Shown here in pieces: positions 1 through 64,000 of a stretch of DNA of 64,000 bases (within the stretch, counting starts at the first letter, position 1; each line of letters begins with the position of its first letter). The notes beneath the pieces are model-generated. The model was given only the letters and a program-made list of their open reading frames with translations, searched no databases and was not told the origin of the DNA. Source of the DNA: Thelephora terrestris (taxonomy: Eukaryota > Basidiomycota > Agaricomycetes > Thelephorales > Thelephoraceae); the NCBI GenBank assembly GCA_015956445.1, contig WIUZ02000001.1, positions 496,001-560,000 on the forward strand. The letters run 5' to 3'. The position numbers and the translations under genes are program-made.

Positions 1-320
1 TATGTTCGGTGGACTTTTTGGCTCATTCATCTCACCTGCTCACGACGCCCAACAGGTTCATTGGATGTGGGCACACCATCTGTATGATGTGTGTGTATGC
101 GGTCTTTGAGGTGGAGGATGGTGCCCTGCCACACCCATATGAATGTCCCACATGTGCGGATCCTATTCTTGCTGCTCCCAGGAGAGACACAAGAACGGAG
201 CTACTTGTCTGTTGGCTACAGCTTGCTCAAGGAGAACCGATTGAAACACCTGAGCGAATCCCGTCCAGCGTATTCGATGGGTATTTTGCAGAGAGTGGGT
301 ACATTAGTGAGGAGGTTTGA
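1..320 (+). CDS. RING-type zinc finger protein, 3' part (5' end outside window)
   Basis: The frame is open from the left edge to a TGA at 318-320, so this is the C-terminal part of a gene that begins outside the window. The visible protein holds a RING-like pattern: C-G-H-T-I-C-x2-C near the start, then C-P-T-C about 22 residues later. A further Cys just inside the edge (C-S-V-D-F) could belong to the first zinc pair. RING proteins usually act as E3 ubiquitin ligases; that role is a family inference only. No in-frame ATG is needed because the 5' end is missing. Only half of the RING is visible, so another treble-clef zinc finger is possible. Confidence 0.6.
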   Translation, partial: CSVDFLAHSSHLLTTPNRFIGCGHTICMMCVYAVFEVEDGALPHPYECPTCADPILAAPRRDTRTELLVCWLQLAQGEPIETPERIPSSVFDGYFAESGYISEEV

Positions 321-564
321 GCTACTTCCAATGTAGAGTCGATAGAATTAGAACTGCGCTCATGCAATGCACAACCTCACAATCTGTCGCACTCCCCGAA
401 ACAATGGCCCCGATGACTCAGCACATTTCCCACACTGTGCATTCAACAGTGCAGATCCTTCACATCTGTTGCCCATTGTGCAATCTCCACCATCAGATCA
501 CACAGGATCACATCAGCCGAGATATATCAGCGCTCATCCATCGCCGACCCAAGTTACAACCACT

Positions 565-1791
565 ATGCCACTTCCCTACCTTGCCCCAGAGATCATCGCC
601 CATATCATTGGCAACCTATCTGAAAATATCGATGTACTTGACGATTGCTCCCTCGTTTGCAAGTCATGGGTCCCACATGCCAGGAAGCACCTGTTTGGCG
701 ATGTCGATTTCACTTGCAATGCCGATATCCAGTCATGGAAGCTACTGTTTCCAAACCCCCTATATTCCCCTGGCTGCTACACGAGGACACTTCACCTCGC
801 CGCCCCGCACAACATTACGATGGCAGACGTAGAACCTGGGCGCTGGTTCCAAGCCTTCTCCAATGTCCTTTCCTTGGATGTCAACACCAAAGCAGTGGAC
901 TGGAGGCGTAGTATATCCCTCACCCCACTCCACTCTTTCTCACCAGTTGTCTCATCGCTCAGATTCGAAGGCCTGAAACCCCATTTCTACGGCATGCTAA
1001 ATCTTGCCCTCTCGTTCCCATGCCTAGAAAATCTACATCTATGTCAGGACGGCACTACGCAAATTTCCAACATTCCTATCCAGCTGCCAGACAAGCTCCC
1101 TCCACTCACTGGAACGCTGGATCTCTCAAACTGCATCCTCGGGATTCTTGAAACGTTCGTGGAGGTGGTATTCAAGTTGCCAATCCACCTTCGCTTTCAG
1201 AGACTTTCCCTGTATACCAGAGCAGAGAAGGCGGAGGTGGAGGCCTTGAAAGCGATTGTCAAACGTTGCTTGAGTACGCTCCAACACTTGGAGGTATACT
1301 TTACCGGTGTGTCGGTGTGTTCTGTCTGCCTGGATTCTGACCTCTCAGGTCGATTTCCATTTCTAGAAATGACACGACTGTACCATCACCCCTGTAAACT
1401 CTTGCTCGATGTTTCCAGGGTGAAGAAACTAGCAAGCTTGACGCTTGCTTCAGAGAGGTTAAGTCCCAAGTGGATTATCAATACGCTGGAAACGCTCGAA
1501 CAAGATCAACAAAATGTCCAAATCACAATCCGTGTCAGCTTCGAGCGCGTTGATCGTCCGTCTAGTGGGCGAAGCTTTGTCGCGGGTATTGATCCGATTG
1601 TATACGAGGAGTGGAAGGTATTGGACAAGTTATTCCTCCGACGCTGGGGGTCAAACGCGATCCAAACCATTGTGACCGTCTATGAGCCCGAGCCAGAAGT
1701 CGGAAAGTGGGGAAGGGAATGGATGGAGACACTGGTACCACAGTCGTTAAACAGGGGGGCAATCAACGCTTATGACCTGGAGGAGTGGTAG
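565..1791 (+). CDS. F-box domain protein
   Basis: A single open frame of 408 codons. I chose the ATG at 565 because it begins directly at the F-box; the frame stays open upstream to an ATG at 367, but that stretch is low-complexity and not protein-like. The first 45 residues fit an F-box: L-A-P-E-I-I-x3-I-x2-N-L, then D-D-C-S-L-V-C-K-S-W and H-L-F. The rest contains regularly spaced leucines (LxxLxL, LDLSNC) that suggest a degenerate leucine-rich-repeat-like region used for target binding. F-box proteins connect substrates to SCF ubiquitin ligases through Skp1. Such single-exon F-box genes form large, fast-changing families in Agaricomycetes. It lies close to another ubiquitin-type gene (the RING fragment), which may be chance. 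Substrate unknown. Confidence 0.8.
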   Translation: MPLPYLAPEIIAHIIGNLSENIDVLDDCSLVCKSWVPHARKHLFGDVDFTCNADIQSWKLLFPNPLYSPGCYTRTLHLAAPHNITMADVEPGRWFQAFSNVLSLDVNTKAVDWRRSISLTPLHSFSPVVSSLRFEGLKPHFYGMLNLALSFPCLENLHLCQDGTTQISNIPIQLPDKLPPLTGTLDLSNCILGILETFVEVVFKLPIHLRFQRLSLYTRAEKAEVEALKAIVKRCLSTLQHLEVYFTGVSVCSVCLDSDLSGRFPFLEMTRLYHHPCKLLLDVSRVKKLASLTLASERLSPKWIINTLETLEQDQQNVQITIRVSFERVDRPSSGRSFVAGIDPIVYEEWKVLDKLFLRRWGSNAIQTIVTVYEPEPEVGKWGREWMETLVPQSLNRGAINAYDLEEW

Positions 1792-2065
1792 TGGCAAGAT
1801 GTTGTTTTGATCTGTTCAACACTGTCATGTACATTTGGTTCATTACTTCTGGATAGTGCTCATTTGTCTTGCCTTCAAATCGCAGGAAATGCGGTCTTCA
1901 AGCTGAATTGCAATAATCTCAGTGGTCAACCTTTTTCTTATTAAAAATACGACAATATAATATATTCTAACAACACGTCAAGAACTGTTGTGTGAACCAA
2001 AGAACTGAGCGGTATGCAGAAAAGATTACTACAAAGGTGTCCCACCTGCGCTAGCAAGCTGGTGG

Positions 2066-3255
2066 TTGCCAGGCCAGCTCTGTCCCTGCTCACACCAGCG
2101 AACCGGCCTTAGCCAAACCCTTTGGGTGTTCCCAAAGGGCCAGGGACACCATCCTACTCTCGCCAAAGAGCCAGCTTTCGCCGGACCCTTTGGGTGTTCC
2201 CAAAGGGTCAGGAGTGGACGGAGGGGTAAACCCTACTCGCGCCGGCGAGCTGGCCTTAGCCAAACCCTTTGGGTGTTCCCAAAGGGCCAGGGACACCATC
2301 CTACTCTCGCCGGAGAGCCGGCTTTCGCCGAACCCCTTGGGTGATCCCAAGGGGTCAGGGATGAATGGAGGGGTAAACCCTACTCGCGCCGGCGAGCTGG
2401 CCTCAGCCAAACCCTTTGGGTGTTCCCAAAGGGCCAGGGACACCATCCTACTCTCGCCAGAGAGCCAGCTTTCGCCGAACCCCTTGGGTGATCCCAAAGG
2501 GTCAGGAGTGGACAGAGGGGTAAACCCTACTCGCGCCGGCGAGCTGGCCTTAGCCAAACCCTTTGGGTGTTCCCAAAGGGCCAGGGACACCATCCTACTC
2601 TCGCCAGAGAGCCAGCTTTCACCGAACCCCTTGGGTGATCCCAAGGGGTCAGGGATGAATGGAGGGGTAAACCCTACTCGCGCCGGCGAGCTGGCCTCAG
2701 CCAAACCCTTTGGGTGTTCCCAAAGGGCCAGGGACACCATCCTACTCTCGCCAGAGAGCCAGCTTTCGCCGAACCCCTTGGGTGATCCCAAAGGGTCAGG
2801 AGTGGACAGAGGGGTAAACCCTACTCGCGCCGGCGAGCTGGCCTTAGCCAAACCCTTTGGGTGTTCCCAAAGGGCCAGGGACACCATCCTACTCTCGCCA
2901 GAGAGCCGGCTTTCGCCGAACCCCTTGGGTGATCCCAAAGGGTCAGGAGTGGACAGAGGGGTAAACCCTACTCGCGCCGGCGAGCTGGCCTTAGCCAAAC
3001 CCTTTGGGTGTTCCCAAAGGGCCAGGGACACCATCCTACTCTCGCCAGAGAGCCAGCTTTCGCCGAACCCCTTGGGTGTTCCCAAAGGGTCAGGATAGGT
3101 GGGAGGGTTCCCTACTTGCGCCAGCAAGCTGGCTTTCGCCAAACCCCTTGGGTGTTCCCAAGGGACCAGGGGTTGATGAAACAGAAGATCTACTCGCGCC
3201 AGCAAGCTGGCTTTCGCCAGACCTCTTGGGTGTTCCCAAAAGGCCAGAGATAGGG
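2066..3255. repeat. 147-bp higher-order minisatellite of hairpin half-units
   Basis: The core TTGGGTGTTCCCAA recurs with an exact 147-bp period: its GGGTGTTCCC starts at 2124, 2271, 2418, 2565, 2712, 2859 and 3006. Each 147-bp unit consists of two related half-units of about 68 and 79 bp, one with loop TGTT and one usually with loop TGAT, giving about 16 half-units; the last few near 3074-3226 are more diverged. Each half-unit holds a near-perfect inverted repeat (arms CCCTTTGGG and CCCAAAGGG around 4 nt). Because 147 is a multiple of three, both strands show long open frames (for example 2190-3098 on plus and 2090-3274 on minus) that are artefacts of repetition. Confidence 0.95.
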
Positions 3256-3771
3256 AGGGAGAAGGGAAAAACACGCAAAATAGTACTCACCTGATACAGA
3301 GTGCTGACTGAGAGTTGAAACGCCAAGTGGGCGTGATCAACGTGCAAGAATAACGCGCCAAAGAGTAATTGCCTCCTGTGTGAGGCCAGATAGACAGAAG
3401 GCGGCGAAGTTCACGCGCGGGAACGCGCGTAAGCGAAACGTAGTTCGATCGACGCCGTGGTCGAGGTGGTTGAGAGCAAGAGGCGATCGTGTGACAGTCA
3501 CGCATCACGCCCTTATTATACGACGGCACCTGGCGCAAGCGGCTGCAAGCGACGTTCAACGGAGGCATTTGGCTATGGTATCACCATTTCTACCTTCCAC
3601 AAATCGGATTTCCGACAGGATTGTATTGTTACAAATTGTGTATTGAGGCTGGTACAGGTAATCCGAATTCATGTATCTCGAAACATGATATATTTATCCA
3701 AGCGCTGGACAAACAGGATAGTTGAGTCGGAGTGCATGATTTCGTGTTGATAGAGGTTCAACTTGCAATCG
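3256..3771. other. Intergenic stretch without a recognised gene
   Basis: Several short overlapping open frames on both strands, none with a recognisable domain or splice pattern. A reverse-strand GTGAGT-like donor lies near 3290, so a minus-strand transcript entering the minisatellite cannot be excluded. Confidence 0.5.
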
Positions 3772-5991
3772 TCAGGTAGGGCACAGGGTCTCCTTCTTCT
3801 TCTTCTTTCGCTCAGGCTGGGTTGTTTGATGCTTCGCATTCCCTGAGTGCCTCGAAGATTCGGCCCGTTGGGCATCCGAGGATTCAGTGGCCGGAGGTGT
3901 TGGCACCATCGGCGACGATGGAGAGGATGAGGTGGCAGGTGGAAGCTTGATCTTTAGTACTGATCTAGATTGCTTCAATATTGGGAGTGAAGGAGAACGG
4001 TTGATAGTTGAAGGGACTGATGGACGAGAGGTGGACGTTGACGAAGAGCGAAGGATAGATGTTGCCGACGAGTTGGATATCGCCGGGGAAACACCTCTAG
4101 TGGGCGTCGCTGACCCTATCTTCCGTGCGCGGGACGGTAATGGTATTATTGGCCTATGACCCTGTGTGTTTGCGGGGGCGGCGGAATCCAATGACGTCGT
4201 GGGTTGCCCTTGCTCGCTGGCGCTCTGGGGGAGTGTCCACTCCGTGGGGAACTGTTCCTGTGGATAGTCTACTCTGACAAGCTCGCTCCGGCCAAGGCGA
4301 TTGTTCTTCAGTAGCTTAACGCACTTGACGGTGCATGTCGACCAGCAGCCAGTGCATGTGACCTTGAGCGATGTCGAGTGGGAATTTGGTTCGTAATGAA
4401 GCAGCGCCCCGCATCTTCGGTGGCAGAGGATGACCTTTCCCCCGGGTTCAGTGATTCTCGCCTTCGTGTACAGTACGTGGCCAGCCTGGGTGGAGATCAC
4501 AGGCTTGTGATCCAAGGCCCACTTTGCGTCTATTGTGGAGGCCATGATGACGTCGAAATCTGTACTGGCGGATCGAACCCATCGTGAAGTGATGTCAAGC
4601 AGCCTGGTTGCAAGTTCACCAACAACATTGGAACTATCTGCGAAAGAAAGCACAGCATCCGCACAGTGCCTGCAGAAGGATCAGAGAAATGGCGTTACAA
4701 TGGTGACTGTATGAACTTACCCCTCAAGCAAGCTGGCACGGGCGGTATTTACGCTTACTGACGGCCCACAAGACAGGTTGAGGATAAGGCTCCTGTGTTG
4801 GTGTTTTAGAGACCCTTTTCTATTCGACAGGTACTCGAAGATCTTGGCGGGGATGCAGCCCGATAGGATCTGCAGCATGCATTAGCTACACGGTGAACGC
4901 AGAGGTCGCAGATACTGACCTCATTGAGTGAGCAAGTTTCGTAATTCGCTGGCTCGTCTCCCCTCCACACAAGCACACCAGTTTCCAGACAGTGTGTTTC
5001 GATGACGACAACTATCTTTGCCGATTGCCATGTTGTTAGAAATTCTATGACTTCTTTGACTGGGCCATCGTCATCGCGTAATTTCCCTTTCGACTTTTGT
5101 TTTTTTGCAACGGGGGTCTCAGGGGTCTCATCCGCTATAGTGTCTAACGGAACATCCATGCGCAATACCTGTTGGCATTCAGCACCTCATTGCGATCATT
5201 GTGGTGAAAACGAACAAGACGATGGCCATCGTAGTAGCTCATGGAAAGAGCATGCTGAAGAAGTTGCACGAAGGGGAAGTCATTCTGATGCCACGTTGCC
5301 CCTATGATTAGCACTGCAGGATCGTAGCGATACCAGATATCAAAGGCGTGTGGCAACTCCCTGCGCAGAGGAAGCTGTGGGGATCATATCAACATCGAAC
5401 ACGTAAGTCCTGTATATCACGTACAAGGCATGTCTCTCGGCCGGACTGCACACAAAATGGACAGGTGAAGATAAAGTCTGCCTCATGAACGATAGGTTTC
5501 CATTCAAGGCACCCAGTGCTAATGGTTGGGTTAGTGGAACATATGCCCACCCGACACTTTGAACAGAGGATGATGAATTCTCCAAAGTCATTGCAGAGGG
5601 AGCACCACTACACAGGGTCAGCATGGGTGATTCATTAACGGGGTCAAGGGACGCACCACCGAGTAATCGTCAGGATTGTCTGACGGCGCCATAGACGGTG
5701 GCTCACGGCGGTCCTCCATACCACTGTATTTGCCATTCTGAATGTCTTGCCTGATAAGTGCTTTTGCAGCGTGCGAAAGAACTTTGGAGCATTGCAGGTG
5801 GCCTATCCCAACTTTCAAAAGACTAGGTTAACCGTCAGGGAACGGAATGAGGGAGCAGACATACACTCTATTGCCACCGCCTTATTCAAGAGTCTGCGCT
5901 CTGCACCAAGCGAGATGCCCTCAAAGCCTTGTCCGGCCTTGTTCTTCTTGGCAACTTTCCGAGCCCCCGAACGATAGACACGGATGGGCAT
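3772..5991 (-). CDS. Multi-exon cysteine-rich (PHD/RING-like zinc finger) protein of unknown function
   Basis: Reading the minus strand, the ATG at 5991 opens a basic N-terminus (M-P-I-R-V-Y-R-S-G). Exons by eye are 5991-5865, 5811-5660, 5607-5425, 5374 to about 5165, about 5150-4920, 4869-4721 and 4669-3772. The introns are about 50 bp with GT..AG ends, for example GTAAGT..TTCTGCAG at 4720-4670. The third exon carries a zinc-ligand array (C-S-L-C, C-S-K-C, C-P-F-C) resembling a PHD-type finger. The last exon has a second cluster (C-H-R-R-C, C-T-G-C, C-T-V-K-C), then a Ser/Pro-rich tail ending in a basic K/E-rich segment. The junction near 5150 is unresolved, because the two neighbouring frames do not connect through an obvious intron. 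A nuclear role is a guess; I do not recognise the family by name. Confidence 0.6.
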
Positions 5992-6396
5992 CGATGGCAG
6001 CCAATACCCAGGATAAACGCAGGGGATGAAAGGGCGATGGGAAAGTAGTCCGGGAGATGTGCCACATGGGGCAGCGCTGGATTATCAAACGAGGTGATTA
6101 TCGCATCATCCACTTCGGGCAAGGATTGCATCAGAAATCGGAGCACATGATGCAACAATCGTGCGGCGGGAAATGACACGTCGCAAGAGAACGGAAACAT
6201 ACATGATAGGACTCGTCGTTAATTATTGCATGGCATGATGGTCACAATCGCGTTGTATATAAAAAACAAAAACAAAAGCAAAGGCATCATTTATGGGTGG
6301 GGGGCAACAAGACGTTGGACTGGGCGGTGAGATCAAGCGGTAGTATTCCTTCAACAAGGTGTCAGGGCAGCAGGAGAGAATGAAGGGTAGCTGAAC
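5992..6396. promoter_or_regulatory. Intergenic region upstream of the zinc-finger gene
   Basis: About 400 bp between the start of the zinc-finger gene and the stop of the next minus-strand gene. An A/T-rich stretch around 6250-6290 includes a TATATA run that could be a TATA element read on the minus strand. A minus-strand open frame covers 5886-6200 but looks less protein-like than the spliced model starting at 5991. Confidence 0.35.
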
Positions 6397-8062
6397 CTAC
6401 CCTTCCGACAACGTGGCTACATCCATTCGGTCCTCGGTGCCCTGACCGTCCTCTTCTTCTAACATCTCAGCATCCTCGTTGTTAGCAGGATCTTCCGACG
6501 ACTTCGCCTCCTTGTCGTTAGCAGGCGGGGCCTTGAGGTTAATCTCTGGTGCGGCTTCTTCTTCGTCGTTCTCATCCTCTGGTGGGGCTTCCCCTTCAGA
6601 CCGTGAGACGTCCCTCAATCGAGCAGGTTTAGATGGAGGGCGGGCATCCTCTTCTTCTTCTTCAGCCCCCTCGTTTGTGAGCTATTGGACAGCGAAGCTA
6701 TCAATAACTAGAATAGGAGCTAATGTAAGACTTACACCGCGCAGAATGACGCCCTCGAATTGGCTCCAACCCAGGATCCCCTCCGTTCCGAGAACCGCTC
6801 TCTCTTTGGCAAAAAATGCATCAGGATCTGGTGAGATTTCGGCCGGGTCATCCAGAAGATAGTCTTGGTTGTCCAACGTCTGTTTGAAGAACTCCGAGCT
6901 CTCCAGCTTTTGCTTTCCTAACAAGATGGCAAGATGCCATCGCATCTCCCGGATGTAGACGAGGTTGCGCACGTAGAACCTCTTGTTATCCGGATGGAGG
7001 GGGTCGCTGCCTAGGTAGAACTCTGTCACATCGGAGATGGTCAACTTGCCTTTGTTGCCGTCGCCGTCGTCGTCTTCGTCGTCGCTATCCTGCATACCTA
7101 TTCCTGCCTCGAGACTGGGCGCGTAAGCATCGGGGACACCCTGGAGCTGACGTTGGAGGATGGGGGTAAGGACTTTGGATCGCCAAGCGCTTGCAACAGT
7201 GCCCTGTGAAGCGAGCTCCTTGTGTGCTTCAAGCTCCTCACCAAATGCCTCCATAACACGTCGTGCGTAGCTTCCGCGCCGCTGGGCTTCATGGGCTGCG
7301 TTCTTATTGCCATGCCTCACCTCGGTGTAGAGTTGCTGAAAGAGCCGATAGTATGGAATTTGAATGTATCGCGATTTCCAGGCCACCTTCGTGCCTCGCT
7401 TTTTGGGGATCTTCCTCATCGTGCCAAATTGGATCAACTCGGTTTGACCCTCCCTCCAGAGCCAGAGGTTAGGAGCCCACACCTTCCACTCGTACTTGTA
7501 GCTGAGGAGAGTTTGAGCAATAAAAACGCAAGTAAAACGACCCTTGTACTCACAGAACAAAAATCGGTTCATATGGCTTCAGGTCTTCGTCGCCCTCATC
7601 CTCTGTAACGTAGAGGTCTTCTTTGGGATCAGGATCGTACTTGGCGAACGCATTCTCAGGTTTGGCTCTGTCGTTGTATGGAACACCCCGCTGAAACTGC
7701 CTGACAGGATTGACTGCGTCGAATATGATCGCCATCCGGTTGTCGTTGTGGATGCTCCATGCTTTCACCAAAGCAGGATCAACCAGTTCCAGGACAGGGC
7801 CAGTGACATCCTTGGGGTCAGTTGTCTCCCGGTAATCAGCGCTGGGGGGGGGGGGGGGGGAATCGTCTTGCCGCTGAGCTGACTTGCCTCTGCCTTTCCC
7901 TCTCACCAGACGGCCACGTGCATTTGAACCTCGTGTACCGCCCTGTCCCCTGCCTCTGGTTGGATCATCCCCGCGGCCACGGTTCGAACCTCGTGTACCG
8001 CCTCTGGCCCTCGCCCGAGCTGTTCCACCTCGAGAGGTCGACTGAGTTGCCTTCCGAGGCAT
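6397..8062 (-). CDS. RGG/RG-rich hypothetical protein, three exons
   Basis: The ATG lies at 8062-8060 on the minus strand. Exons are 8062-7554, 7501-6736 and 6681-6397, with introns 7553-7502 (GTGAGT..CCTCAG) and 6735-6682 (GTAAGT..AATAG). The frame is kept across both junctions and gives 519 codons. The N-terminus (first about 50 residues) is full of RGG/RGR repeats of the kind that bind RNA or are methylated on arginine. A run of 17 C residues then encodes a five-proline tract. The middle part is rich in aromatic and basic residues, with no family I can name. The C-terminus is very acidic (E/D/N/A-rich). The overall look suggests a nuclear or nucleolar nucleic-acid-associated protein; this is inference. 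Confidence 0.75.
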
Positions 8063-8418
8063 GGGAGGGATGTTGTCGCAGGGAGCGTGGAGGTGGGAGA
8101 CCAGGAAAAGTGTGGAGATAGAATCGTGGCCTAGGACGCCCTTATCATTGATAATCAGTAATCGGCGATAATCAGTCACCTGATGTCTTGATAATCGATG
8201 ATTGACAATGACATGACCAAGGCGCACTAACCTGATTTCTAATCTCAAGGTTGTAGTTTTTCGTCGCACTTATAGTTTAATATCGGATTTGAATCACTGG
8301 TATTGAGTTTATAACGTGTGATTTAATTTATAATGCCGACGTCGAAATTACAACGCCTGACTGCCATTTGCAATTCGAGTCACTCGAATTGCAACCAAGT
8401 TCCAATCGCGTGACCAAA
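8063..8418. other. Intergenic A/T-rich stretch with small palindromes
   Basis: No gene seen. Contains repeated GATAATC motifs around 8150-8200 and a perfect hairpin near 8370-8392 (arms GCAATTCGAG and CTCGAATTGC around 3 nt). No copy of the long terminal repeat expected for the adjacent Gypsy element was found here. Confidence 0.5.
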
Positions 8419-11400
8419 TCACAACCGGTTACAATACCCGATCGGCATTGTGACTTTCCGGGTGTCTGGGCGATGCTCCTGTGGCATAGAGATCGTGCCC
8501 TGAGGAGACGGATTCGGTGCCACGGCGATTGGCGCGTCACGAGGGTTGCCGCCGTAGATTGGGTAAGGCGCGACCCCCTCGTTGATGAGCCTCCGGTACT
8601 CGGGATAACGGTGAGGGGTTGGACCAGGACGGGTTAAGCCGTTGGAGACGAAGGCGTTGTATGCCACCTCGAAGGCGGCACACTCAGCCCATTCTTCTCT
8701 GGTAATTCCGTGGGTCATCGTGGGTAGGTGAGGACCACCCCTACGGGTACGTCCACCTTTATATCCCTCGTCTATTACCCGGACCGAGCTGACCGAAGTG
8801 TCAGGAGTCCCTCGCTTGGAATAAACCGCCGGCAAATCGTTAGGGTCTGCAACCCCCATCAATTCGCAGTAGCGATCCATCGCAATCAGGTGAGCCACCT
8901 CCCGGTACGGGGCCCAAGTTCGGTCTCCCGCCTTCCACTGGATCTCAAACTCACTTCTGACGCCTTTTCCATGATGCGAGACGATCGAATCGACGATCCA
9001 TTCGTCGGGTTTTTCGCCGAAGCCAGGTATTTGAGAAGGTAATCGTCCCGGGAATCGTCTGTCGTCACTCGGGACGTGCGGTTTCAGCAGGGAGGCATGA
9101 AACGAAGGGTTTATCCCCCGCTTCAACAATTCTTCACTCAGGTCCAACTGGTACGTCGCCCCTTCCTTCAGAACCTTGGAAATCTTGAACGGGCCGAGGT
9201 ACTTTGGTGCCAACTTCCGAGCGCGTCCCTTCGGCAACGATATGTTCTTCGTCGACAGGTACACCAGGTCACCTGGCTTGTATCCCGCCGTGTCCCGCTT
9301 CCGGTTCGCTTGGACGGTATTCGTCACCCGTGAGGCTATTATGGAGTCGTGCGCACTCATCACCGCTAACTTCATTCTTTCAGCGAACCTTCTAACGCCC
9401 GGGAACTCTTCCTGGCCCCTCCACACCATTGGACTCGGGTTGCGGCCGTAGTTTAGCTGAAACGGCGAGAATCCCGTGGTGCTGGATCTTGAAGAGTTTA
9501 TCGCGAACTCAACGGCCGGGAGCTTAAGTACCCAGTCCCGCTGATCCGGACGTACACACTGTCTTATCATCTGGGTTATTGTGCGGTTCGCGCGTTCGGT
9601 CGCACCGTCCGTCTGTGGGTGGAACGCCGAGGACATCCTCAGTTCCGTCCCAAGTAGGTTATGCAACTTCTTCCAGAACTTGGACGTAAACAAGGAGTCC
9701 CGGTCACTGATAATTCTCTCTGGTAGTCCATGCAGCTTATAGACGTTCCCGAACATCAGTTCGGCCACGTCTGTCGCACGGTAAGTCTGCTTCGTCGGAA
9801 CCAGATGAACCATAGACGTCAACTGATCTATGATTACGCAGATCATGTCGTAGGTGCCGTCGCGATTGGTTGACTCCGGCAACGGTCCTACGAAGTCCAC
9901 TCCGATGTATTGCCAGGGATAGGTAGGTACCGGCATAGTTTTTAGCTTCCCCTGTGGCTTTCCGTGCTGGGGCTTGCTGACTGCGCAAGTTTGGCAAGAC
10001 CGGCAGTAATCCGTTACATCCTTGACCATGGTCTTCCACCAGACTTGGTCCCGCATGTAAGTGACCGTCTTCTCGTCGCTTAGATGAGCTAAGATCGAAT
10101 GCCCTTGTCTAATTAGGACCTCACGGACATTACGTCCGTCGGCTCTGACGTCTGGGACCGCGATCGTCCTAACCCCTTCCGATATGAAGTACACGAGCCC
10201 CTCCTCAATCACGAAGTTCGTGAATTCGTCTGGGTTCGCGAGAATGGGTGAGAAGAATCTGTCCTCATTGTACCTATCCCTAATGCAGTCGGGAAATGAT
10301 ATCCCTAGGTCACTGGAGACCTCGAAGAGCCTGGTGTCCACTTCCGTTGGCGTCTCGATATGTGATTCCGTGGGTTCGGGCAAGGGTTCGGATGGCCGAG
10401 TTACACTCAGCGCCTCACCTTCGTTCGACTTCGAACCATCGCTTCCCGCCGGGCCCTTTGGTTTCCGATTCCGCGTCTCTTTGTACCTAGGGGTAGGTTT
10501 GTTTACTAGTCGTGACGACCTCCTCGTCACTTCCGCGTTCATTACCTCCAGTAGATATGTTTCGACATAGACTGGGTGTATCTTGGGGACGTTTCTGACC
10601 TCGACGTCCTCCCCTTCGTCTACAAATTCGCTTTCCGACCGAGCGACTCCCTTAGGCTCGTCGCTATATACTCTCGATAGAGCGTCCGCGAACCCGTTAG
10701 TGTCACCAGGGATATATTGGATGTCAAAATCGAATTCGCTCAGGACATCGATCCATCGGTGCTGCCTAGGCGACAGGTTTCGTTGTTTCATGAAATATTC
10801 GAGGGCCTTGTGATCAGTCCTCACGACGAACCGCGTCCCGTGTAACACCCCTCGAAAACGTTTCAACGTTTCAACCAACGCGAGTAGCTCCTGCTCATGA
10901 ACAGGGTAGTTCTGTTGTGCCGCGTTCCACTTGCCAGACCAGAAGGCCACTACATCCGCCGTCTTCGGATCCTTCCCTTGGCTAACGTATCCGCCGCCTC
11001 CCGTCGGGCACCCGTCGGTCGTGACGTATATGGGGTCGGCTCCCTTAGAATAATCCAAGGCCTTTCGACACTTGTCTCGATGCTCGCTCACTATTCGCTT
11101 GACTCCCGTGAAGGATCGTTGGGCCGTATCGTCCCACTTCCAGGGCTTTGTTTCGGCTGTCAGCGAGGATAGGTGACCCATCGGGATTCGTATCCCTTTG
11201 CAGTCCGGTGCCAAAAATCCTACTGCACCGATGAAACTCCTCAAAAGGTCTTTATTCGTAGGCGTCTTCCAATTGAGTACCTTGTCCACCTTATGTGGGT
11301 CCATCTTTATTCCTTCATCGTTAATCACGTGTCCCAATATCTTGAGTTCGCGTGCAAAGAATTGCATCTTGCTAGGGCTTAGGAATAGACGCTCCTTCCT

Positions 11401-13209
11401 TAATATGTCGAATATGATCCTGACATGTTTCACGTGGTCTTCTGTCGAGTCCGAAAAAATTATGACGTCATCGAGGTAGACAAACATGAAGGCACCAATG
11501 TACGACGCGAAGATGTGGTTCATCAGCGTCTGATACGTGGCTCCCGCGTTACAGTCACCTTGCTGCATAACGAGGCTTTCCATGGTTCCATCTGGCGTGG
11601 TAAACAACGTGCGCGAGACGTGATTTGGGATCACCCTTATCTGTTCGTAGGCATCCTTGCCATCTATGAGGCTGCGGTACTTATGTTTCGATACCTCTCG
11701 CAGGATCTCCTCGATGTCGGGTAATGGCGACGCAAGCTTGTACGTATTTTGATTCTGTTCTCGCTTGTCGAACACCGTCCTTAATCTAGGTTTTTCTCCC
11801 GCTGCCGATACCTTCGGGATCATTAGAAGCGGGATCGCATTGTGTCCCGTCGCCGTTTTCCAACGTCCCGTCGTTAAGTAAGCCTCCTTCTTCTCACGCC
11901 ATTGTTCTCTGAACGCCTCTGGACATTTTGAGGGTCGAAAGTGATAGATTTTGTGTTCATCAATGAGCGGGATCGTGTGATTGACTGCCCTTAGAGGCGG
12001 CAACGTTGTTTTTGACGTGTCCGCGCAGAGGTCCTCCGCCTCTTTCCTCAATTGGTCCCTCAACCCGTCTAGTTTGTCATCCAGTAGATCCGCAGCGGCG
12101 GAATTGATCGTGATCACATCTGGGCCTTCGAGTTTCACCGGTGAGTCGCTTCCCACCACGACACATGGGGGGTTTATCCCTACCGCCACCCTATGTTGGA
12201 ACAGGAATGGCGTTCCTAGGATCGCGTCGTAGTTATCCAGGTTCGCGACGTCGAACCTTCGTTCGCAATCAATGTTTTGATATTTGAAGTTGACCATTAC
12301 CCCACAGTTGATTTTGGACCGAGATCCGTGTACCGCCAGCTGGACGGACAATGGTTTGGAGTAATACTCCTTCCGAAGGTCCAGCTGGTCGACTACCGTA
12401 GTCGACAGGAAATCTGCCATGGAGCCCGTGTCGAGGAGCGCACGGCATTGGTGTCCGTCTATTTTGACGAGCACCACGATCGGTTCGGGCACCTTCCTCG
12501 AATGGTCCTTCAATCGCATAGCGGTTCGTTCAACGGGTGACACGCCCTCCGTTCCTCGGGATCGTTTGCGGGTTCCCGACGCTCCTACCATCAACTTTAT
12601 GGCGTGCAACATGACACTTTGCCTCCGGTTGATGGCTGAGTCCCTGAATATGGAAGGTCTGTATCCCTCCCCTACTGACCTCATCGCACGCATCTGATTC
12701 AACACTCGTTTAGGGTTGAAGGCGTCTCCCAGCACTTCCGAGTGCCTCAGGTTGTAGAATACGTCTGTCCCTTTTAGGTGTAGACTGTAACCATTCAACG
12801 CCGGTGACACCTCCAGCTTGTCATCACCAGACTCGAATCGTAGGTGATCCTCCATCGCTCTTCGCAACCACCTGAGTGCTGGCCATTCCCAAATTTGGTA
12901 GGTCTGTTGGCTTCTGTACCCGCCCTCCCGAACACAGGATAGGTCGGTATTCGCTTCAATCGAGTGCATGTCTGACAGCCTGAAATTTGGCTCCAGGATC
13001 CTCCTCGAGTCGACCTCAAGTGCGCCGTCACGCAGCCGTTTGCCATCGAAGATTTCCACCACACTACCCGACCCAGTATCATACTGGTAAATGCTGTAGC
13101 GTCCGTCTGCGCGCGACTCAATGTCCAGCCATCGGTCGTCGCTCCCCCATTCCGACGCACAGAGCTTGTACGCCCTCCGCATTGAGTCGGTGGCATCATC
13201 CGCCAGCTG
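8419..13209 (-). CDS. pol: Gypsy pol region (protease, RT, RNase H, integrase, chromodomain)
   Basis: The minus-strand open frame continues from the nested transposon arm (its first codons lie in the arm, up to 13347) to a stop at 8419. Domains in order, numbered along the 1642-codon frame: aspartic protease with D-T-G-S near 306-309; reverse transcriptase with Y-L-D-D near 623-626; RNase H; integrase with an H-H-C-C zinc region near 1100 followed by the DDE core (D-F-V-G, S-D-R-D and a downstream E in T-E-R-A-N); and a chromodomain-like segment near 1440-1500 that may guide integration to heterochromatin. This order is that of Ty3/Gypsy chromoviruses. Treated as a fossil part of the split element. 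Confidence 0.88.
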   Translation of the reverse strand, partial: QLADDATDSMRRAYKLCASEWGSDDRWLDIESRADGRYSIYQYDTGSGSVVEIFDGKRLRDGALEVDSRRILEPNFRLSDMHSIEANTDLSCVREGGYRSQQTYQIWEWPALRWLRRAMEDHLRFESGDDKLEVSPALNGYSLHLKGTDVFYNLRHSEVLGDAFNPKRVLNQMRAMRSVGEGYRPSIFRDSAINRRQSVMLHAIKLMVGASGTRKRSRGTEGVSPVERTAMRLKDHSRKVPEPIVVLVKIDGHQCRALLDTGSMADFLSTTVVDQLDLRKEYYSKPLSVQLAVHGSRSKINCGVMVNFKYQNIDCERRFDVANLDNYDAILGTPFLFQHRVAVGINPPCVVVGSDSPVKLEGPDVITINSAAADLLDDKLDGLRDQLRKEAEDLCADTSKTTLPPLRAVNHTIPLIDEHKIYHFRPSKCPEAFREQWREKKEAYLTTGRWKTATGHNAIPLLMIPKVSAAGEKPRLRTVFDKREQNQNTYKLASPLPDIEEILREVSKHKYRSLIDGKDAYEQIRVIPNHVSRTLFTTPDGTMESLVMQQGDCNAGATYQTLMNHIFASYIGAFMFVYLDDVIIFSDSTEDHVKHVRIIFDILRKERLFLSPSKMQFFARELKILGHVINDEGIKMDPHKVDKVLNWKTPTNKDLLRSFIGAVGFLAPDCKGIRIPMGHLSSLTAETKPWKWDDTAQRSFTGVKRIVSEHRDKCRKALDYSKGADPIYVTTDGCPTGGGGYVSQGKDPKTADVVAFWSGKWNAAQQNYPVHEQELLALVETLKRFRGVLHGTRFVVRTDHKALEYFMKQRNLSPRQHRWIDVLSEFDFDIQYIPGDTNGFADALSRVYSDEPKGVARSESEFVDEGEDVEVRNVPKIHPVYVETYLLEVMNAEVTRRSSRLVNKPTPRYKETRNRKPKGPAGSDGSKSNEGEALSVTRPSEPLPEPTESHIETPTEVDTRLFEVSSDLGISFPDCIRDRYNEDRFFSPILANPDEFTNFVIEEGLVYFISEGVRTIAVPDVRADGRNVREVLIRQGHSILAHLSDEKTVTYMRDQVWWKTMVKDVTDYCRSCQTCAVSKPQHGKPQGKLKTMPVPTYPWQYIGVDFVGPLPESTNRDGTYDMICVIIDQLTSMVHLVPTKQTYRATDVAELMFGNVYKLHGLPERIISDRDSLFTSKFWKKLHNLLGTELRMSSAFHPQTDGATERANRTITQMIRQCVRPDQRDWVLKLPAVEFAINSSRSSTTGFSPFQLNYGRNPSPMVWRGQEEFPGVRRFAERMKLAVMSAHDSIIASRVTNTVQANRKRDTAGYKPGDLVYLSTKNISLPKGRARKLAPKYLGPFKISKVLKEGATYQLDLSEELLKRGINPSFHASLLKPHVPSDDRRFPGRLPSQIPGFGEKPDEWIVDSIVSHHGKGVRSEFEIQWKAGDRTWAPYREVAHLIAMDRYCELMGVADPNDLPAVYSKRGTPDTSVSSVRVIDEGYKGGRTRRGGPHLPTMTHGITREEWAECAAFEVAYNAFVSNGLTRPGPTPHRYPEYRRLINEGVAPYPIYGGNPRDAPIAVAPNPSPQGTISMPQEHRPDTRKVTMPIGYCNRL

Positions 13210-14330
13210 TGGTAACCACTGTTCAACGTAAAATCCCCTACAATGTTGTCCCCCCTTGACACTGAGCCCCTGGGAACCTTGCGTCAAAAAAACTCGACCG
13301 TAAAATCCCAGCAGGCTCCCCAGGCAGTCCAACAGGACTTCCCCCATTTTTTCCGTCGTGTTTTCGGGTCGGGTTGAGCCAGCCCTCCCTTCCTAATTGG
13401 GATTGCTTCTCTTGATCGCGCGCGTGATGCGCCGTGCCTTGCGGTTGGGAATAGCGCCGTTCCCTCCCGCTGATCGCATCCCGTCCTCAACTTACTCCCG
13501 CCCCTTGTCACTACTGCCCTTCCCCTTCCCTTCCCCTTCCTTCCCGACTTTCCATGCGGCATTCCCGCCTCTTGTCACTCCTGCCCTTCCCCTTCCCTTC
13601 CCCTTCCTTCCCAGCTTTCGGTGCAGTGTTCCCGGCTTTCTCCCGATTTCGCGGCATCAAATCCGTGGGAAAATATCCTATCCTTTTCTGCCCACCCTCC
13701 GCGTTCCCCTCCTCCCTTGCTTCCTGCTGTGTTTGCCAGCGATCCAACAGATCCAACGGGCCTCCAGTCACCCACCTTCCTCTCGTTATGGGATGCGACT
13801 CCGGGGAAACAGTTCGGAGCCTGGGGAGCGAGGTAAGCTCTGCGATCCTTGCTGCATCCCGTGCGCTTACGTGGATTCCCCAGCTCCCCCTTTCCCTGGT
13901 GCACGGTTCCATTCGGTCAACGGGCTACTCCCTCGGTCCGAACTGCGTTCGTGGATATTGGCCTTGCTGCGTGGATTCCTGGCCTTGCGCCCTCACCATT
14001 CACCCTTCTTCCTCGGTAACAAAATCACCCCCCAACCCGGATCCGCCGCCCTCCCACCCCTTGCACCACTCTGAAACGCGTGTCGATTATCTACGACCTG
14101 TGATCCACTCACAGTCCACGACAATCATGCACATTTCAGGCAGAAACCCCTCTCTCGTCAGAAACTCCCCCGCCTTCGATCCCACCCACCCGGTTCACTC
14201 CATCGCACCAAAAACGCACTCAACGCGTTCAGACGGACTCGCGTTCTGGGATCCTGCTTGCCGATTGGACAGGGCCGCCTGTACCTCCCAGGACCACTCC
14301 CCTTTGTTGGATGACGACGAATCCTCAAAT
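13210..14330 (+). repeat. Left terminal inverted repeat of the KDZ transposon
   Basis: Pairs with 25371-26430 in reverse complement, with scattered substitutions. This arm is about 60 bp longer because of a tandem duplication of about 68 bp containing the C/T-rich motif CCCTTCCCCTTCCC near 13500-13620. Long open frames here (13397-14074, 13554-14600) are not conserved as protein between the arms and are judged non-coding. Confidence 0.9.
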
Positions 14331-14789
14331 CACCCACACCCATCCCCTATGTTCCTCTCCTGTCAGTTGGGACAATCTTTGCCACCGGATGCTTGCTTCG
14401 TCCCAGAGTTGTTTGTGTTTATGGGACCGCTCATTTTTGTGGTTGGAATACCCCTCCTCAATTTCATCCTCCGGGTGGTCTTGTCGCATACTAGGTATCT
14501 CCCTCCCCTTGCTTTTCGTGGCGGGACTCATCTCCCTCCGTTATCTATTCCCGCCTATCTGCCACCCCTTCTACGTATATGCCAGTTGTCAGGCTTGTGA
14601 CAAGCCACGCGGCCAGACTCTCGTCTCCAGCCGTCCGTGTCCACTCGTTTCCAACCATCTGTGTCCATTTTGGTTCGTCCTACAAACCCATGCTTGATTT
14701 CTTTTGGTTTTGGCAAATGCTGGAGGCGTATGGACGATGCATTGCCCAAGGTACATTCTTTACTCTTGTTCCAAATTACATGCATCTCA
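14331..14789. other. Internal transposon sequence without a recognised gene
   Basis: Only chance open frames. It follows directly on the inner end of the left arm. Confidence 0.4.
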
Positions 14790-15227
14790 AGTATCCTATC
14801 CATAGACACATGTGCATCCCGTCCGATGGTTGTGCCTTCACTGACCTCCAGCTCACGAAGTCCAAAAGTGCGGCTCAAGCTCTTCTGGACAAGGTTCGTG
14901 ATGATTACCTCCGTCCTCCGTGCATTCACAATACATATGGTGGGCATATCCCCCCCAATGGTGATCTTGTTACCGGTGATGGCGCAAAAGAGTAATGGTC
15001 TTGATCTCACCTGGTTCGAATCTGGCCACTGTACCTGCGGGGATGCCAAGTCGCTTTCCGTAGGCCCCGGCGCACTCGAAGGATAGACGGGCGTTGGTTT
15101 CGATGAAGTAATAATGGGGTCCGATCTGTGCCCCTCCGCAATTTACATCGTGTATGGTGAACGTTAAGAAAAGATTCACCCGGACCATTAGTACGAGTTG
15201 ACTTGATGAGGGAGCCTTAATATCCAA
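14790..15227 (-). pseudogene. Urease gene fragment (beta domain to start of alpha domain)
   Basis: On the minus strand the frame from 15227 contains [22 protein letters not shown] and R-F-E-P-G-E, which match the conserved beta-domain segment of fungal and plant ureases (G-S-H-Y-H-F-I-E-x-N ... R-F-E-P-G). A second frame overlapping it continues with I-T-G-N-K-I-x-I-G-G, then E-V-S-E-G-T-T-I-G-R-D-A-H-V-S-M near 14800, the junction into the alpha (catalytic) domain. The match stops there, before the nickel-binding region. The change of frame and the truncation show a decayed, non-functional piece. It sits just upstream of the transposase gene in opposite orientation and was probably captured from a host urease gene. 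Confidence 0.75.
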
Positions 15228-15398
15228 ATCTGCATTAATACCTTCCGTGATATTTATTCCCCTTATTTCTTACCCTGTTCGCGCACAGTGTCTATTGTTC
15301 TTCACAAAAGACCGGGGAAGCTGAGGAGTCACGCGTTGCATAAAAATCCCAAGTCTTTGTGACGTAATAGCCACCTCTTTCCTCTCCTCCTCCTCATC

Positions 15399-18300
15399 AT
15401 GTTGAAACGTGGCCGCGGTGGATTCTCTTCGTCCAAAACGCGGAAGCGCAAGAGGAACGGTGTTTCGACCAGCAGTGCAGTCCTGGACTTTGGTGGAAGT
15501 GAAGCAGAAATCGCGTGCCAACCAGCGGCTCAGCCCTTCATTCCATCCGGCAACACACAGGTCATGCGGGTCTGGCATACGAAAGTCGAAAGTCCGTTTG
15601 CGTCCCGGAAGTCTACGGTTCTGGTTCCTTCTGAACCTCCAACTGGAGAAGCGAACGATGAGGGTTGCAGAGGCGACTCCGAGGACACACCAGAGGCGTT
15701 AAGCGTGGTTCCTTCGCGGCCAAGACGAAAGCGTGGAAATGATAGCGTGAGTCCATTGCAAACAATCTAAATACTTCTTGCCGTTCTGAGGTTCCTTCTT
15801 TGCGTAGACAAAAATGGAGGAATGGATCTCATTCATACCCGTAGTCTTAGACGAACTCGTCCGTCGCGATGGGCTTCAAGGAAACGCCTCCCTCCCCAAG
15901 TGTGCCAGCTGTATTGAGGAGCCGGGAACGTACAGATGCATCGACTGTACCACTCCGGTACTTCGCTGCGCTACTTGTATCGTTCTCCAACATGAGTGTA
16001 CCCCGTTGCACCGCCTTGAGGTACGTTCGTGATTTCTGAATGAAAACCACCCCTCATTTGTCGAAAGGTCTGGAACGGAGGGTTTTTTGAGCGCACGTCC
16101 CTCAAAGATTTGGATCACTGTTTCTATCTCGGCCATCAACACACTGCGTGCCCATCACCTGGCTCAAAATCTCAAGTCATGCTCGTGATCGACGTTAATG
16201 GAGTCCACTATGTCACTGTCCAATTCTGTGGTTGTGCTGGGACGACAGAATGGGTCGAGAACTATCGCCAACTCTTGCGTGTAGGCTGGTATCCTGCGTC
16301 TTTTCAACGACCGAAGACGGCATTCACATTCGACGCCCTTGACACATACCACAAGCTTGCACTTCAGGGAAAACTCAACCTCCACGATTTCTATTCTACC
16401 CTCCTCCAGAAGACGGACAACTGCGGTCGAACAAAGAAAATTGTATGTGCCGTCTCCCTCATCACGGTACCCTCTACTGATCTCTACGGTTGCAGCATCG
16501 ATATCATGAAATGTCACGTTGTGTTCGCCAATGGAGACACCTGAAACAAATCAAGCGGGGTGGTGGCTGTCACGACACGGCGGGCCTGGTTTCTGTCCCC
16601 AACGGTTTGTTTGCGCTGGAATGTCCAGCTTGCCCCCATCCAGGCCGCAACCTCCCCGAGAACTGGGATCAGGCTCCCGAAGACAAACGGTATGTGTTTC
16701 CCTTGCCACCTTGTGCGCAACAATTGAGTCGTTCATCAGGTGGTTGTACTCGTATTTCCTTGCAGTCGATGGGAATTTCCGCCTTAAGCTCAAAAGTCGT
16801 GGGATCAACGATCCAGAAATCAGCACCGGGTGGTCTTACTTCGTTGAAAACAAAGAGTACATCAAACACATTTCTCAAAATACTACTGACATGGAGGTAT
16901 GTCCAAACTCTCCATTGTGATCACGATTCTCATGCATCTTGTGTAAGGTCGCCGGATGTAGTTCTGCCTTCCACGCCGTCAATCAAGCAAACAACAAGTC
17001 CTCCAAAGACTATATTGCCTCTGGAGTCGTTGCCTGTGTATGTGCGCGGCACTCCCTTGTGCAAAAGAACGGCGTTGGCGACCTGCAACGCGGCGAACGG
17101 TGAGCACGATATCTTGGCAAACACACAATAGATTTAATCGTGGTACAGGTACATCAACACGGATTACATCGTCGCTTCTGTGTTGAAAGGGATTAGCGTT
17201 CAAAGTGTTGTCATCTCGTACGATATTGTTTGCAAATGGTCCATCCACCTCCTCCAGAGAATTTCAGACAACCACCCCGATCTTGATGTCAAGAACATCC
17301 AACTCTCCTATCTCATTCCTAAATTCCATCTCCCTGGCCATGGCGATTCGTGTCAAACCAAGTACTCGTTCAATTATGCAAGGGGTGTTGGGAGGACACA
17401 CGGTGAAACCGTTGAGCAAGGTTGGTCGAACATGAATCTTGCTGCTCTGTCCACTCGGGAGATGGGTCCTGGTGCTCGTCACCTGTCCCTCGACGATAAT
17501 TGGAGCGGCTGGAATTGGAAGAAAATATTGGGTATGGGTATGGGCTCGTTTTTTAAATTGTACCAAAGCTCGGAACTGATTGTTTTCATAGGCGACTTTC
17601 TCCTTCGAAGCATGTTGAAAGCCCTCCTCATGAAGGAGAAACATACTTCGGAGAACCAGAAGTTTGATTCTACATTCCCCGAAGACCTCCGCGATGAGTG
17701 GTTATCAATGATCCGAAACTGGGAGCGCAACAAGTCAGGACCCAACCCATTCACCCACACGGAGAAAGGTACATTGTTCCATGCATCTCGGTTCTTTACG
17801 TCTGCTAATATTTGTCCAGCTACCAAGCTTGCTGAAATTCGTCGAAAGCTCGCTGAAGAGGACGAAGAGGACGTTAGACAAGGAACCACCCGGCATCAAG
17901 TACCAGGGTCGGTTTTCGTCCGCAGTGGATTAGAGATTGAAGAACAACAGTAGGTGGTCTCCAAACTTTGCGTCCGAATCGATTGCTTATTGCCTTTGAT
18001 GTAGACGACAACTTGCATCCGATATCAAGAAGAAGCCGCCAAAATCAGACACTCAAATTGCTTCTGTTCAAGAAAAGCGCAACACTCTCATGCGGCAGAT
18101 CATAAAGTGGAGGGAACTCCAGCTCGTTTACATGCCTGGGGTTGTTGCTCTCGCTCCACTCCCATCGTCTGAGGACAACACCGAAGACGACATCAACATA
18201 GCTGAAAATGTACCACTCCTCCTTCCCTCAAGCCTGGACCTCGAACGCCGCGAGAGAATTTGCCTTCAACAAGTGGCTGAGCATGAACAACTCCTACGTA

Positions 18301-19244
18301 TGGCACAACTTCAAGATTCCCTCACCAGCCTCCGAGACGCTCGCAAAGTCCGCCGCAAGTTACTGGTCAACCACCATACCCAAATTGCCGGACAAGGACA
18401 ACGGGCCAACACCCGATCGCGAGCCGTTATGGACAGTGTTGAGAGCCGCATCCATAGGTCTGTGGACCGTTATCGCGCTGCATACCGGGCTCTCCTCCAG
18501 CTCGATCCCACCAGTGACTGGCAGCAAACATACATGGAGCTGAAGGATCGCGATAACCGGGGTCCAGGCAAGGAGACTAGTGAGGCGGGGCTTGGTGACG
18601 GCTCTTACTTCCGCTCGTGGATCTGGCTGACAAACCCGCGGATCCCTGACGTTTCCAATGGAACGGTGGAAGAAAATGCCTCAGAGGAAGATGTCAACGA
18701 CTTCCTTCGTGTCGAGTGGACGACCTCCTTCGCAAGGTTGGAGCGGTGGGTCGAGGAGGTGGAACTTTTGCAGGAGGAAATGCGGCGGGTGGTTGCGTTC
18801 TTGGAGTGGCGATCACAGGAGTGGTTAGCGAAGGTGGATGCTCATGAGAGGACCCTGAATACCGACGTTCAATCTGGACTGGACGCGTATGCCAGGAAGC
18901 AAGCTGCTATATACCACAACCTCGCAGTATCGTTCGCCAGACTCTGGCGCCCAACACTTGTGTCGTACAACCTCCAACATTCATGGGCTACGGAATACCT
19001 GACAGAGCACGGAGTTCCACTTGCTGACACTATTCCGGCCTCACGAGCGCGGGGAATCTTCAAACTCAGGGTTTCGGGCAAATCTCACAACGCCACCCCT
19101 CTTCCTTCCAATTCACCAGTGGTAGAGGAAGCCGCTAATGACCATCCACTCCTGGAGGAAGCGAACTATAGTGACAACAGCGGCTCGGAGGGCGATTCTG
19201 GTTTGGAAGCCGATTGGGACAATGACGATGACCTGGACTTTTAA
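15399..19244 (+). CDS. KDZ (Kyakuja-Dileera-Zisupton) transposase with CxC2 cysteine cluster
   Basis: Ten exons by eye: 15399-15746, 15808-16020, 16068-16442, 16496-16689, 16740-16896, 16948-17099, 17149-17531, 17592-17768, 17820-17949 and 18005-19244. All introns are GT..AG and 47-61 bp, and the frame stays open for 1122 codons. Residues 148-184 form a Cys/His cluster (four CxxC or close pairs plus His), the CxC2-type domain that accompanies KDZ transposases. Then come C-P-A-C-P-H-P-G-R-N at 355 and D387 in F-L-A-V-D-G-N-F-R-L-K, the likely first catalytic Asp. D505 in S-Y-D-I-V-C-K-W, I-P-K-F-H-L-P-G-H-G, and G-E-T-V-E-Q-G-W (E566/E569, likely catalytic Glu) complete the RNase H-like core. 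The C-terminal 400 residues look coiled-coil and end acidic. It should cut and join the element's ends. Confidence 0.92.
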
Positions 19245-19469
19245 CTTCGTTTTTACTACGCGGATGTGTTGAACACACTTGAATTCAATGATGTTTACAT
19301 TTGTTCGGACGAAATGCAAACTACTCTGATGGGTACTAATCGTAAGCAAGGAGGTAATTCATCAATGGACGTGGTGCGGAGATCTACGTTATGAGGGAGA
19401 GATCCATCAGCAGACCGACGAGAAGGCCTCTGTTGGGATTTAGGAAATGGGGGTTTTTTGGTACGGTGT

Positions 19470-19612
19470 GAGAAGCTGGGCTACGCATACGCCCACGGTA
19501 GGTGATAGGGTTGGATCAGGAGACACTTGACGTTGGATGGAAGTCGAGCACGATGAGACCGTATACGGCGATGAGGTCAAGCTTGGTGGAGGGTTGCGCG
19601 AACTCATTTTTT
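19470..19612 (+). pseudogene. Urease gene fragment (start of alpha domain)
   Basis: On the plus strand one frame reads P-T-V-G-D-R-V-x-x-G-D-T, then E-V-E-H-D-E-T-V-Y-G-D-E-V-K and G-G-G-L-R-E. This fits the urease alpha-domain segment G-P-T-x-G-D-R-V-R-L-G-D-T ... Y-G-D-E-x-x-F-G-G-G-x-x-R-E/D-G. The frame contains a stop and the match ends after G-G-G-L-R-E, so it is a relic. It would directly follow the end of the minus-strand urease fragment at about 14800, but lies in the opposite orientation on the other side of the transposase gene. Confidence 0.7.
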
Positions 19613-20554
19613 GCCAGTTGCATTAACATCCAAAAACCCTGCTCAATCTGCTATCAACGCGGTTCATTATCTCAAGGCAACTGCCTTGATCTTCTGTTGG
19701 GGAAGATGGCCGTTACGGGTGCGAAACCGGGGGATAGCTCGAGGTTGGCATCGCGCAAGTATGCCTGTATTGACCAGAAACTTGGTTTCGACACCAAGTT
19801 TTTGGAGTTTACAACCCGAAGAATTGTCGGCGGTCACGGCGTCAAGTTTCCCATTCGTTCGGAGGGGCTTGTGTACAACCACGGGCACTTCATTATCTAT
19901 GGACCAGGGGTTTGTACGTCTCCAAGCACTCTGTGCACCACATTTGAAGTTGGCTTGCCACATCAATCATTCCTGGCCTGATCTACCGCATGATCAAGTC
20001 ATCCTAATTTTCGTGTCCATAGAGATCATCTCAACTGACACCAAGGCGGGCACGGATTTCTTCCACAATGGTCCTACCAATTAGTTTACACGGCTTTTAA
20101 TACTATCTACACCGACCTTCGCAAATTCTGCACCTTGAGTATTTCGCAATGTCACAACGCCCTACTTGGACCTTCCGTCGGGCCGCTCCAGGAACGAACC
20201 ACTCTCATTCTTTTCTAGACCATCCTTCCTGGTCGTGTGGGTCGTTGGCAATATACATGTGGTGTCGTTGATATGTCTTGTCTCGATTTCCAATGTCAGC
20301 ACATCTGTAGCTTTGTCTAGCTCACGACCACAACGATACACTTATTCAATGCGCAAGTGAATGCACTTGATTCAGCCTCATGACTCATAGCAGAATGTTA
20401 TTTGTACTGCGCTATCACAATCTACAGATCTAATAGCTACTTTTCTCAAACAACGATAGCAGGCTAATGGGCGTGGAAAATCCCTTCGAACGGGCCTGCA
20501 TAGCTGTCAGAGAGTCATAGCGGTTGGGGATAGATAGTACTTACGAAGATGAGG
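19613..20554. other. Internal transposon sequence, no convincing gene
   Basis: Open frames at 19502-19981 and 19611-20084 (plus) have no recognisable domain and no clear splice structure, and the first overlaps the urease relic. I see no support for a gene. Confidence 0.4.
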
Positions 20555-21050
20555 CTAATCCTCATCACTGCTCTCTATATCAACGATGGGTCGCAGGTGA
20601 CGCATCGAACAGGCTGAATTCCCGTTCGAAGAACGACGGCGGGTGGTACTTCGGGTGACAGGACGGCGCGTTTGACCACAGCTAGCGGTAGGGCGGCCGA
20701 GAGATCCGCCACGCGCAGAAACCGTGTTGGAGGAATGTCGACTCCTAGAGTTGCCATTATTGGTAGTGGGGTTTTGTGGAGATGCTGTGGGCTGTACACG
20801 GCCTGTGGGGTGATGGCCGAAGTGACCTATTAGTAGGTAAGAGAACGTGGCAGCAGAAGATGAAAGACTTGCTGTTAGCATTCGCTCGACTCTGCTCGAC
20901 CAAAATCTGTCCCAGAATAATGGTGGCCTCAGTGAGGCGCACCCTGACTAAAATGATCTCCTCCTCCGTCATGTTCGACGACAACGATACGATGAGTTGA
21001 AGAGCTGTGTCGAGTTGCCTTTGTAGAAGGGGGATGGTTGGTAAGGCCAT
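20555..21050 (-). CDS. Small two-exon protein of unknown function inside the transposon
   Basis: The minus-strand ATG is at 21050. Exon 1 (21050-20873) encodes about 59 residues of predicted helix (Q-R-Q-L-D-T-A-L-Q-L-I-V, then E-E-E-I-I-L-V-R-V). A candidate 46-bp intron (20872-20827) starts with GCAAGT rather than GT and ends TACTAATAG; the GC..AG reading keeps the frame open. Exon 2 (20826-20555) is Ser/Arg/Thr-rich and ends in an acidic D-I-E-S-S-D-E-D. The total is 149 codons. It could be an accessory protein of the element or an unrelated passenger. The unusual donor makes the model uncertain. Confidence 0.45.
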
Positions 21051-21639
21051 TGTCGCGTTAGAGAAGCGATAGTAAGTGGGGGAAAGTAACAGCGGAGAAA
21101 TGGAGAAGCGGAGAAGGGGGAAAGTGGAGAAAAGGGGAAAGAAAAAGCGGGGAACGAGAAGGAGTCAAACTCCGTTGGTAGGGTCTAAAAATGGAGAGTT
21201 GACGTGGAATGGAGGTACTGTAGCCTACAGCGTGACAGCTACGATCTCGACTGTTGAAATCACCGTTAAAATCACGAGCGCTTGAACTAAATCCAAGCTC
21301 CGTCCGTGTCCTCCCCGCCCGGCGAGGGAACCCCTTAGGTAGATGGAGGCCACATAACTAGACGGTAGCACAGATTTAATGAGAGCCTACCTGCAAAGAT
21401 ATGCTGTCCATTGGTTCTCACACCGAGAGCCAGTGAGAAGTACTGAAACGACGGCGAGTAACTCGCCGCCCGTCTGGCAGGTACCCCACTGCCAAGCCTC
21501 AACTGTCAGCGGGATGTGAGATGAGAGCCAGCCCCAGAATTTGCGAACGCGCGGTATGACAAGAGGATAAAAATATCCATGACGGGATAGGGTGGGACGC
21601 ACCATAAAATCCGCAACGGTCCAGACGTCCTCTCCCATA

Positions 21640-21807
21640 GTCCACCCTCTCTCTGCAACTCGCTCTCTCCCTGCGACTCACCCTCTCTCCTCGACTCACC
21701 CTCTCTTCAACTATCCCTCTCTCTTTGAACGAATCTATCTCAACTGACCCTCTTTCTGCAACTCGCTCCCTTACCATCTGTTCCGTCACCAACAAACCCC
21801 TTCGACC
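21640..21807 (+). promoter_or_regulatory. CT-rich leader upstream of the 752-codon gene
   Basis: Strongly pyrimidine-rich sequence with repeated CTCTCTC and CAACTC motifs ends directly before the ATG at 21808. CT-rich stretches just upstream of the start are common in highly expressed fungal genes and often surround the transcription start. No TATA box stands out. Confidence 0.4.
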
Positions 21808-24328
21808 ATGGGAGTCACTTGGAAGACCCCTGAGCAGAATGTGTTCATCGAGCAACACTTACCATCCTTTAACCAACACTCAGCGGCTGGGACTGTGAAG
21901 TCCATGTTCTGGCCCGGGCTCTTTGACGAGTGGTTCAAGAATTGGCCTCTTCCAGAACCTAGTCCCGAGCTTGTCGAGAAGCATGGAAGCATAGAGGTGG
22001 CGAAGAAAGTAGCTCGGACCACAAAGATTGAGGTTAGCACAGTCCACATACCTGTCTCGTCAATTTGAACTCACCCCCTCTCCACAGCAAGTGAAGCGAG
22101 TGTTCAGAACAACCACGGACGACGCCACGGGTGGCCGACGAAATCTGCGCCTTGAAGGGATTCCCCGTCGGAAACAGTCGGAAGTTCAGGCCTACATGAG
22201 CCTTTACTACCAGGCCAGAATTCGGGACACCGTTCGAGACCGGTGGACCAAAGCTGGCATTCCGAACATGGATTTCAGCAGAGGCGCGCCGGAAATTCCA
22301 GACGACCAGATTGACCCTCGGGACAGCGCCTTGCTCAAGGACCAAGATATACCCCTTTGCTTCAAGAATCACATCGCGCGAGAGCTCTACGAAACAGAGG
22401 AAGAAACGATCAAGGCAGTGGTCCGATCAAAGCGCGATGAAGAAGCTTTGATCAAGACTGCCTATGACGTGGACGAGGAGGACCGACTAGAGCTGGTTCG
22501 AGAATACCATAAGTTAGTCACCAACTGTGTACTACGCTTCCTCCACTGACCTTCTCCTATTTATGTAGGAATGTCTCCTCGTTGAAAAAAAACATGGCGA
22601 CTGTGCTCAAGAACGTCGAGCAGAAGTGTGGGGGTAAGGGGATCGTTTGGTTGGCATGTCCGACCCCTTCTGTGGGCGGAAGGCCAGTGGGCCACTTGTG
22701 AGTACATTCGCTTCGTTGTGTCCAAGTTCCACTTGTCTCATCCCTCCCAGTCAATCTGTTGGGGAAACAATCGACGGCAAGGACTTTGAAGCATTCATCG
22801 GTACTGAGAAGGCAAATGAATTCAAGCAACTATTTTCTGCCTGGATTCACAAGATATATCGTACGTTCGCTTTTGTTCATGGCTCACTGCTTACTAACGC
22901 TCTATGTCAGCTACGTCCGACTGGCCCTTCTTCAGTTTCGCAGGATTAACTCCAACAGCAACCGCTGAAGATGACCAGGTCCTTGCCAACGCTATACCTT
23001 CACCGAGCGGATCCACTCCATCGGATGAACCCCGTACTTTGCCCAATCCATGTGACATCACGCTCAAGCAGTTCAATACTTCTCAGTCGGGCACCGCACT
23101 CGACCTTACGGGCCTCGTGTCAAACCTGCCGGACATCATGCTCACCGAACCCAGCAACATGTCTGACGAACTCAATGCTTTTGGCATCCAACCGGGCGCC
23201 AGTCCTCCACCCCCCTCCTTGGACTTCACCCTATCCAACAGCGTGTTTGATTCACTCGACGCCCTGAGTGACCAACTAGATGCCAGCGCTCTACCCTCCT
23301 CACCGAACCTGTTCGCTCAATTTGACCACTTGAATATCTCACCCAATCTGGCTGATACCACATTCGAGTGGCCCAACCCTACTCAGTTGGGTGTCACGCT
23401 CAACCATCAGGATATCATCGCCGACCCGTTGGACACTGTACCCCCCTATCTTGGTCACATGTCTGGTTGGTTCGATACCCTGGCCGGTCAACAGAGCAAC
23501 ACAGTTCTGGCTCCTCAACCTGGTGTCTCCCTCCTACCCATCATGACTGCGACATTGCAATCTGAGACCCACTTCGATCTGCCCCCCCCAATCCCAACCT
23601 CCACTCGCCCTCGCCTAGCCGGCAGGTCCCAAACTGTTTCCCGGAGCCAACCAAACATGACGCTCCCGAGCGGTGAAGTGCTTCCTCGAGCGATTGTTGT
23701 CTCTCAACCTGAGACGCTCATCGGTATTGCGGTCGAGCCCCCTTGGATGGGGAAAAAGGGGACACTGGATTTTTTCCGCGAGACGTTCAAACTCGGCTGT
23801 CTTCCGAACGTAATCAACCGTTGGTATGAACTTGAAAATCTCCTTGGTTTTCCAGACACTGTAAGTGCCCGTCGGTCAACCACTCTGCATTAGACTCATT
23901 ATGCGTAGACCCCAACCAAATTCCCAACGACGAAACGTCCGGCGGTCATCCGCGCGTTCCACAAGAATAGACACAGTTATCAAAGGGACTATGGTGTTGA
24001 TGTCTACACCCTCGGCGGTGAGATCATGGAGTGGTGGGCCGAGATTTGTCCTCCTCGTGGGCCAGGCGTAAAATTTGGGGGACCAACTGGGATTTACACC
24101 CTCATTGTTCTCATGTCGTGGTGGTGTGCATTGCTGGAGGGTAAGCCACAGAAAGAGCATGCTGACTGCCTTCGTATTCTCAAGGATATCGATCGGGTCT
24201 TATTGACGACGATCAACAATATCAAGAGTTGTCCTACTGCCTCTACCTCCATATTGCCGCAACCGCGCAAACGAGAGGGACTTGAGGACACGTCATCCAG
24301 GAAGAGAGGGCGATATGGGAAAGTTTAA
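21808..24328 (+). CDS. 752-residue protein of unknown function, six exons, transposon passenger
   Basis: Exons are 21808-22032, 22088-22512, 22569-22697, 22751-22860, 22911-23860 and 23909-24328. All introns are GT..AG and 48-56 bp, and the frame is open throughout. The N-terminus reads T-W-K-T-P-E-Q-N-V-F-I-E, then F-W-P-G-L-F-D-E-W-F-K-N-W-P. I remember this pattern from many Agaricomycete hypothetical proteins but cannot attach a function to it. The middle (about residues 270-590) is Ser/Pro/Asp-rich and likely disordered. The last exon is a compact domain with W-W-A-E-I-C-P-P and W-W-C-A-L-L-E-G, then a basic tail. It lies within the inverted repeats and has no decay, so it may help the element or be carried cargo. 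It is not a recognisable TET/JBP oxygenase, a known partner of some KDZ elements. Confidence 0.8.
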
Positions 24329-25370
24329 TTGAATGTTTATATCCATTCCTCATCCTCCTCTAATGTCATTTGATTTCGTCATTGATCCTCTAATTTTCGC
24401 ACGCATATATGAATCTTTTTAGTTTTATTTATTCACCCTTTTGCGATACCCAAAATACATTCGGGTGACGGGCCATATCTTTGTATGGTCTAAGGAAATT
24501 ATGTGTGATGGTTCCAACACGTGACATTGACTCAGAAAAAATGCACGGAGTGCTACGAGAGACGGGTGGGCTGGAAAATGGTCTAAATGGTCTAGATGGA
24601 ACGGACATAGTGCTAATGCGATAAACAAGGCTGTAGGCTGGATAATTGTGAGGTTCTTGGGGAGGAAGGGGAGCAACGCACCTTGAGCAAAATATCCCGG
24701 TCTTTACTGATTCCGTGCAGACAGGCCTCCAGCTCCCTACCTCAATACCTCCGACTCTGCTATTTCAACATCTCCGCCCCATTCAACACATCCGACAATT
24801 CGCCATATCCTCTTCCCGCCCGGTGTGATCGAACGCAAACCCCGTCAGGCCGCAAACCTCATCGGTAAGCACCCGCACTCGCGCTGCTTAATCTTTCATT
24901 TCGCATGTGTCCCTGACGAAATTGCGCTTTCGTGCGTAGATCATACCGTCAGATCGCTCTCCGAGATCTGACAGAATGATTATCTGGTGCCTGGGGACTC
25001 CGGTGTCACCCCAGATGTCGAGTGATGATATCCGGGGGTTCTTGTGACATATGCGGTTTGGGTCGGGCCATGGCGGTCAAGGGCCAGCAACTTGCCACTT
25101 TTAATGGGGTTTGACTGGAGGACTGATTGAATGGCATATATTTCATTCGGCAGCTGCAGGGTGAGAGTGAGTTGTAGGCCAGACAATATACATAAACTAT
25201 TCAGTCCAGGGAAGATGGAATGGTGCGGGTTCAGATCAAAAAAAAAACCACATTTTTGTAGATACAACGGCAGATATGAGTCGAAGCGAGTACCCAATGA
25301 CAGGAAGTATTCCAACCAACAGGGGAAGGATCGTAGAGGACAGGTCAGAGTAATTTGAGGGGCCGGAATT
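24329..25370. other. Internal transposon sequence without a recognised gene
   Basis: About 1 kb between the passenger gene and the right arm. Only short open frames; an A/T-rich 3' flank follows the stop at 24328. Nothing identifiable. Confidence 0.45.
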
Positions 25371-26430
25371 TGAGAATTTGTCATCATCCAACAAAGGGGA
25401 GTGATCCTGGGAGGTACAGGCAGCCCTGTCCAATTGGCGACCAGGATCCCAGAACGCGAGTCCGTCTGAACGCGTTGAGTGCGTTTTTGGTGTGATGGAG
25501 TGAACCGGGTGGGTGGGATCGAAGGCGGGGGAGTTTCTGACGAGAGAGGGGTTTCTGCCTGAAATGCGCATGATTGTCGTGGACTGTGAGTGGATCACGG
25601 GTCGTAGATAATCGACACGTGTTTCAGAGTGGTGCAAGGGGTGGAAGGGCGGCGGATCTGGGTTGGGGGGTGATTCTGTTACCGAGGAAGAAGGGTGAAT
25701 GGTGAGGGCGCAAGGCCAGGAATCCACGCGGCAAGGCCAATATCCACGAACGCAGTTCGGACCGAGGGAGTAGCCCGTTGACCGAATGGAACCGTGCACC
25801 AGGGAAAGTGGGAGCTGGGGAATCCACGTAAGTGCACGGGATGCAGCAAGGATCGCAGAGCTTACCTCGCTCCCCAGGCTCCGAACTGTTTCCCCGGAGT
25901 CGCATCCCATAACGAGAGGAAGGTGGGTGACTGGAGGCCCGTCGGATCTGTTGGATTGCTGGCAAACACAGCAGGAAGCAAGGGAGGAGGGGAATGCGGA
26001 GGGTGGGCGGAAAAGGATAGGATATTTTCCCACGGATTTGATGCCACAAAATTGGGAGAAAGCCGGGAACGCCGCATGGAAAGTCGGGAAGGAAGGGGAA
26101 GGGAAGGGGAAGGGCAGTAGTGACAAGGGGCGGGAGTAAGTTGAGGACGGGATGCGATCAGCAGGAGGGAACGGCGCTATTCCCAACCGCAAGGCACGGC
26201 GCATCACGCGCGCGATCAAGAGAAGCAATCCCAATTAGGAAGGGAGGGCTGGCTCAACCCGACCCGAAAACACGACGGAAAAAATGGGGGAAGTCCCGTT
26301 GGACTGCTGGGGAGCCTGCTAGGAATTTTCGGTCGAGTTTTTTTGACACAAGGTTCCCAGGGGCTGAGTGTCAAGGGGTGACAACATTGTAGGGGATTTT
26401 ACGTTGGACAGTGGTTACCAGTAATGCATC
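25371..26430 (-). repeat. Right terminal inverted repeat of the KDZ transposon
   Basis: Reverse complement of 13210-14330, lacking the 68-bp tandem duplication of the left arm. A minus-strand open frame covers 25236-26234, but differences from the left arm are often amino-acid changing, so it is treated as non-coding. Confidence 0.9.
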
Positions 26431-28635
26431 CGCGTCTCGACTGTCTCCCGACGGGAACAACATCGCATTCACGCGTACTTCCTGTGTACTCGACACCCGT
26501 TCCCGCCTCGCTGACTCCACCCGAGCCGCGTTGGCCGTTGGCCGTCGCATAGAGTGCAACTTTGGGCAGTTCCTCTGGTCGTGTCCTGCCTCCTCGCACT
26601 GGAAACACTTCCCAGCTGCTCGAAGCTCGTCGCGCTTCGCTCGGCTTATTCTACGCCCCTGCTTACGGCGTCCCTCATTTCGGGTCTGGGTTCTATCATC
26701 CGCCTGCTGCGGCGACACTGCGTTCGCACGGAATCGCTCACCCCCTTCCCTAGGTCTGGGTCCATCCCCTTCTCCTGAAGGTGTCCACCTCCGTGGTCCG
26801 TCAGTCCGGTTCGCGAACCTTCCCCATGACCGTTCTGGGGGTCCCGGTTTCTCACTCCTGAGTTCTCGCCGGTAAGCCTCCTCGCTCTTTTCGATGTCCA
26901 TGGCTTTTCTGACCATCCTCTCGAGGGATGTGTGCTCAGCCGAGACTCCCCATTCAATCAGGCGTAGGCGGATGTCCCTGCGCATTCCCCTCCAGAACGT
27001 CTGGATTACCGTCCTCTCGTTCACGTCGGGGAACCGCGCAGCAAGCTTCTCGACATCTCGGATAAAATCTCGGACCCGCCGCTTCCCTTGCGTCGAGTTC
27101 ATCAGTCGGGCACGCAATCCATCCTTAAAGTCCATCGGGAAACAGTAGTCAAATAGCGCTTCGTACATAGATTTCATTGTCCACGCTTCTTCATTTCCCG
27201 CAACGAAGTCCATATAAAATTGTCCCGCGTCTCCCGTTACGTACGTAACAAGCGACTCCAGGGCAGTTATGTCCCGGTATTTACTCCTTCGGACCCAGTT
27301 ATTGACTTCGTAGGTCCATTTGTCGAATACCAATAAATCCGGCTTGCCATCATATACGCTGGGTGGCGTGGCCTTCTGGCGCGCCATTGCCTCCTGCTCC
27401 TCGCGCTCCTCGCGTTCCTCGCGCTCTGCCCTCGACTCTGCCATCCTTCCGTTTCCCTTCCTGGGATCGCGCTTTGGCCTGCGGCCGTTCCCATCGTCAG
27501 AGGAATCTGCCAACTCATCCGACGACGAAGGTGGGTCTGACGGGACTGGTTTAGATTGTCTCCCGCCCCGACTAGGGGCCTTACGACGTCTATCACTCGG
27601 TCTCGATGCCTTCCTGTCATCGTCTGATTCGCCGGCGTCTGAACATCCATCAGAGCCATCTCCGTCGGCTAACGCGCTCCTTCGAGGCTCGTCGCTTCGG
27701 GATGCCCTTCTCTCGGTTACCGTGTTAAACCTCAGACCATGGGGTATGTTACTTTTTCCCCGGGCAAATGTCACTGCCGTCGGCACCTTAATTCTTTCGT
27801 GCCTGGAAACCGTCTTCCTCTGACCAGCTCGGCTGATTGATGACATCAGCTCCTGGAATGCGACGGGTCGGACCGGTTGTTTCCCTTTCGAGTTTTCTTG
27901 GCGCCTCTTGGCAGCCTCCTTCTTCAGGTCTATCTTAGGTACAGGTCCCGACGGACCGTCACGACCGGACCGTTCGTCATCTTCCGAGCGACTGTCTTCC
28001 TCGTTTTCGTCGCCACTGAACCACTCATGAAAGTACTTAGTTTTACCTCGCGCCTCGTTATCAGAGCCTGTGGTAGCGAGTAGGTCGCCCTCCACTTCAG
28101 AGGCCTCTGAGCGCTTAGATACTCCTCTTTTCTTTTTCTTAACTGATTTCCATCCGTCGTCTTTAGCGGGAACAGGGGAGTCTCTTCCTGAGTCATCCCC
28201 ACTTTTATTTTCATCTGTTACGTACGATAAACGATGCTCCTCAAGCCTTCGTTTCTCTGGTCGATCACCGCCCGGTTTACCGGGTTGATCCAGACCTTCC
28301 GTGTTTGACCGATCAACGCCCGACTGAGCGGGTTGATCCAGGCCGGGCCGATCACCGCCGGAAGTTTCCGGTTGATCTAGGCTCGCTTCATCGGGACGGT
28401 CCTCCTGCTCGTCCTGAGCAGATTCCAACGTTCCCGGAATCTGTTGGACCCGGGAACCCTTCCGGGTTACCCGATCCTTTTCATCGGACTTACCTGGGCC
28501 CCTCCCCCAACGCGCTCCCAGGTCCTTCTCAGAATTTCCTGGGGCCTTCTCGTTGGCCGGGACCTCCTCGTAGTGGTAGCCTAGCTTACCTTTTTTGCCG
28601 ACACTCGGCGCGCGCTCTATAGATTGATTAGCCAT
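26431..28635 (-). CDS. gag: Gypsy gag region with CCHC zinc knuckle
   Basis: A minus-strand open frame starts at 28635 and runs into the arm of the nested transposon (to 26371). The N-terminal half is long, charged and low-complexity (D/E/R/K/S-rich). The central part near residues 440-600 looks like a retrotransposon capsid region (W-T-Y-E-V-N-N-W-V, F-Y-M-D-F-V, R-D-F-I-R-D-V-E). A zinc knuckle C-F-Q-C-x4-H-x4-C lies near 677-690 and would bind RNA. Fossil part of the split Gypsy element. Confidence 0.85.
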
Positions 28636-29058
28636 AAAATTCAGAAATTGAAAAATACCAGAAAATATTTTTTATCACTCGGGTGATCAATCCGAGTGGG
28701 TTTTCGTGCTTTTCGAGAGAGAGACAAGAGATGGGAGAGATAAAGAGAAAAGCAGGTAGAGAGAGATATGTCGTAGGATATCTTTGTGAGTTCAAAAAGA
28801 TGTGAAGCTTCGGCCTCGTTGGCTCTCGAGCCGGTTCGGGAAATCCGATAACCGGTGGAGTGCGAGTCGGGTCGAAGGTAACACACGGGGTAAGAACTGT
28901 TGTAAAGCGTCCTGTTCTCTCTCTCTACCTATTACAGGGCTTTATATACGTTCTATTTTATTTGTAATTGAGCAAACGAGTCATCTAATCTTTTGGGAAA
29001 TTTGTTGAGGCGCGACTATCTACGGGCCGATCAAACCGGGCGGGGGTTTGGGTCTACA
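28636..29058 (-). mobile_element. Putative 5' LTR and leader of the old Gypsy element
   Basis: On the minus strand the stretch begins TGTAGACCC at 29058, contains a TATATAAAG box near 28945-28955, and leads into gag at 28635. No second copy of this sequence was found, so calling it an LTR rests on position and promoter-like features only. Confidence 0.45.
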
Positions 29059-30016
29059 GGTTTTTTCCACTATTTTTTTCGATCACTCTTATACTTTTGC
29101 GCCCGCCCTACTCGACGTCCAGTACCTCAACGACTCAACTGACGCGCTCGATTTCCATGGCGTCTTGATGGCCTCGTTGAGGGCTTTCGACCAACATTGA
29201 GTTTCTCCCGAAATTCCGATCTTGGACTCTCATTACCTTCCAACCCGTTCGGCCTTCATCTCCTCAACGCTTGTGACTTTCGGCTTGGGGGTGATTCCAA
29301 CGTCTTTCAGTGAGTGTGCACTACATTGTCACATTGAGTTTCTGCGTTTCTAACATGCTGTGTGATACAGTGAAATCATTCGACGGGGGCAGTCCTGCAT
29401 GCCAGGAGTGTCATTGTGAGGTGACCACAGAGAAGTCTAGATTACGAGAAACCCTATCTATTACTCGTCCCAAAGCAGTACAAAGCAGTAAAATGTACCA
29501 CGGATAACAGAATAAACATGTTAGCTAAAAAGAGGTTCTGCTTGGTTTGTGTCCGGGGGTCTCAATTTCACCTGCGCCGTTATGTACTGACTGGAAATGC
29601 CATTGAATACCCTCCTCGTGGGTGCCAGGAGTAATACTGGGGTCACTGGGAGGCTAGGTTTTGTGCCTGGATGCCTGTATTTACCGGAGGTTTCAGCAGA
29701 CTCAAAGCTGTGGCAAACATGACAGGTTGTTGAAAAATCAATGTAGAGATGTAGTGCACACTCACTGAAAGACGTTGGAATCACCCCCAAGCCGAAAGTC
29801 ACAAGCGTTGAGGAGATGAAGGCCGAACGGGTTGGAAGGTAACGAGAGTCCAAGATCGGAATTTCGGGAGAAACTCAATGTTGGTCGAAAGCCCTCAACG
29901 AGGCCATCAAGACGCCATGGAAATCGAGCGCGTCAGTTGAGTCGTTGAGGTACTGGACGTCGAGTAGGGCGGGCGCAAAAGTATAAGAGTGATCGAAAAA
30001 AATAGTGGAAAAAACC
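29059..30016. mobile_element. Foldback element with 268-bp near-perfect inverted repeats
   Basis: Left arm 29059-29326 and right arm 29749-30016 are reverse complements over 268 bp; I noticed a single mismatch by eye. The ends read GGTTTTTTCCACTATTTTTT. The 422-bp spacer has no identifiable gene. Flanks show no clear target-site duplication. The element abuts the putative LTR start of the old Gypsy element at 29058. The high arm identity points to a young or gene-converted foldback or MITE-like element. Confidence 0.85.
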
Positions 30017-30455
30017 GCCGCGCCAACTTTCGTGAGAACAGCAATAACAGTCACCCTGAGTACTCGTCCTAGTGGTGAGCTGGTAGAGGGGGAAGGTGCG
30101 GAGGGCGGTGTGGGTCCGTGGGATAAGCGAGAACCATGCTTAACTTAAAAGGACCACGTCACTGATGTGACTTGTGACAATTTACCGTGAAATCAAATTT
30201 TTGGCAGTGGCGCTTAAAATCCAACTCGATAAGACCCGGTACTTACGTCCCGGGAATGTTGTTGTGCCTACGCCGAATGAATCCGCACAAGCTACAAAGT
30301 GTGCGCCCAAGTAAACAGTACTCACGGTTTTTCAGGAAAAAATAAGTGACAGTTACAAAGCATACATCAGATTTACAGGTCAATTATACTGGGGCGAAGC
30401 GAGGGAGAGATTGTTAAATAGAATAAATACAAAATTACTCCAATTCGAGGTATCG
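30017..30455. other. Intergenic stretch downstream of the STAND gene
   Basis: No gene or repeat recognised. It contains the 3' flank of the minus-strand STAND gene. Confidence 0.4.
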
Positions 30456-32274
30456 TCACCAGTCCACGTTGTACGCTACCACTGCGGGCGGGATCTGTTG
30501 CCGAGGGACGGTGAGTGGCATAGTTGCTACATTTTCTTGTGCGGCGACGGGCGAAAAATTTGTAGGATCTTCCTGTGCGACGCTGGGCGTGATCTCTGGC
30601 AAGTCGTCTTGTGTGGTGACAAGTGACAAATTCGTAGGATCTTCCTGTTCAGCGATAGGCAGGATCTCCGGGAGGTCATCTTGTGTGGCAGTAACAGGGA
30701 TGTTCGTTGGATTTTCCCGTAGGCCTGTGGACGGGATATCTGCAGGAACTTCTTGGATGTCGATCAGTATGATGGGTGCTATCTGTCGGCCAAAGAGAGC
30801 GAGGAGCCCTATCGGAGAATCAGTGTGATCAGTCGTAATGGATGAAGAAGCCGGGGAATCGTGTTTACTTTTCTTCACGATTTGGGGCAGTCTTCTGATC
30901 CATTTCCTCCTTCGGGGAGCTTCGCGGTCTGGAGTCGTGTGGGATAAGCCGCCACTGGTAAATTCGCATGTGGACACAGGAGGACCTTTGAGAAGGTGTC
31001 ACGCCATAGCGATGGAGCAAATGGAACGGGAAGGACGTACATGGTTGTCCAGGTGGATTTTCAACCTTCTGGAGGATGGTAAGGCGTAAGGGGGAGGGGT
31101 CCAACAACCAACCGTTCGGCGGTCCTCCGGTATAAACAGGGAGCACTGCAAAAAATGTCACGCGACAACCGTGAAGTAAGTCCGACGAAGACATACCCCC
31201 TTGTGCAGGCATACAGTCTGGACCCCATTTGATGACTTCCTCCGTTTCTGCATATACGATCATAGACTCCAGGAAGTAGAACTGGAGTGGAGAAAGCATC
31301 TTCAGAGCTCCGTTTCGGCAAGAGACAAGGGAGAAACTGCGAAGCACATCAACTACCTCCCTTACTCCTCCTGTTCTGTGGAAAATCCCCTCTAATTGGT
31401 GTTCTTCAATCCCAGATGGGAAGGATGCAATTGCTTCGAGCACGTCCCGAGCTGCGGTACCTAGCTCTTTGATCCTCGGGGAACGAAACACCGGCTCTAT
31501 AGTTTTCTTGAGCATCTCGTAATAGGTGGTTCTCAGCACGCCTTTCTTGTCATCCCACATTCTCAATAGCGTCTGTTCATCCCAACTATTTTCGCGTACG
31601 GTCCTAGCAAAAAGTTCAATGGAAAATGGATGGAGGTCCAATTTTGCCACGAGGATGTCCAATGCAGGCGATCTATCCAAGTTACAGAGGCTGTAGAAGA
31701 TGTCCTGTGCGCCGCCCTCGGGTGGAGTGGCTATGTTGACCCGGTGGAAACCATGGATGTCCGGATACATCCTGCTGGTAGTAATCAGGCAGACATGTTC
31801 ATAGCTACCAAATTCTTCTATCCTTGCACGTATCTTCTCAGCCTCAGGGGAAAGTGGGTCAAGGGCAGAATCCACACTGTCGAGCAACAATATGAGTGGA
31901 GGGGATGACTTGAGGTGTGATTCGAGGTGTGTTTCATTGACGTGGATGGTGCCAGATAGGCGCTGAATGAAACCCTCCAGCGAGTTCTCAAGGCCGTCAC
32001 AACACATAGAGTGACGGTTTTCACCAAACTTGGCTTTGGTTCTGTTGTGGTCCAGGACGGTACGGGCCACAAAGGACTTCCCGATGCCGATTGGCCCCAA
32101 AAGAGCAGCCGATGCAACTTGGTCGGTGAGGTCCAATATTTCGTCTGCAATCGGTGGGAACCAGCCGATGGATGCTGGTGGAAGCTCCAGGATGGAAACT
32201 CGGCCATTTTTGCGGCTGTTGAGGATTTTCCAATTAGCAGTTGGCTGCCAGGAAGAGGAACGCTTACCAGTCAT
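30456..32274 (-). CDS. STAND-class P-loop NTPase (NB-ARC/NLR-like)
   Basis: Minus strand, three exons: 32274-31197, 31145-31041 and 30985-30456. Introns are 31196-31146 (GTATGT..TTGCAG) and 31040-30986 (GTACGT..CAAAG). The frame is open for 570 codons. Walker A is G-P-I-G-I-G-K-S at 60-67, Walker B L-I-L-L-L-D-S-V-D at 127-135, and a sensor C-L-I-T-T-S-R at 162-168. A L-D-L-H-P-F-S-I-E-L helical region and a winged-helix-like segment follow, the order seen in NB-ARC ATPases. In fungi such proteins act as intracellular immune or self/non-self switches, usually with a repeat sensor. Here the C-terminus instead has about three 24-residue repeats containing T-Q-D-D-L-P-E-I and E-D-P-T-N. No N-terminal effector domain is visible; an upstream exon may have been lost or displaced by the LTR copy 78 bp away. 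Confidence 0.75.
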
Positions 32275-32351
32275 TCAAGATCCCTAACACATGCGATATT
32301 TCGGGGCGATTTAGCCAATTGTCCCAGCATATCACCATCAATGCCCACAAC

Positions 32352-35300
32352 TGTCAGGGCCACTCTACCCCAACAACTACCAGTGCACTGAGCCGACTCC
32401 GCAGAGTACTCACTAGTCCAACTAGCTTGTGAGAGAACGATCACGTCTCTATTCTTCCGGTAGGTTGTCCGAGGTCACTACAAGTCAGGTCGAAATCCTA
32501 AAGAGAAACCCAACCTAAACCGTACTTCGTTCGGTTTAACAAGCAAGGGTTGATCCCTACAACAGGATTGATGACTCCACCAGTTGCTCGACTGGACGCT
32601 CGAGGTGTTCTAATATGACTGCTGGGAGTCTATAGTTACGAGGCGCAGTTGACGCGCAGAGCGGGAGGGAGAGCAGATGGGGATGTCTTGGATCAAACAA
32701 GAAACTCTGACTTGTCCTTAACTGCAACTGGGCTGAGAAGGGCAGAGGATTTCCTGAGGTAACAAAACTAAGGTACTACGATACAGCCACAGTTGCTACT
32801 TATACTAAAGGAGTGGCCATGACGTCAATACCCTAATATACCCTTATCAAGTCCGGACAAAGGGAGATAAGGAGTGTGAGAACGCTAAGTAAGGGAAGCG
32901 AACAAATATGACGTGTGGGAGAATAAAGGACAAAGGGCCTTACTAGCGTGTGAAGGATTGCATAAAAGATAAGGAATGTCCGCATGAAACATAGGGGTAA
33001 AGATAACACTAGTCCTAAAAGAAAAAGGGGCATGGGGTCATGAAAGTTCATACCTGGGGATCACACCCAAGGGCTAGGTGAGAATCTTCTTGGATGCTTC
33101 CTTTGGAGAGGCCAAAGATAGAGACCATACAGCATTCCTTGTTGTCTGTAGGCGGTAACAGCATCACGGACTAGTGGCAACCTCAATGTACGTCCAAACA
33201 TGAGGAGCGCGGGCCTAGACTCATGGGACATGAGGGATTACAGATTTGCCGGCGTTTCACGCTAACGGCTACTCCACATTCGCTTGGCTAACCAAAAAGA
33301 GTCTAAGGCACTCCTTCCGAATAACGGTGATTCCTTCCTCCGGTTAGGAGACTGTGATGTGACTGTCCACGTGTGTGATCAGGGTCCAGGGTTGATCGTA
33401 ATCGTGAAGTCATGAGGGGTCGTAAAAGGGTTTCGTGATGTCATAAAGGGGTCATCAGGGTCTTGAGACCTATTTTTAGTGCGCGCGCATTCTAGGCGTT
33501 CCGGAACGAAGTTCTTCCAAGGCCGTCCCGCGGGCCGAGGTGTCAGCTTGATGTAGTAAGCCGACGATGATGGTACAGGGGCGGAAGTTGATGTGACCCG
33601 GACCAATGAGGTTCGTCGAGGTAGGTCACGTGAAGGATCACCGATCTAGGCTATAAGAAGGACGTCTTCTTGGAGCCATCCTTGATCAGCAACACCAGCA
33701 ACTTCCCCATCATCTTACCAAAACATGTCTTTCCCCAACAACCATACCTACAAAGTCGCCAATGGTATCTCCACCATCTCTCGCATCGACCGTCGTGCCG
33801 CCACTCGCAAGACCTATGCCTGTGCGGCGGGGACTCCCTATACCACGGATGACCAGGTATGGGGGAGACCTAGAGCTTTGTATGTTTGCACTAACGCCTT
33901 CCTCTAGGTAGAGGCACGTTCTTTTAGGCGTTGATGCGAAACTAACGGCTTCTAGATCTTGGAGGTCGTCACCGAAGTGGACGCCGAACGTCTCAGGGAG
34001 ACGATCCCTCACTTGAGGGGATTGACCTGGGACGACGAGCTCTGGGTCCGTACAATCATCGCCGAGAAGGTGGCCTTTCAGATGAGGGGTAGGTTCGGGG
34101 AGTTGGAGCATCCGATCAAGAAGGAGCTCTGGTACACCCTGCAGAGGGGAATCTACGATCAGGACCTGTTGGAGCACGGAGCGACCGTTCCTCGGGCTGT
34201 CCGCCATGCTACCGCTTCCACTAGCCTTTTGTGGTCGCTCGTTCGAGAAGGAGAAAGCTGGGTAGGTTTTCTGTCTGAATATTCGAGTATGACTCTCGAC
34301 TAATCAGACTGCCTAGGTTGAACGATTGGAGCGAGAGGTGAAGGAGGCGAAGGCAGACGTCCTTCGTCTATCAGCGGAGGGTCTTCAAATGAAGGAGACC
34401 TTGGCTGCCTTCCAGCAGGGAACGAACGAGGCGTTGGAGGCAATGGTCGCCAACCATCAAGAGTTGATCGCCGGGTTGAAGGTTCGGGACAACAACATCA
34501 AGGGGGCGTTGGCCAGGAGGGATGAAAAGGTCGTCTTTCAGCCTTTGCAGTTTGTGCAATAACTGAAAGACCTTCATCTAGACGGAAGAACTCGAGAACG
34601 TGGTGGCTGTGTTGACAGCGCAGGTTGAGTCCTTGCAGGACAAGACCTGTAACTGTAAGGAGGGTCCCAAATTGGTTGGTCAGGGGACAGCCAATGTTCC
34701 GTTCGAGTTGGAGTACGCCGACGAGGTGGTACTCCCGTCTCCTAACCCTTCGTCCTATGCGACGCCTCCGATCGAGAATGCAGTTCCCGTTCCGACTCCA
34801 GGTCCGGCTTCTACCTTGGCCGCTTCCGACAAGGAGAACTGTGGGCGCTGTGTCTTGCAGCCGATCCAACAGTTGGTGAAGATCGAGGATGAGGTCATGG
34901 AGGTTGACCGAGCTGAAGATGCTCCGAGGGTCGCCGAGGTACGTCCGGTGACTAAGGGGCAACGTTGCAAACGCTCTCGACGCCGTCTTGCTCATCGCAT
35001 GGCTCCTTCGGCTTACCCGTACCCACGTCCAGTTGAGTCGGATGGTGACCAGCCTGGTTGCGATAGGGGACGAGAGTTCCGTTGCCGGGTCAACCGTCCC
35101 TACTGACAGGTTGAGTCGGAGATCCAGCTTCGCCACCAGCTTCGACTCGCAAGACAGGATCCTGCCCAGGGGTCCGATGAGGGAGACGGAGGGTCGCTTG
35201 CCGACTACGTCGATAGTGCTGCCAAGCAGTCACCCGGTGATGGAGATGTGGGACCAAGTGTTCCAGAGTTCGGTGACATCTGGGAGGCTGATCGGTCCGC

Positions 35301-35648
35301 TCGAAGGCATCTCTTCCTATCGGCTTGAACTAGTCGTTCAGCTGAGTGCCGAAGATGGTGACGCCATGTTCGGGGAGGTTCTTGCGAGGAGGGGCCAGCA
35401 CTATGATCTCCGGGATGGACAGTTGATGACCTTCAGGCCTGCCGTAGATAGAGTCGACTTTTGATGGGATTGAGATAGCACTTGTATAGCTCGTTGTGGA
35501 TTCGCTGGGAATAGTACGCTCGTGTGTGTGTTTCGAATGATTGGTGTGAAGGATAAGGAGTGTGAAGCATTCAAAACATAAGAAGTGATGAGAAGAGTTC
35601 AAAGAAAGAGCGTGTTATAAAAAGTTTAAAAATACCATGTTCCTGACA
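32352..35648 (-). mobile_element. Solo LTR, copy A of the long-LTR chromovirus family
   Basis: A 3297-bp unit with ends TGTCAGG..CCTGACA flanked by the perfect 5-bp duplication ACAAC (32347-32351 and 35649-35653). There is no internal region, so it is a solo LTR left by LTR-LTR recombination. In retrotransposon sense it reads on the minus strand, with its TATA box (TATAAG at 32805-32800) directed toward the STAND gene. It carries a copy of the antisense U3 gene (segments from 33725 to about 35464, plus strand) that is an older, diverged and probably decayed version. Clearly older than the full-length copy at 50891-63509. Confidence 0.93.
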
Positions 35649-35934
35649 ACAACCTGCAAGTGAGATCCGCATGCATTGGCCGTTTCGGTCGTTCCCCCCT
35701 TGCTAGAGCCAACAGTGCCACAGAATCAGGTTCAGGGAAGAACGGAGCTTGACCGGTGAAAACCTATGTTACGGTGGGGAGTAGGCTGACCAACTGTCTG
35801 GTTGGGGCTAGTATGTGCAACCCACCTCAACCATGACCATTGCAAAGGAGAAAACATCATCTTTTTTCCAAAGCCGCCGTTGGGGATCAGCCCATTGCAT
35901 ACAGCGACAAACGTTGGCTCATATGCGCAATTGA

Positions 35935-36477
35935 AAGTTTGTGACTAAGTCATATTCCGTGATGCACGGGCGGCCGGAGTCATCCACGATGATGTTGGGC
36001 TGTCTGGGTATAAGCATAGCTCAATATGGGCCTCATGCGATCGCGCACCCCACCGAGATCTCCATGAACCACATAGAGGGAATGGAGGTAATCAAGGCCA
36101 TTGGCGATGCCAATTAACTTGGAAGGGTATAAGCATAACCCGAGACATGAGAAGGGAGATACTGACGAGATCAAGCCGATTTGTATCTGGGTGATTGGTT
36201 ATATATTCACTTAGTTCTACACCAGGTGCCCGGGCCCAAACAAAATGAGTAGGCTCCTTGGTGATGCCAAGAAAAGGGACGATGTTCGGATGCATCAAAT
36301 GTTTCCATTTGACAATATGACGAAGCTCGTACTGTCGATCCAGTCAGTGGGGAAAGCGGGAGAGACGAGAGCGCCGATCAAGTACCCTCTTGGCATGCAA
36401 CCAGTCCGATGAGAGCGAGGGGTCTAGTTTCTTGGCACAAGCCTTCGAACCATTTATTGACCCTTTGTGTCAGGGCC
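35935..36477 (-). pseudogene. Protein kinase fragment (TKL-like), decayed
   Basis: On the minus strand, pieces of a kinase catalytic domain appear in order. H-P-N-I-V-P-F-L-G-I-T lies near 36290, G-x-E-L-S-E-Y-I-T-N-H-P near 36210, a possible intron follows, then G-I-A-N-G-L-D-Y-L-H-S and V-V-H-G-D-L near 36060. A second interval leads to I-I-V-D-D-S-G-R-P-x-I-T-E-Y-D-L near 35960. These match the catalytic loop (HGDL for HRDL) and the segment before the DFG motif of the kinases common in Agaricomycetes. The DFG position reads E-Y-D, the glycine-rich loop is absent, and the frames do not connect cleanly. The 5' side is cut by LTR copy B, whose insertion begins at 36478. Confidence 0.65.
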
Positions 36478-38292
36478 ACTCTACCCCAACAACTACCAGT
36501 GCACTGAGCCGACTCCGCGGAGTACTCACTAGTCCAACTAGCTTGTGAGAGAACAATCACGTCTCTATTCTTCCGGTAGGTTGTCCGAGGTCACTACAAG
36601 TCAGGTCGAAATCCTAAAGAGAAACCCAACCTAAACCGTACTTCGTTCGGTTTAACAAGCAAGGGTTGATCCCTACGGCAGGATTTGATGACTCCACCAG
36701 TTGATCAACTGGACGCTCGAGGTATTCTAATATGACTGCTGGGAGTCTATAGTTATGAGGCGCAGTTGACGCGCAGAGCGGGAGGGAGAGCAGATGGGGA
36801 TGTCTTGGATCAAACAAGAAACTCTGACTTGTCCTTAACTGCAACTGGGCTGAGAAGGGCAGAGGATTTCCTGAGGTAACAAAACTAAGGTACTACGATA
36901 CAGCCACAGTTGCTACTTATACTAAAGGAGTGGCCATGACGTCAATACCCTAATATACCCTTATCAAGTCCAAACAAAGGGAGATAAGGAGTGTGAGAAC
37001 GCTAAGTAAGGGAAGCGAACAAATCTGACGCGTGGAAGAATAAAGGACAAAGGGCCTTACTAGCGTGTGAAGGATTGCATAAGAGATAACAAATGTCCAC
37101 ATGAAACATAGGGGTAAAGATAACACTAGTCCTAAAAGAAATAGGGGCATGGGTCATGAAAGTTCGTACCTGGATCTAGACCACACCCAAGGGTCAGGTG
37201 AGCACCGTCTCTGAGCTTCTGTGATTGGCTAGAGATCAAAGGAACTCTACACATCCCTTGTTGTCGGTAGGTGGTATGATACCAACGGACAGGCAGTAAC
37301 CTGGGAGTGGCAACCGTAATCGCTTGATCAGACCCAGTCTTGATTAGGCATAGCACCTGGGAATATTGTTCTTCTTAAGTGGCACCAGGGATTATATTCT
37401 TCGGCCGCCGTTCTCGGCTCGGGCCTACTCTGCTTCCAAAGCACAACTAGATCAGATAGGGTTACTATCCGATTAGAAGCACAGTGTCCAAATGTTGATA
37501 CCCCGTGCCCACGTGTGTGTTCCAGGGTCCAGGGTTGGTCGTAATCGTAAAGTCATGAGAGGTCGTAAAAGGGGGTTCGTGATGTCATAAGGGGGTCATC
37601 AGGGTCTTGAGACCTATTTTTAGTGCGCACGCGTTCTAGGCGTTCCGGAACGAAGTTCTTCCAAGGCCGTCCCGCGGGCCGAGGTGTCAGCTTGATGTAG
37701 TAAGCCGACGATGATGGTACAGGGGCGGAAGTTGATGTGACCTGGACCAATGAGGTTCGTCGAGGTAGGTCACGTGAAGGATCACCGATCTAGGCTATAA
37801 GAAGGACGTCTTCTTGGAGCCATCCTTGATCAGCAACACCAGCAACTTTCCCATCATCTTACCACAACATGTCTTTCCCCAACAACCACACCTACAAGGT
37901 TGCCAACGGCATCTCTACCATCTCCCGCATTGACCGCCGTGCCGCCACTCGCAAGACCTACGCCTGTGCGGCGGGGACTCCCTATACCACTGATGACCAG
38001 GTATGGGGGAGATCTAGAGCTTTGTGTGTTAGCACTAACGCCTTCCTCTAGGTAGAGGACCGTTCTTTCGGGCGTTGATGTCCAGCTAACGGCTTCTAGA
38101 TCTTGGAGGTCGTCACGGAAGTGGACGCCGAACGTCTCAGGGAGACGATGCCTCATTTGATGGGGTTGACCTGGGATGACGAGCTCTGGGTCCGTACGAT
38201 AATTGCGGAGAAGGTGGCCTTCCAGATGAGGGGTAGGTTCGGAGAGTTGGAGCATCCGATCAAGAAGGAGCTCTGGTACACCCTGCAGAGGG
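36478..38292 (-). mobile_element. Truncated LTR, copy B of the long-LTR family
   Basis: Starts with TGTCAGG at 36478 and follows the family for about 1.8 kb, including the first two segments of the antisense gene (from 37869). It then passes abruptly into the 35-bp satellite at about 38292. The remainder of the LTR is not found on the far side, so it is truncated. Its central part (about 37170-37500) belongs to a sequence variant shared with copy D and different from copies A, C, E and F. Confidence 0.88.
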
Positions 38293-40815
38293 AGCCCCTT
38301 CAGCTATCTTTTCTCCATGGGTCATGGACCATACATCGTGACAATTCTCCATGGGTCATGGGCCATGCAATGTTGTACAACGCGTTGTACAACCCATGAC
38401 CCATGGAGAAAAGATACCATTGTACAACCCATGACCCATGGGTAATGGAATAGTATCCGTTGCCCATGCCCCATGGGTTGTACAATGGTATCTGTTGCCC
38501 ATGCCCCATGGGTTGTACAACACTATCCCTTCCCCATGCCCCATGGGTTGTACAATGCTATCTGTTCCCCATGGGTCATGGGTTGTACAACGCTATCCAT
38601 TCTCCATGGGGCATGGGTTGTACAACGCTATCCTTTCTCCATGGGGCATGGGTTGTACAACACTATCCCTTCCCCATGCCTCATGGGTTGTACAATGCTA
38701 TCCTTTCCCCATGGGGCATGGGTTGTACAACGCTATCCATTCTCCATGGGGCATGGGTTGTACAACACTATCCATTTCCCATGGGTCATGGGTTGTACAA
38801 CACTATCTATTTCCCATGCCCCATGGGTTGTACAATGCTATCCGATTCTCATGCCCCATGGGTTGTACAACACTATCCGTTCCCCATAGGGCATGGGTTG
38901 TACAACACTATCCTTTCCCCATGGGGCATGGGTTGTACAACACTATCCATTCTCCATGCCCCATGGGTTGTACAACACTATCTGTTCCCCATGGGTCATG
39001 GGTTGTACAACACTATCTGATTCCCATGCCCCATGGGTTGTACAACGCTATCCTTTCTCCATGGGGCATGGGTTGTACTACCCTATCCATTCTCCATGCC
39101 CCATGGGTTGTACAACACTATCCAATTCCCATGCCCCATGGGTTGTACAACACTATCCATTCTCCATGGGGCATGGGTTGTACAACACTATCCATTTCCC
39201 ATGGGTCATGGGTTGTACAACACTATCCATTCTCCATGCCCCATGGGTTGTACAACACTATCTGTTCCCCATGGGTCATGGGTTGTACAATACTATCTGA
39301 TTCCCATGCCCCATGGGTTGTACAACGCTATCCATTCTCCATGGGGCATGGGTTGTACAACCCTATCCATTCTCCATGCCCCATGGGTTGTATAACACTA
39401 TCCAATTCCCATGCCCCATGGGTTGTACAACGCTATCCATTCTCCATGGGGCATGGGTTGTACAACACTATCCATTTCCCATGGGTCATGGGTTGTACAA
39501 CACTATCTATTTCCCATGCCCCATGGGTTGTACAATGCTATCCGATTCTCATGCCCCATGGGTTGTACAACACTATCCATTTCCCATGCCCCATGGGTTG
39601 TACAACACTATCCGTTCCCCATGGGTCATGGGTTGTACAACGCTATCCTTTCTCCATGGGGCATGGGTTGTACAACACTATCCATTCTCCATGCCCCATG
39701 GGTTGTACAACACTATCCAATTCCCATGCCCCATGGGTTGTACAACGCTATCCTTTCTCCATGGGGCATGGGTTGTACAACACTATCTATTTCCCATGGA
39801 GCCCCTTCAGCTATCTTTTCTCCATGGGTCATGGACCATACATCGTGACAATTCTCCATGGGTCATGGGCCATGCAACGTTGTACAACCCATGACCCATG
39901 GAGAAAAGATACCATTGTACAACCCATGACCCATGGGTAATGGAATAGTATCCGTTGCCCATGCCCCATGGGTTGTACAACACTATCCATTCTCCATGGG
40001 GCATGGGTTGTACAACTCTATCCATTTCCCATGGGTCATGGGTTGTACAACACTATCTATTTCCCATGCCCCATGGGTTGTACAATGCTATCCAATTCTC
40101 ATGCCCCATGGGTTGTACAACACTATCCATTTCCCATGCCCCATGGGTTGTACAACACTATCCGTTCCCCATGGGTCATGGGTTGTACAACGCTATCCTT
40201 TCTCCATGGGGCATGGGTTGTACAACACTATCCATTTCCCATGCCCCATGGGTTGTACAACGCTATCCGATTCCCATGCCCCATGGGTTGTACAACACTA
40301 TCCATTCTCCATGGGGCATGGGTTGTACAACGCTATCCATTCTCCATGGGGCATGGGTTGTACAACACTATCCATTTCCCATGGGTCATGGGTTGTACAA
40401 CACTATCTATTTCCCATGCCCCATGGGTTGTACAATGCTATCCGATTCTCATGCCCCATGGGTTGTACAACACTATCCGTTCCCCATAGGGCATGGGTTG
40501 TACAACACTATCCTTTCCCCATGGGGCATGGGTTGTACAACACTATCCATTCTCCATGCCCCATGGGTTGTACAACGCTATCTGTTCCCCATGGGTCATG
40601 GGTTGTACAACACTATCTGATTCCCATGCCCCATGGGTTGTACAATGCTATCCATTCTCCATGGGGCATGGGTTGTACAACACTATCTATTTTCCATGCC
40701 CCATGGGTTGTACAATGCTATCCAATTCCCATGCCCCATGGGTTGTACAACAGCATCTTATGCCCATGGGGCATCAGTTGCAGAATGGTGTCCTTTCTCC
40801 ATGTCCCATGGATTA
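38293..40815. repeat. 35-bp palindromic satellite (about 60-65 units) with inverted leader segments
   Basis: Motifs GGGTTGTACAAC and CCCATGGGG recur with a 35-bp period, for example at 38475, 38510, 38545, 38580 and 38615. Each unit contains the palindromes TTGTACAA and CCATGG. A leader starting GAGCCCCTTCAG with two inverted units occurs at about 38292-38460 and again at about 39798-39960, so the array is two tandem blocks. The unit contains no stop in any phase, so all three forward frames are open for hundreds of codons (up to 500); these are not genes. Confidence 0.95.
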
Positions 40816-41257
40816 TATCACTATTCCAGGAAAGGAGATACTTTATAAATCAACCATTAGCTGTGTGAATTTGAAAAAATTAGACTCTGTTTGTATGCAT
40901 GATAGACCATATATCAGTTTGTGGCTCTAACCTAATGGAAACTAAACTTAACCTGATAATAGCCACAACCTAATTCTCAATCTAACTTGAGCCAATGTAA
41001 ACTTGACCCATGAACCTAAGCCTAACCTAATCCTAAACCTGGTCTAATCCCAAATCTACCCCTAACCTGACCTGACCTGACCTAACCTAACCTAACCTTA
41101 TCTGACCTGAACCTACACCTAACCTAACCTAACCTAACCTAACCTAACCTAACCTAACCTAACCTAACCTATACCTAAACTAACCTATACCTATACTAAC
41201 CTATACCTAACCTAACCTGGTATGGGCAAACCTAACCTACCTATCATGACCTGTTTC
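40816..41257. repeat. Degenerate (AACCT)n microsatellite and A/T-rich flank
   Basis: From about 40930 the sequence becomes rich in AACCTAACCT, with a clean pentamer run around 41110-41170 and degenerate repeats to about 41240. The 5-mer CCTAA/TTAGG differs from the usual fungal telomere repeat TTAGGG. No gene. Confidence 0.8.
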
Positions 41258-44200
41258 TGTCAGGAACATGGTATTTTTAAACTTTTTATAACACGCTCTT
41301 TCTTCGAACTCTTCTTACCACTTCTTATGTTTTGAATGCTTCACATTCCTTATCCTTCACACCAATCATTCAAAACACACAAACGCGCATACATTCACGG
41401 CAATACGAAACAACCTGGCTATACAAATGCTATACAACGTCCTCAAAAGTCGACTGTATCTACGGCAGGCCTGAAGGTCACCAAACGTCCATCTCGGAGA
41501 TCATAGTGCTGGCCCCTCCTCGCTAGGACCTCTCCGAACATGGCGTCACCATCTTCGGCACTCAGCTGAACGACCAGTTCAAGCCGATAGGAAGAGATGC
41601 CTTCGAGCGGACCGATCAGCCTCCCAGATGTCACCGAACTCTGGAACACCTGATCCCACATCGCCATCACCGGGTGACTGCTCGACAGCACTATCGACGT
41701 AGTCGGCAAGCGACCCTCCGTCTCCCTCATCGGACCCCTGGGTGGGATCCTGGATTGCGAGTCGACGCTGGTGGCGAAGCTGGATCTCCGACTCGACCTG
41801 TCGGTAGGGATGGTTGACCCGATAGCGGAACTCTCGTCCCCTATCTCGACCAGACTGGTCACCATCCGACTCAACTGGACGCGAGTATGGGTAAGCCGAT
41901 GGAGCCATGCGATGAGCAGGACGGCGTCGAGAGCGTTTGCAACGTTGCCCCTTAGTCACCGGACGTACCTCGGCGACCCTCGGAGCATCTTCAGCTCGTT
42001 CAACCTCCATGACCTCATCCTCGATCTTCACCAACTGATGGATCGGCTGCAAGACACAACGCCCACAGTTCTCCTTGTCGGAAGCGGCCAGAGTGGAAGC
42101 CGGACCTGGAGTCGGAACGGGTACCACGTTCTCGATCGGAGGCGTCGCGTAGGATGACGGGTTAGGCGAAGGGAGTACCACCTCGTCAGCGTACTCCAGC
42201 TCGAACGGAACGTCGGCAGTCCCCTGACCAACCAACTTGGGACCCTCCTTACAGTTGCAGGTCTTGTCCTGCAAGGACTCGACCTGCGCCGTCAACACCG
42301 CTACCACGTTCTCGAGTTCTTCGGTCTAGGAAATGTCAGCTTCCATCATTCCAAGCAATGATGAAAGCGGCATTACCTTTTCATCCCTCCTGGCCAACGC
42401 TCCCTTGATGTTGTTGTCCCTAACCTTCAACCCGGCGATCAACTCCTGATGGTTGGCAACCATTGCTTCCAACGCCTCATTCGTCCCCTGCTGGAAGGCG
42501 GCCAAGGTCTCCTTCATCTGAAGACCCTCCGCCGACAGACGAAGGACGTCTGCCTTCGCCTCCTTCACCTCGCGCTCCAATCGTTCAACCTAGGCAGTTT
42601 GATTAGTCGAGAGTCATACTCGAATATTCAAACGGAGAACCTACCTTGCTCTCCCCCTCCCGAACGAGCGACCACAACAACGACGTGGCGGCAGTAGCAT
42701 GGCGGACGGCCCGAGGAACGGTTGCCCCGTGCTCCAACAGGTCCTGGTCGTAGATCCCCCTCTGAAGGGTGTACCAGAGCTCCTTCTTGATCGAATGCTC
42801 CAGCTCCCCGAATCTACCCCTCATCCGGAAGGCTACCTTCTCGGCGATGATTGTACGGACCCAGAGCTCATCGTCCCAGGTCAACCCCATTAAATGAGGC
42901 ATGGTCTCCCTGAGACGTTCGGGGTCCACTTCCGTGACGACCTCCAAGATCTAGAAGCCGTTAGCTGGACATCAACGCCCAAAAGAACGTAACCTCTACC
43001 TAGAGGAAGGCGTTAGTGCGAACACACGAAGCTCTAAGTCTCCCCCATACCTGGTCATCCGTGGTATAGGGAGTCCCAGCCGCACAGGCGTAGGTCTTGC
43101 GAGCGGCGGCACGACGGTCAATGCGAGAAATGGTGGAGATACCATTGGCGACTTTGTAGGTATGGTTGTTGGGGAAGGACATGTTTTGGTAAGATGATGG
43201 GGAAGTTGCTGGTGTTGCTGATCAAGGATGGCTTCAAGAAGACGTCCTTCTTATAGCCTAGATCGGTGATCCTTCACGTGACCTACCTCGACGAACCTCA
43301 TTGGTCCGGGTCACATCAACTTCCGCCCCTGTACCATCATCGTCGGCTTACTACATCAAGCTGACACCTCGGCCCGCGGGACGGCCTTGGAAGAACTTCG
43401 TTCCGGAACGCCTAGAACGCGTGCGCACTAAAAATAGGTCTCAAGACCCTGATGACCCCTTTATGACATCACGAACCCCTTTAACGACCCCTCATGACTT
43501 TACGATTACGATCAACCCTGGACCCTGATCACACACGTGGACAGTCACATCACAGTCTCCTAACCGGAGGAAGGACTTGCCGCTATTCGGAAGCATCGCC
43601 TTAGGATCCTTCTGGTTAGCCCAGCGCATGTGGAGTAGCCGTTAGCGTGAAACGCCGGCGAATCTGTAATTCCTTATGTCCCATGAGTCTAGGCCCTCGC
43701 TCCTCATGTTCGGACGCACGATAAGGTTGCCACTAGTCCGTGATGCTGTTACCGCCTACAGACAACAAGGGATGCTGCATGGTCTCTATCTTTGGCCTCT
43801 CCAAAGGAAGCATCCGAGAAGATTCTCACCTAGCCCTTGGGTGTGATCCCCAGGTACGAACTTTCATGACCCCATGCCCCTCTTTCTTTTAGGACTAGTG
43901 TTATCTTTACCCCTATGTTTCATGCGGACATTCGTTATCTTTTATGCAATCCTTCACACGCTAGTAAGGCCCTTTGTCCTTTATTCTCCCACGCGTCATT
44001 CTTGTTCGCTTCCCTTACTTAGCGTTCACACACTCCTTATCTCCCTTTGTTCGGACTTGATAAGGGTATATTAGGGTATTGACGTCATGGCCACTCCTTT
44101 AGTATAAGTAGCAACTGTGGCTGTATCGTAGTACCTTAGTTTTGTTACCTCAGGAAATCCTCTGCCCTTCTCAGCCCAGTTGCAGTTAAGGACAAGTCAG

Positions 44201-44555
44201 AGTTTCTTGTTTGATCCAAGACATCCCCATCTGCTCTCCCTCCCGCTCTGCGCGTCAACTGCGCCTCGTAACTATAAACTCTCAGCAGTCATATTAGAAC
44301 ACCTCGAGCGTCCAGTCGATCAATTGGTGGAGTCATCAATCCTGTTGTAGGGATCAACCCTTGCTTGTTAAACCGAACGAAGTACGGTTTAGGTTGGGTT
44401 TCTCTTTAGGATTTCGACCTGACTTGTAGTGACCTCGGACAACCTACCGGAAGAATAGAGACGTGATCGTTCTCTCACAAGCTAGTTGGACTAGTGAGTA
44501 CTCTGCGGAGTCGGCTCAGTGCACTGGTAGTTGTTGGGGTAGAGTGGCCCTGACA
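41258..44555 (+). mobile_element. Solo LTR, copy C (opposite orientation)
   Basis: A 3298-bp LTR, retrotransposon sense on the plus strand (TGTCAGGAACATGG start at 41258), flanked by the perfect 5-bp duplication GTTTC (41253-41257 and 44556-44560). No internal region, so it is a solo LTR. The antisense gene lies on the minus strand between 43182 and about 41443. Its sequence is closest to copies E/F in the second coding segment. The last few hundred bases share private variants with copy D. Confidence 0.93.
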
Positions 44556-45139
44556 GTTTCAGCCTAATGTCATGTATGCCAGCCAAGACTAACTTCACCC
44601 AGTTGCAAACATATGACTTGGGTCACAGGACCATAAAGCAAACTGCAGTCCCCTCACTCTGTGCCCAACCATCCGATAAGCCCACGGACGCACATATATA
44701 TCATCAGCAACCCAGCATCATGCTTATCACCCATGTTCAACCACAAACCACTCTCACCCTTTGTTCTGTGCCATCTCAAAGCCTAACCATAACTCTAGCT
44801 CACCCACCCATATTCATCCTTGTGTGGAATATGTTATAAGTCTATAAACCATATGTTTGTAGTCCACTTGCTTGTGGGCCCAAGGAGGTGGATGAACTTG
44901 AGTTGTGGTTTGTCTGTGAGATGGCACAGAACAAAGGGTGAGAGTGGTTTGTGGTTGAACATGGGTGATAAGCATGATGCTGGGTTGCTGATGATATATA
45001 TGTGTGTCCGTGGGCTTATCGGATGGTTGGGCACAGAGTGAGGGGACTGCAGTTTGCTTTATGGTCCTGTGACCCAAGTCATATGTTTGCAACTGGGTGA
45101 AGTTAGTCTTGGCTGGCATACATGACATTAGGCTGAAAC
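44556..45139. repeat. 584-bp palindromic spacer between LTR copies C and D
   Basis: Arms 44556-44777 and 44917-45139 are near-perfect reverse complements. Similarity fades toward the centre. Together with the LTR copies on both sides, in opposite orientation, this forms an inverted repeat spanning several kb. Small open frames on both strands mirror each other and are not considered genes. Confidence 0.9.
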
Positions 45140-48100
45140 TGTCAGGGCCACTCTACCCCAACAACTACCAGTGCACTGAGCCGACTCCGCAGAGTACTCA
45201 CTAGTCCAACTAGCTTGTGAGAGAACGATCACGTCTCTATTCTTCCGGTAGGTTGTCCGAGGTCACTACAAGTCAGGTCGAAATCCTAAAGAGAAACCCA
45301 ACCTAAACCGTACTTCGTTCGGTTTAACAAGCAAGGGTTGATCCCTACAACAGGATTGATGACTCCACCAATTGATCGACTGGACGCTCGAGGTGTTCTA
45401 ATATGACTGCTGAGAGTTTATAGTTACGAGGCGCAGTTGACGCGCAGAGCGGGAGGGAGAGCAGATGGGGATGTCTTGGATCAAACAAGAAACTCTGACT
45501 TGTCCTTAACTGCAACTGGGCTGAGAAGGGCAGAGGATTTCCTGAGGTAACAAAACTAAAGTACTACGATACAGCCACAGTTGCTACTTATACTAAAGGA
45601 GTGGCCATGACGTCAATACCCTAATATACCCTTATCAAGCCAGAACAAAGGGAGATAAGGAGCGTGAGAACGCTAAGTAAGGGAAGTGAACAAATATGAC
45701 GTGTGGGAGAATAAAGGACAAAGGGCCTTACTAGCGTGTGAAGGATTGCATAAAGGATAACAATAGTCTGCATGAAACATAGGGGTAAAGATAACACTAG
45801 TCCTAAAAGAAATAGGGGCACGGGTCATGAAAGTTCGTACCTGGATCTAAACCACACCCAAGGGTCAGGTGAACCCGTCTCGTGGCTTCTGCGATTGGCC
45901 AGAGATAGCGAGGAACTCTACACATCCCTTGTTGTCGGTAGGTGGTATGATACTAATGGACAGGCAGTAACCTGGGAGTTGCAACCGTAATCGCTTGATC
46001 AGACCCAGTCTTGATTAGGCATAGCACCTGGGAATATTGTTCTTCCTAAGTGGCACCAGGGATTATATTCTTCGGCCGCCTTTCTCGGCTCGGGCCTACT
46101 CTGCTTCCAAAGCACAACCAGATCAGATAGGGTTACTATCCGATTAGAAGCACAGTGTCCAAATGTTGATACCCCGTGCCCACGTGTGTGATCAGGGTCC
46201 AGGGTTGATCGTAATCGTAAAGTCATGAGGGGTCGTAAAAGGGGTTCGTGATGTCATAAAGGGATCATCAGGGTCTTGAGACCTATTTTTAGTGCACGTG
46301 CGTTCTAGGCGTTCTGGAACGAAGTTCTTCCAAGGCCGTCCCGCGGGCCGAGGTGTCAGCTTGATGTAGTAAGCCAACGATGATGGTACAGGGGCGGAAG
46401 TTGACACTGGGGGCAAGGGTTGGTTTACTGAGTCAGTAAACTGTGAGTAAATTGCAAGTAAATGGAAAAAGAACCTAGTGAAATACTTGTCTGGCAAGCA
46501 CAAAGAAAATTCACAATTTACTGAGCCAATTTACCTGCAATTTATTGGGTTCAGTATGCGCTCAGTATGTTTGCAGTTTACTGGGTCATGTGACCACAGT
46601 TTCCCCATTAGGTAAACCTCGGAAAAATTCACAATTTACTGAACAAATTTACCAGCAGTTTACTGAGCCACTTGCCCAATCAGTATGTTTTTAATTTGCT
46701 GAGTGGTTTGATCACAGTTTACTGGACTCAGTAAACTGGAAAAAAATCAAACTGGTTTACTGACGACGTCCCTGATTGGTCAATTCTAAAAATAACCGAA
46801 AATTTACCTGGACGTGTCATTGTCAGTAAACTGCAAGTTTTCTTTCAGTAAATTGGAAATACACGTCTGGTAAACTGGAAAAACACGTGACAATTTGATC
46901 GTGGTTTGCTGGACTCAGTAAATCAGAAAAAAACATAACCGGTTTACTGACGATGTACCTGATTGGCTAATTTGAAAAATACTCGAAATTTTACCAGGAC
47001 GTGTCTTTATCAGTAAACTGCAAGTTTTCTTTCAGTAAATCACAAGTACACGTAAAGTAAACCAGAAAACACATAAACTTTGAATTTACTTACAGTTTAC
47101 ACGTGTTTTCTGGTTTACTTTACGTGTACTTGTGATTTACTGAAAGAAAACTTGCAGTTTACTGATAAAGACACGTCCTGGTAAAATTTCGAGTATTTTT
47201 CAAATTAGCCAATCAGGTACATCGTCAGTAAACCGGTGAACTGGGGCTATGAGGGCTATGGTCTGATGGGGAGAAGATGGGGTGCCCTGTCAACGTCGAT
47301 GAAGGTGGTCCTTAGTCGTACGATGCCTCCTAGCTCCGTAGGGACACATAGGGAACTGTAGGGAACGTTGGGAACGTTGGGAACGTTGGGAACGTCGGGA
47401 CGTGTAGGGAGACGTAAATATCAAGAGGGAACTAAAGATAATTAAAGATAACAGAAGGGAATCAATGAAACAGACAAGGGAACGACGAGGGAAAACTTCG
47501 GGACAACGACGAGAACTTCGGGAGGTCGGGATCTTCGGGATGACGACAGGACGCTAGAGACGACGACGAGAACGCAGGGACGCAGGTATGACGACGAGAA
47601 CGATAGGGAAGACGCAGGAGACTATAGGGAGACGACGACGACGAGAGGAGAATGATAGGGAGAGGAAAACATGGGAATCAGTCCCCCTGGATTGGTCTCT
47701 CTTGAGTCTATCGAATACAGAGGCTTATATACTAATCTAGGAGGCTCTGAGAACGTAGGAAGCAAGAGGGAATGAACCAAATGATGTCAAAAGACCTAAT
47801 GACGAGTCTATGACATGGGGAGGGCGAGGGATCGAAGGGAACGACCAAGGAAAGAGATGTGGTTGAGAAATGAACCAAAAGGGAATGATCGAGCATAGGG
47901 ATCGAGAGATCGAGGGGAATGGTGTAGGGAGATATCGCGAAGGTATAGGGAAGTCGGGAGAAGATATAGGGAGGGGTCGCGAATGATGTAGTGTTGGGAG
48001 GGATATAGGGAGGTCGGGGGGGGGGGGGGGTAGCGAGAGATAGGGAGAATACTAAAACATCGGGAAGGTCGCAAAGCATCGGGACAAGTAGGTTAGTATA

Positions 48101-50830
48101 GGGAAGGGAGTAGTGAGGTAAAGGGGGATATACGGGTATGTAGGGAAGTATAGGGATGCATAGGGAGGGGTAGGGAGGTATAGAGAGTATAGAAATGTCG
48201 CGAAACGTCGCGAAGCATCCCGAGGGAAAGGGACGTAGGGAATGTCGCCGATGAGTACTCCAGAGAATGGAGGCATGTCACCGGTTAGGTTTTTTTCTGA
48301 TTTACTGAGTCCAGCAAACCACGATCAAATTGTCACGTGTTTTTCCAGTTTACCAGACGTGTATTTCCAATTTACTGAAAGAAAACTTGCAGTTTACTGA
48401 CAATGACACGTCCAGGTAAATTTTCGGTTATTTTTCAAATTGACCAATCAGGGATGTCGTCAGTAAACCAGTTTGGTTTTTTTCCAGTTTACTGAGTCCA
48501 GTAAACTGTGATCAAACCACTCAGCAAATTAAAAACATACTGATTGGGCAAGTGGCTCAGTAAACTGCTGGTAAATTTGTTCAGTAAATTGTGAATTTTT
48601 CCGAGGTTTACCTAATGGGGAAACTGTGGTCACATGACCCAGTAAATTGCAGGTAAATTGGCTCAGTAAATTGTGAATTTTCTTTGTGCTTGCCAGACAA
48701 GTATTTCACTAGGTTCTTTTTCCATTTACTTGCAATTTACTCACAGTTTACTGACTCAGTAAACCAACCCTTGCCCCCAGTGTGATGTGACCCGGACCAA
48801 TGAGGTTCGTCAAGGTAGGTCACGTGAAGGATCACCGATCTAGGCTATAAGAAGGACGTCTTCTTGGAGCCATCCTTGATCAGCAACACCAGCAACTTCC
48901 CCATCATCTTACCAACATGTCCACACCTACAAAGTCGCCAATGGCATCTCCACCATCTCTCGCATCAACCGCCGTGCTGCCGCTCGCAAGACCTACGCCT
49001 GTGTGGCGGGGACTCCCTATACCACTGATGACCAGGTATGGGAGAGACCTAGAGCTTCGTGGGTTTGCACTAACACCTCCCTCTAGGTAGAGGTCACGTT
49101 CTTTCGGCGTTGATGTCAAACTAATGGCTTCTAGATCTTGGAGGTCGTCACGGAAGTGGACGCCGAACGTCTCAGGGAGACGATCCCTCATCTGATGGGG
49201 TTGACCTGGGATGACAAGCTTTGGGTTCGTTCCATAATCGCCGAGAAGGTGAACTTCCAGATGAGGGGTAGGTTTGGGGAATTGGAGCATCCGATCAAGA
49301 AGGAGCTCTGGTATACCCTGCAAAGGGGAATCTACGATCAGGATCTGTTGGAGCATGGAGCGACTGTTCCTCGGGCTGTCTGCCACGCCACCGCTTCCAC
49401 CAGTCTCTTGTGGTCGCTCGTTCGAGAGGGAGAAAGCCGGGTAGGTTCTCTGTTTGGATATTTGAGTATGACTCTCGATTAACCAAACGGCCTAGGTGGA
49501 ACGATTTGGAGCGCGAGGTGAAGGAGGCGAAGGCAGACGTCCTTTGTCTGTCGGCGGAGGGTCTTCTGATGAAGGAGACTCTGGCCGCCTTCCAGCAAGG
49601 GACGAACAAAGCGTTGGAGGCAATGGTCGCCAACCATCAGGAGTTGATCGCCGGATTGAAGGTTAGAGATAACAACATTAAGGGTGCGCTGGCCAGGAGG
49701 GATGAAAAGGTAGCTTTCCTCATCTCGAAGACGAAATGAGGGAGGCTGACACTTCTTCTAGACTGAAGAACTCGAAAACGTGGTGGCCGTGTTGACGGCG
49801 CAGGTTGAGTCCTTGCAGGACAAGACCTGCAACTGCAAGGAGGGTCCTGTGTTGGTTGGTCAGGGGACAGCCGATGTTCCGTTCGAGTTGGAGTACGCCG
49901 ACGAGGTGGTACTCCCATCGCCTAACCCGTCGTCCTATGCTACACCTCCGATCGAGAACGCAGTTCCCGTTCCGACTCCCGCTCCGGCTTCTACTCTGGC
50001 CGCATCCGACAAGGAGAACTGTGGGCGCTGCGTTTTGCAGCTGATCGGTCGGTTGGTCCAGATCGAGGATGAGGTCATGGAAGTTTACCGAGCCGAAGAT
50101 GCTCCGCGGGTCGCCGAGGTACGTCCGGTGACTAAGGGGCAATGCTGCAAACGCTCTCGACGCCGTCCTGCCCATCGTATGACCGCATCGGCTAATCCTT
50201 ACCCTCAACCAGTTGAGTCGGATGGTGACCAGTCTGGTCGAGGTGAGGAGCGAGGATTCCGATATCGGGTCCACCGTCCATACCGACAGGTCGAGTCAGA
50301 GATCCAACTCCGACACCAGCTTCACCTCGCAAGACAGGATCCCACCCAGGGGTCCGACGAGGGAGACGGAGGGTCGCTTGATGACTACGTCGATAGTGCT
50401 GCCGAGCAGTCACCCGGTGATGGAGATGTGGGACCAGGTGTTCCGCAGTTTGGTGACATCTGGGAGGCTGATTGGTCCGCTCGAAGGCATCTCTTCCTAT
50501 CAGCTTGAACTAGTCGTTCAGCTGAGCGCCGAAGACGGTGACGCCATGTTTGGGGAGGTCCTTGCAAGAAGGGGCCAGCACTACGATCTCCGGGATGGAC
50601 AGTTGATGACCTTTAGGCCTGCGGTAGATAGAGTCGATTTCTGATGGGACGATGATAGCACTTTGTATAGCCATGTTGTTTCGATTCGCTGGGAATAGTA
50701 CGCGCGTGTGTGTTTTGGAATGATTGGTGTGAAGGATAAAGAACGTGAAGCATTCAAACATAAGAAATGGTAAGAAGAGTTCGAAGAAAGAGCATGTTAT
50801 AAAAAGTTTAAAAATACCATGTTCCTGACA
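45140..50830 (-). mobile_element. LTR copy D, interrupted by a CACTA-like element
   Basis: Begins TGTCAGG at 45140 and ends CCTGACA at 50830. Subtracting the 2378-bp insertion at 46405-48782 and its duplicated TGA leaves about 3.3 kb, a full LTR. The flanking 5-mers (GAAAC left, TTGAC right) do not match, unlike those of copies A, C and the full element. The left flank was probably replaced by the inverted duplication shared with copy C. The antisense gene copy runs from about 48917 to 50644 on the plus strand and is partly altered at its start. Confidence 0.88.
46405..48782. mobile_element. Non-autonomous CACTA-like element with nested palindromes
   Basis: Ends read CACTGGGGGCAAGGGTTGG and its complement. 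A 3-bp target duplication TGA lies at 46402-46404 and 48783-48785, as judged against uninterrupted LTR copies. CACTR ends plus a 3-bp duplication are typical of the CACTA (CMC/EnSpm) superfamily. The arms (about 46405-46938 and 48287-48782) are full of CAGTAAACTG-type subterminal repeats. A second palindrome is centred near 47085, and the roughly 1-kb core (47240-48290) is purine-rich with GGGAACGTT-like tandem repeats and a poly-G run. No transposase is encoded. Confidence 0.85.
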
Positions 50831-50890
50831 TTGACTAGTTTCTGTCAGGGTTGTGGGCCTGCTTACTGTTTGTGGGGCGCTAGAGGATTA
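50831..50890. other. 60-bp target sequence between two LTR insertions
   Basis: Separates copy D from the full-length element. Its last five bases GATTA are the left target-site duplication, repeated at 63510-63514. Confidence 0.85.
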
Positions 50891-52195
50891 TGTCAGGGCC
50901 ACTCTACCCCAACAACTACCAGTGCACTGAGCCGACTCCGCAGAGTACTCACTAGTCCAACTAGCTTGTGAGAGAACGATCACGTCTCTATTCTTCCGGT
51001 AGGTTGTCCGAGGTCACTACAAGTCAGGTCGAAATCCTAAAGAGAAACCCAACCTAAACCGTACTTCGTTCGGTTTAACAAGCAAGGGTTGATCCCTACA
51101 ACAGGATTTGATGACTCCACCAGTTGATCGACTGGACGCTCGAGGTGTTCTAATATGAACGCTGGGGTTCTATAGTTACGAGGCGCAGTTGACGCGCAGA
51201 GCGGGAGGGAGAGCAGATGGGGGATGTCTTGGATCAAACAAGAAACTCTGACTTGTCCTTAACTGCAACTGGGCTGAGAAGGGCAGAGGATTTCCTGAGG
51301 TAACAAAACTAAGGTACTACGATACAGCCACAGTTGCTACTTATACTAAAGGAGTGGCCATGACGTCAATACCCTAATATACCCTTATCAAGTCCAGAAC
51401 AAAGGGAGATAAGGAGTGTGAGAACGCTAAGTAAGGGAAGCGAACAAAGGTGACGCGTGGGAGAATAAAGGACAAAGGGCCTTACTAGCGTGTGAAGGAT
51501 TGCATAAAAGATAACGAATGTCCGCATGAAACATAGGGGTAAAGATAACACTAGTCCTAAAAGAAAAAGGGGCATGGGGTCGTGAAAGTTCGTACCTGGG
51601 GATCACACCCAAGGGTCAGGTGGCAATCTCCCTTTACATAGTTGTACCAGCGGATTCGGGAGTAGAGCCATGCAAACATCCCTTGTTGTCTGTAGGCGGT
51701 AACAGCATCACGGACTAGTGGCAACCTCAACGTACGTCCGAACATGAGGAGGTCGGGCCTAGACTCATGGGACATGAGGGATTACAGATTCGCCGGCGTT
51801 TCACGCTAACGGCTACTCCACATTCGCTGGGCTAAACAAAAGGAGTCTAAGGCACTCCTTCCGAATAACGGCGATTCCTTCCTCCGGTTAGGAGACTGTG
51901 ATGTGACTGTCCACGTGTGTGATCAGGGTCCAGGGTTGATCGTAATCGTAAAGTCATGAGGGGTCGTAAAAGGGGTTCGTGATGTCATAAAGGGGTCATC
52001 AGGGTCTTGAGACCTATTTTTAGTGCGCGCGCGTTCTAGGCGTTCCGGAACGAAGTTCTTCCAAGGCCGTCCCGCGGGCCGAGGTGTCAGCTTGATGTAG
52101 TAAGCCAACGATGATGGTACAGGGGTGGAAGTTGATGTGACCCGGACCAATGAGGTTCGTCGAGGTAGGTCACGTGAAGGATCACCGATCTAGGC

Positions 52196-52268
52196 TATAA
52201 GAAGGACGTCTTCTTGGAGCCATCCTTGATCAGCAACACCAACAACTTCCCCATCATCTTACCAAAAC
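52196..52268 (+). promoter_or_regulatory. Core promoter and leader of the antisense LTR gene
   Basis: A TATAAG box at 52196-52201 lies 68-73 bp upstream of the ATG at 52269. The leader between them is rich in CA and CT (CAGCAACACCAACAAC) and is kept in copies A, B, D, E and F, and in C on the other strand. A TATA box, short leader and ATG are the arrangement expected for a fungal RNA polymerase II gene. Confidence 0.6.
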
Positions 52269-54008
52269 ATGTCCTTCCCCAACAACCATACCTACAAAGT
52301 CGCCAATGGTATCTCCACCATTTCTCGCATTGACCGTCGTGCCGCCGCTCGCAAGACCTACGCCTGTGCGGCTGGGACTCCCTATACCACGGATGACCAG
52401 GTATGGGGGAGACTTAGAGCTTCGTGTGTTCGCACTAACGCCTTCCTCTAGGTAGAGGTTACGTTCTTTTGGGCGTTGATGTCCAGCTAACGGCTTCTAG
52501 ATCTTGGAGGTCGTCACGGAAGTGGACCCCGAACGTCTCAGGGAGACCATGCCTCATTTAATGGGGTTGACCTGGGACGATGAGCTCTGGGTCCGTACAA
52601 TCATCGCCGAGAAGGTAGCCTTCCGGATGAGGGGTAGATTCGGGGAGCTGGAGCATTCGATCAAGAAGGAGCTCTGGTACACCCTTCAGAGGGGGATCTA
52701 CGACCAGGACCTGTTGGAGCACGGGGCAACCGTTCCTCGGGCCGTCCGCCATGCTACTGCCGCCACGTCGTTGTTGTGGTCGCTCGTTCGGGAGGGGGAG
52801 AGCAAGGTAGGTTCTCCGTTTGAATATTCGAGTATGACTCTCGACTAATCAAACTGCCTAGGTTGAACGATTGGAGCGTGAGGTGAAAGAGGCGAAGGCA
52901 GACGTCCTTCGTCTGTCAGCGGAGGGTCTTCAAATGAAGGAGACCTTGGCTGCCTTCCAGCAGGGGACGAACGAGGCGTTGGAGGCAATGGTCGCCAACC
53001 ATCAAGAGTTGATCGCTGGGTTGAAGGTTCGGGACAACAACATCAAGGGGGCGTTGGCCAGGAGGGATGAAAAGGTAATGCTGCTTTCATCATTGCTTAA
53101 GATGATGAAAGCTGACATTTCCTAGACCGAAGAACTCGAGAACGTGGTGGCCGTGTTGACAGCGCAGGTCGAGTCCTTGCAGGACAAGACCTGTAACTGC
53201 AAGGAGGGTCCCAAATTGGTTGGTCAGGGGACCGCCGATGTTCCGTTCGAGTTGGAGTACGCCGACGAGGTGGTACTCCCTTCTCCTAACCCGTCGTCCT
53301 ATGCGACGCCTCCGATCGAGAACTCGGTTCCCGTTCCGACGCCGGCTCCGGCTTCCACCTTGGCCGCTTCTGACAAGGAGAACTGTGGGCGCTGCGTCTT
53401 GCAGCCGATCCATCAGTTGGTGAAGATCGAGGATGAGGTCATGGAGGTTGACCGAGCCGAAGATGCTCCGAGGGTCGCCGAGGTACGTCCGGTGACTAAG
53501 GGGCAACGTTGCAAACGCTCTCGACGCCGTCCTGCTCATCGCATGGCTCCATCGGCTAATCCCTATCCTCGACCAGTTGAGTCGGATGGTGACCAGTCTG
53601 GTCGAGGTGGAGGACGAGAGTTCCGCTATCGGGTCCACCGTCCCTACCGACAGGTCGAGTCGGAGATCCAGCTTCGCCACCAGCTTCGACTCGCAAGACA
53701 GGATCCCACCCAGGGGTCCGACGAGGGAGACGGAGGGTCGCTTGCCGACTACGTCGATAGTGCTGTCGAGCAGTCACCCGGTGATGGCGATGTGGGACCA
53801 GGTGTTCCAGAGTTCGGTGACATCTGGGAGGCTGATCGGTCCGCTCGAAGGAGTCTCTTCCTATCGGCTTGAACTAGTCGTTCAGCTGAGTGCCGAAGAT
53901 GGTGACGCCATGTTCGGGGAGGTCCTAGCGAGGAGGGGCCAGCACTACGATCTCCGGGATGGACGTTTGGTGACCTTCAGGCCTGCCGTAGATAGAGTCG
54001 ACTTTTGA
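52269..54008 (+). CDS. Antisense gene in the LTR U3 (3' LTR copy), coiled-coil protein of unknown function
   Basis: Open segments with GT..AG borders are 52269-52400, 52501-52806, 52862-53074 and from 53126. Each is in phase with the next and the intervals are 51-100 bp. The protein begins M-S-F-P-N-N-H-T-Y-K-V. The second segment is a compact helical region (L-T-W-D-D-E-L-W-V, K-K-E-L-W-Y-T-L-Q-R-G). The third and early fourth are coiled-coil (heptad-like L/E/K/A), followed by C-N-C-K, a Pro-rich linker, C-G-R-C and a basic stretch (K-R-S-R-R-R). The fourth segment stops at 53872. A conserved alternative frame runs on to 54008 (E-L-V-V-Q-L-S-A-E-D-G-D), so the 3' end may involve another intron. 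Not related to gag, pol or envelope proteins I know. It may be a captured host gene or regulator. Confidence 0.6.
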
Positions 54009-54191
54009 GGACGTAGGATAGCACTTGTATAGCTCGTTGTGGATTCGCTGGGAATAGTACGCGCGTGTGTGTGTTTCGAATGATTGGTGTGAAGGATAAG
54101 GAGTGTGAAGCATTCAAAACATAAGAAGTGGTAAGAAGAGTTCGAAGAAAGAGCGTGTTATAAAAAGTTTAAAAATACCATGTTCCTGACA

Positions 54192-54206
54192 TTATCCTCT
54201 TCCTGG
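54192..54206 (-). promoter_or_regulatory. Polypurine tract next to the 3' LTR
   Basis: On the minus strand AGGAAGAGGATAA directly precedes the TG start of the 3' LTR. This is the expected position and composition of the plus-strand primer of reverse transcription. Confidence 0.7.
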
Positions 54207-54211
54207 ATTGA

Positions 54212-57200
54212 CTAGTCCCTAGTCAATGATCCAATAGGCCATTTTTGAACGTCGGTATGAATTGTCATGGGCCGATGATCTAAAAGGCCTATCCTCTTCC
54301 TACCGCGTTTCTTCCTGGTGGTAACGGGTTTGCCTGACATTGTGCCATCAGGTAGTCGTCGTGGTGCGCCTGGGAACTGCTTGTAGAATTCAGCAATTAG
54401 TTCCGGGGAATTCTCGAGGTTGTCTTCATCTTCCCAAGAATTTTCGGTGTCCGGCCAGCCTAACCACTTGACGAGGTATTTGAGGTTACCATGTAAGAAC
54501 TTGGCATCGAGGATCTTCTCTACTTCCCATTCTGGTTCGCCTTCGATGATATCAGGAGGTGGACGAGGATGATTGGGGTTAAGAGGATCTTCATGATAGG
54601 GGAATATCTTGGAGACATTCCAGACTGAATGAACGTTCTTCCAATAAAGGGGTAGCTTGAGTCGATAAGCATGTGTGCCAATTTTCTCGGTAATCTCAAA
54701 AGGACCAGAGTATCGCTCTGATAGCTTTCGAGAAGGACGGTTCAAAGCTAGGTCTGAATTGTCCAAGAGGACCTTGTCTCCAACATTGAATTCGGGGGTC
54801 TTGTTCCGATGACGATCGTAGAACTTCTTCATATCTTCTGCCGCTTTAGTCAAAGACTCTTCCGTTTGTTTCTGCACTTCGTGAAGGTGAGATACAAAGT
54901 CTTCGACTGACTCGATGGGGGATTGAACTCGAGGAAGGGAACCAATGTGAGGGTGATAACCGTAATTCGCATAGAAAGGCGTAGTCTTGAGACCAGAATG
55001 ATATCGGTTATTGAGAGCGAATTCGATAACCGGAATCCAATCAACCCAATTGTCTTGATGGTAGGATATGACTGTGCGAAGGGCCTGTTCGACTTCTTGG
55101 TTGGTTCGTTCCGATTGTCCATCGGTCTGTGGATGATAAGCAGTAGACAGAGCAAGTTCCACACCTAGTTGTTTGCAAATCTCCCGGAAGGATCGTGAGG
55201 ACATTTGAGGACCTCGATCGGTGATGATCTTCTTGGAGGTACCATGACGTTTCCAAACGTTCTCCAGGTATAACTTGGCAAATCCACTAGTATCAAGGGT
55301 ATCAACGGTGGGGGCGACGTGTTTCATCTTGCCTCGTTTATCGGTATAGGTAACGACCGAATTGTAGCCTTGGCAAGGAGGAAGACCTGTGATCAGATCG
55401 GTGGTGACGACTTCCCAAAACCCTGGTGTAACGTCAATAGGTTTGAGGAGTCCATGGGGCTTCTGATTTCGGTTCTTCTGAGTTTGGCATACGTGGCAGT
55501 TCTGAACTCGTTCCTTGATTTCTGTCCGCATCAGTGGCCAATAGAAGTCTCTCTGTATGACTTCTAGACTGCCTTTGATTCCGGGATGAGCTGCAGGTCC
55601 TAAAGCGTGCAACTGCTGGAATACTTCTGAGCGTAGGAGGGATGGAACGTAGATCTTGCCACGATAAGTCCATAGTTCGCCTAGTAAAACCCAACCGTTG
55701 GGTAGACCGTCAATTTCGGAAGACAGTTGACTTTCAGTCATAGTGTTGAATCCTTGGATAAGTGGATCCTGTGATTGAGCGATGGCAATTTCTTTTCCAA
55801 AGTTTCGCTCGTTGAGGGTTTCAGTGATGACCGAATTGATCTTCTGTGCTTCGAAGTTGTCTTTGAAGAGGGAAGGAGGTAGGAGGATTTGTTCTTCGTC
55901 GGGCACATCCTTTGGGACGTGGTCTGCGCGACGAGAGAGATGGTCAGGGACAGATGATTGTCTGCCTGGTCGATAACGAAATTCGAAATAATAGTTGGCC
56001 AAGATCTGTGACCAACGTGCCTGTCGCTTGGACAGTTTTCGTTTCGTTTTGAAGTACTGAAGGTTGTTGTGATCGTTAAGGATGGTGATGGGGAATTTGG
56101 TTCCCATAAGGAAGTGATGGAAAGCTTCCAGTGCGCGGATAATAGATAGGAGTTCTCGGTCGTGAGTGTCGTAACGCGTCTCCGGATCTGTGAAACCTTG
56201 AGAAAGGCAGCCAATTGGTCGCCATTTTCCTTCGTCATCTTGTTGTGACAAAACAGCTCCCCAGGCATAACCTGAAGCGTCTGTTTCGAGAATGAACTGT
56301 TTCTCGTTGTCTGGATGGAGGAGAAAGGCTTCATGAAGGAGAAGGTCCTTCAACTTTTGGTAGGCGTCTTGTTGAGGGGTTTCCCATTTCCAGGGAGCGT
56401 CTTTTCGTAAGAGGTCGTTGAGGGGTCGTGCAATGATGGAGAAGCCAGGGATGAAACGACGGTAGTAGCTCATGATGCCTAAGTAGGCTCGTAGCTCGGA
56501 AACGGTAGTGGGTATCGGCCAATCTGTAATTCCTGCGAGTTTGACAGGGTCTGGACGGATTCCTTTGCCCGAGATATAATGTCCTAAATAAGGAATCTCT
56601 TTCTGCATGATAACACACTTTTCCGGTTTAAGGGATAGTTTGTGTTCTCGACAGAGTTGGAAGATTTCTTTAAGAACAGAGAGATGAAATTCTTCAGGGC
56701 TGAGGAGTTTCCGTGGATCGTAGGAGGTTCCGATGCCTATGTCGTCGATGAAGGTTCCCGTATCGCCTCGTCGTATCTGAACAATGAAGATAGAGTCCAT
56801 CATGGTCTGGAAAGTGGCAGGAGCATTGCACTGTCCAAACGTCATGACGAGGGATTCGAAGAGTCCTCGGTTGGTGGTGAACGCAGTTTTCCATTCGTCG
56901 CCTTCGCGCATTCGGACATTGTAGTATCCAGAGCAAATGTCGAGGGCAGAGAAGTACAGACAGCCTTTCCATTTCTGGATAAGCTCGTCAATACGAGGAA
57001 GGGGGTAGGCGTTCTTTTTGGTGATGTCATTGAGTCTTCGGTAATCGATAACCATTCGTTTCTTGCCATCCTTCTTATTGATAAAGAAGACGGGGGATGC
57101 CAAGGGAGACTCTGAACGACGGATTCGACCATTTGCGAGGTTTTCTTCGATGAAGATATCGAGTTCCTTTTGTTCGTCGTAGGAAAGGGGATAGGTGTGT

Positions 57201-58030
57201 GGTTTCCAAAGCTGTGATTCCCAATCGGGTACTAGCTCGATCTTGTGATCCCATTTTCGGTGTGGGGGTAACTCTTGATAGGTCATTTCTTCGAATACAT
57301 CCGCGTACGCCTTGAGTGGTCCTTTTCGAATGTCTTCGATGGTAAGGACTTTCTTGTTTTTCAAGTCGTCTATAGCCCAACGCATAGCAGCGTTTTCTTT
57401 GGCATTGATAGAGTGAGCGATGCGATTGATATCGAATTGGGAGGAGTATTCCGTGATAACCGAAGCGTAGTCAAGTGCAGAGGGTAGAACGTCGGATAGA
57501 GATTGATGAGCGATGCATGAGGAGGGACATCTGGTGAACAAGACTTGTCCTGTTCGCCAATCGATTTCCGGATTGTGGGTTCGTAACCATGTCATACCGA
57601 CAATCATAGTCTTGGTGCCTATGTCGGTAACAAGGAACCATTCGGTAGAAATGTGTCCTTTGAAACTAAGGGTAAGCTTTGTCTGATGGGTAATGGTGGT
57701 GGCGTTGAACGTGTCGTCTGCATTGATGGCATAGATGGGGGTAGTGAGCTTTCGAGTGGAGAGGGCATGATCTTGAACAAATGAGCGTGAAATGTAGGTG
57801 GCGGTTGCGCCAGAATCAAGGAGGGCTTCGATGTCGTAAATTTCGTCAGATGAAACTGCGATCTGCAGTTTGATCATGGGGAATAGTCGTGAAAGTCGTG
57901 ACGATGTTCTGTTGACAACTTTTTGGTTTTCGAGAGCGGCGAGGGGATGCAAAGAGAGTGGGAAAGCAGATTCGATTCGCTGCTTAAGGGATGCTAAAAG
58001 TACATGTGATTCTGGAAAAGAGGGGAGCAT
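54212..58030 (-). CDS. pol: Chromovirus pol: protease, RT, RNase H, integrase, chromodomain
   Basis: A minus-strand open frame of 1272 codons ends just before the polypurine tract. In order: protease with D-S-G-A near 70-73; reverse transcriptase with F-I-D-D-I-G near 427 (in place of the more usual Y-L-D-D); RNase H with L-E-T-D-A-S-G-Y-A-W-G-A; integrase with H-P-G-I-K-G, C-H-V-C and the DDE core (T-T-D-L-I-T-G-L-P, T-D-R-G-P-Q and Q-S-E-R-T-N); and a C-terminal chromodomain near 1163-1220 (W-E-V-E-K-I-L-D ... L-V-K-W-L-G-W-P-D-T-E-N-S-W-E). The chromodomain places it among chromoviruses. It looks whole. Confidence 0.95.
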   Translation of the reverse strand: MLPSFPESHVLLASLKQRIESAFPLSLHPLAALENQKVVNRTSSRLSRLFPMIKLQIAVSSDEIYDIEALLDSGATATYISRSFVQDHALSTRKLTTPIYAINADDTFNATTITHQTKLTLSFKGHISTEWFLVTDIGTKTMIVGMTWLRTHNPEIDWRTGQVLFTRCPSSCIAHQSLSDVLPSALDYASVITEYSSQFDINRIAHSINAKENAAMRWAIDDLKNKKVLTIEDIRKGPLKAYADVFEEMTYQELPPHRKWDHKIELVPDWESQLWKPHTYPLSYDEQKELDIFIEENLANGRIRRSESPLASPVFFINKKDGKKRMVIDYRRLNDITKKNAYPLPRIDELIQKWKGCLYFSALDICSGYYNVRMREGDEWKTAFTTNRGLFESLVMTFGQCNAPATFQTMMDSIFIVQIRRGDTGTFIDDIGIGTSYDPRKLLSPEEFHLSVLKEIFQLCREHKLSLKPEKCVIMQKEIPYLGHYISGKGIRPDPVKLAGITDWPIPTTVSELRAYLGIMSYYRRFIPGFSIIARPLNDLLRKDAPWKWETPQQDAYQKLKDLLLHEAFLLHPDNEKQFILETDASGYAWGAVLSQQDDEGKWRPIGCLSQGFTDPETRYDTHDRELLSIIRALEAFHHFLMGTKFPITILNDHNNLQYFKTKRKLSKRQARWSQILANYYFEFRYRPGRQSSVPDHLSRRADHVPKDVPDEEQILLPPSLFKDNFEAQKINSVITETLNERNFGKEIAIAQSQDPLIQGFNTMTESQLSSEIDGLPNGWVLLGELWTYRGKIYVPSLLRSEVFQQLHALGPAAHPGIKGSLEVIQRDFYWPLMRTEIKERVQNCHVCQTQKNRNQKPHGLLKPIDVTPGFWEVVTTDLITGLPPCQGYNSVVTYTDKRGKMKHVAPTVDTLDTSGFAKLYLENVWKRHGTSKKIITDRGPQMSSRSFREICKQLGVELALSTAYHPQTDGQSERTNQEVEQALRTVISYHQDNWVDWIPVIEFALNNRYHSGLKTTPFYANYGYHPHIGSLPRVQSPIESVEDFVSHLHEVQKQTEESLTKAAEDMKKFYDRHRNKTPEFNVGDKVLLDNSDLALNRPSRKLSERYSGPFEITEKIGTHAYRLKLPLYWKNVHSVWNVSKIFPYHEDPLNPNHPRPPPDIIEGEPEWEVEKILDAKFLHGNLKYLVKWLGWPDTENSWEDEDNLENSPELIAEFYKQFPGAPRRLPDGTMSGKPVTTRKKRGRKRIGLLDHRPMTIHTDVQKWPIGSLTRD

Positions 58031-58095
58031 AGGGGTATCGTCCGCAATCTGAGAAAAATCAAGACTCGCCGGTGTTGTCTGTCCGGTTTGTCCAT

Positions 58096-59550
58096 CTAAA
58101 AAGACTCCTGGTCTTCTTGTCCCATATCTGGTCCATAATTTGAGGCTCCTGGGATCGAGCCAAACTGTTCTTCTTCCAAGTCAATAAGATTTTCTTCTTC
58201 TTCTGCTTCTTCTTCGTTGTCAAACACTCCTGCTTCTTCGAATGCTGCCAAGGGATCTTCCAATTCGTATTCATCGTTCCCTTCCTGTCCAAAACCTTGG
58301 ATGCCATAGATGTATTCTAGAGCGTGCTCTAGTTGTTGAACATGGGTAGAGTCCAACTGTCGAATGTTGGCCGTGCAATTCCTAGCGTAATGGCCAGGTT
58401 GGTTACAAGCGTAACAAATGACCTTTCGAGGAGGGGGTTTGGATCCAGAGGGCTTGGAGGGATTCGGTTTCTTCGAGGAAGATGACGGCTTGAGGTTTCC
58501 ACCAGTAGGATAAGGAGCTAGACGAGGGTGTGCGGTTCTAACAGGAGGTTTGGACTGCGGTCGACGTAGAATGACTCGGGGTTGTTGGCGCATGGCGTCG
58601 ACTTGCATAGGTCCATAACCTTTGACATTAGAAGGTTGATAGTTTTGGTGTTGGGTGTTCTTTCCAAAACTATTTCCGTATTCGTGCCTGTCATATTCCC
58701 TAGTCGAGTCTAGCTGTTCTTGCATTTGAATCAACGCGTCCCTCCACTCATCGTAAGTAGTAGGAGGTCTTTCGCGCATAAGGAGTTGCGTGCGGAAGGT
58801 TGGAAACGTGTTTTGCTTCAAATGGAAGAAGGCCTGTGGTTTGGTGATATCAACCGCTTGTCGTCTGAAGTCTTCGAACGCGTCGTAGAAGGCTCGGCAT
58901 TTTTGACCTTTGTTTTGCTTATAGGCCATCATCCTTCGATGGAAGTATTGGGGAGCGTTTTGTATTCCGTATAGCTTCAGGAATTGTGCGGTGAAAGCAT
59001 CCCAATTATCGAAGTAATGAGGTTTGACGTTTCCAGCGGTACTGGTGGCCAAAGCGTTGCGAACATTCTGTGCCCATTGCTTGGTTTTATTGCACTTGCT
59101 GAGGAGGTTAAGGGTGACAAGAATTCGATTCTTCGTGTACCTCATTGCTTTAGGCTTCGTTTTGAAGTAAGCGGCAAGTCGGTCCAAAAAGGGTTGTGCG
59201 TCCGTTTCTGCTCCAGAAAACTCTTCAGGCATGGGAAAGTCTTTAATGTCTTCAACTCCAGGTTCCAACGGAAACGACTCATAGTCGACGTTAGCAGTAG
59301 GGGTGGATAGGATAGGGTTGGTAACTGTCTGAATCCGTTGAGGAGGAGTGATAGCAGTAAGGAGGGCATTGAAGTTAGCTTGGGTAGCTAATGGTGCGGC
59401 CTGTGCAGCTGTAAGCTGTTGGTTCAACGCTTGGTTTTGTGCTTGAAGCTGGGTTTGTAAGGCTGCCGATTGTACCAAGTAGCGTTGCAGATCAGTTGCA
59501 TCTGCTACGTTATAGGTATCATTTCCCAAGGTAACGTTGTTGACTGCCAT
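58096..59550 (-). CDS. gag: Chromovirus gag with CCHC zinc knuckle
   Basis: A minus-strand open frame of 484 codons. A Gln-rich coiled N-terminus (Q-L-Q-A-Q-N-Q-A-L-N-Q-Q) is followed by a capsid-like helical region (F-L-D-R-L-A-A-Y-F-K, W-D-A-F-T-A-Q-F, Y-D-A-F-E-D-F-R-R-Q-A). A zinc knuckle C-Y-A-C-x4-H-x4-C lies near 381-394, and the C-terminus is acidic. It ends 66 bp before the first codon of the long pol frame. The arrangement is that of a separate gag followed by pol, as in many fungal Gypsy elements. It looks whole. Confidence 0.93.
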   Translation of the reverse strand: MAVNNVTLGNDTYNVADATDLQRYLVQSAALQTQLQAQNQALNQQLTAAQAAPLATQANFNALLTAITPPQRIQTVTNPILSTPTANVDYESFPLEPGVEDIKDFPMPEEFSGAETDAQPFLDRLAAYFKTKPKAMRYTKNRILVTLNLLSKCNKTKQWAQNVRNALATSTAGNVKPHYFDNWDAFTAQFLKLYGIQNAPQYFHRRMMAYKQNKGQKCRAFYDAFEDFRRQAVDITKPQAFFHLKQNTFPTFRTQLLMRERPPTTYDEWRDALIQMQEQLDSTREYDRHEYGNSFGKNTQHQNYQPSNVKGYGPMQVDAMRQQPRVILRRPQSKPPVRTAHPRLAPYPTGGNLKPSSSSKKPNPSKPSGSKPPPRKVICYACNQPGHYARNCTANIRQLDSTHVQQLEHALEYIYGIQGFGQEGNDEYELEDPLAAFEEAGVFDNEEEAEEEENLIDLEEEQFGSIPGASNYGPDMGQEDQESF

Positions 59551-60208
59551 GACTATTGGAGGTGTCTGAAGAAGTGGTACAGGTAGAGGGCTTGGCGCTG
59601 TCGGTGTAGGAGGTCGTGAAGCAATTGGAGATTCTGGAGAACGAGGAAGATTTGGAGAAGTAGAAGGAAATACCGGGGAGGAATGGTGAGACGAGCGAGG
59701 AGATTGTTGAGAGACTGGGGTGACTCTTCGAAGAGCGTCTTCGTAGACGGAGTGATCTGAAGAGGCCGGGGTAACAGGCCTAGGCTCTAGTGGTTCGTCG
59801 TCGTCAAGGAAACCTCCAGGTAGATCTGAAAGTTGTGAAGAAGAGGGGAGAAGAGCGAGTTGTCGTGGGACTGGGGTGTTAAGAGGGGACTGAGAAGTAG
59901 GAGTTGATTGAAAGGAGGGGATGCGAGGGGTGAAACGAGATAAAAGAGTTGAGCTGTTTGAAGCGAGAGTAGCACGGTACGCTCGAGCTTCAGCTGGAGA
60001 TGAGAGACGTTGTAAAGAGGGTTGAGAGGGTGAAGGCTGTGTACGACGCCTTTGAGGGGTGTCTTCTGTAGACGAATCTGATTCCTCTCCTGAGACAGGG
60101 GGCCGAAGTCTTCTTCTGTTAGACGAAATGGTTGTCCGTCTTTAAGCAACAGTGAGAGCTTCGCGATGTGGTGGGTGAACAAGGTACCGGCTGGTAGTTT
60201 TGTTACTC
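59551..60208 (-). other. Leader of the full-length chromovirus with a short pre-gag frame
   Basis: Lies between the 5' LTR and gag. The sequence just after the LTR on the minus strand is GAGTAACAAAACTACCAGCC, the primer-binding position; I cannot assign a tRNA. A 131-codon frame at 60182-59787 begins close to the LTR (M-F-T-H-H-I-A-K-L). It has no known domain and may be chance or a short pre-gag ORF. Confidence 0.5.
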
Positions 60209-63200
60209 TGTCAGGGCCACTCTACCCCAACAACTACCAGTGCACTGAGCCGACTCCGCAGAGTACTCACTAGTCCAACTAGCTTGTGAGAGAACGATCA
60301 CGTCTCTATTCTTCCGGTAGGTTGTCCGAGGTCACTACAAGTCAGGTCGAAATCCTAAAGAGAAACCCAACCTAAACCGTACTTCGTTCGGTTTAACAAG
60401 CAAGGGTTGATCCCTACAACAGGATTTGATGACTCCACCAGTTGATCGACTGGACGCTCGAGGTGTTCTAATATGAACGCTGGGGTTCTATAGTTACGAG
60501 GCGCAGTTGACGCGCAGAGCGGGAGGGAGAGCAGATGGGGGATGTCTTGGATCAAACAAGAAACTCTGACTTGTCCTTAACTGCAACTGGGCTGAGAAGG
60601 GCAGAGGATTTCCTGAGGTAACAAAACTAAGGTACTACGATACAGCCACAGTTGCTACTTATACTAAAGGAGTGGCCATGACGTCAATACCCTAATATAC
60701 CCTTATCAAGTCCAGAACAAAGGGAGATAAGGAGTGTGAGAATGCTAAGTAAGGGAAGCGAACAAAGGTGACGCGTGGGAGAATAAAGGACAAAGGGCCT
60801 TACTAGCGTGTGAAGGATTGCATAAAAGATAACGAATGTCCGCATGAAACATAGGGGTAAAGATAACACTAGTCCTAAAAGAAAAAGGGGCATGGGGTCG
60901 TGAAAGTTCGTACCTGGGGATCACACCCAAGGGTCAGGTGGCAATCTCCCTTTACATAGTTGTACCAGCGGATTCGGGAGTAGAGCCATGCAAACATCCC
61001 TTGTTGTCTGTAGGCGGTAACAGCATCACGGACTAGTGGCAACCTCAACGTACGTCCGAACATGAGGAGGTCGGGCCTAGACTCATGGGACATGAGGGAT
61101 TACAGATTCGCCGGCGTTTCACGCTAACGGCTACTCCACATTCGCTGGGCTAAACAAAAGGAGTCTAAGGCACTCCTTCCGAATAACGGCGATTCCTTCC
61201 TCCGGTTAGGAGACTGTGATGTGACTGTCCACGTGTGTGATCAGGGTCCAGGGTTGATCGTAATCGTAAAGTCATGAGGGGTCGTAAAAGGGGTTCGTGA
61301 TGTCATAAAGGGGTCATCAGGGTCTTGAGACCTATTTTTAGTGCGCGCGCGTTCTAGGCGTTCCGGAACGAAGTTCTTCCAAGGCCGTCCCGCGGGCCGA
61401 GGTGTCAGCTTGATGTAGTAAGCCAACGATGATGGTACAGGGGTGGAAGTTGATGTGACCCGGACCAATGAGGTTCGTCGAGGTAGGTCACGTGAAGGAT
61501 CACCGATCTAGGCTATAAGAAGGACGTCTTCTTGGAGCCATCCTTGATCAGCAACACCAACAACTTCCCCATCATCTTACCAAAACATGTCCTTCCCCAA
61601 CAACCATACCTACAAAGTCGCCAATGGTATCTCCACCATTTCTCGCATTGACCGTCGTGCCGCCGCTCGCAAGACCTACGCCTGTGCGGCTGGGACTCCC
61701 TATACCACGGATGACCAGGTATGGGGGAGACTTAGAGCTTCGTGTGTTCGCACTAACGCCTTCCTCTAGGTAGAGGTTACGTTCTTTTGGGCGTTGATGT
61801 CCAGCTAACGGCTTCTAGATCTTGGAGGTCGTCACGGAAGTGGACCCCGAACGTCTCAGGGAGACCATGCCTCATTTAATGGGGTTGACCTGGGACGATG
61901 AGCTCTGGGTCCGTACAATCATCGCCGAGAAGGTAGCCTTCCGGATGAGGGGTAGATTCGGGGAGCTGGAGCATTCGATCAAGAAGGAGCTCTGGTACAC
62001 CCTTCAGAGGGGGATCTACGACCAGGACCTGTTGGAGCACGGGGCAACCGTTCCTCGGGCCGTCCGCCATGCTACTGCCGCCACGTCGTTGTTGTGGTCG
62101 CTCGTTCGGGAGGGGGAGAGCAAGGTAGGTTCTCCGTTTGAATATTCGAGTATGACTCTCGACTAATCAAACTGCCTAGGTTGAACGATTGGAGCGTGAG
62201 GTGAAAGAGGCGAAGGCAGACGTCCTTCGTCTGTCAGCGGAGGGTCTTCAAATGAAGGAGACCTTGGCTGCCTTCCAGCAGGGGACGAACGAGGCGTTGG
62301 AGGCAATGGTCGCCAACCATCAAGAGTTGATCGCTGGGTTGAAGGTTCGGGACAACAACATCAAGGGGGCGTTGGCCAGGAGGGATGAAAAGGTAATGCT
62401 GCTTTCATCATTGCTTAAGATGATGAAAGCTGACATTTCCTAGACCGAAGAACTCGAGAACGTGGTGGCCGTGTTGACAGCGCAGGTCGAGTCCTTGCAG
62501 GACAAGACCTGTAACTGCAAGGAGGGTCCCAAATTGGTTGGTCAGGGGACCGCCGATGTTCCGTTCGAGTTGGAGTACGCCGACGAGGTGGTACTCCCTT
62601 CTCCTAACCCGTCGTCCTATGCGACGCCTCCGATCGAGAACTCGGTTCCCGTTCCGACACCGGCTCCGGCTTCCACCTTGGCCGCTTCTGACAAGGAGAA
62701 CTGTGGGCGCTGCGTCTTGCAGCCGATCCATCAGTTGGTGAAGATCGAGGATGAGGTCATGGAGGTTGACCGAGCCGAAGATGCTCCGAGGGTCGCCGAG
62801 GTACGTCCGGTGACTAAGGGGCAACGTTGCAAACGCTCTCGACGCCGTCCTGCTCATCGCATGGCTCCATCGGCTAATCCCTATCCTCGACCAGTTGAGT
62901 CGGATGGTGACCAGTCTGGTCGAGGTGGAGGACGAGAGTTCCGCTATCGGGTCCACCGTCCCTACCGACAGGTCGAGTCGGAGATCCAGCTTCGCCACCA
63001 GCTTCGACTCGCAAGACAGGATCCCACCCAGGGGTCCGACGAGGGAGACGGAGGGTCGCTTGCCGACTACGTCGATAGTGCTGTCGAGCAGTCACCCGGT
63101 GATGGCGATGTGGGACCAGGTGTTCCAGAGTTCGGTGACATCTGGGAGGCTGATCGGTCCGCTCGAAGGAGTCTCTTCCTATCGGCTTGAACTAGTCGTT

Positions 63201-63509
63201 CAGCTGAGTGCCGAAGATGGTGACGCCATGTTCGGGGAGGTCCTAGCGAGGAGGGGCCAGCACTACGATCTCCGGGATGGACGTTTGGTGACCTTCAGGC
63301 CTGCCGTAGATAGAGTCGACTTTTGAGGACGTAGGATAGCACTTGTATAGCTCGTTGTGGATTCGCTGGGAATAGTACGCGCGTGTGTGTGTTTCGAATG
63401 ATTGGTGTGAAGGATAAGGAGTGTGAAGCATTCAAAACATAAGAAGTGGTAAGAAGAGTTCGAAGAAAGAGCGTGTTATAAAAAGTTTAAAAATACCATG
63501 TTCCTGACA
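60209..63509 (-). repeat. 5' LTR (copy F) of the full-length chromovirus
   Basis: Co-linear with copy E at a constant offset of 9318 bp and almost identical to it. The TATA box for the genomic transcript is TATAAG on the minus strand at 60663-60658. Right target-site duplication GATTA at 63510-63514. Confidence 0.95.
61587..63326 (+). CDS. Antisense gene in the LTR U3 (5' LTR copy)
   Basis: Second, almost identical copy of the gene at 52269-54008: open segments 61587-61718, 61819-62124, 62180-62392 and from 62444, and the TATAAG box at 61514-61519. One amino acid difference was noticed in an overlapping frame and none in the main frame. Because it lies in the 5' LTR it points away from the element's body, into flanking DNA, whereas the 3' LTR copy points into the element. 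Confidence 0.6.
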
Positions 63510-63514
63510 GATTA

Positions 63515-64000
63515 GCGGAAGGACGAGGGGTGTCGGGTCTGACTTTGAAGGGGGTTCCGGGTGTGGAGACGAGGAGAGGAGGAATGTCAAGAGAGAGGGG
63601 TGATTCTGTCTGATAAGGGTGAACGGGTGAGTGGTAGTCTTGGCAGAACTGGCTGAGTTGCTGCACGAAGGGTTCGAAGTCTTGGTCGCTAAGGTGTTCG
63701 AAGTTGACGAGATATTCTATAACCGAATAAGGTAATTCAGTTGGAATTTCCCACCAAAGAACAATGATAGCAGGGGAATGGGTGTGGATGTTAGTAGTGA
63801 GATGAACGCGTGGGGAGGGGAAGTAAAAGGCTGGGCTGATACTGAAGTAGACAGTCGCGAGGACGCTCTCAGTAAGATCTGAATTCCAAAGGAATTGATG
63901 ATCTGCTCCTAGAAGAAAAGGGGGAGTGGTGACTCCGGCGTCGAGAGCTGCAAAGGGTCGATAATAAGGGAAATGAGTGAGTAATCCGACAGTTCGGTTT
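63515..64000 (-). CDS. Open frame of unknown identity at the window edge, cut by the chromovirus
   Basis: On the minus strand one frame without stop runs from the right edge to the insertion point, about 160 codons. It is protein-like: T-V-G-L-L-T-H-F-P-Y-Y-R-P-F near the edge, then I-V-L-W-W-E-I-P-T-E-L-P-Y and F-V-Q-Q-L-S-Q-F-C-Q-D-Y. It has no ATG inside the window and no domain I can name. Either a host gene exon or part of another mobile element. The chromovirus inserted at its 3' side. Confidence 0.4.

Follow-up and report, generated by a model that had tools for sequence, protein, structure and literature searches.

Thelephora terrestris is an ectomycorrhizal basidiomycete with a 40.6-Mb genome, of which we analysed one window of 64,000 nucleotides (G000:C1:496001-560000). 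It is described as a Thelephorales genome in a mycorrhizal set (PMC7550596). The window contains a full-length Ty3/Gypsy chromovirus on the minus strand (50891-63509), flanked by the 5-bp target duplication GATTA. Its two 3301-bp LTRs differ at two positions (51425 and 53341) and have termini of the TG...CA type (TGTCAGG...CCTGACA). The domain order is that of a chromovirus, with RT and RNase H ahead of the integrase and the chromodomain at the integrase end. Within the LTR, on the plus strand and antisense to the minus-strand gag-pol, lies a multi-exon gene. The features are listed in Table 1.

Table 1. Features of the element, its solo relatives and the antisense LTR gene (window coordinates)
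Feature	Position	Strand	Remarks
Solo LTR	32352..35648	-	duplication ACAAC; intact spliced-form gene on +, one stop in retained-intron frame
Solo LTR	41258..44555	+	5-bp duplication GAAAC in gene orientation; intact gene on -
Truncated, more diverged LTR	48779..50830	-	gene damaged
3' LTR of full-length element	50891..54191	-	3301 bp, pair of 60209-63509
Predicted sense promoter	51300..51345	-	TATA 51345; RNA start with 12-nt self-primer 51300-51311
Putative LTR-gene promoter	52147..52201	+	CCAAT 52147-52151, CACGTG 52172-52177, TATAAG 52196-52201
Exon 1	52269..52400	+	
Intron 1	52401..52500	+	
Exon 2	52501..52806	+	encodes N-terminal domain without recognised fold
Intron 2	52807..52861	+	
Exon 3	52862..53074	+	heptad-rich, probable coiled coil (crude heptad count only)
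Intron 3	53075..53125	+	
Exon 4	53126..53482	+	CNC and CGRC cysteine motifs
Intron 4	53483..53576	+	spliced out for one predicted product; coding (Arg-rich patch, PAHRM motif) if retained
Exon 5 of spliced product	53577..54008	+	TGA 54006-54008
Stretch open in two frames	53577..53872	+	296 nt; spliced frame and retained-intron frame (stop 53872)
Polypurine tract ahead of 3' LTR	54192..54204	-	by eye
pol	54212..58030	-	protease, RT, RNase H, integrase, chromodomain
gag	58096..59550	-	Retrotrans_gag barely over cut-off; CCHC zinc knuckle
Primer binding site	60191..60208	-	complementary to predicted 5' end of element's own RNA
5' LTR of full-length element	60209..63509	-	second gene copy, exons spanning 61587-63326

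Elsewhere in the window, a minisatellite array with 35-bp spacing extends from 38288 to about 40800 (61-63 copies in register, per reference), and its long open frames are a by-product of the repeat. A 1642-aa polyprotein ORF (8419-13347, minus strand) and an ORF with a CCHC-like motif (26371-28635, minus strand) are presumably a second Gypsy-like polyprotein and a gag-like gene, respectively. Open frames at 16490-19244 (plus strand) resemble what we take to be pieces of a KDZ/Zisupton-type transposase, and the minus-strand ORF at 30865-32274, presumably a STAND/NLR-like NTPase, lies 77 bp from the left end of the solo LTR at 32352. Two LTR parts lie head to head at 43871-45824, with 938-nt arms that are 97% complementary and 78 nt between them.

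The primer binding site is complementary over 12 nt to position 2881 of the sense-strand LTR, 34 nt beyond the sense TATA, a match length reached by none of 300 base shuffles. Self-priming from the 5' end of an element's own RNA is a feature of Tf1/sushi elements, which the 12-nt match resembles, the RNA start here being a predicted one. The sense TATA at 51345 and the self-primer match place this predicted start near 51311, beyond the gene. U3 would thus span about 2880 bp and hold the whole antisense gene, in agreement with the initial annotation, which had read a gene with its own TATA box on the opposite strand in the U3 of these LTRs.

The gene has a TATAAG box at 52196-52201, an ATG at 52269 and five open exons, each with a whole number of codons (phase 0), up to the stop at 54008. 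The four introns (100, 55, 51 and 94 nt) all have GT/AG ends. The phase-matched multi-exon layout first proposed is therefore retained, whereas the count of four segments gives way to five coding exons. Upstream, CCAAT, CACGTG and TATAAG are what we take to be promoter motifs. Mismatches to the commonest base amount to about 0.9% in this putative promoter when the copies are compared, and to 0.3-1.0% in the least variable LTR bins (51191-51390 and 51991-52290), compared with 3-8% in the gene bins. The public Thelephora terrestris protein set holds models of nearly the same layout, such as P0002 (481 aa), which is 96% identical to our 479-aa model over the full length and has two additional residues at intron 1. 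Public models imply a 6-nt micro-exon (GTAGAG, 52452-52457) within intron 1 in some copies; this is uncertain, as the one-intron and micro-exon versions are indistinguishable here. From frames and splice sites, we infer that the antisense gene is transcribed and spliced.

Selection was assessed in an alignment of 47 LTR copies of this genome, with a fragment (L048) and duplicate places (L001-L003, L006 and L008) left out; L052 is left out of all statements. Because the copies had been ranked by the similarity of their exon-2 protein before they were chosen, exon 2 cannot count as unbiased evidence; the remaining exons are less affected. The whole five-exon coding sequence is uninterrupted in 45 of the 47 copies, and the GT/AG ends of all four introns are kept in every copy. 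Apart from the truncated end of L013, the exons contain one distinct frame-breaking indel (in w48779), compared with 83 in 1561 nt of flanking LTR in the same 47 rows; two further frame-breaking indels near exon 5 lie outside the exon and are taken as just past the stop. Counts on 45 copies omit w48779 and L013, which are damaged or cut.

In the 45 copies, the fractions of variable sites at codon positions 1, 2 and 3 are 0.21/0.11/0.80 in exon 1, 0.27/0.14/0.76 in exon 2, 0.20/0.13/0.78 in exon 3 and 0.26/0.23/0.71 in exon 4. The third-position excess has Fisher P values between 1e-12 and 5e-21. The same reading of the 5' part of the LTR (1378 nt) gives 0.29/0.29/0.31, with no such excess. An omega-like ratio, which takes its mutation spectrum from the noncoding LTR and is given as a range over the number of copies required to share a change, is 0.02-0.15, 0.09-0.19, 0.01-0.11 and 0.09-0.27 for exons 1 to 4, respectively; noncoding windows read as frames have a mean of 1.03 (range 0.66-1.53). 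Moreover, the third-position periodicity persists with 42 representatives more than 2% apart. The excess of silent over amino-acid changes, on which the initial annotation had made its reading depend, is thus present, with changes concentrated at third codon positions and omega-like values of 0.01-0.27 over exons 1-4. The gene is almost certainly real and under selection, and, at the level of genomic alignments, the conserved exon frames and splice sites show that it is translated and kept by purifying selection.

Intron 4 itself appears to be coding. It has no indels among the aligned copies. Read in the exon-4 frame, 22 of 31 third positions vary, against 16 of 63 other sites (P = 2.9e-5), with an omega-like ratio of 0.11-0.17, suggesting that it codes when retained. 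At the end of exon 5 (53873-54005), the spliced frame shows variation at 29 of 45 third positions against 24 of 88 other sites (P = 3.9e-5) and an omega-like ratio of 0.15-0.30, suggesting that the spliced form codes as well. Together, the two results make two products likely: reading unspliced through intron 4 ends at 53872 and the spliced reading at 54008, and there are very probably two products, with 296 nt open in both frames. The retained-intron frame is open in 42 of 47 copies and has a stop in the other five. Within the doubly read stretch of this family (family 1), the spliced frame is unconstrained (omega-like 0.91-1.28) and the retained frame weakly constrained (0.51-0.71).

A related gene is found in a second chromovirus family. 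Three more pol copies are 61-63% identical to family 1 at the chromodomain end, and a homologous antisense gene adjoins pol in all three. The family-2 LTR, 2932 bp in L065, includes the gene. The products of the two families are 34% identical over 277 aa (E = 1e-31; hhalign probability 99.3%), and a layout like that of the family-1 gene is seen in the public models P0072 (51 members, 493 aa) and P0074. The family-2 counterpart of intron 4 has its donor, GTGCGT, at the corresponding position. Substitution counts for this family use 18 of 23 aligned rows, L066, L074, L077, L081 and L082 having been dropped for low identity or interruption. In the 18 rows the optional intron appears coding, with variation at 23 of 35 third positions against 14 of 70 other sites (P = 5.8e-6). 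Of the 20 rows that span the doubly read stretch, 14 keep the retained frame open and 18 the spliced frame. Under an assumed mutation spectrum, changes that alter both proteins there number 19 against 32.2 expected, 3 against 14.0 when present in two or more copies, and 1 against 7.7 when present in three or more. The stretch is also less variable (85/363, 0.23) than the 3' flank (60/155, 0.39; P = 3.5e-4, or 0.009 and 0.015 with stricter counts), although this low variability alone is weak support for double coding because a 50-nt intron of this family varies less (0.18). The retained tails of both families share a GQR...PAHRM stretch, scored as high by 2 of 500 shuffles. The simplest reading of these comparisons is that the gene was present before the two families separated and has changed more rapidly than pol. 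The presence in U3 of a multi-exon protein gene on the antisense strand, the central observation made initially, is thus borne out by the signs of selection, the intact splice sites and the homologue in a second family, on stronger evidence than was first claimed.

The heptad-rich segment of the product begins at about residue 134. The spliced tail is Ser/Thr-rich with a conserved end; the retained tail is Arg-rich and then acidic, its first 75 residues holding 19 Lys/Arg and 7 Asp/Glu and the rest 3 Lys/Arg and 12 Asp/Glu. The CNC and CGRC motifs of exon 4 and the Arg-rich patch of retained intron 4 are the small Cys motifs and basic patch noticed at the outset. No Pfam family scored above cut-off against the product, and profile searches of Pfam, NCBIfam and PDB gave matches that were below cut-off or not significant, mostly to coiled coils. 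The Pfam search gave no bZIP family at E <= 0.1, and the transposase 28 family was absent among its matches. The product shows no resemblance to gag (hhalign probability 0.1%), which, with the Pfam result, agrees with the first impression of a protein unlike gag. The first protein search, in which the best 8000 candidates were scored, gave 71 clusters with 257 member sequences, every name being Thelephora terrestris. Five public models (P0001, P0003, P0023, P0068 and P0071) fuse the LTR gene, or in P0001 a repeat of its last exon, to other sequence; we propose that they are annotation errors or read-through at insertion sites.

The gene core promoter occurs at 406 places in the genome (two mismatches allowed; 0 for the reversed control). 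Matches to the pol 3' end number 12, comprising eight of family 1, three of family 2 and one weak match (C34, 33%). A gene-bearing LTR comes next in all eight family-1 cases, judged from 1.5 kb of following sequence, which covers the gene from about residue 117 on. Among 36 LTRs with both flanks, 33 are solo, being bounded by perfect 5-bp duplications and lacking element-internal sequence in the flanks covered; one of the remaining three is the 3' LTR of a full-length element and two show neither feature. Family 2 repeats this solo-LTR excess, its gene having at least 150 scored exon-2 matches (568 candidates) in its own genome against three pol copies. With the gene placed inside the LTR, every insertion brings in two copies, and what remains as a solo LTR still contains the complete gene and its promoter; the second copy in the 5' LTR and the intact genes of solo LTRs agree with the dosage first deduced. 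The LTR segment 51625-51908 (approximately LTR positions 735-1018) has no match in some copies, indicating at least two LTR subfamilies. In the noncoding parts of 45 copies, CpG sites show C to T and G to A changes about 2-3 times as often as other sites do, as expected if the copies are methylated.

The LTR copies have a median pairwise distance of 6.5%, and the nearest relatives of the solo copy L010 are 94-95% identical to it (among 40 scored). In the 45 copies, which are mostly solo, indels found in a single copy number 32 over about 1446 nt of noncoding LTR and one, which preserves the frame, within the coding sequence. Private changes would be expected to create 5.3 stops in exons 1-4 and create none, and the private base changes are still biased towards silent ones (omega 0.45). 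This intactness may reflect retention copy by copy or differences that predate insertion in many active lineages. The diverged copies L051, L053 and L054 have stops or shifts and a longer exon 3 with a different intron-3 start, and they keep the third-position bias relative to the reference.

Taken together, we favour, with moderate confidence, the explanation that this chromovirus carries its own antisense protein gene in U3, which yields two products that serve as an accessory regulator. Transcription of the gene from the promoter at 52147-52201 would run away from the sense promoter of the element (TATA 51345, minus strand), so that the LTR would hold two promoters back to back, pointing apart. 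The introns would survive retrotransposition because only their complement is present in the genomic RNA. With intron 4 removed from some messages and kept in others, the gene would give two proteins that share the N-terminal domain, the probable coiled coil and the Cys motifs and differ in their tails. Both might work in trans, as accessory factors that regulate the element's transcription, its chromatin or the fate of its cDNA; the shared part and the charge of the retained tail would suit a dimeric nuclear regulator, by analogy with HBZ or Grande gene23. That the products regulate the element is a tentative proposal, with slightly less than an even chance, and it is based on analogy because the product has no known fold or domain.

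Several other explanations were weighed. That composition alone produced open frames in young copies is virtually inconceivable: choosing copies by exon-2 protein similarity favours good ones, but the third-position excess is specific to the predicted frames, is absent from the 1378 nt of the 5' part, and holds both with the 42 separated representatives and against L051, L053 and L054. The second frame could also belong to an independent ORF further downstream, with a Met near 53586, that is translated from an unspliced message through leaky or internal initiation; the invariant early Met in 16 public proteins (LSRM) and the apparently protein-coding nature of all of intron 4 are consistent with this. 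We regard this as improbable, since the intron-4 GT/AG ends are kept in 47 of 47 copies (although the GT also belongs to coding sequence), family 2 has its GTGCGT donor at the corresponding position, and splicing of this intron, to varying acceptors, is predicted in most aligned public models as well as in P0072 and P0074 of family 2.

If antisense RNA or protein restrained the element, many solo LTRs would mean a high dose of inhibitor, as the 406 promoter copies against eight pol ends and the complementarity of the antisense RNA to the 3' part of the genomic RNA might suggest; however, an RNA effect needs no purifying selection on protein sequence, and an element should be only weakly selected to restrain itself, so we consider such copy-number control unlikely. 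It is rather unlikely, too, that the selected unit is the gene-bearing LTR itself, hundreds of solo LTRs acting jointly in trans through a working, alternatively spliced and doubly read gene and its promoter, with the enzymes supplied by a handful of full-length elements; the scarcity of private indels in the coding part and the silent bias of private base changes would fit this reading. Finally, selection would be on the host if the LTR had captured a gene of the fungus, or if the LTR gene had been domesticated to serve it. The mostly intact state of the sampled solo copies and the public models that join the gene to other exons would fit, but more diverged copies are damaged, the gene occupies the same place in two element families, as expected of an element gene, and no homologue is named from another species: all 74 clusters among the best candidates of word-based searches, in a database that may lack other Thelephorales, are from Thelephora terrestris. 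The capture suggested initially thus gains no positive support, even if a host ancestor would still be compatible with these data, and we hold the host reading to be quite improbable.

The accessory gene of the element, as we prefer to read it, is conserved across two element families and apparently has two overlapping products under selection. Its several hundred copies in a mycorrhizal fungus make its function directly testable. In the open-licence literature, no multi-exon antisense gene inside an LTR was found by title or abstract start, consistent with the earlier statement that no precedent was known for such a gene in U3.

Known systems share some of its features. MMTV sag is a protein gene in the U3 of an LTR, but in sense orientation, whereas the gene here is antisense. 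Transcripts of HTLV-1 HBZ and the other HTLV antisense proteins are described as beginning in the LTR, and the protein as nuclear and feeding back on sense transcription (PMC3185765). The likeness to HBZ is that of an antisense gene with its start in the LTR, which here is read from frames and splice sites; HBZ, however, is a bZIP factor, unlike the product here as judged at the E-value cut-off above. Most of the HBZ coding part lies outside the LTR. In the account of Retrosat2, RIRE3 and RIRE8, LTRs of about 3 kb or more accompany an extra gene, ORF0, that evolves faster than pol, but ORF0 is located upstream of the gag-pol ORF and not inside the LTR (PMC3485330).

The closest parallels are the antisense additional ORFs of LTR retrotransposons, which are described for maize Grande (gene23), rice RIRE2, Silene Retand (ORF4) and fungal Boty (brtn) as present in many copies per family, located between pol and the 3' LTR and without an assigned function; for Grande gene23, an own promoter and a nuclear protein are reported (PMC7264820). 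As in these four elements, an antisense accessory gene is present here in many copies. In contrast to them as so described, it lies wholly in U3 rather than between pol and the 3' LTR, occurs twice per element, persists in solo LTRs, and has several introns and a doubly read stretch. Compared by descriptions, we place it as a variant among antisense accessory genes, outside any named family.
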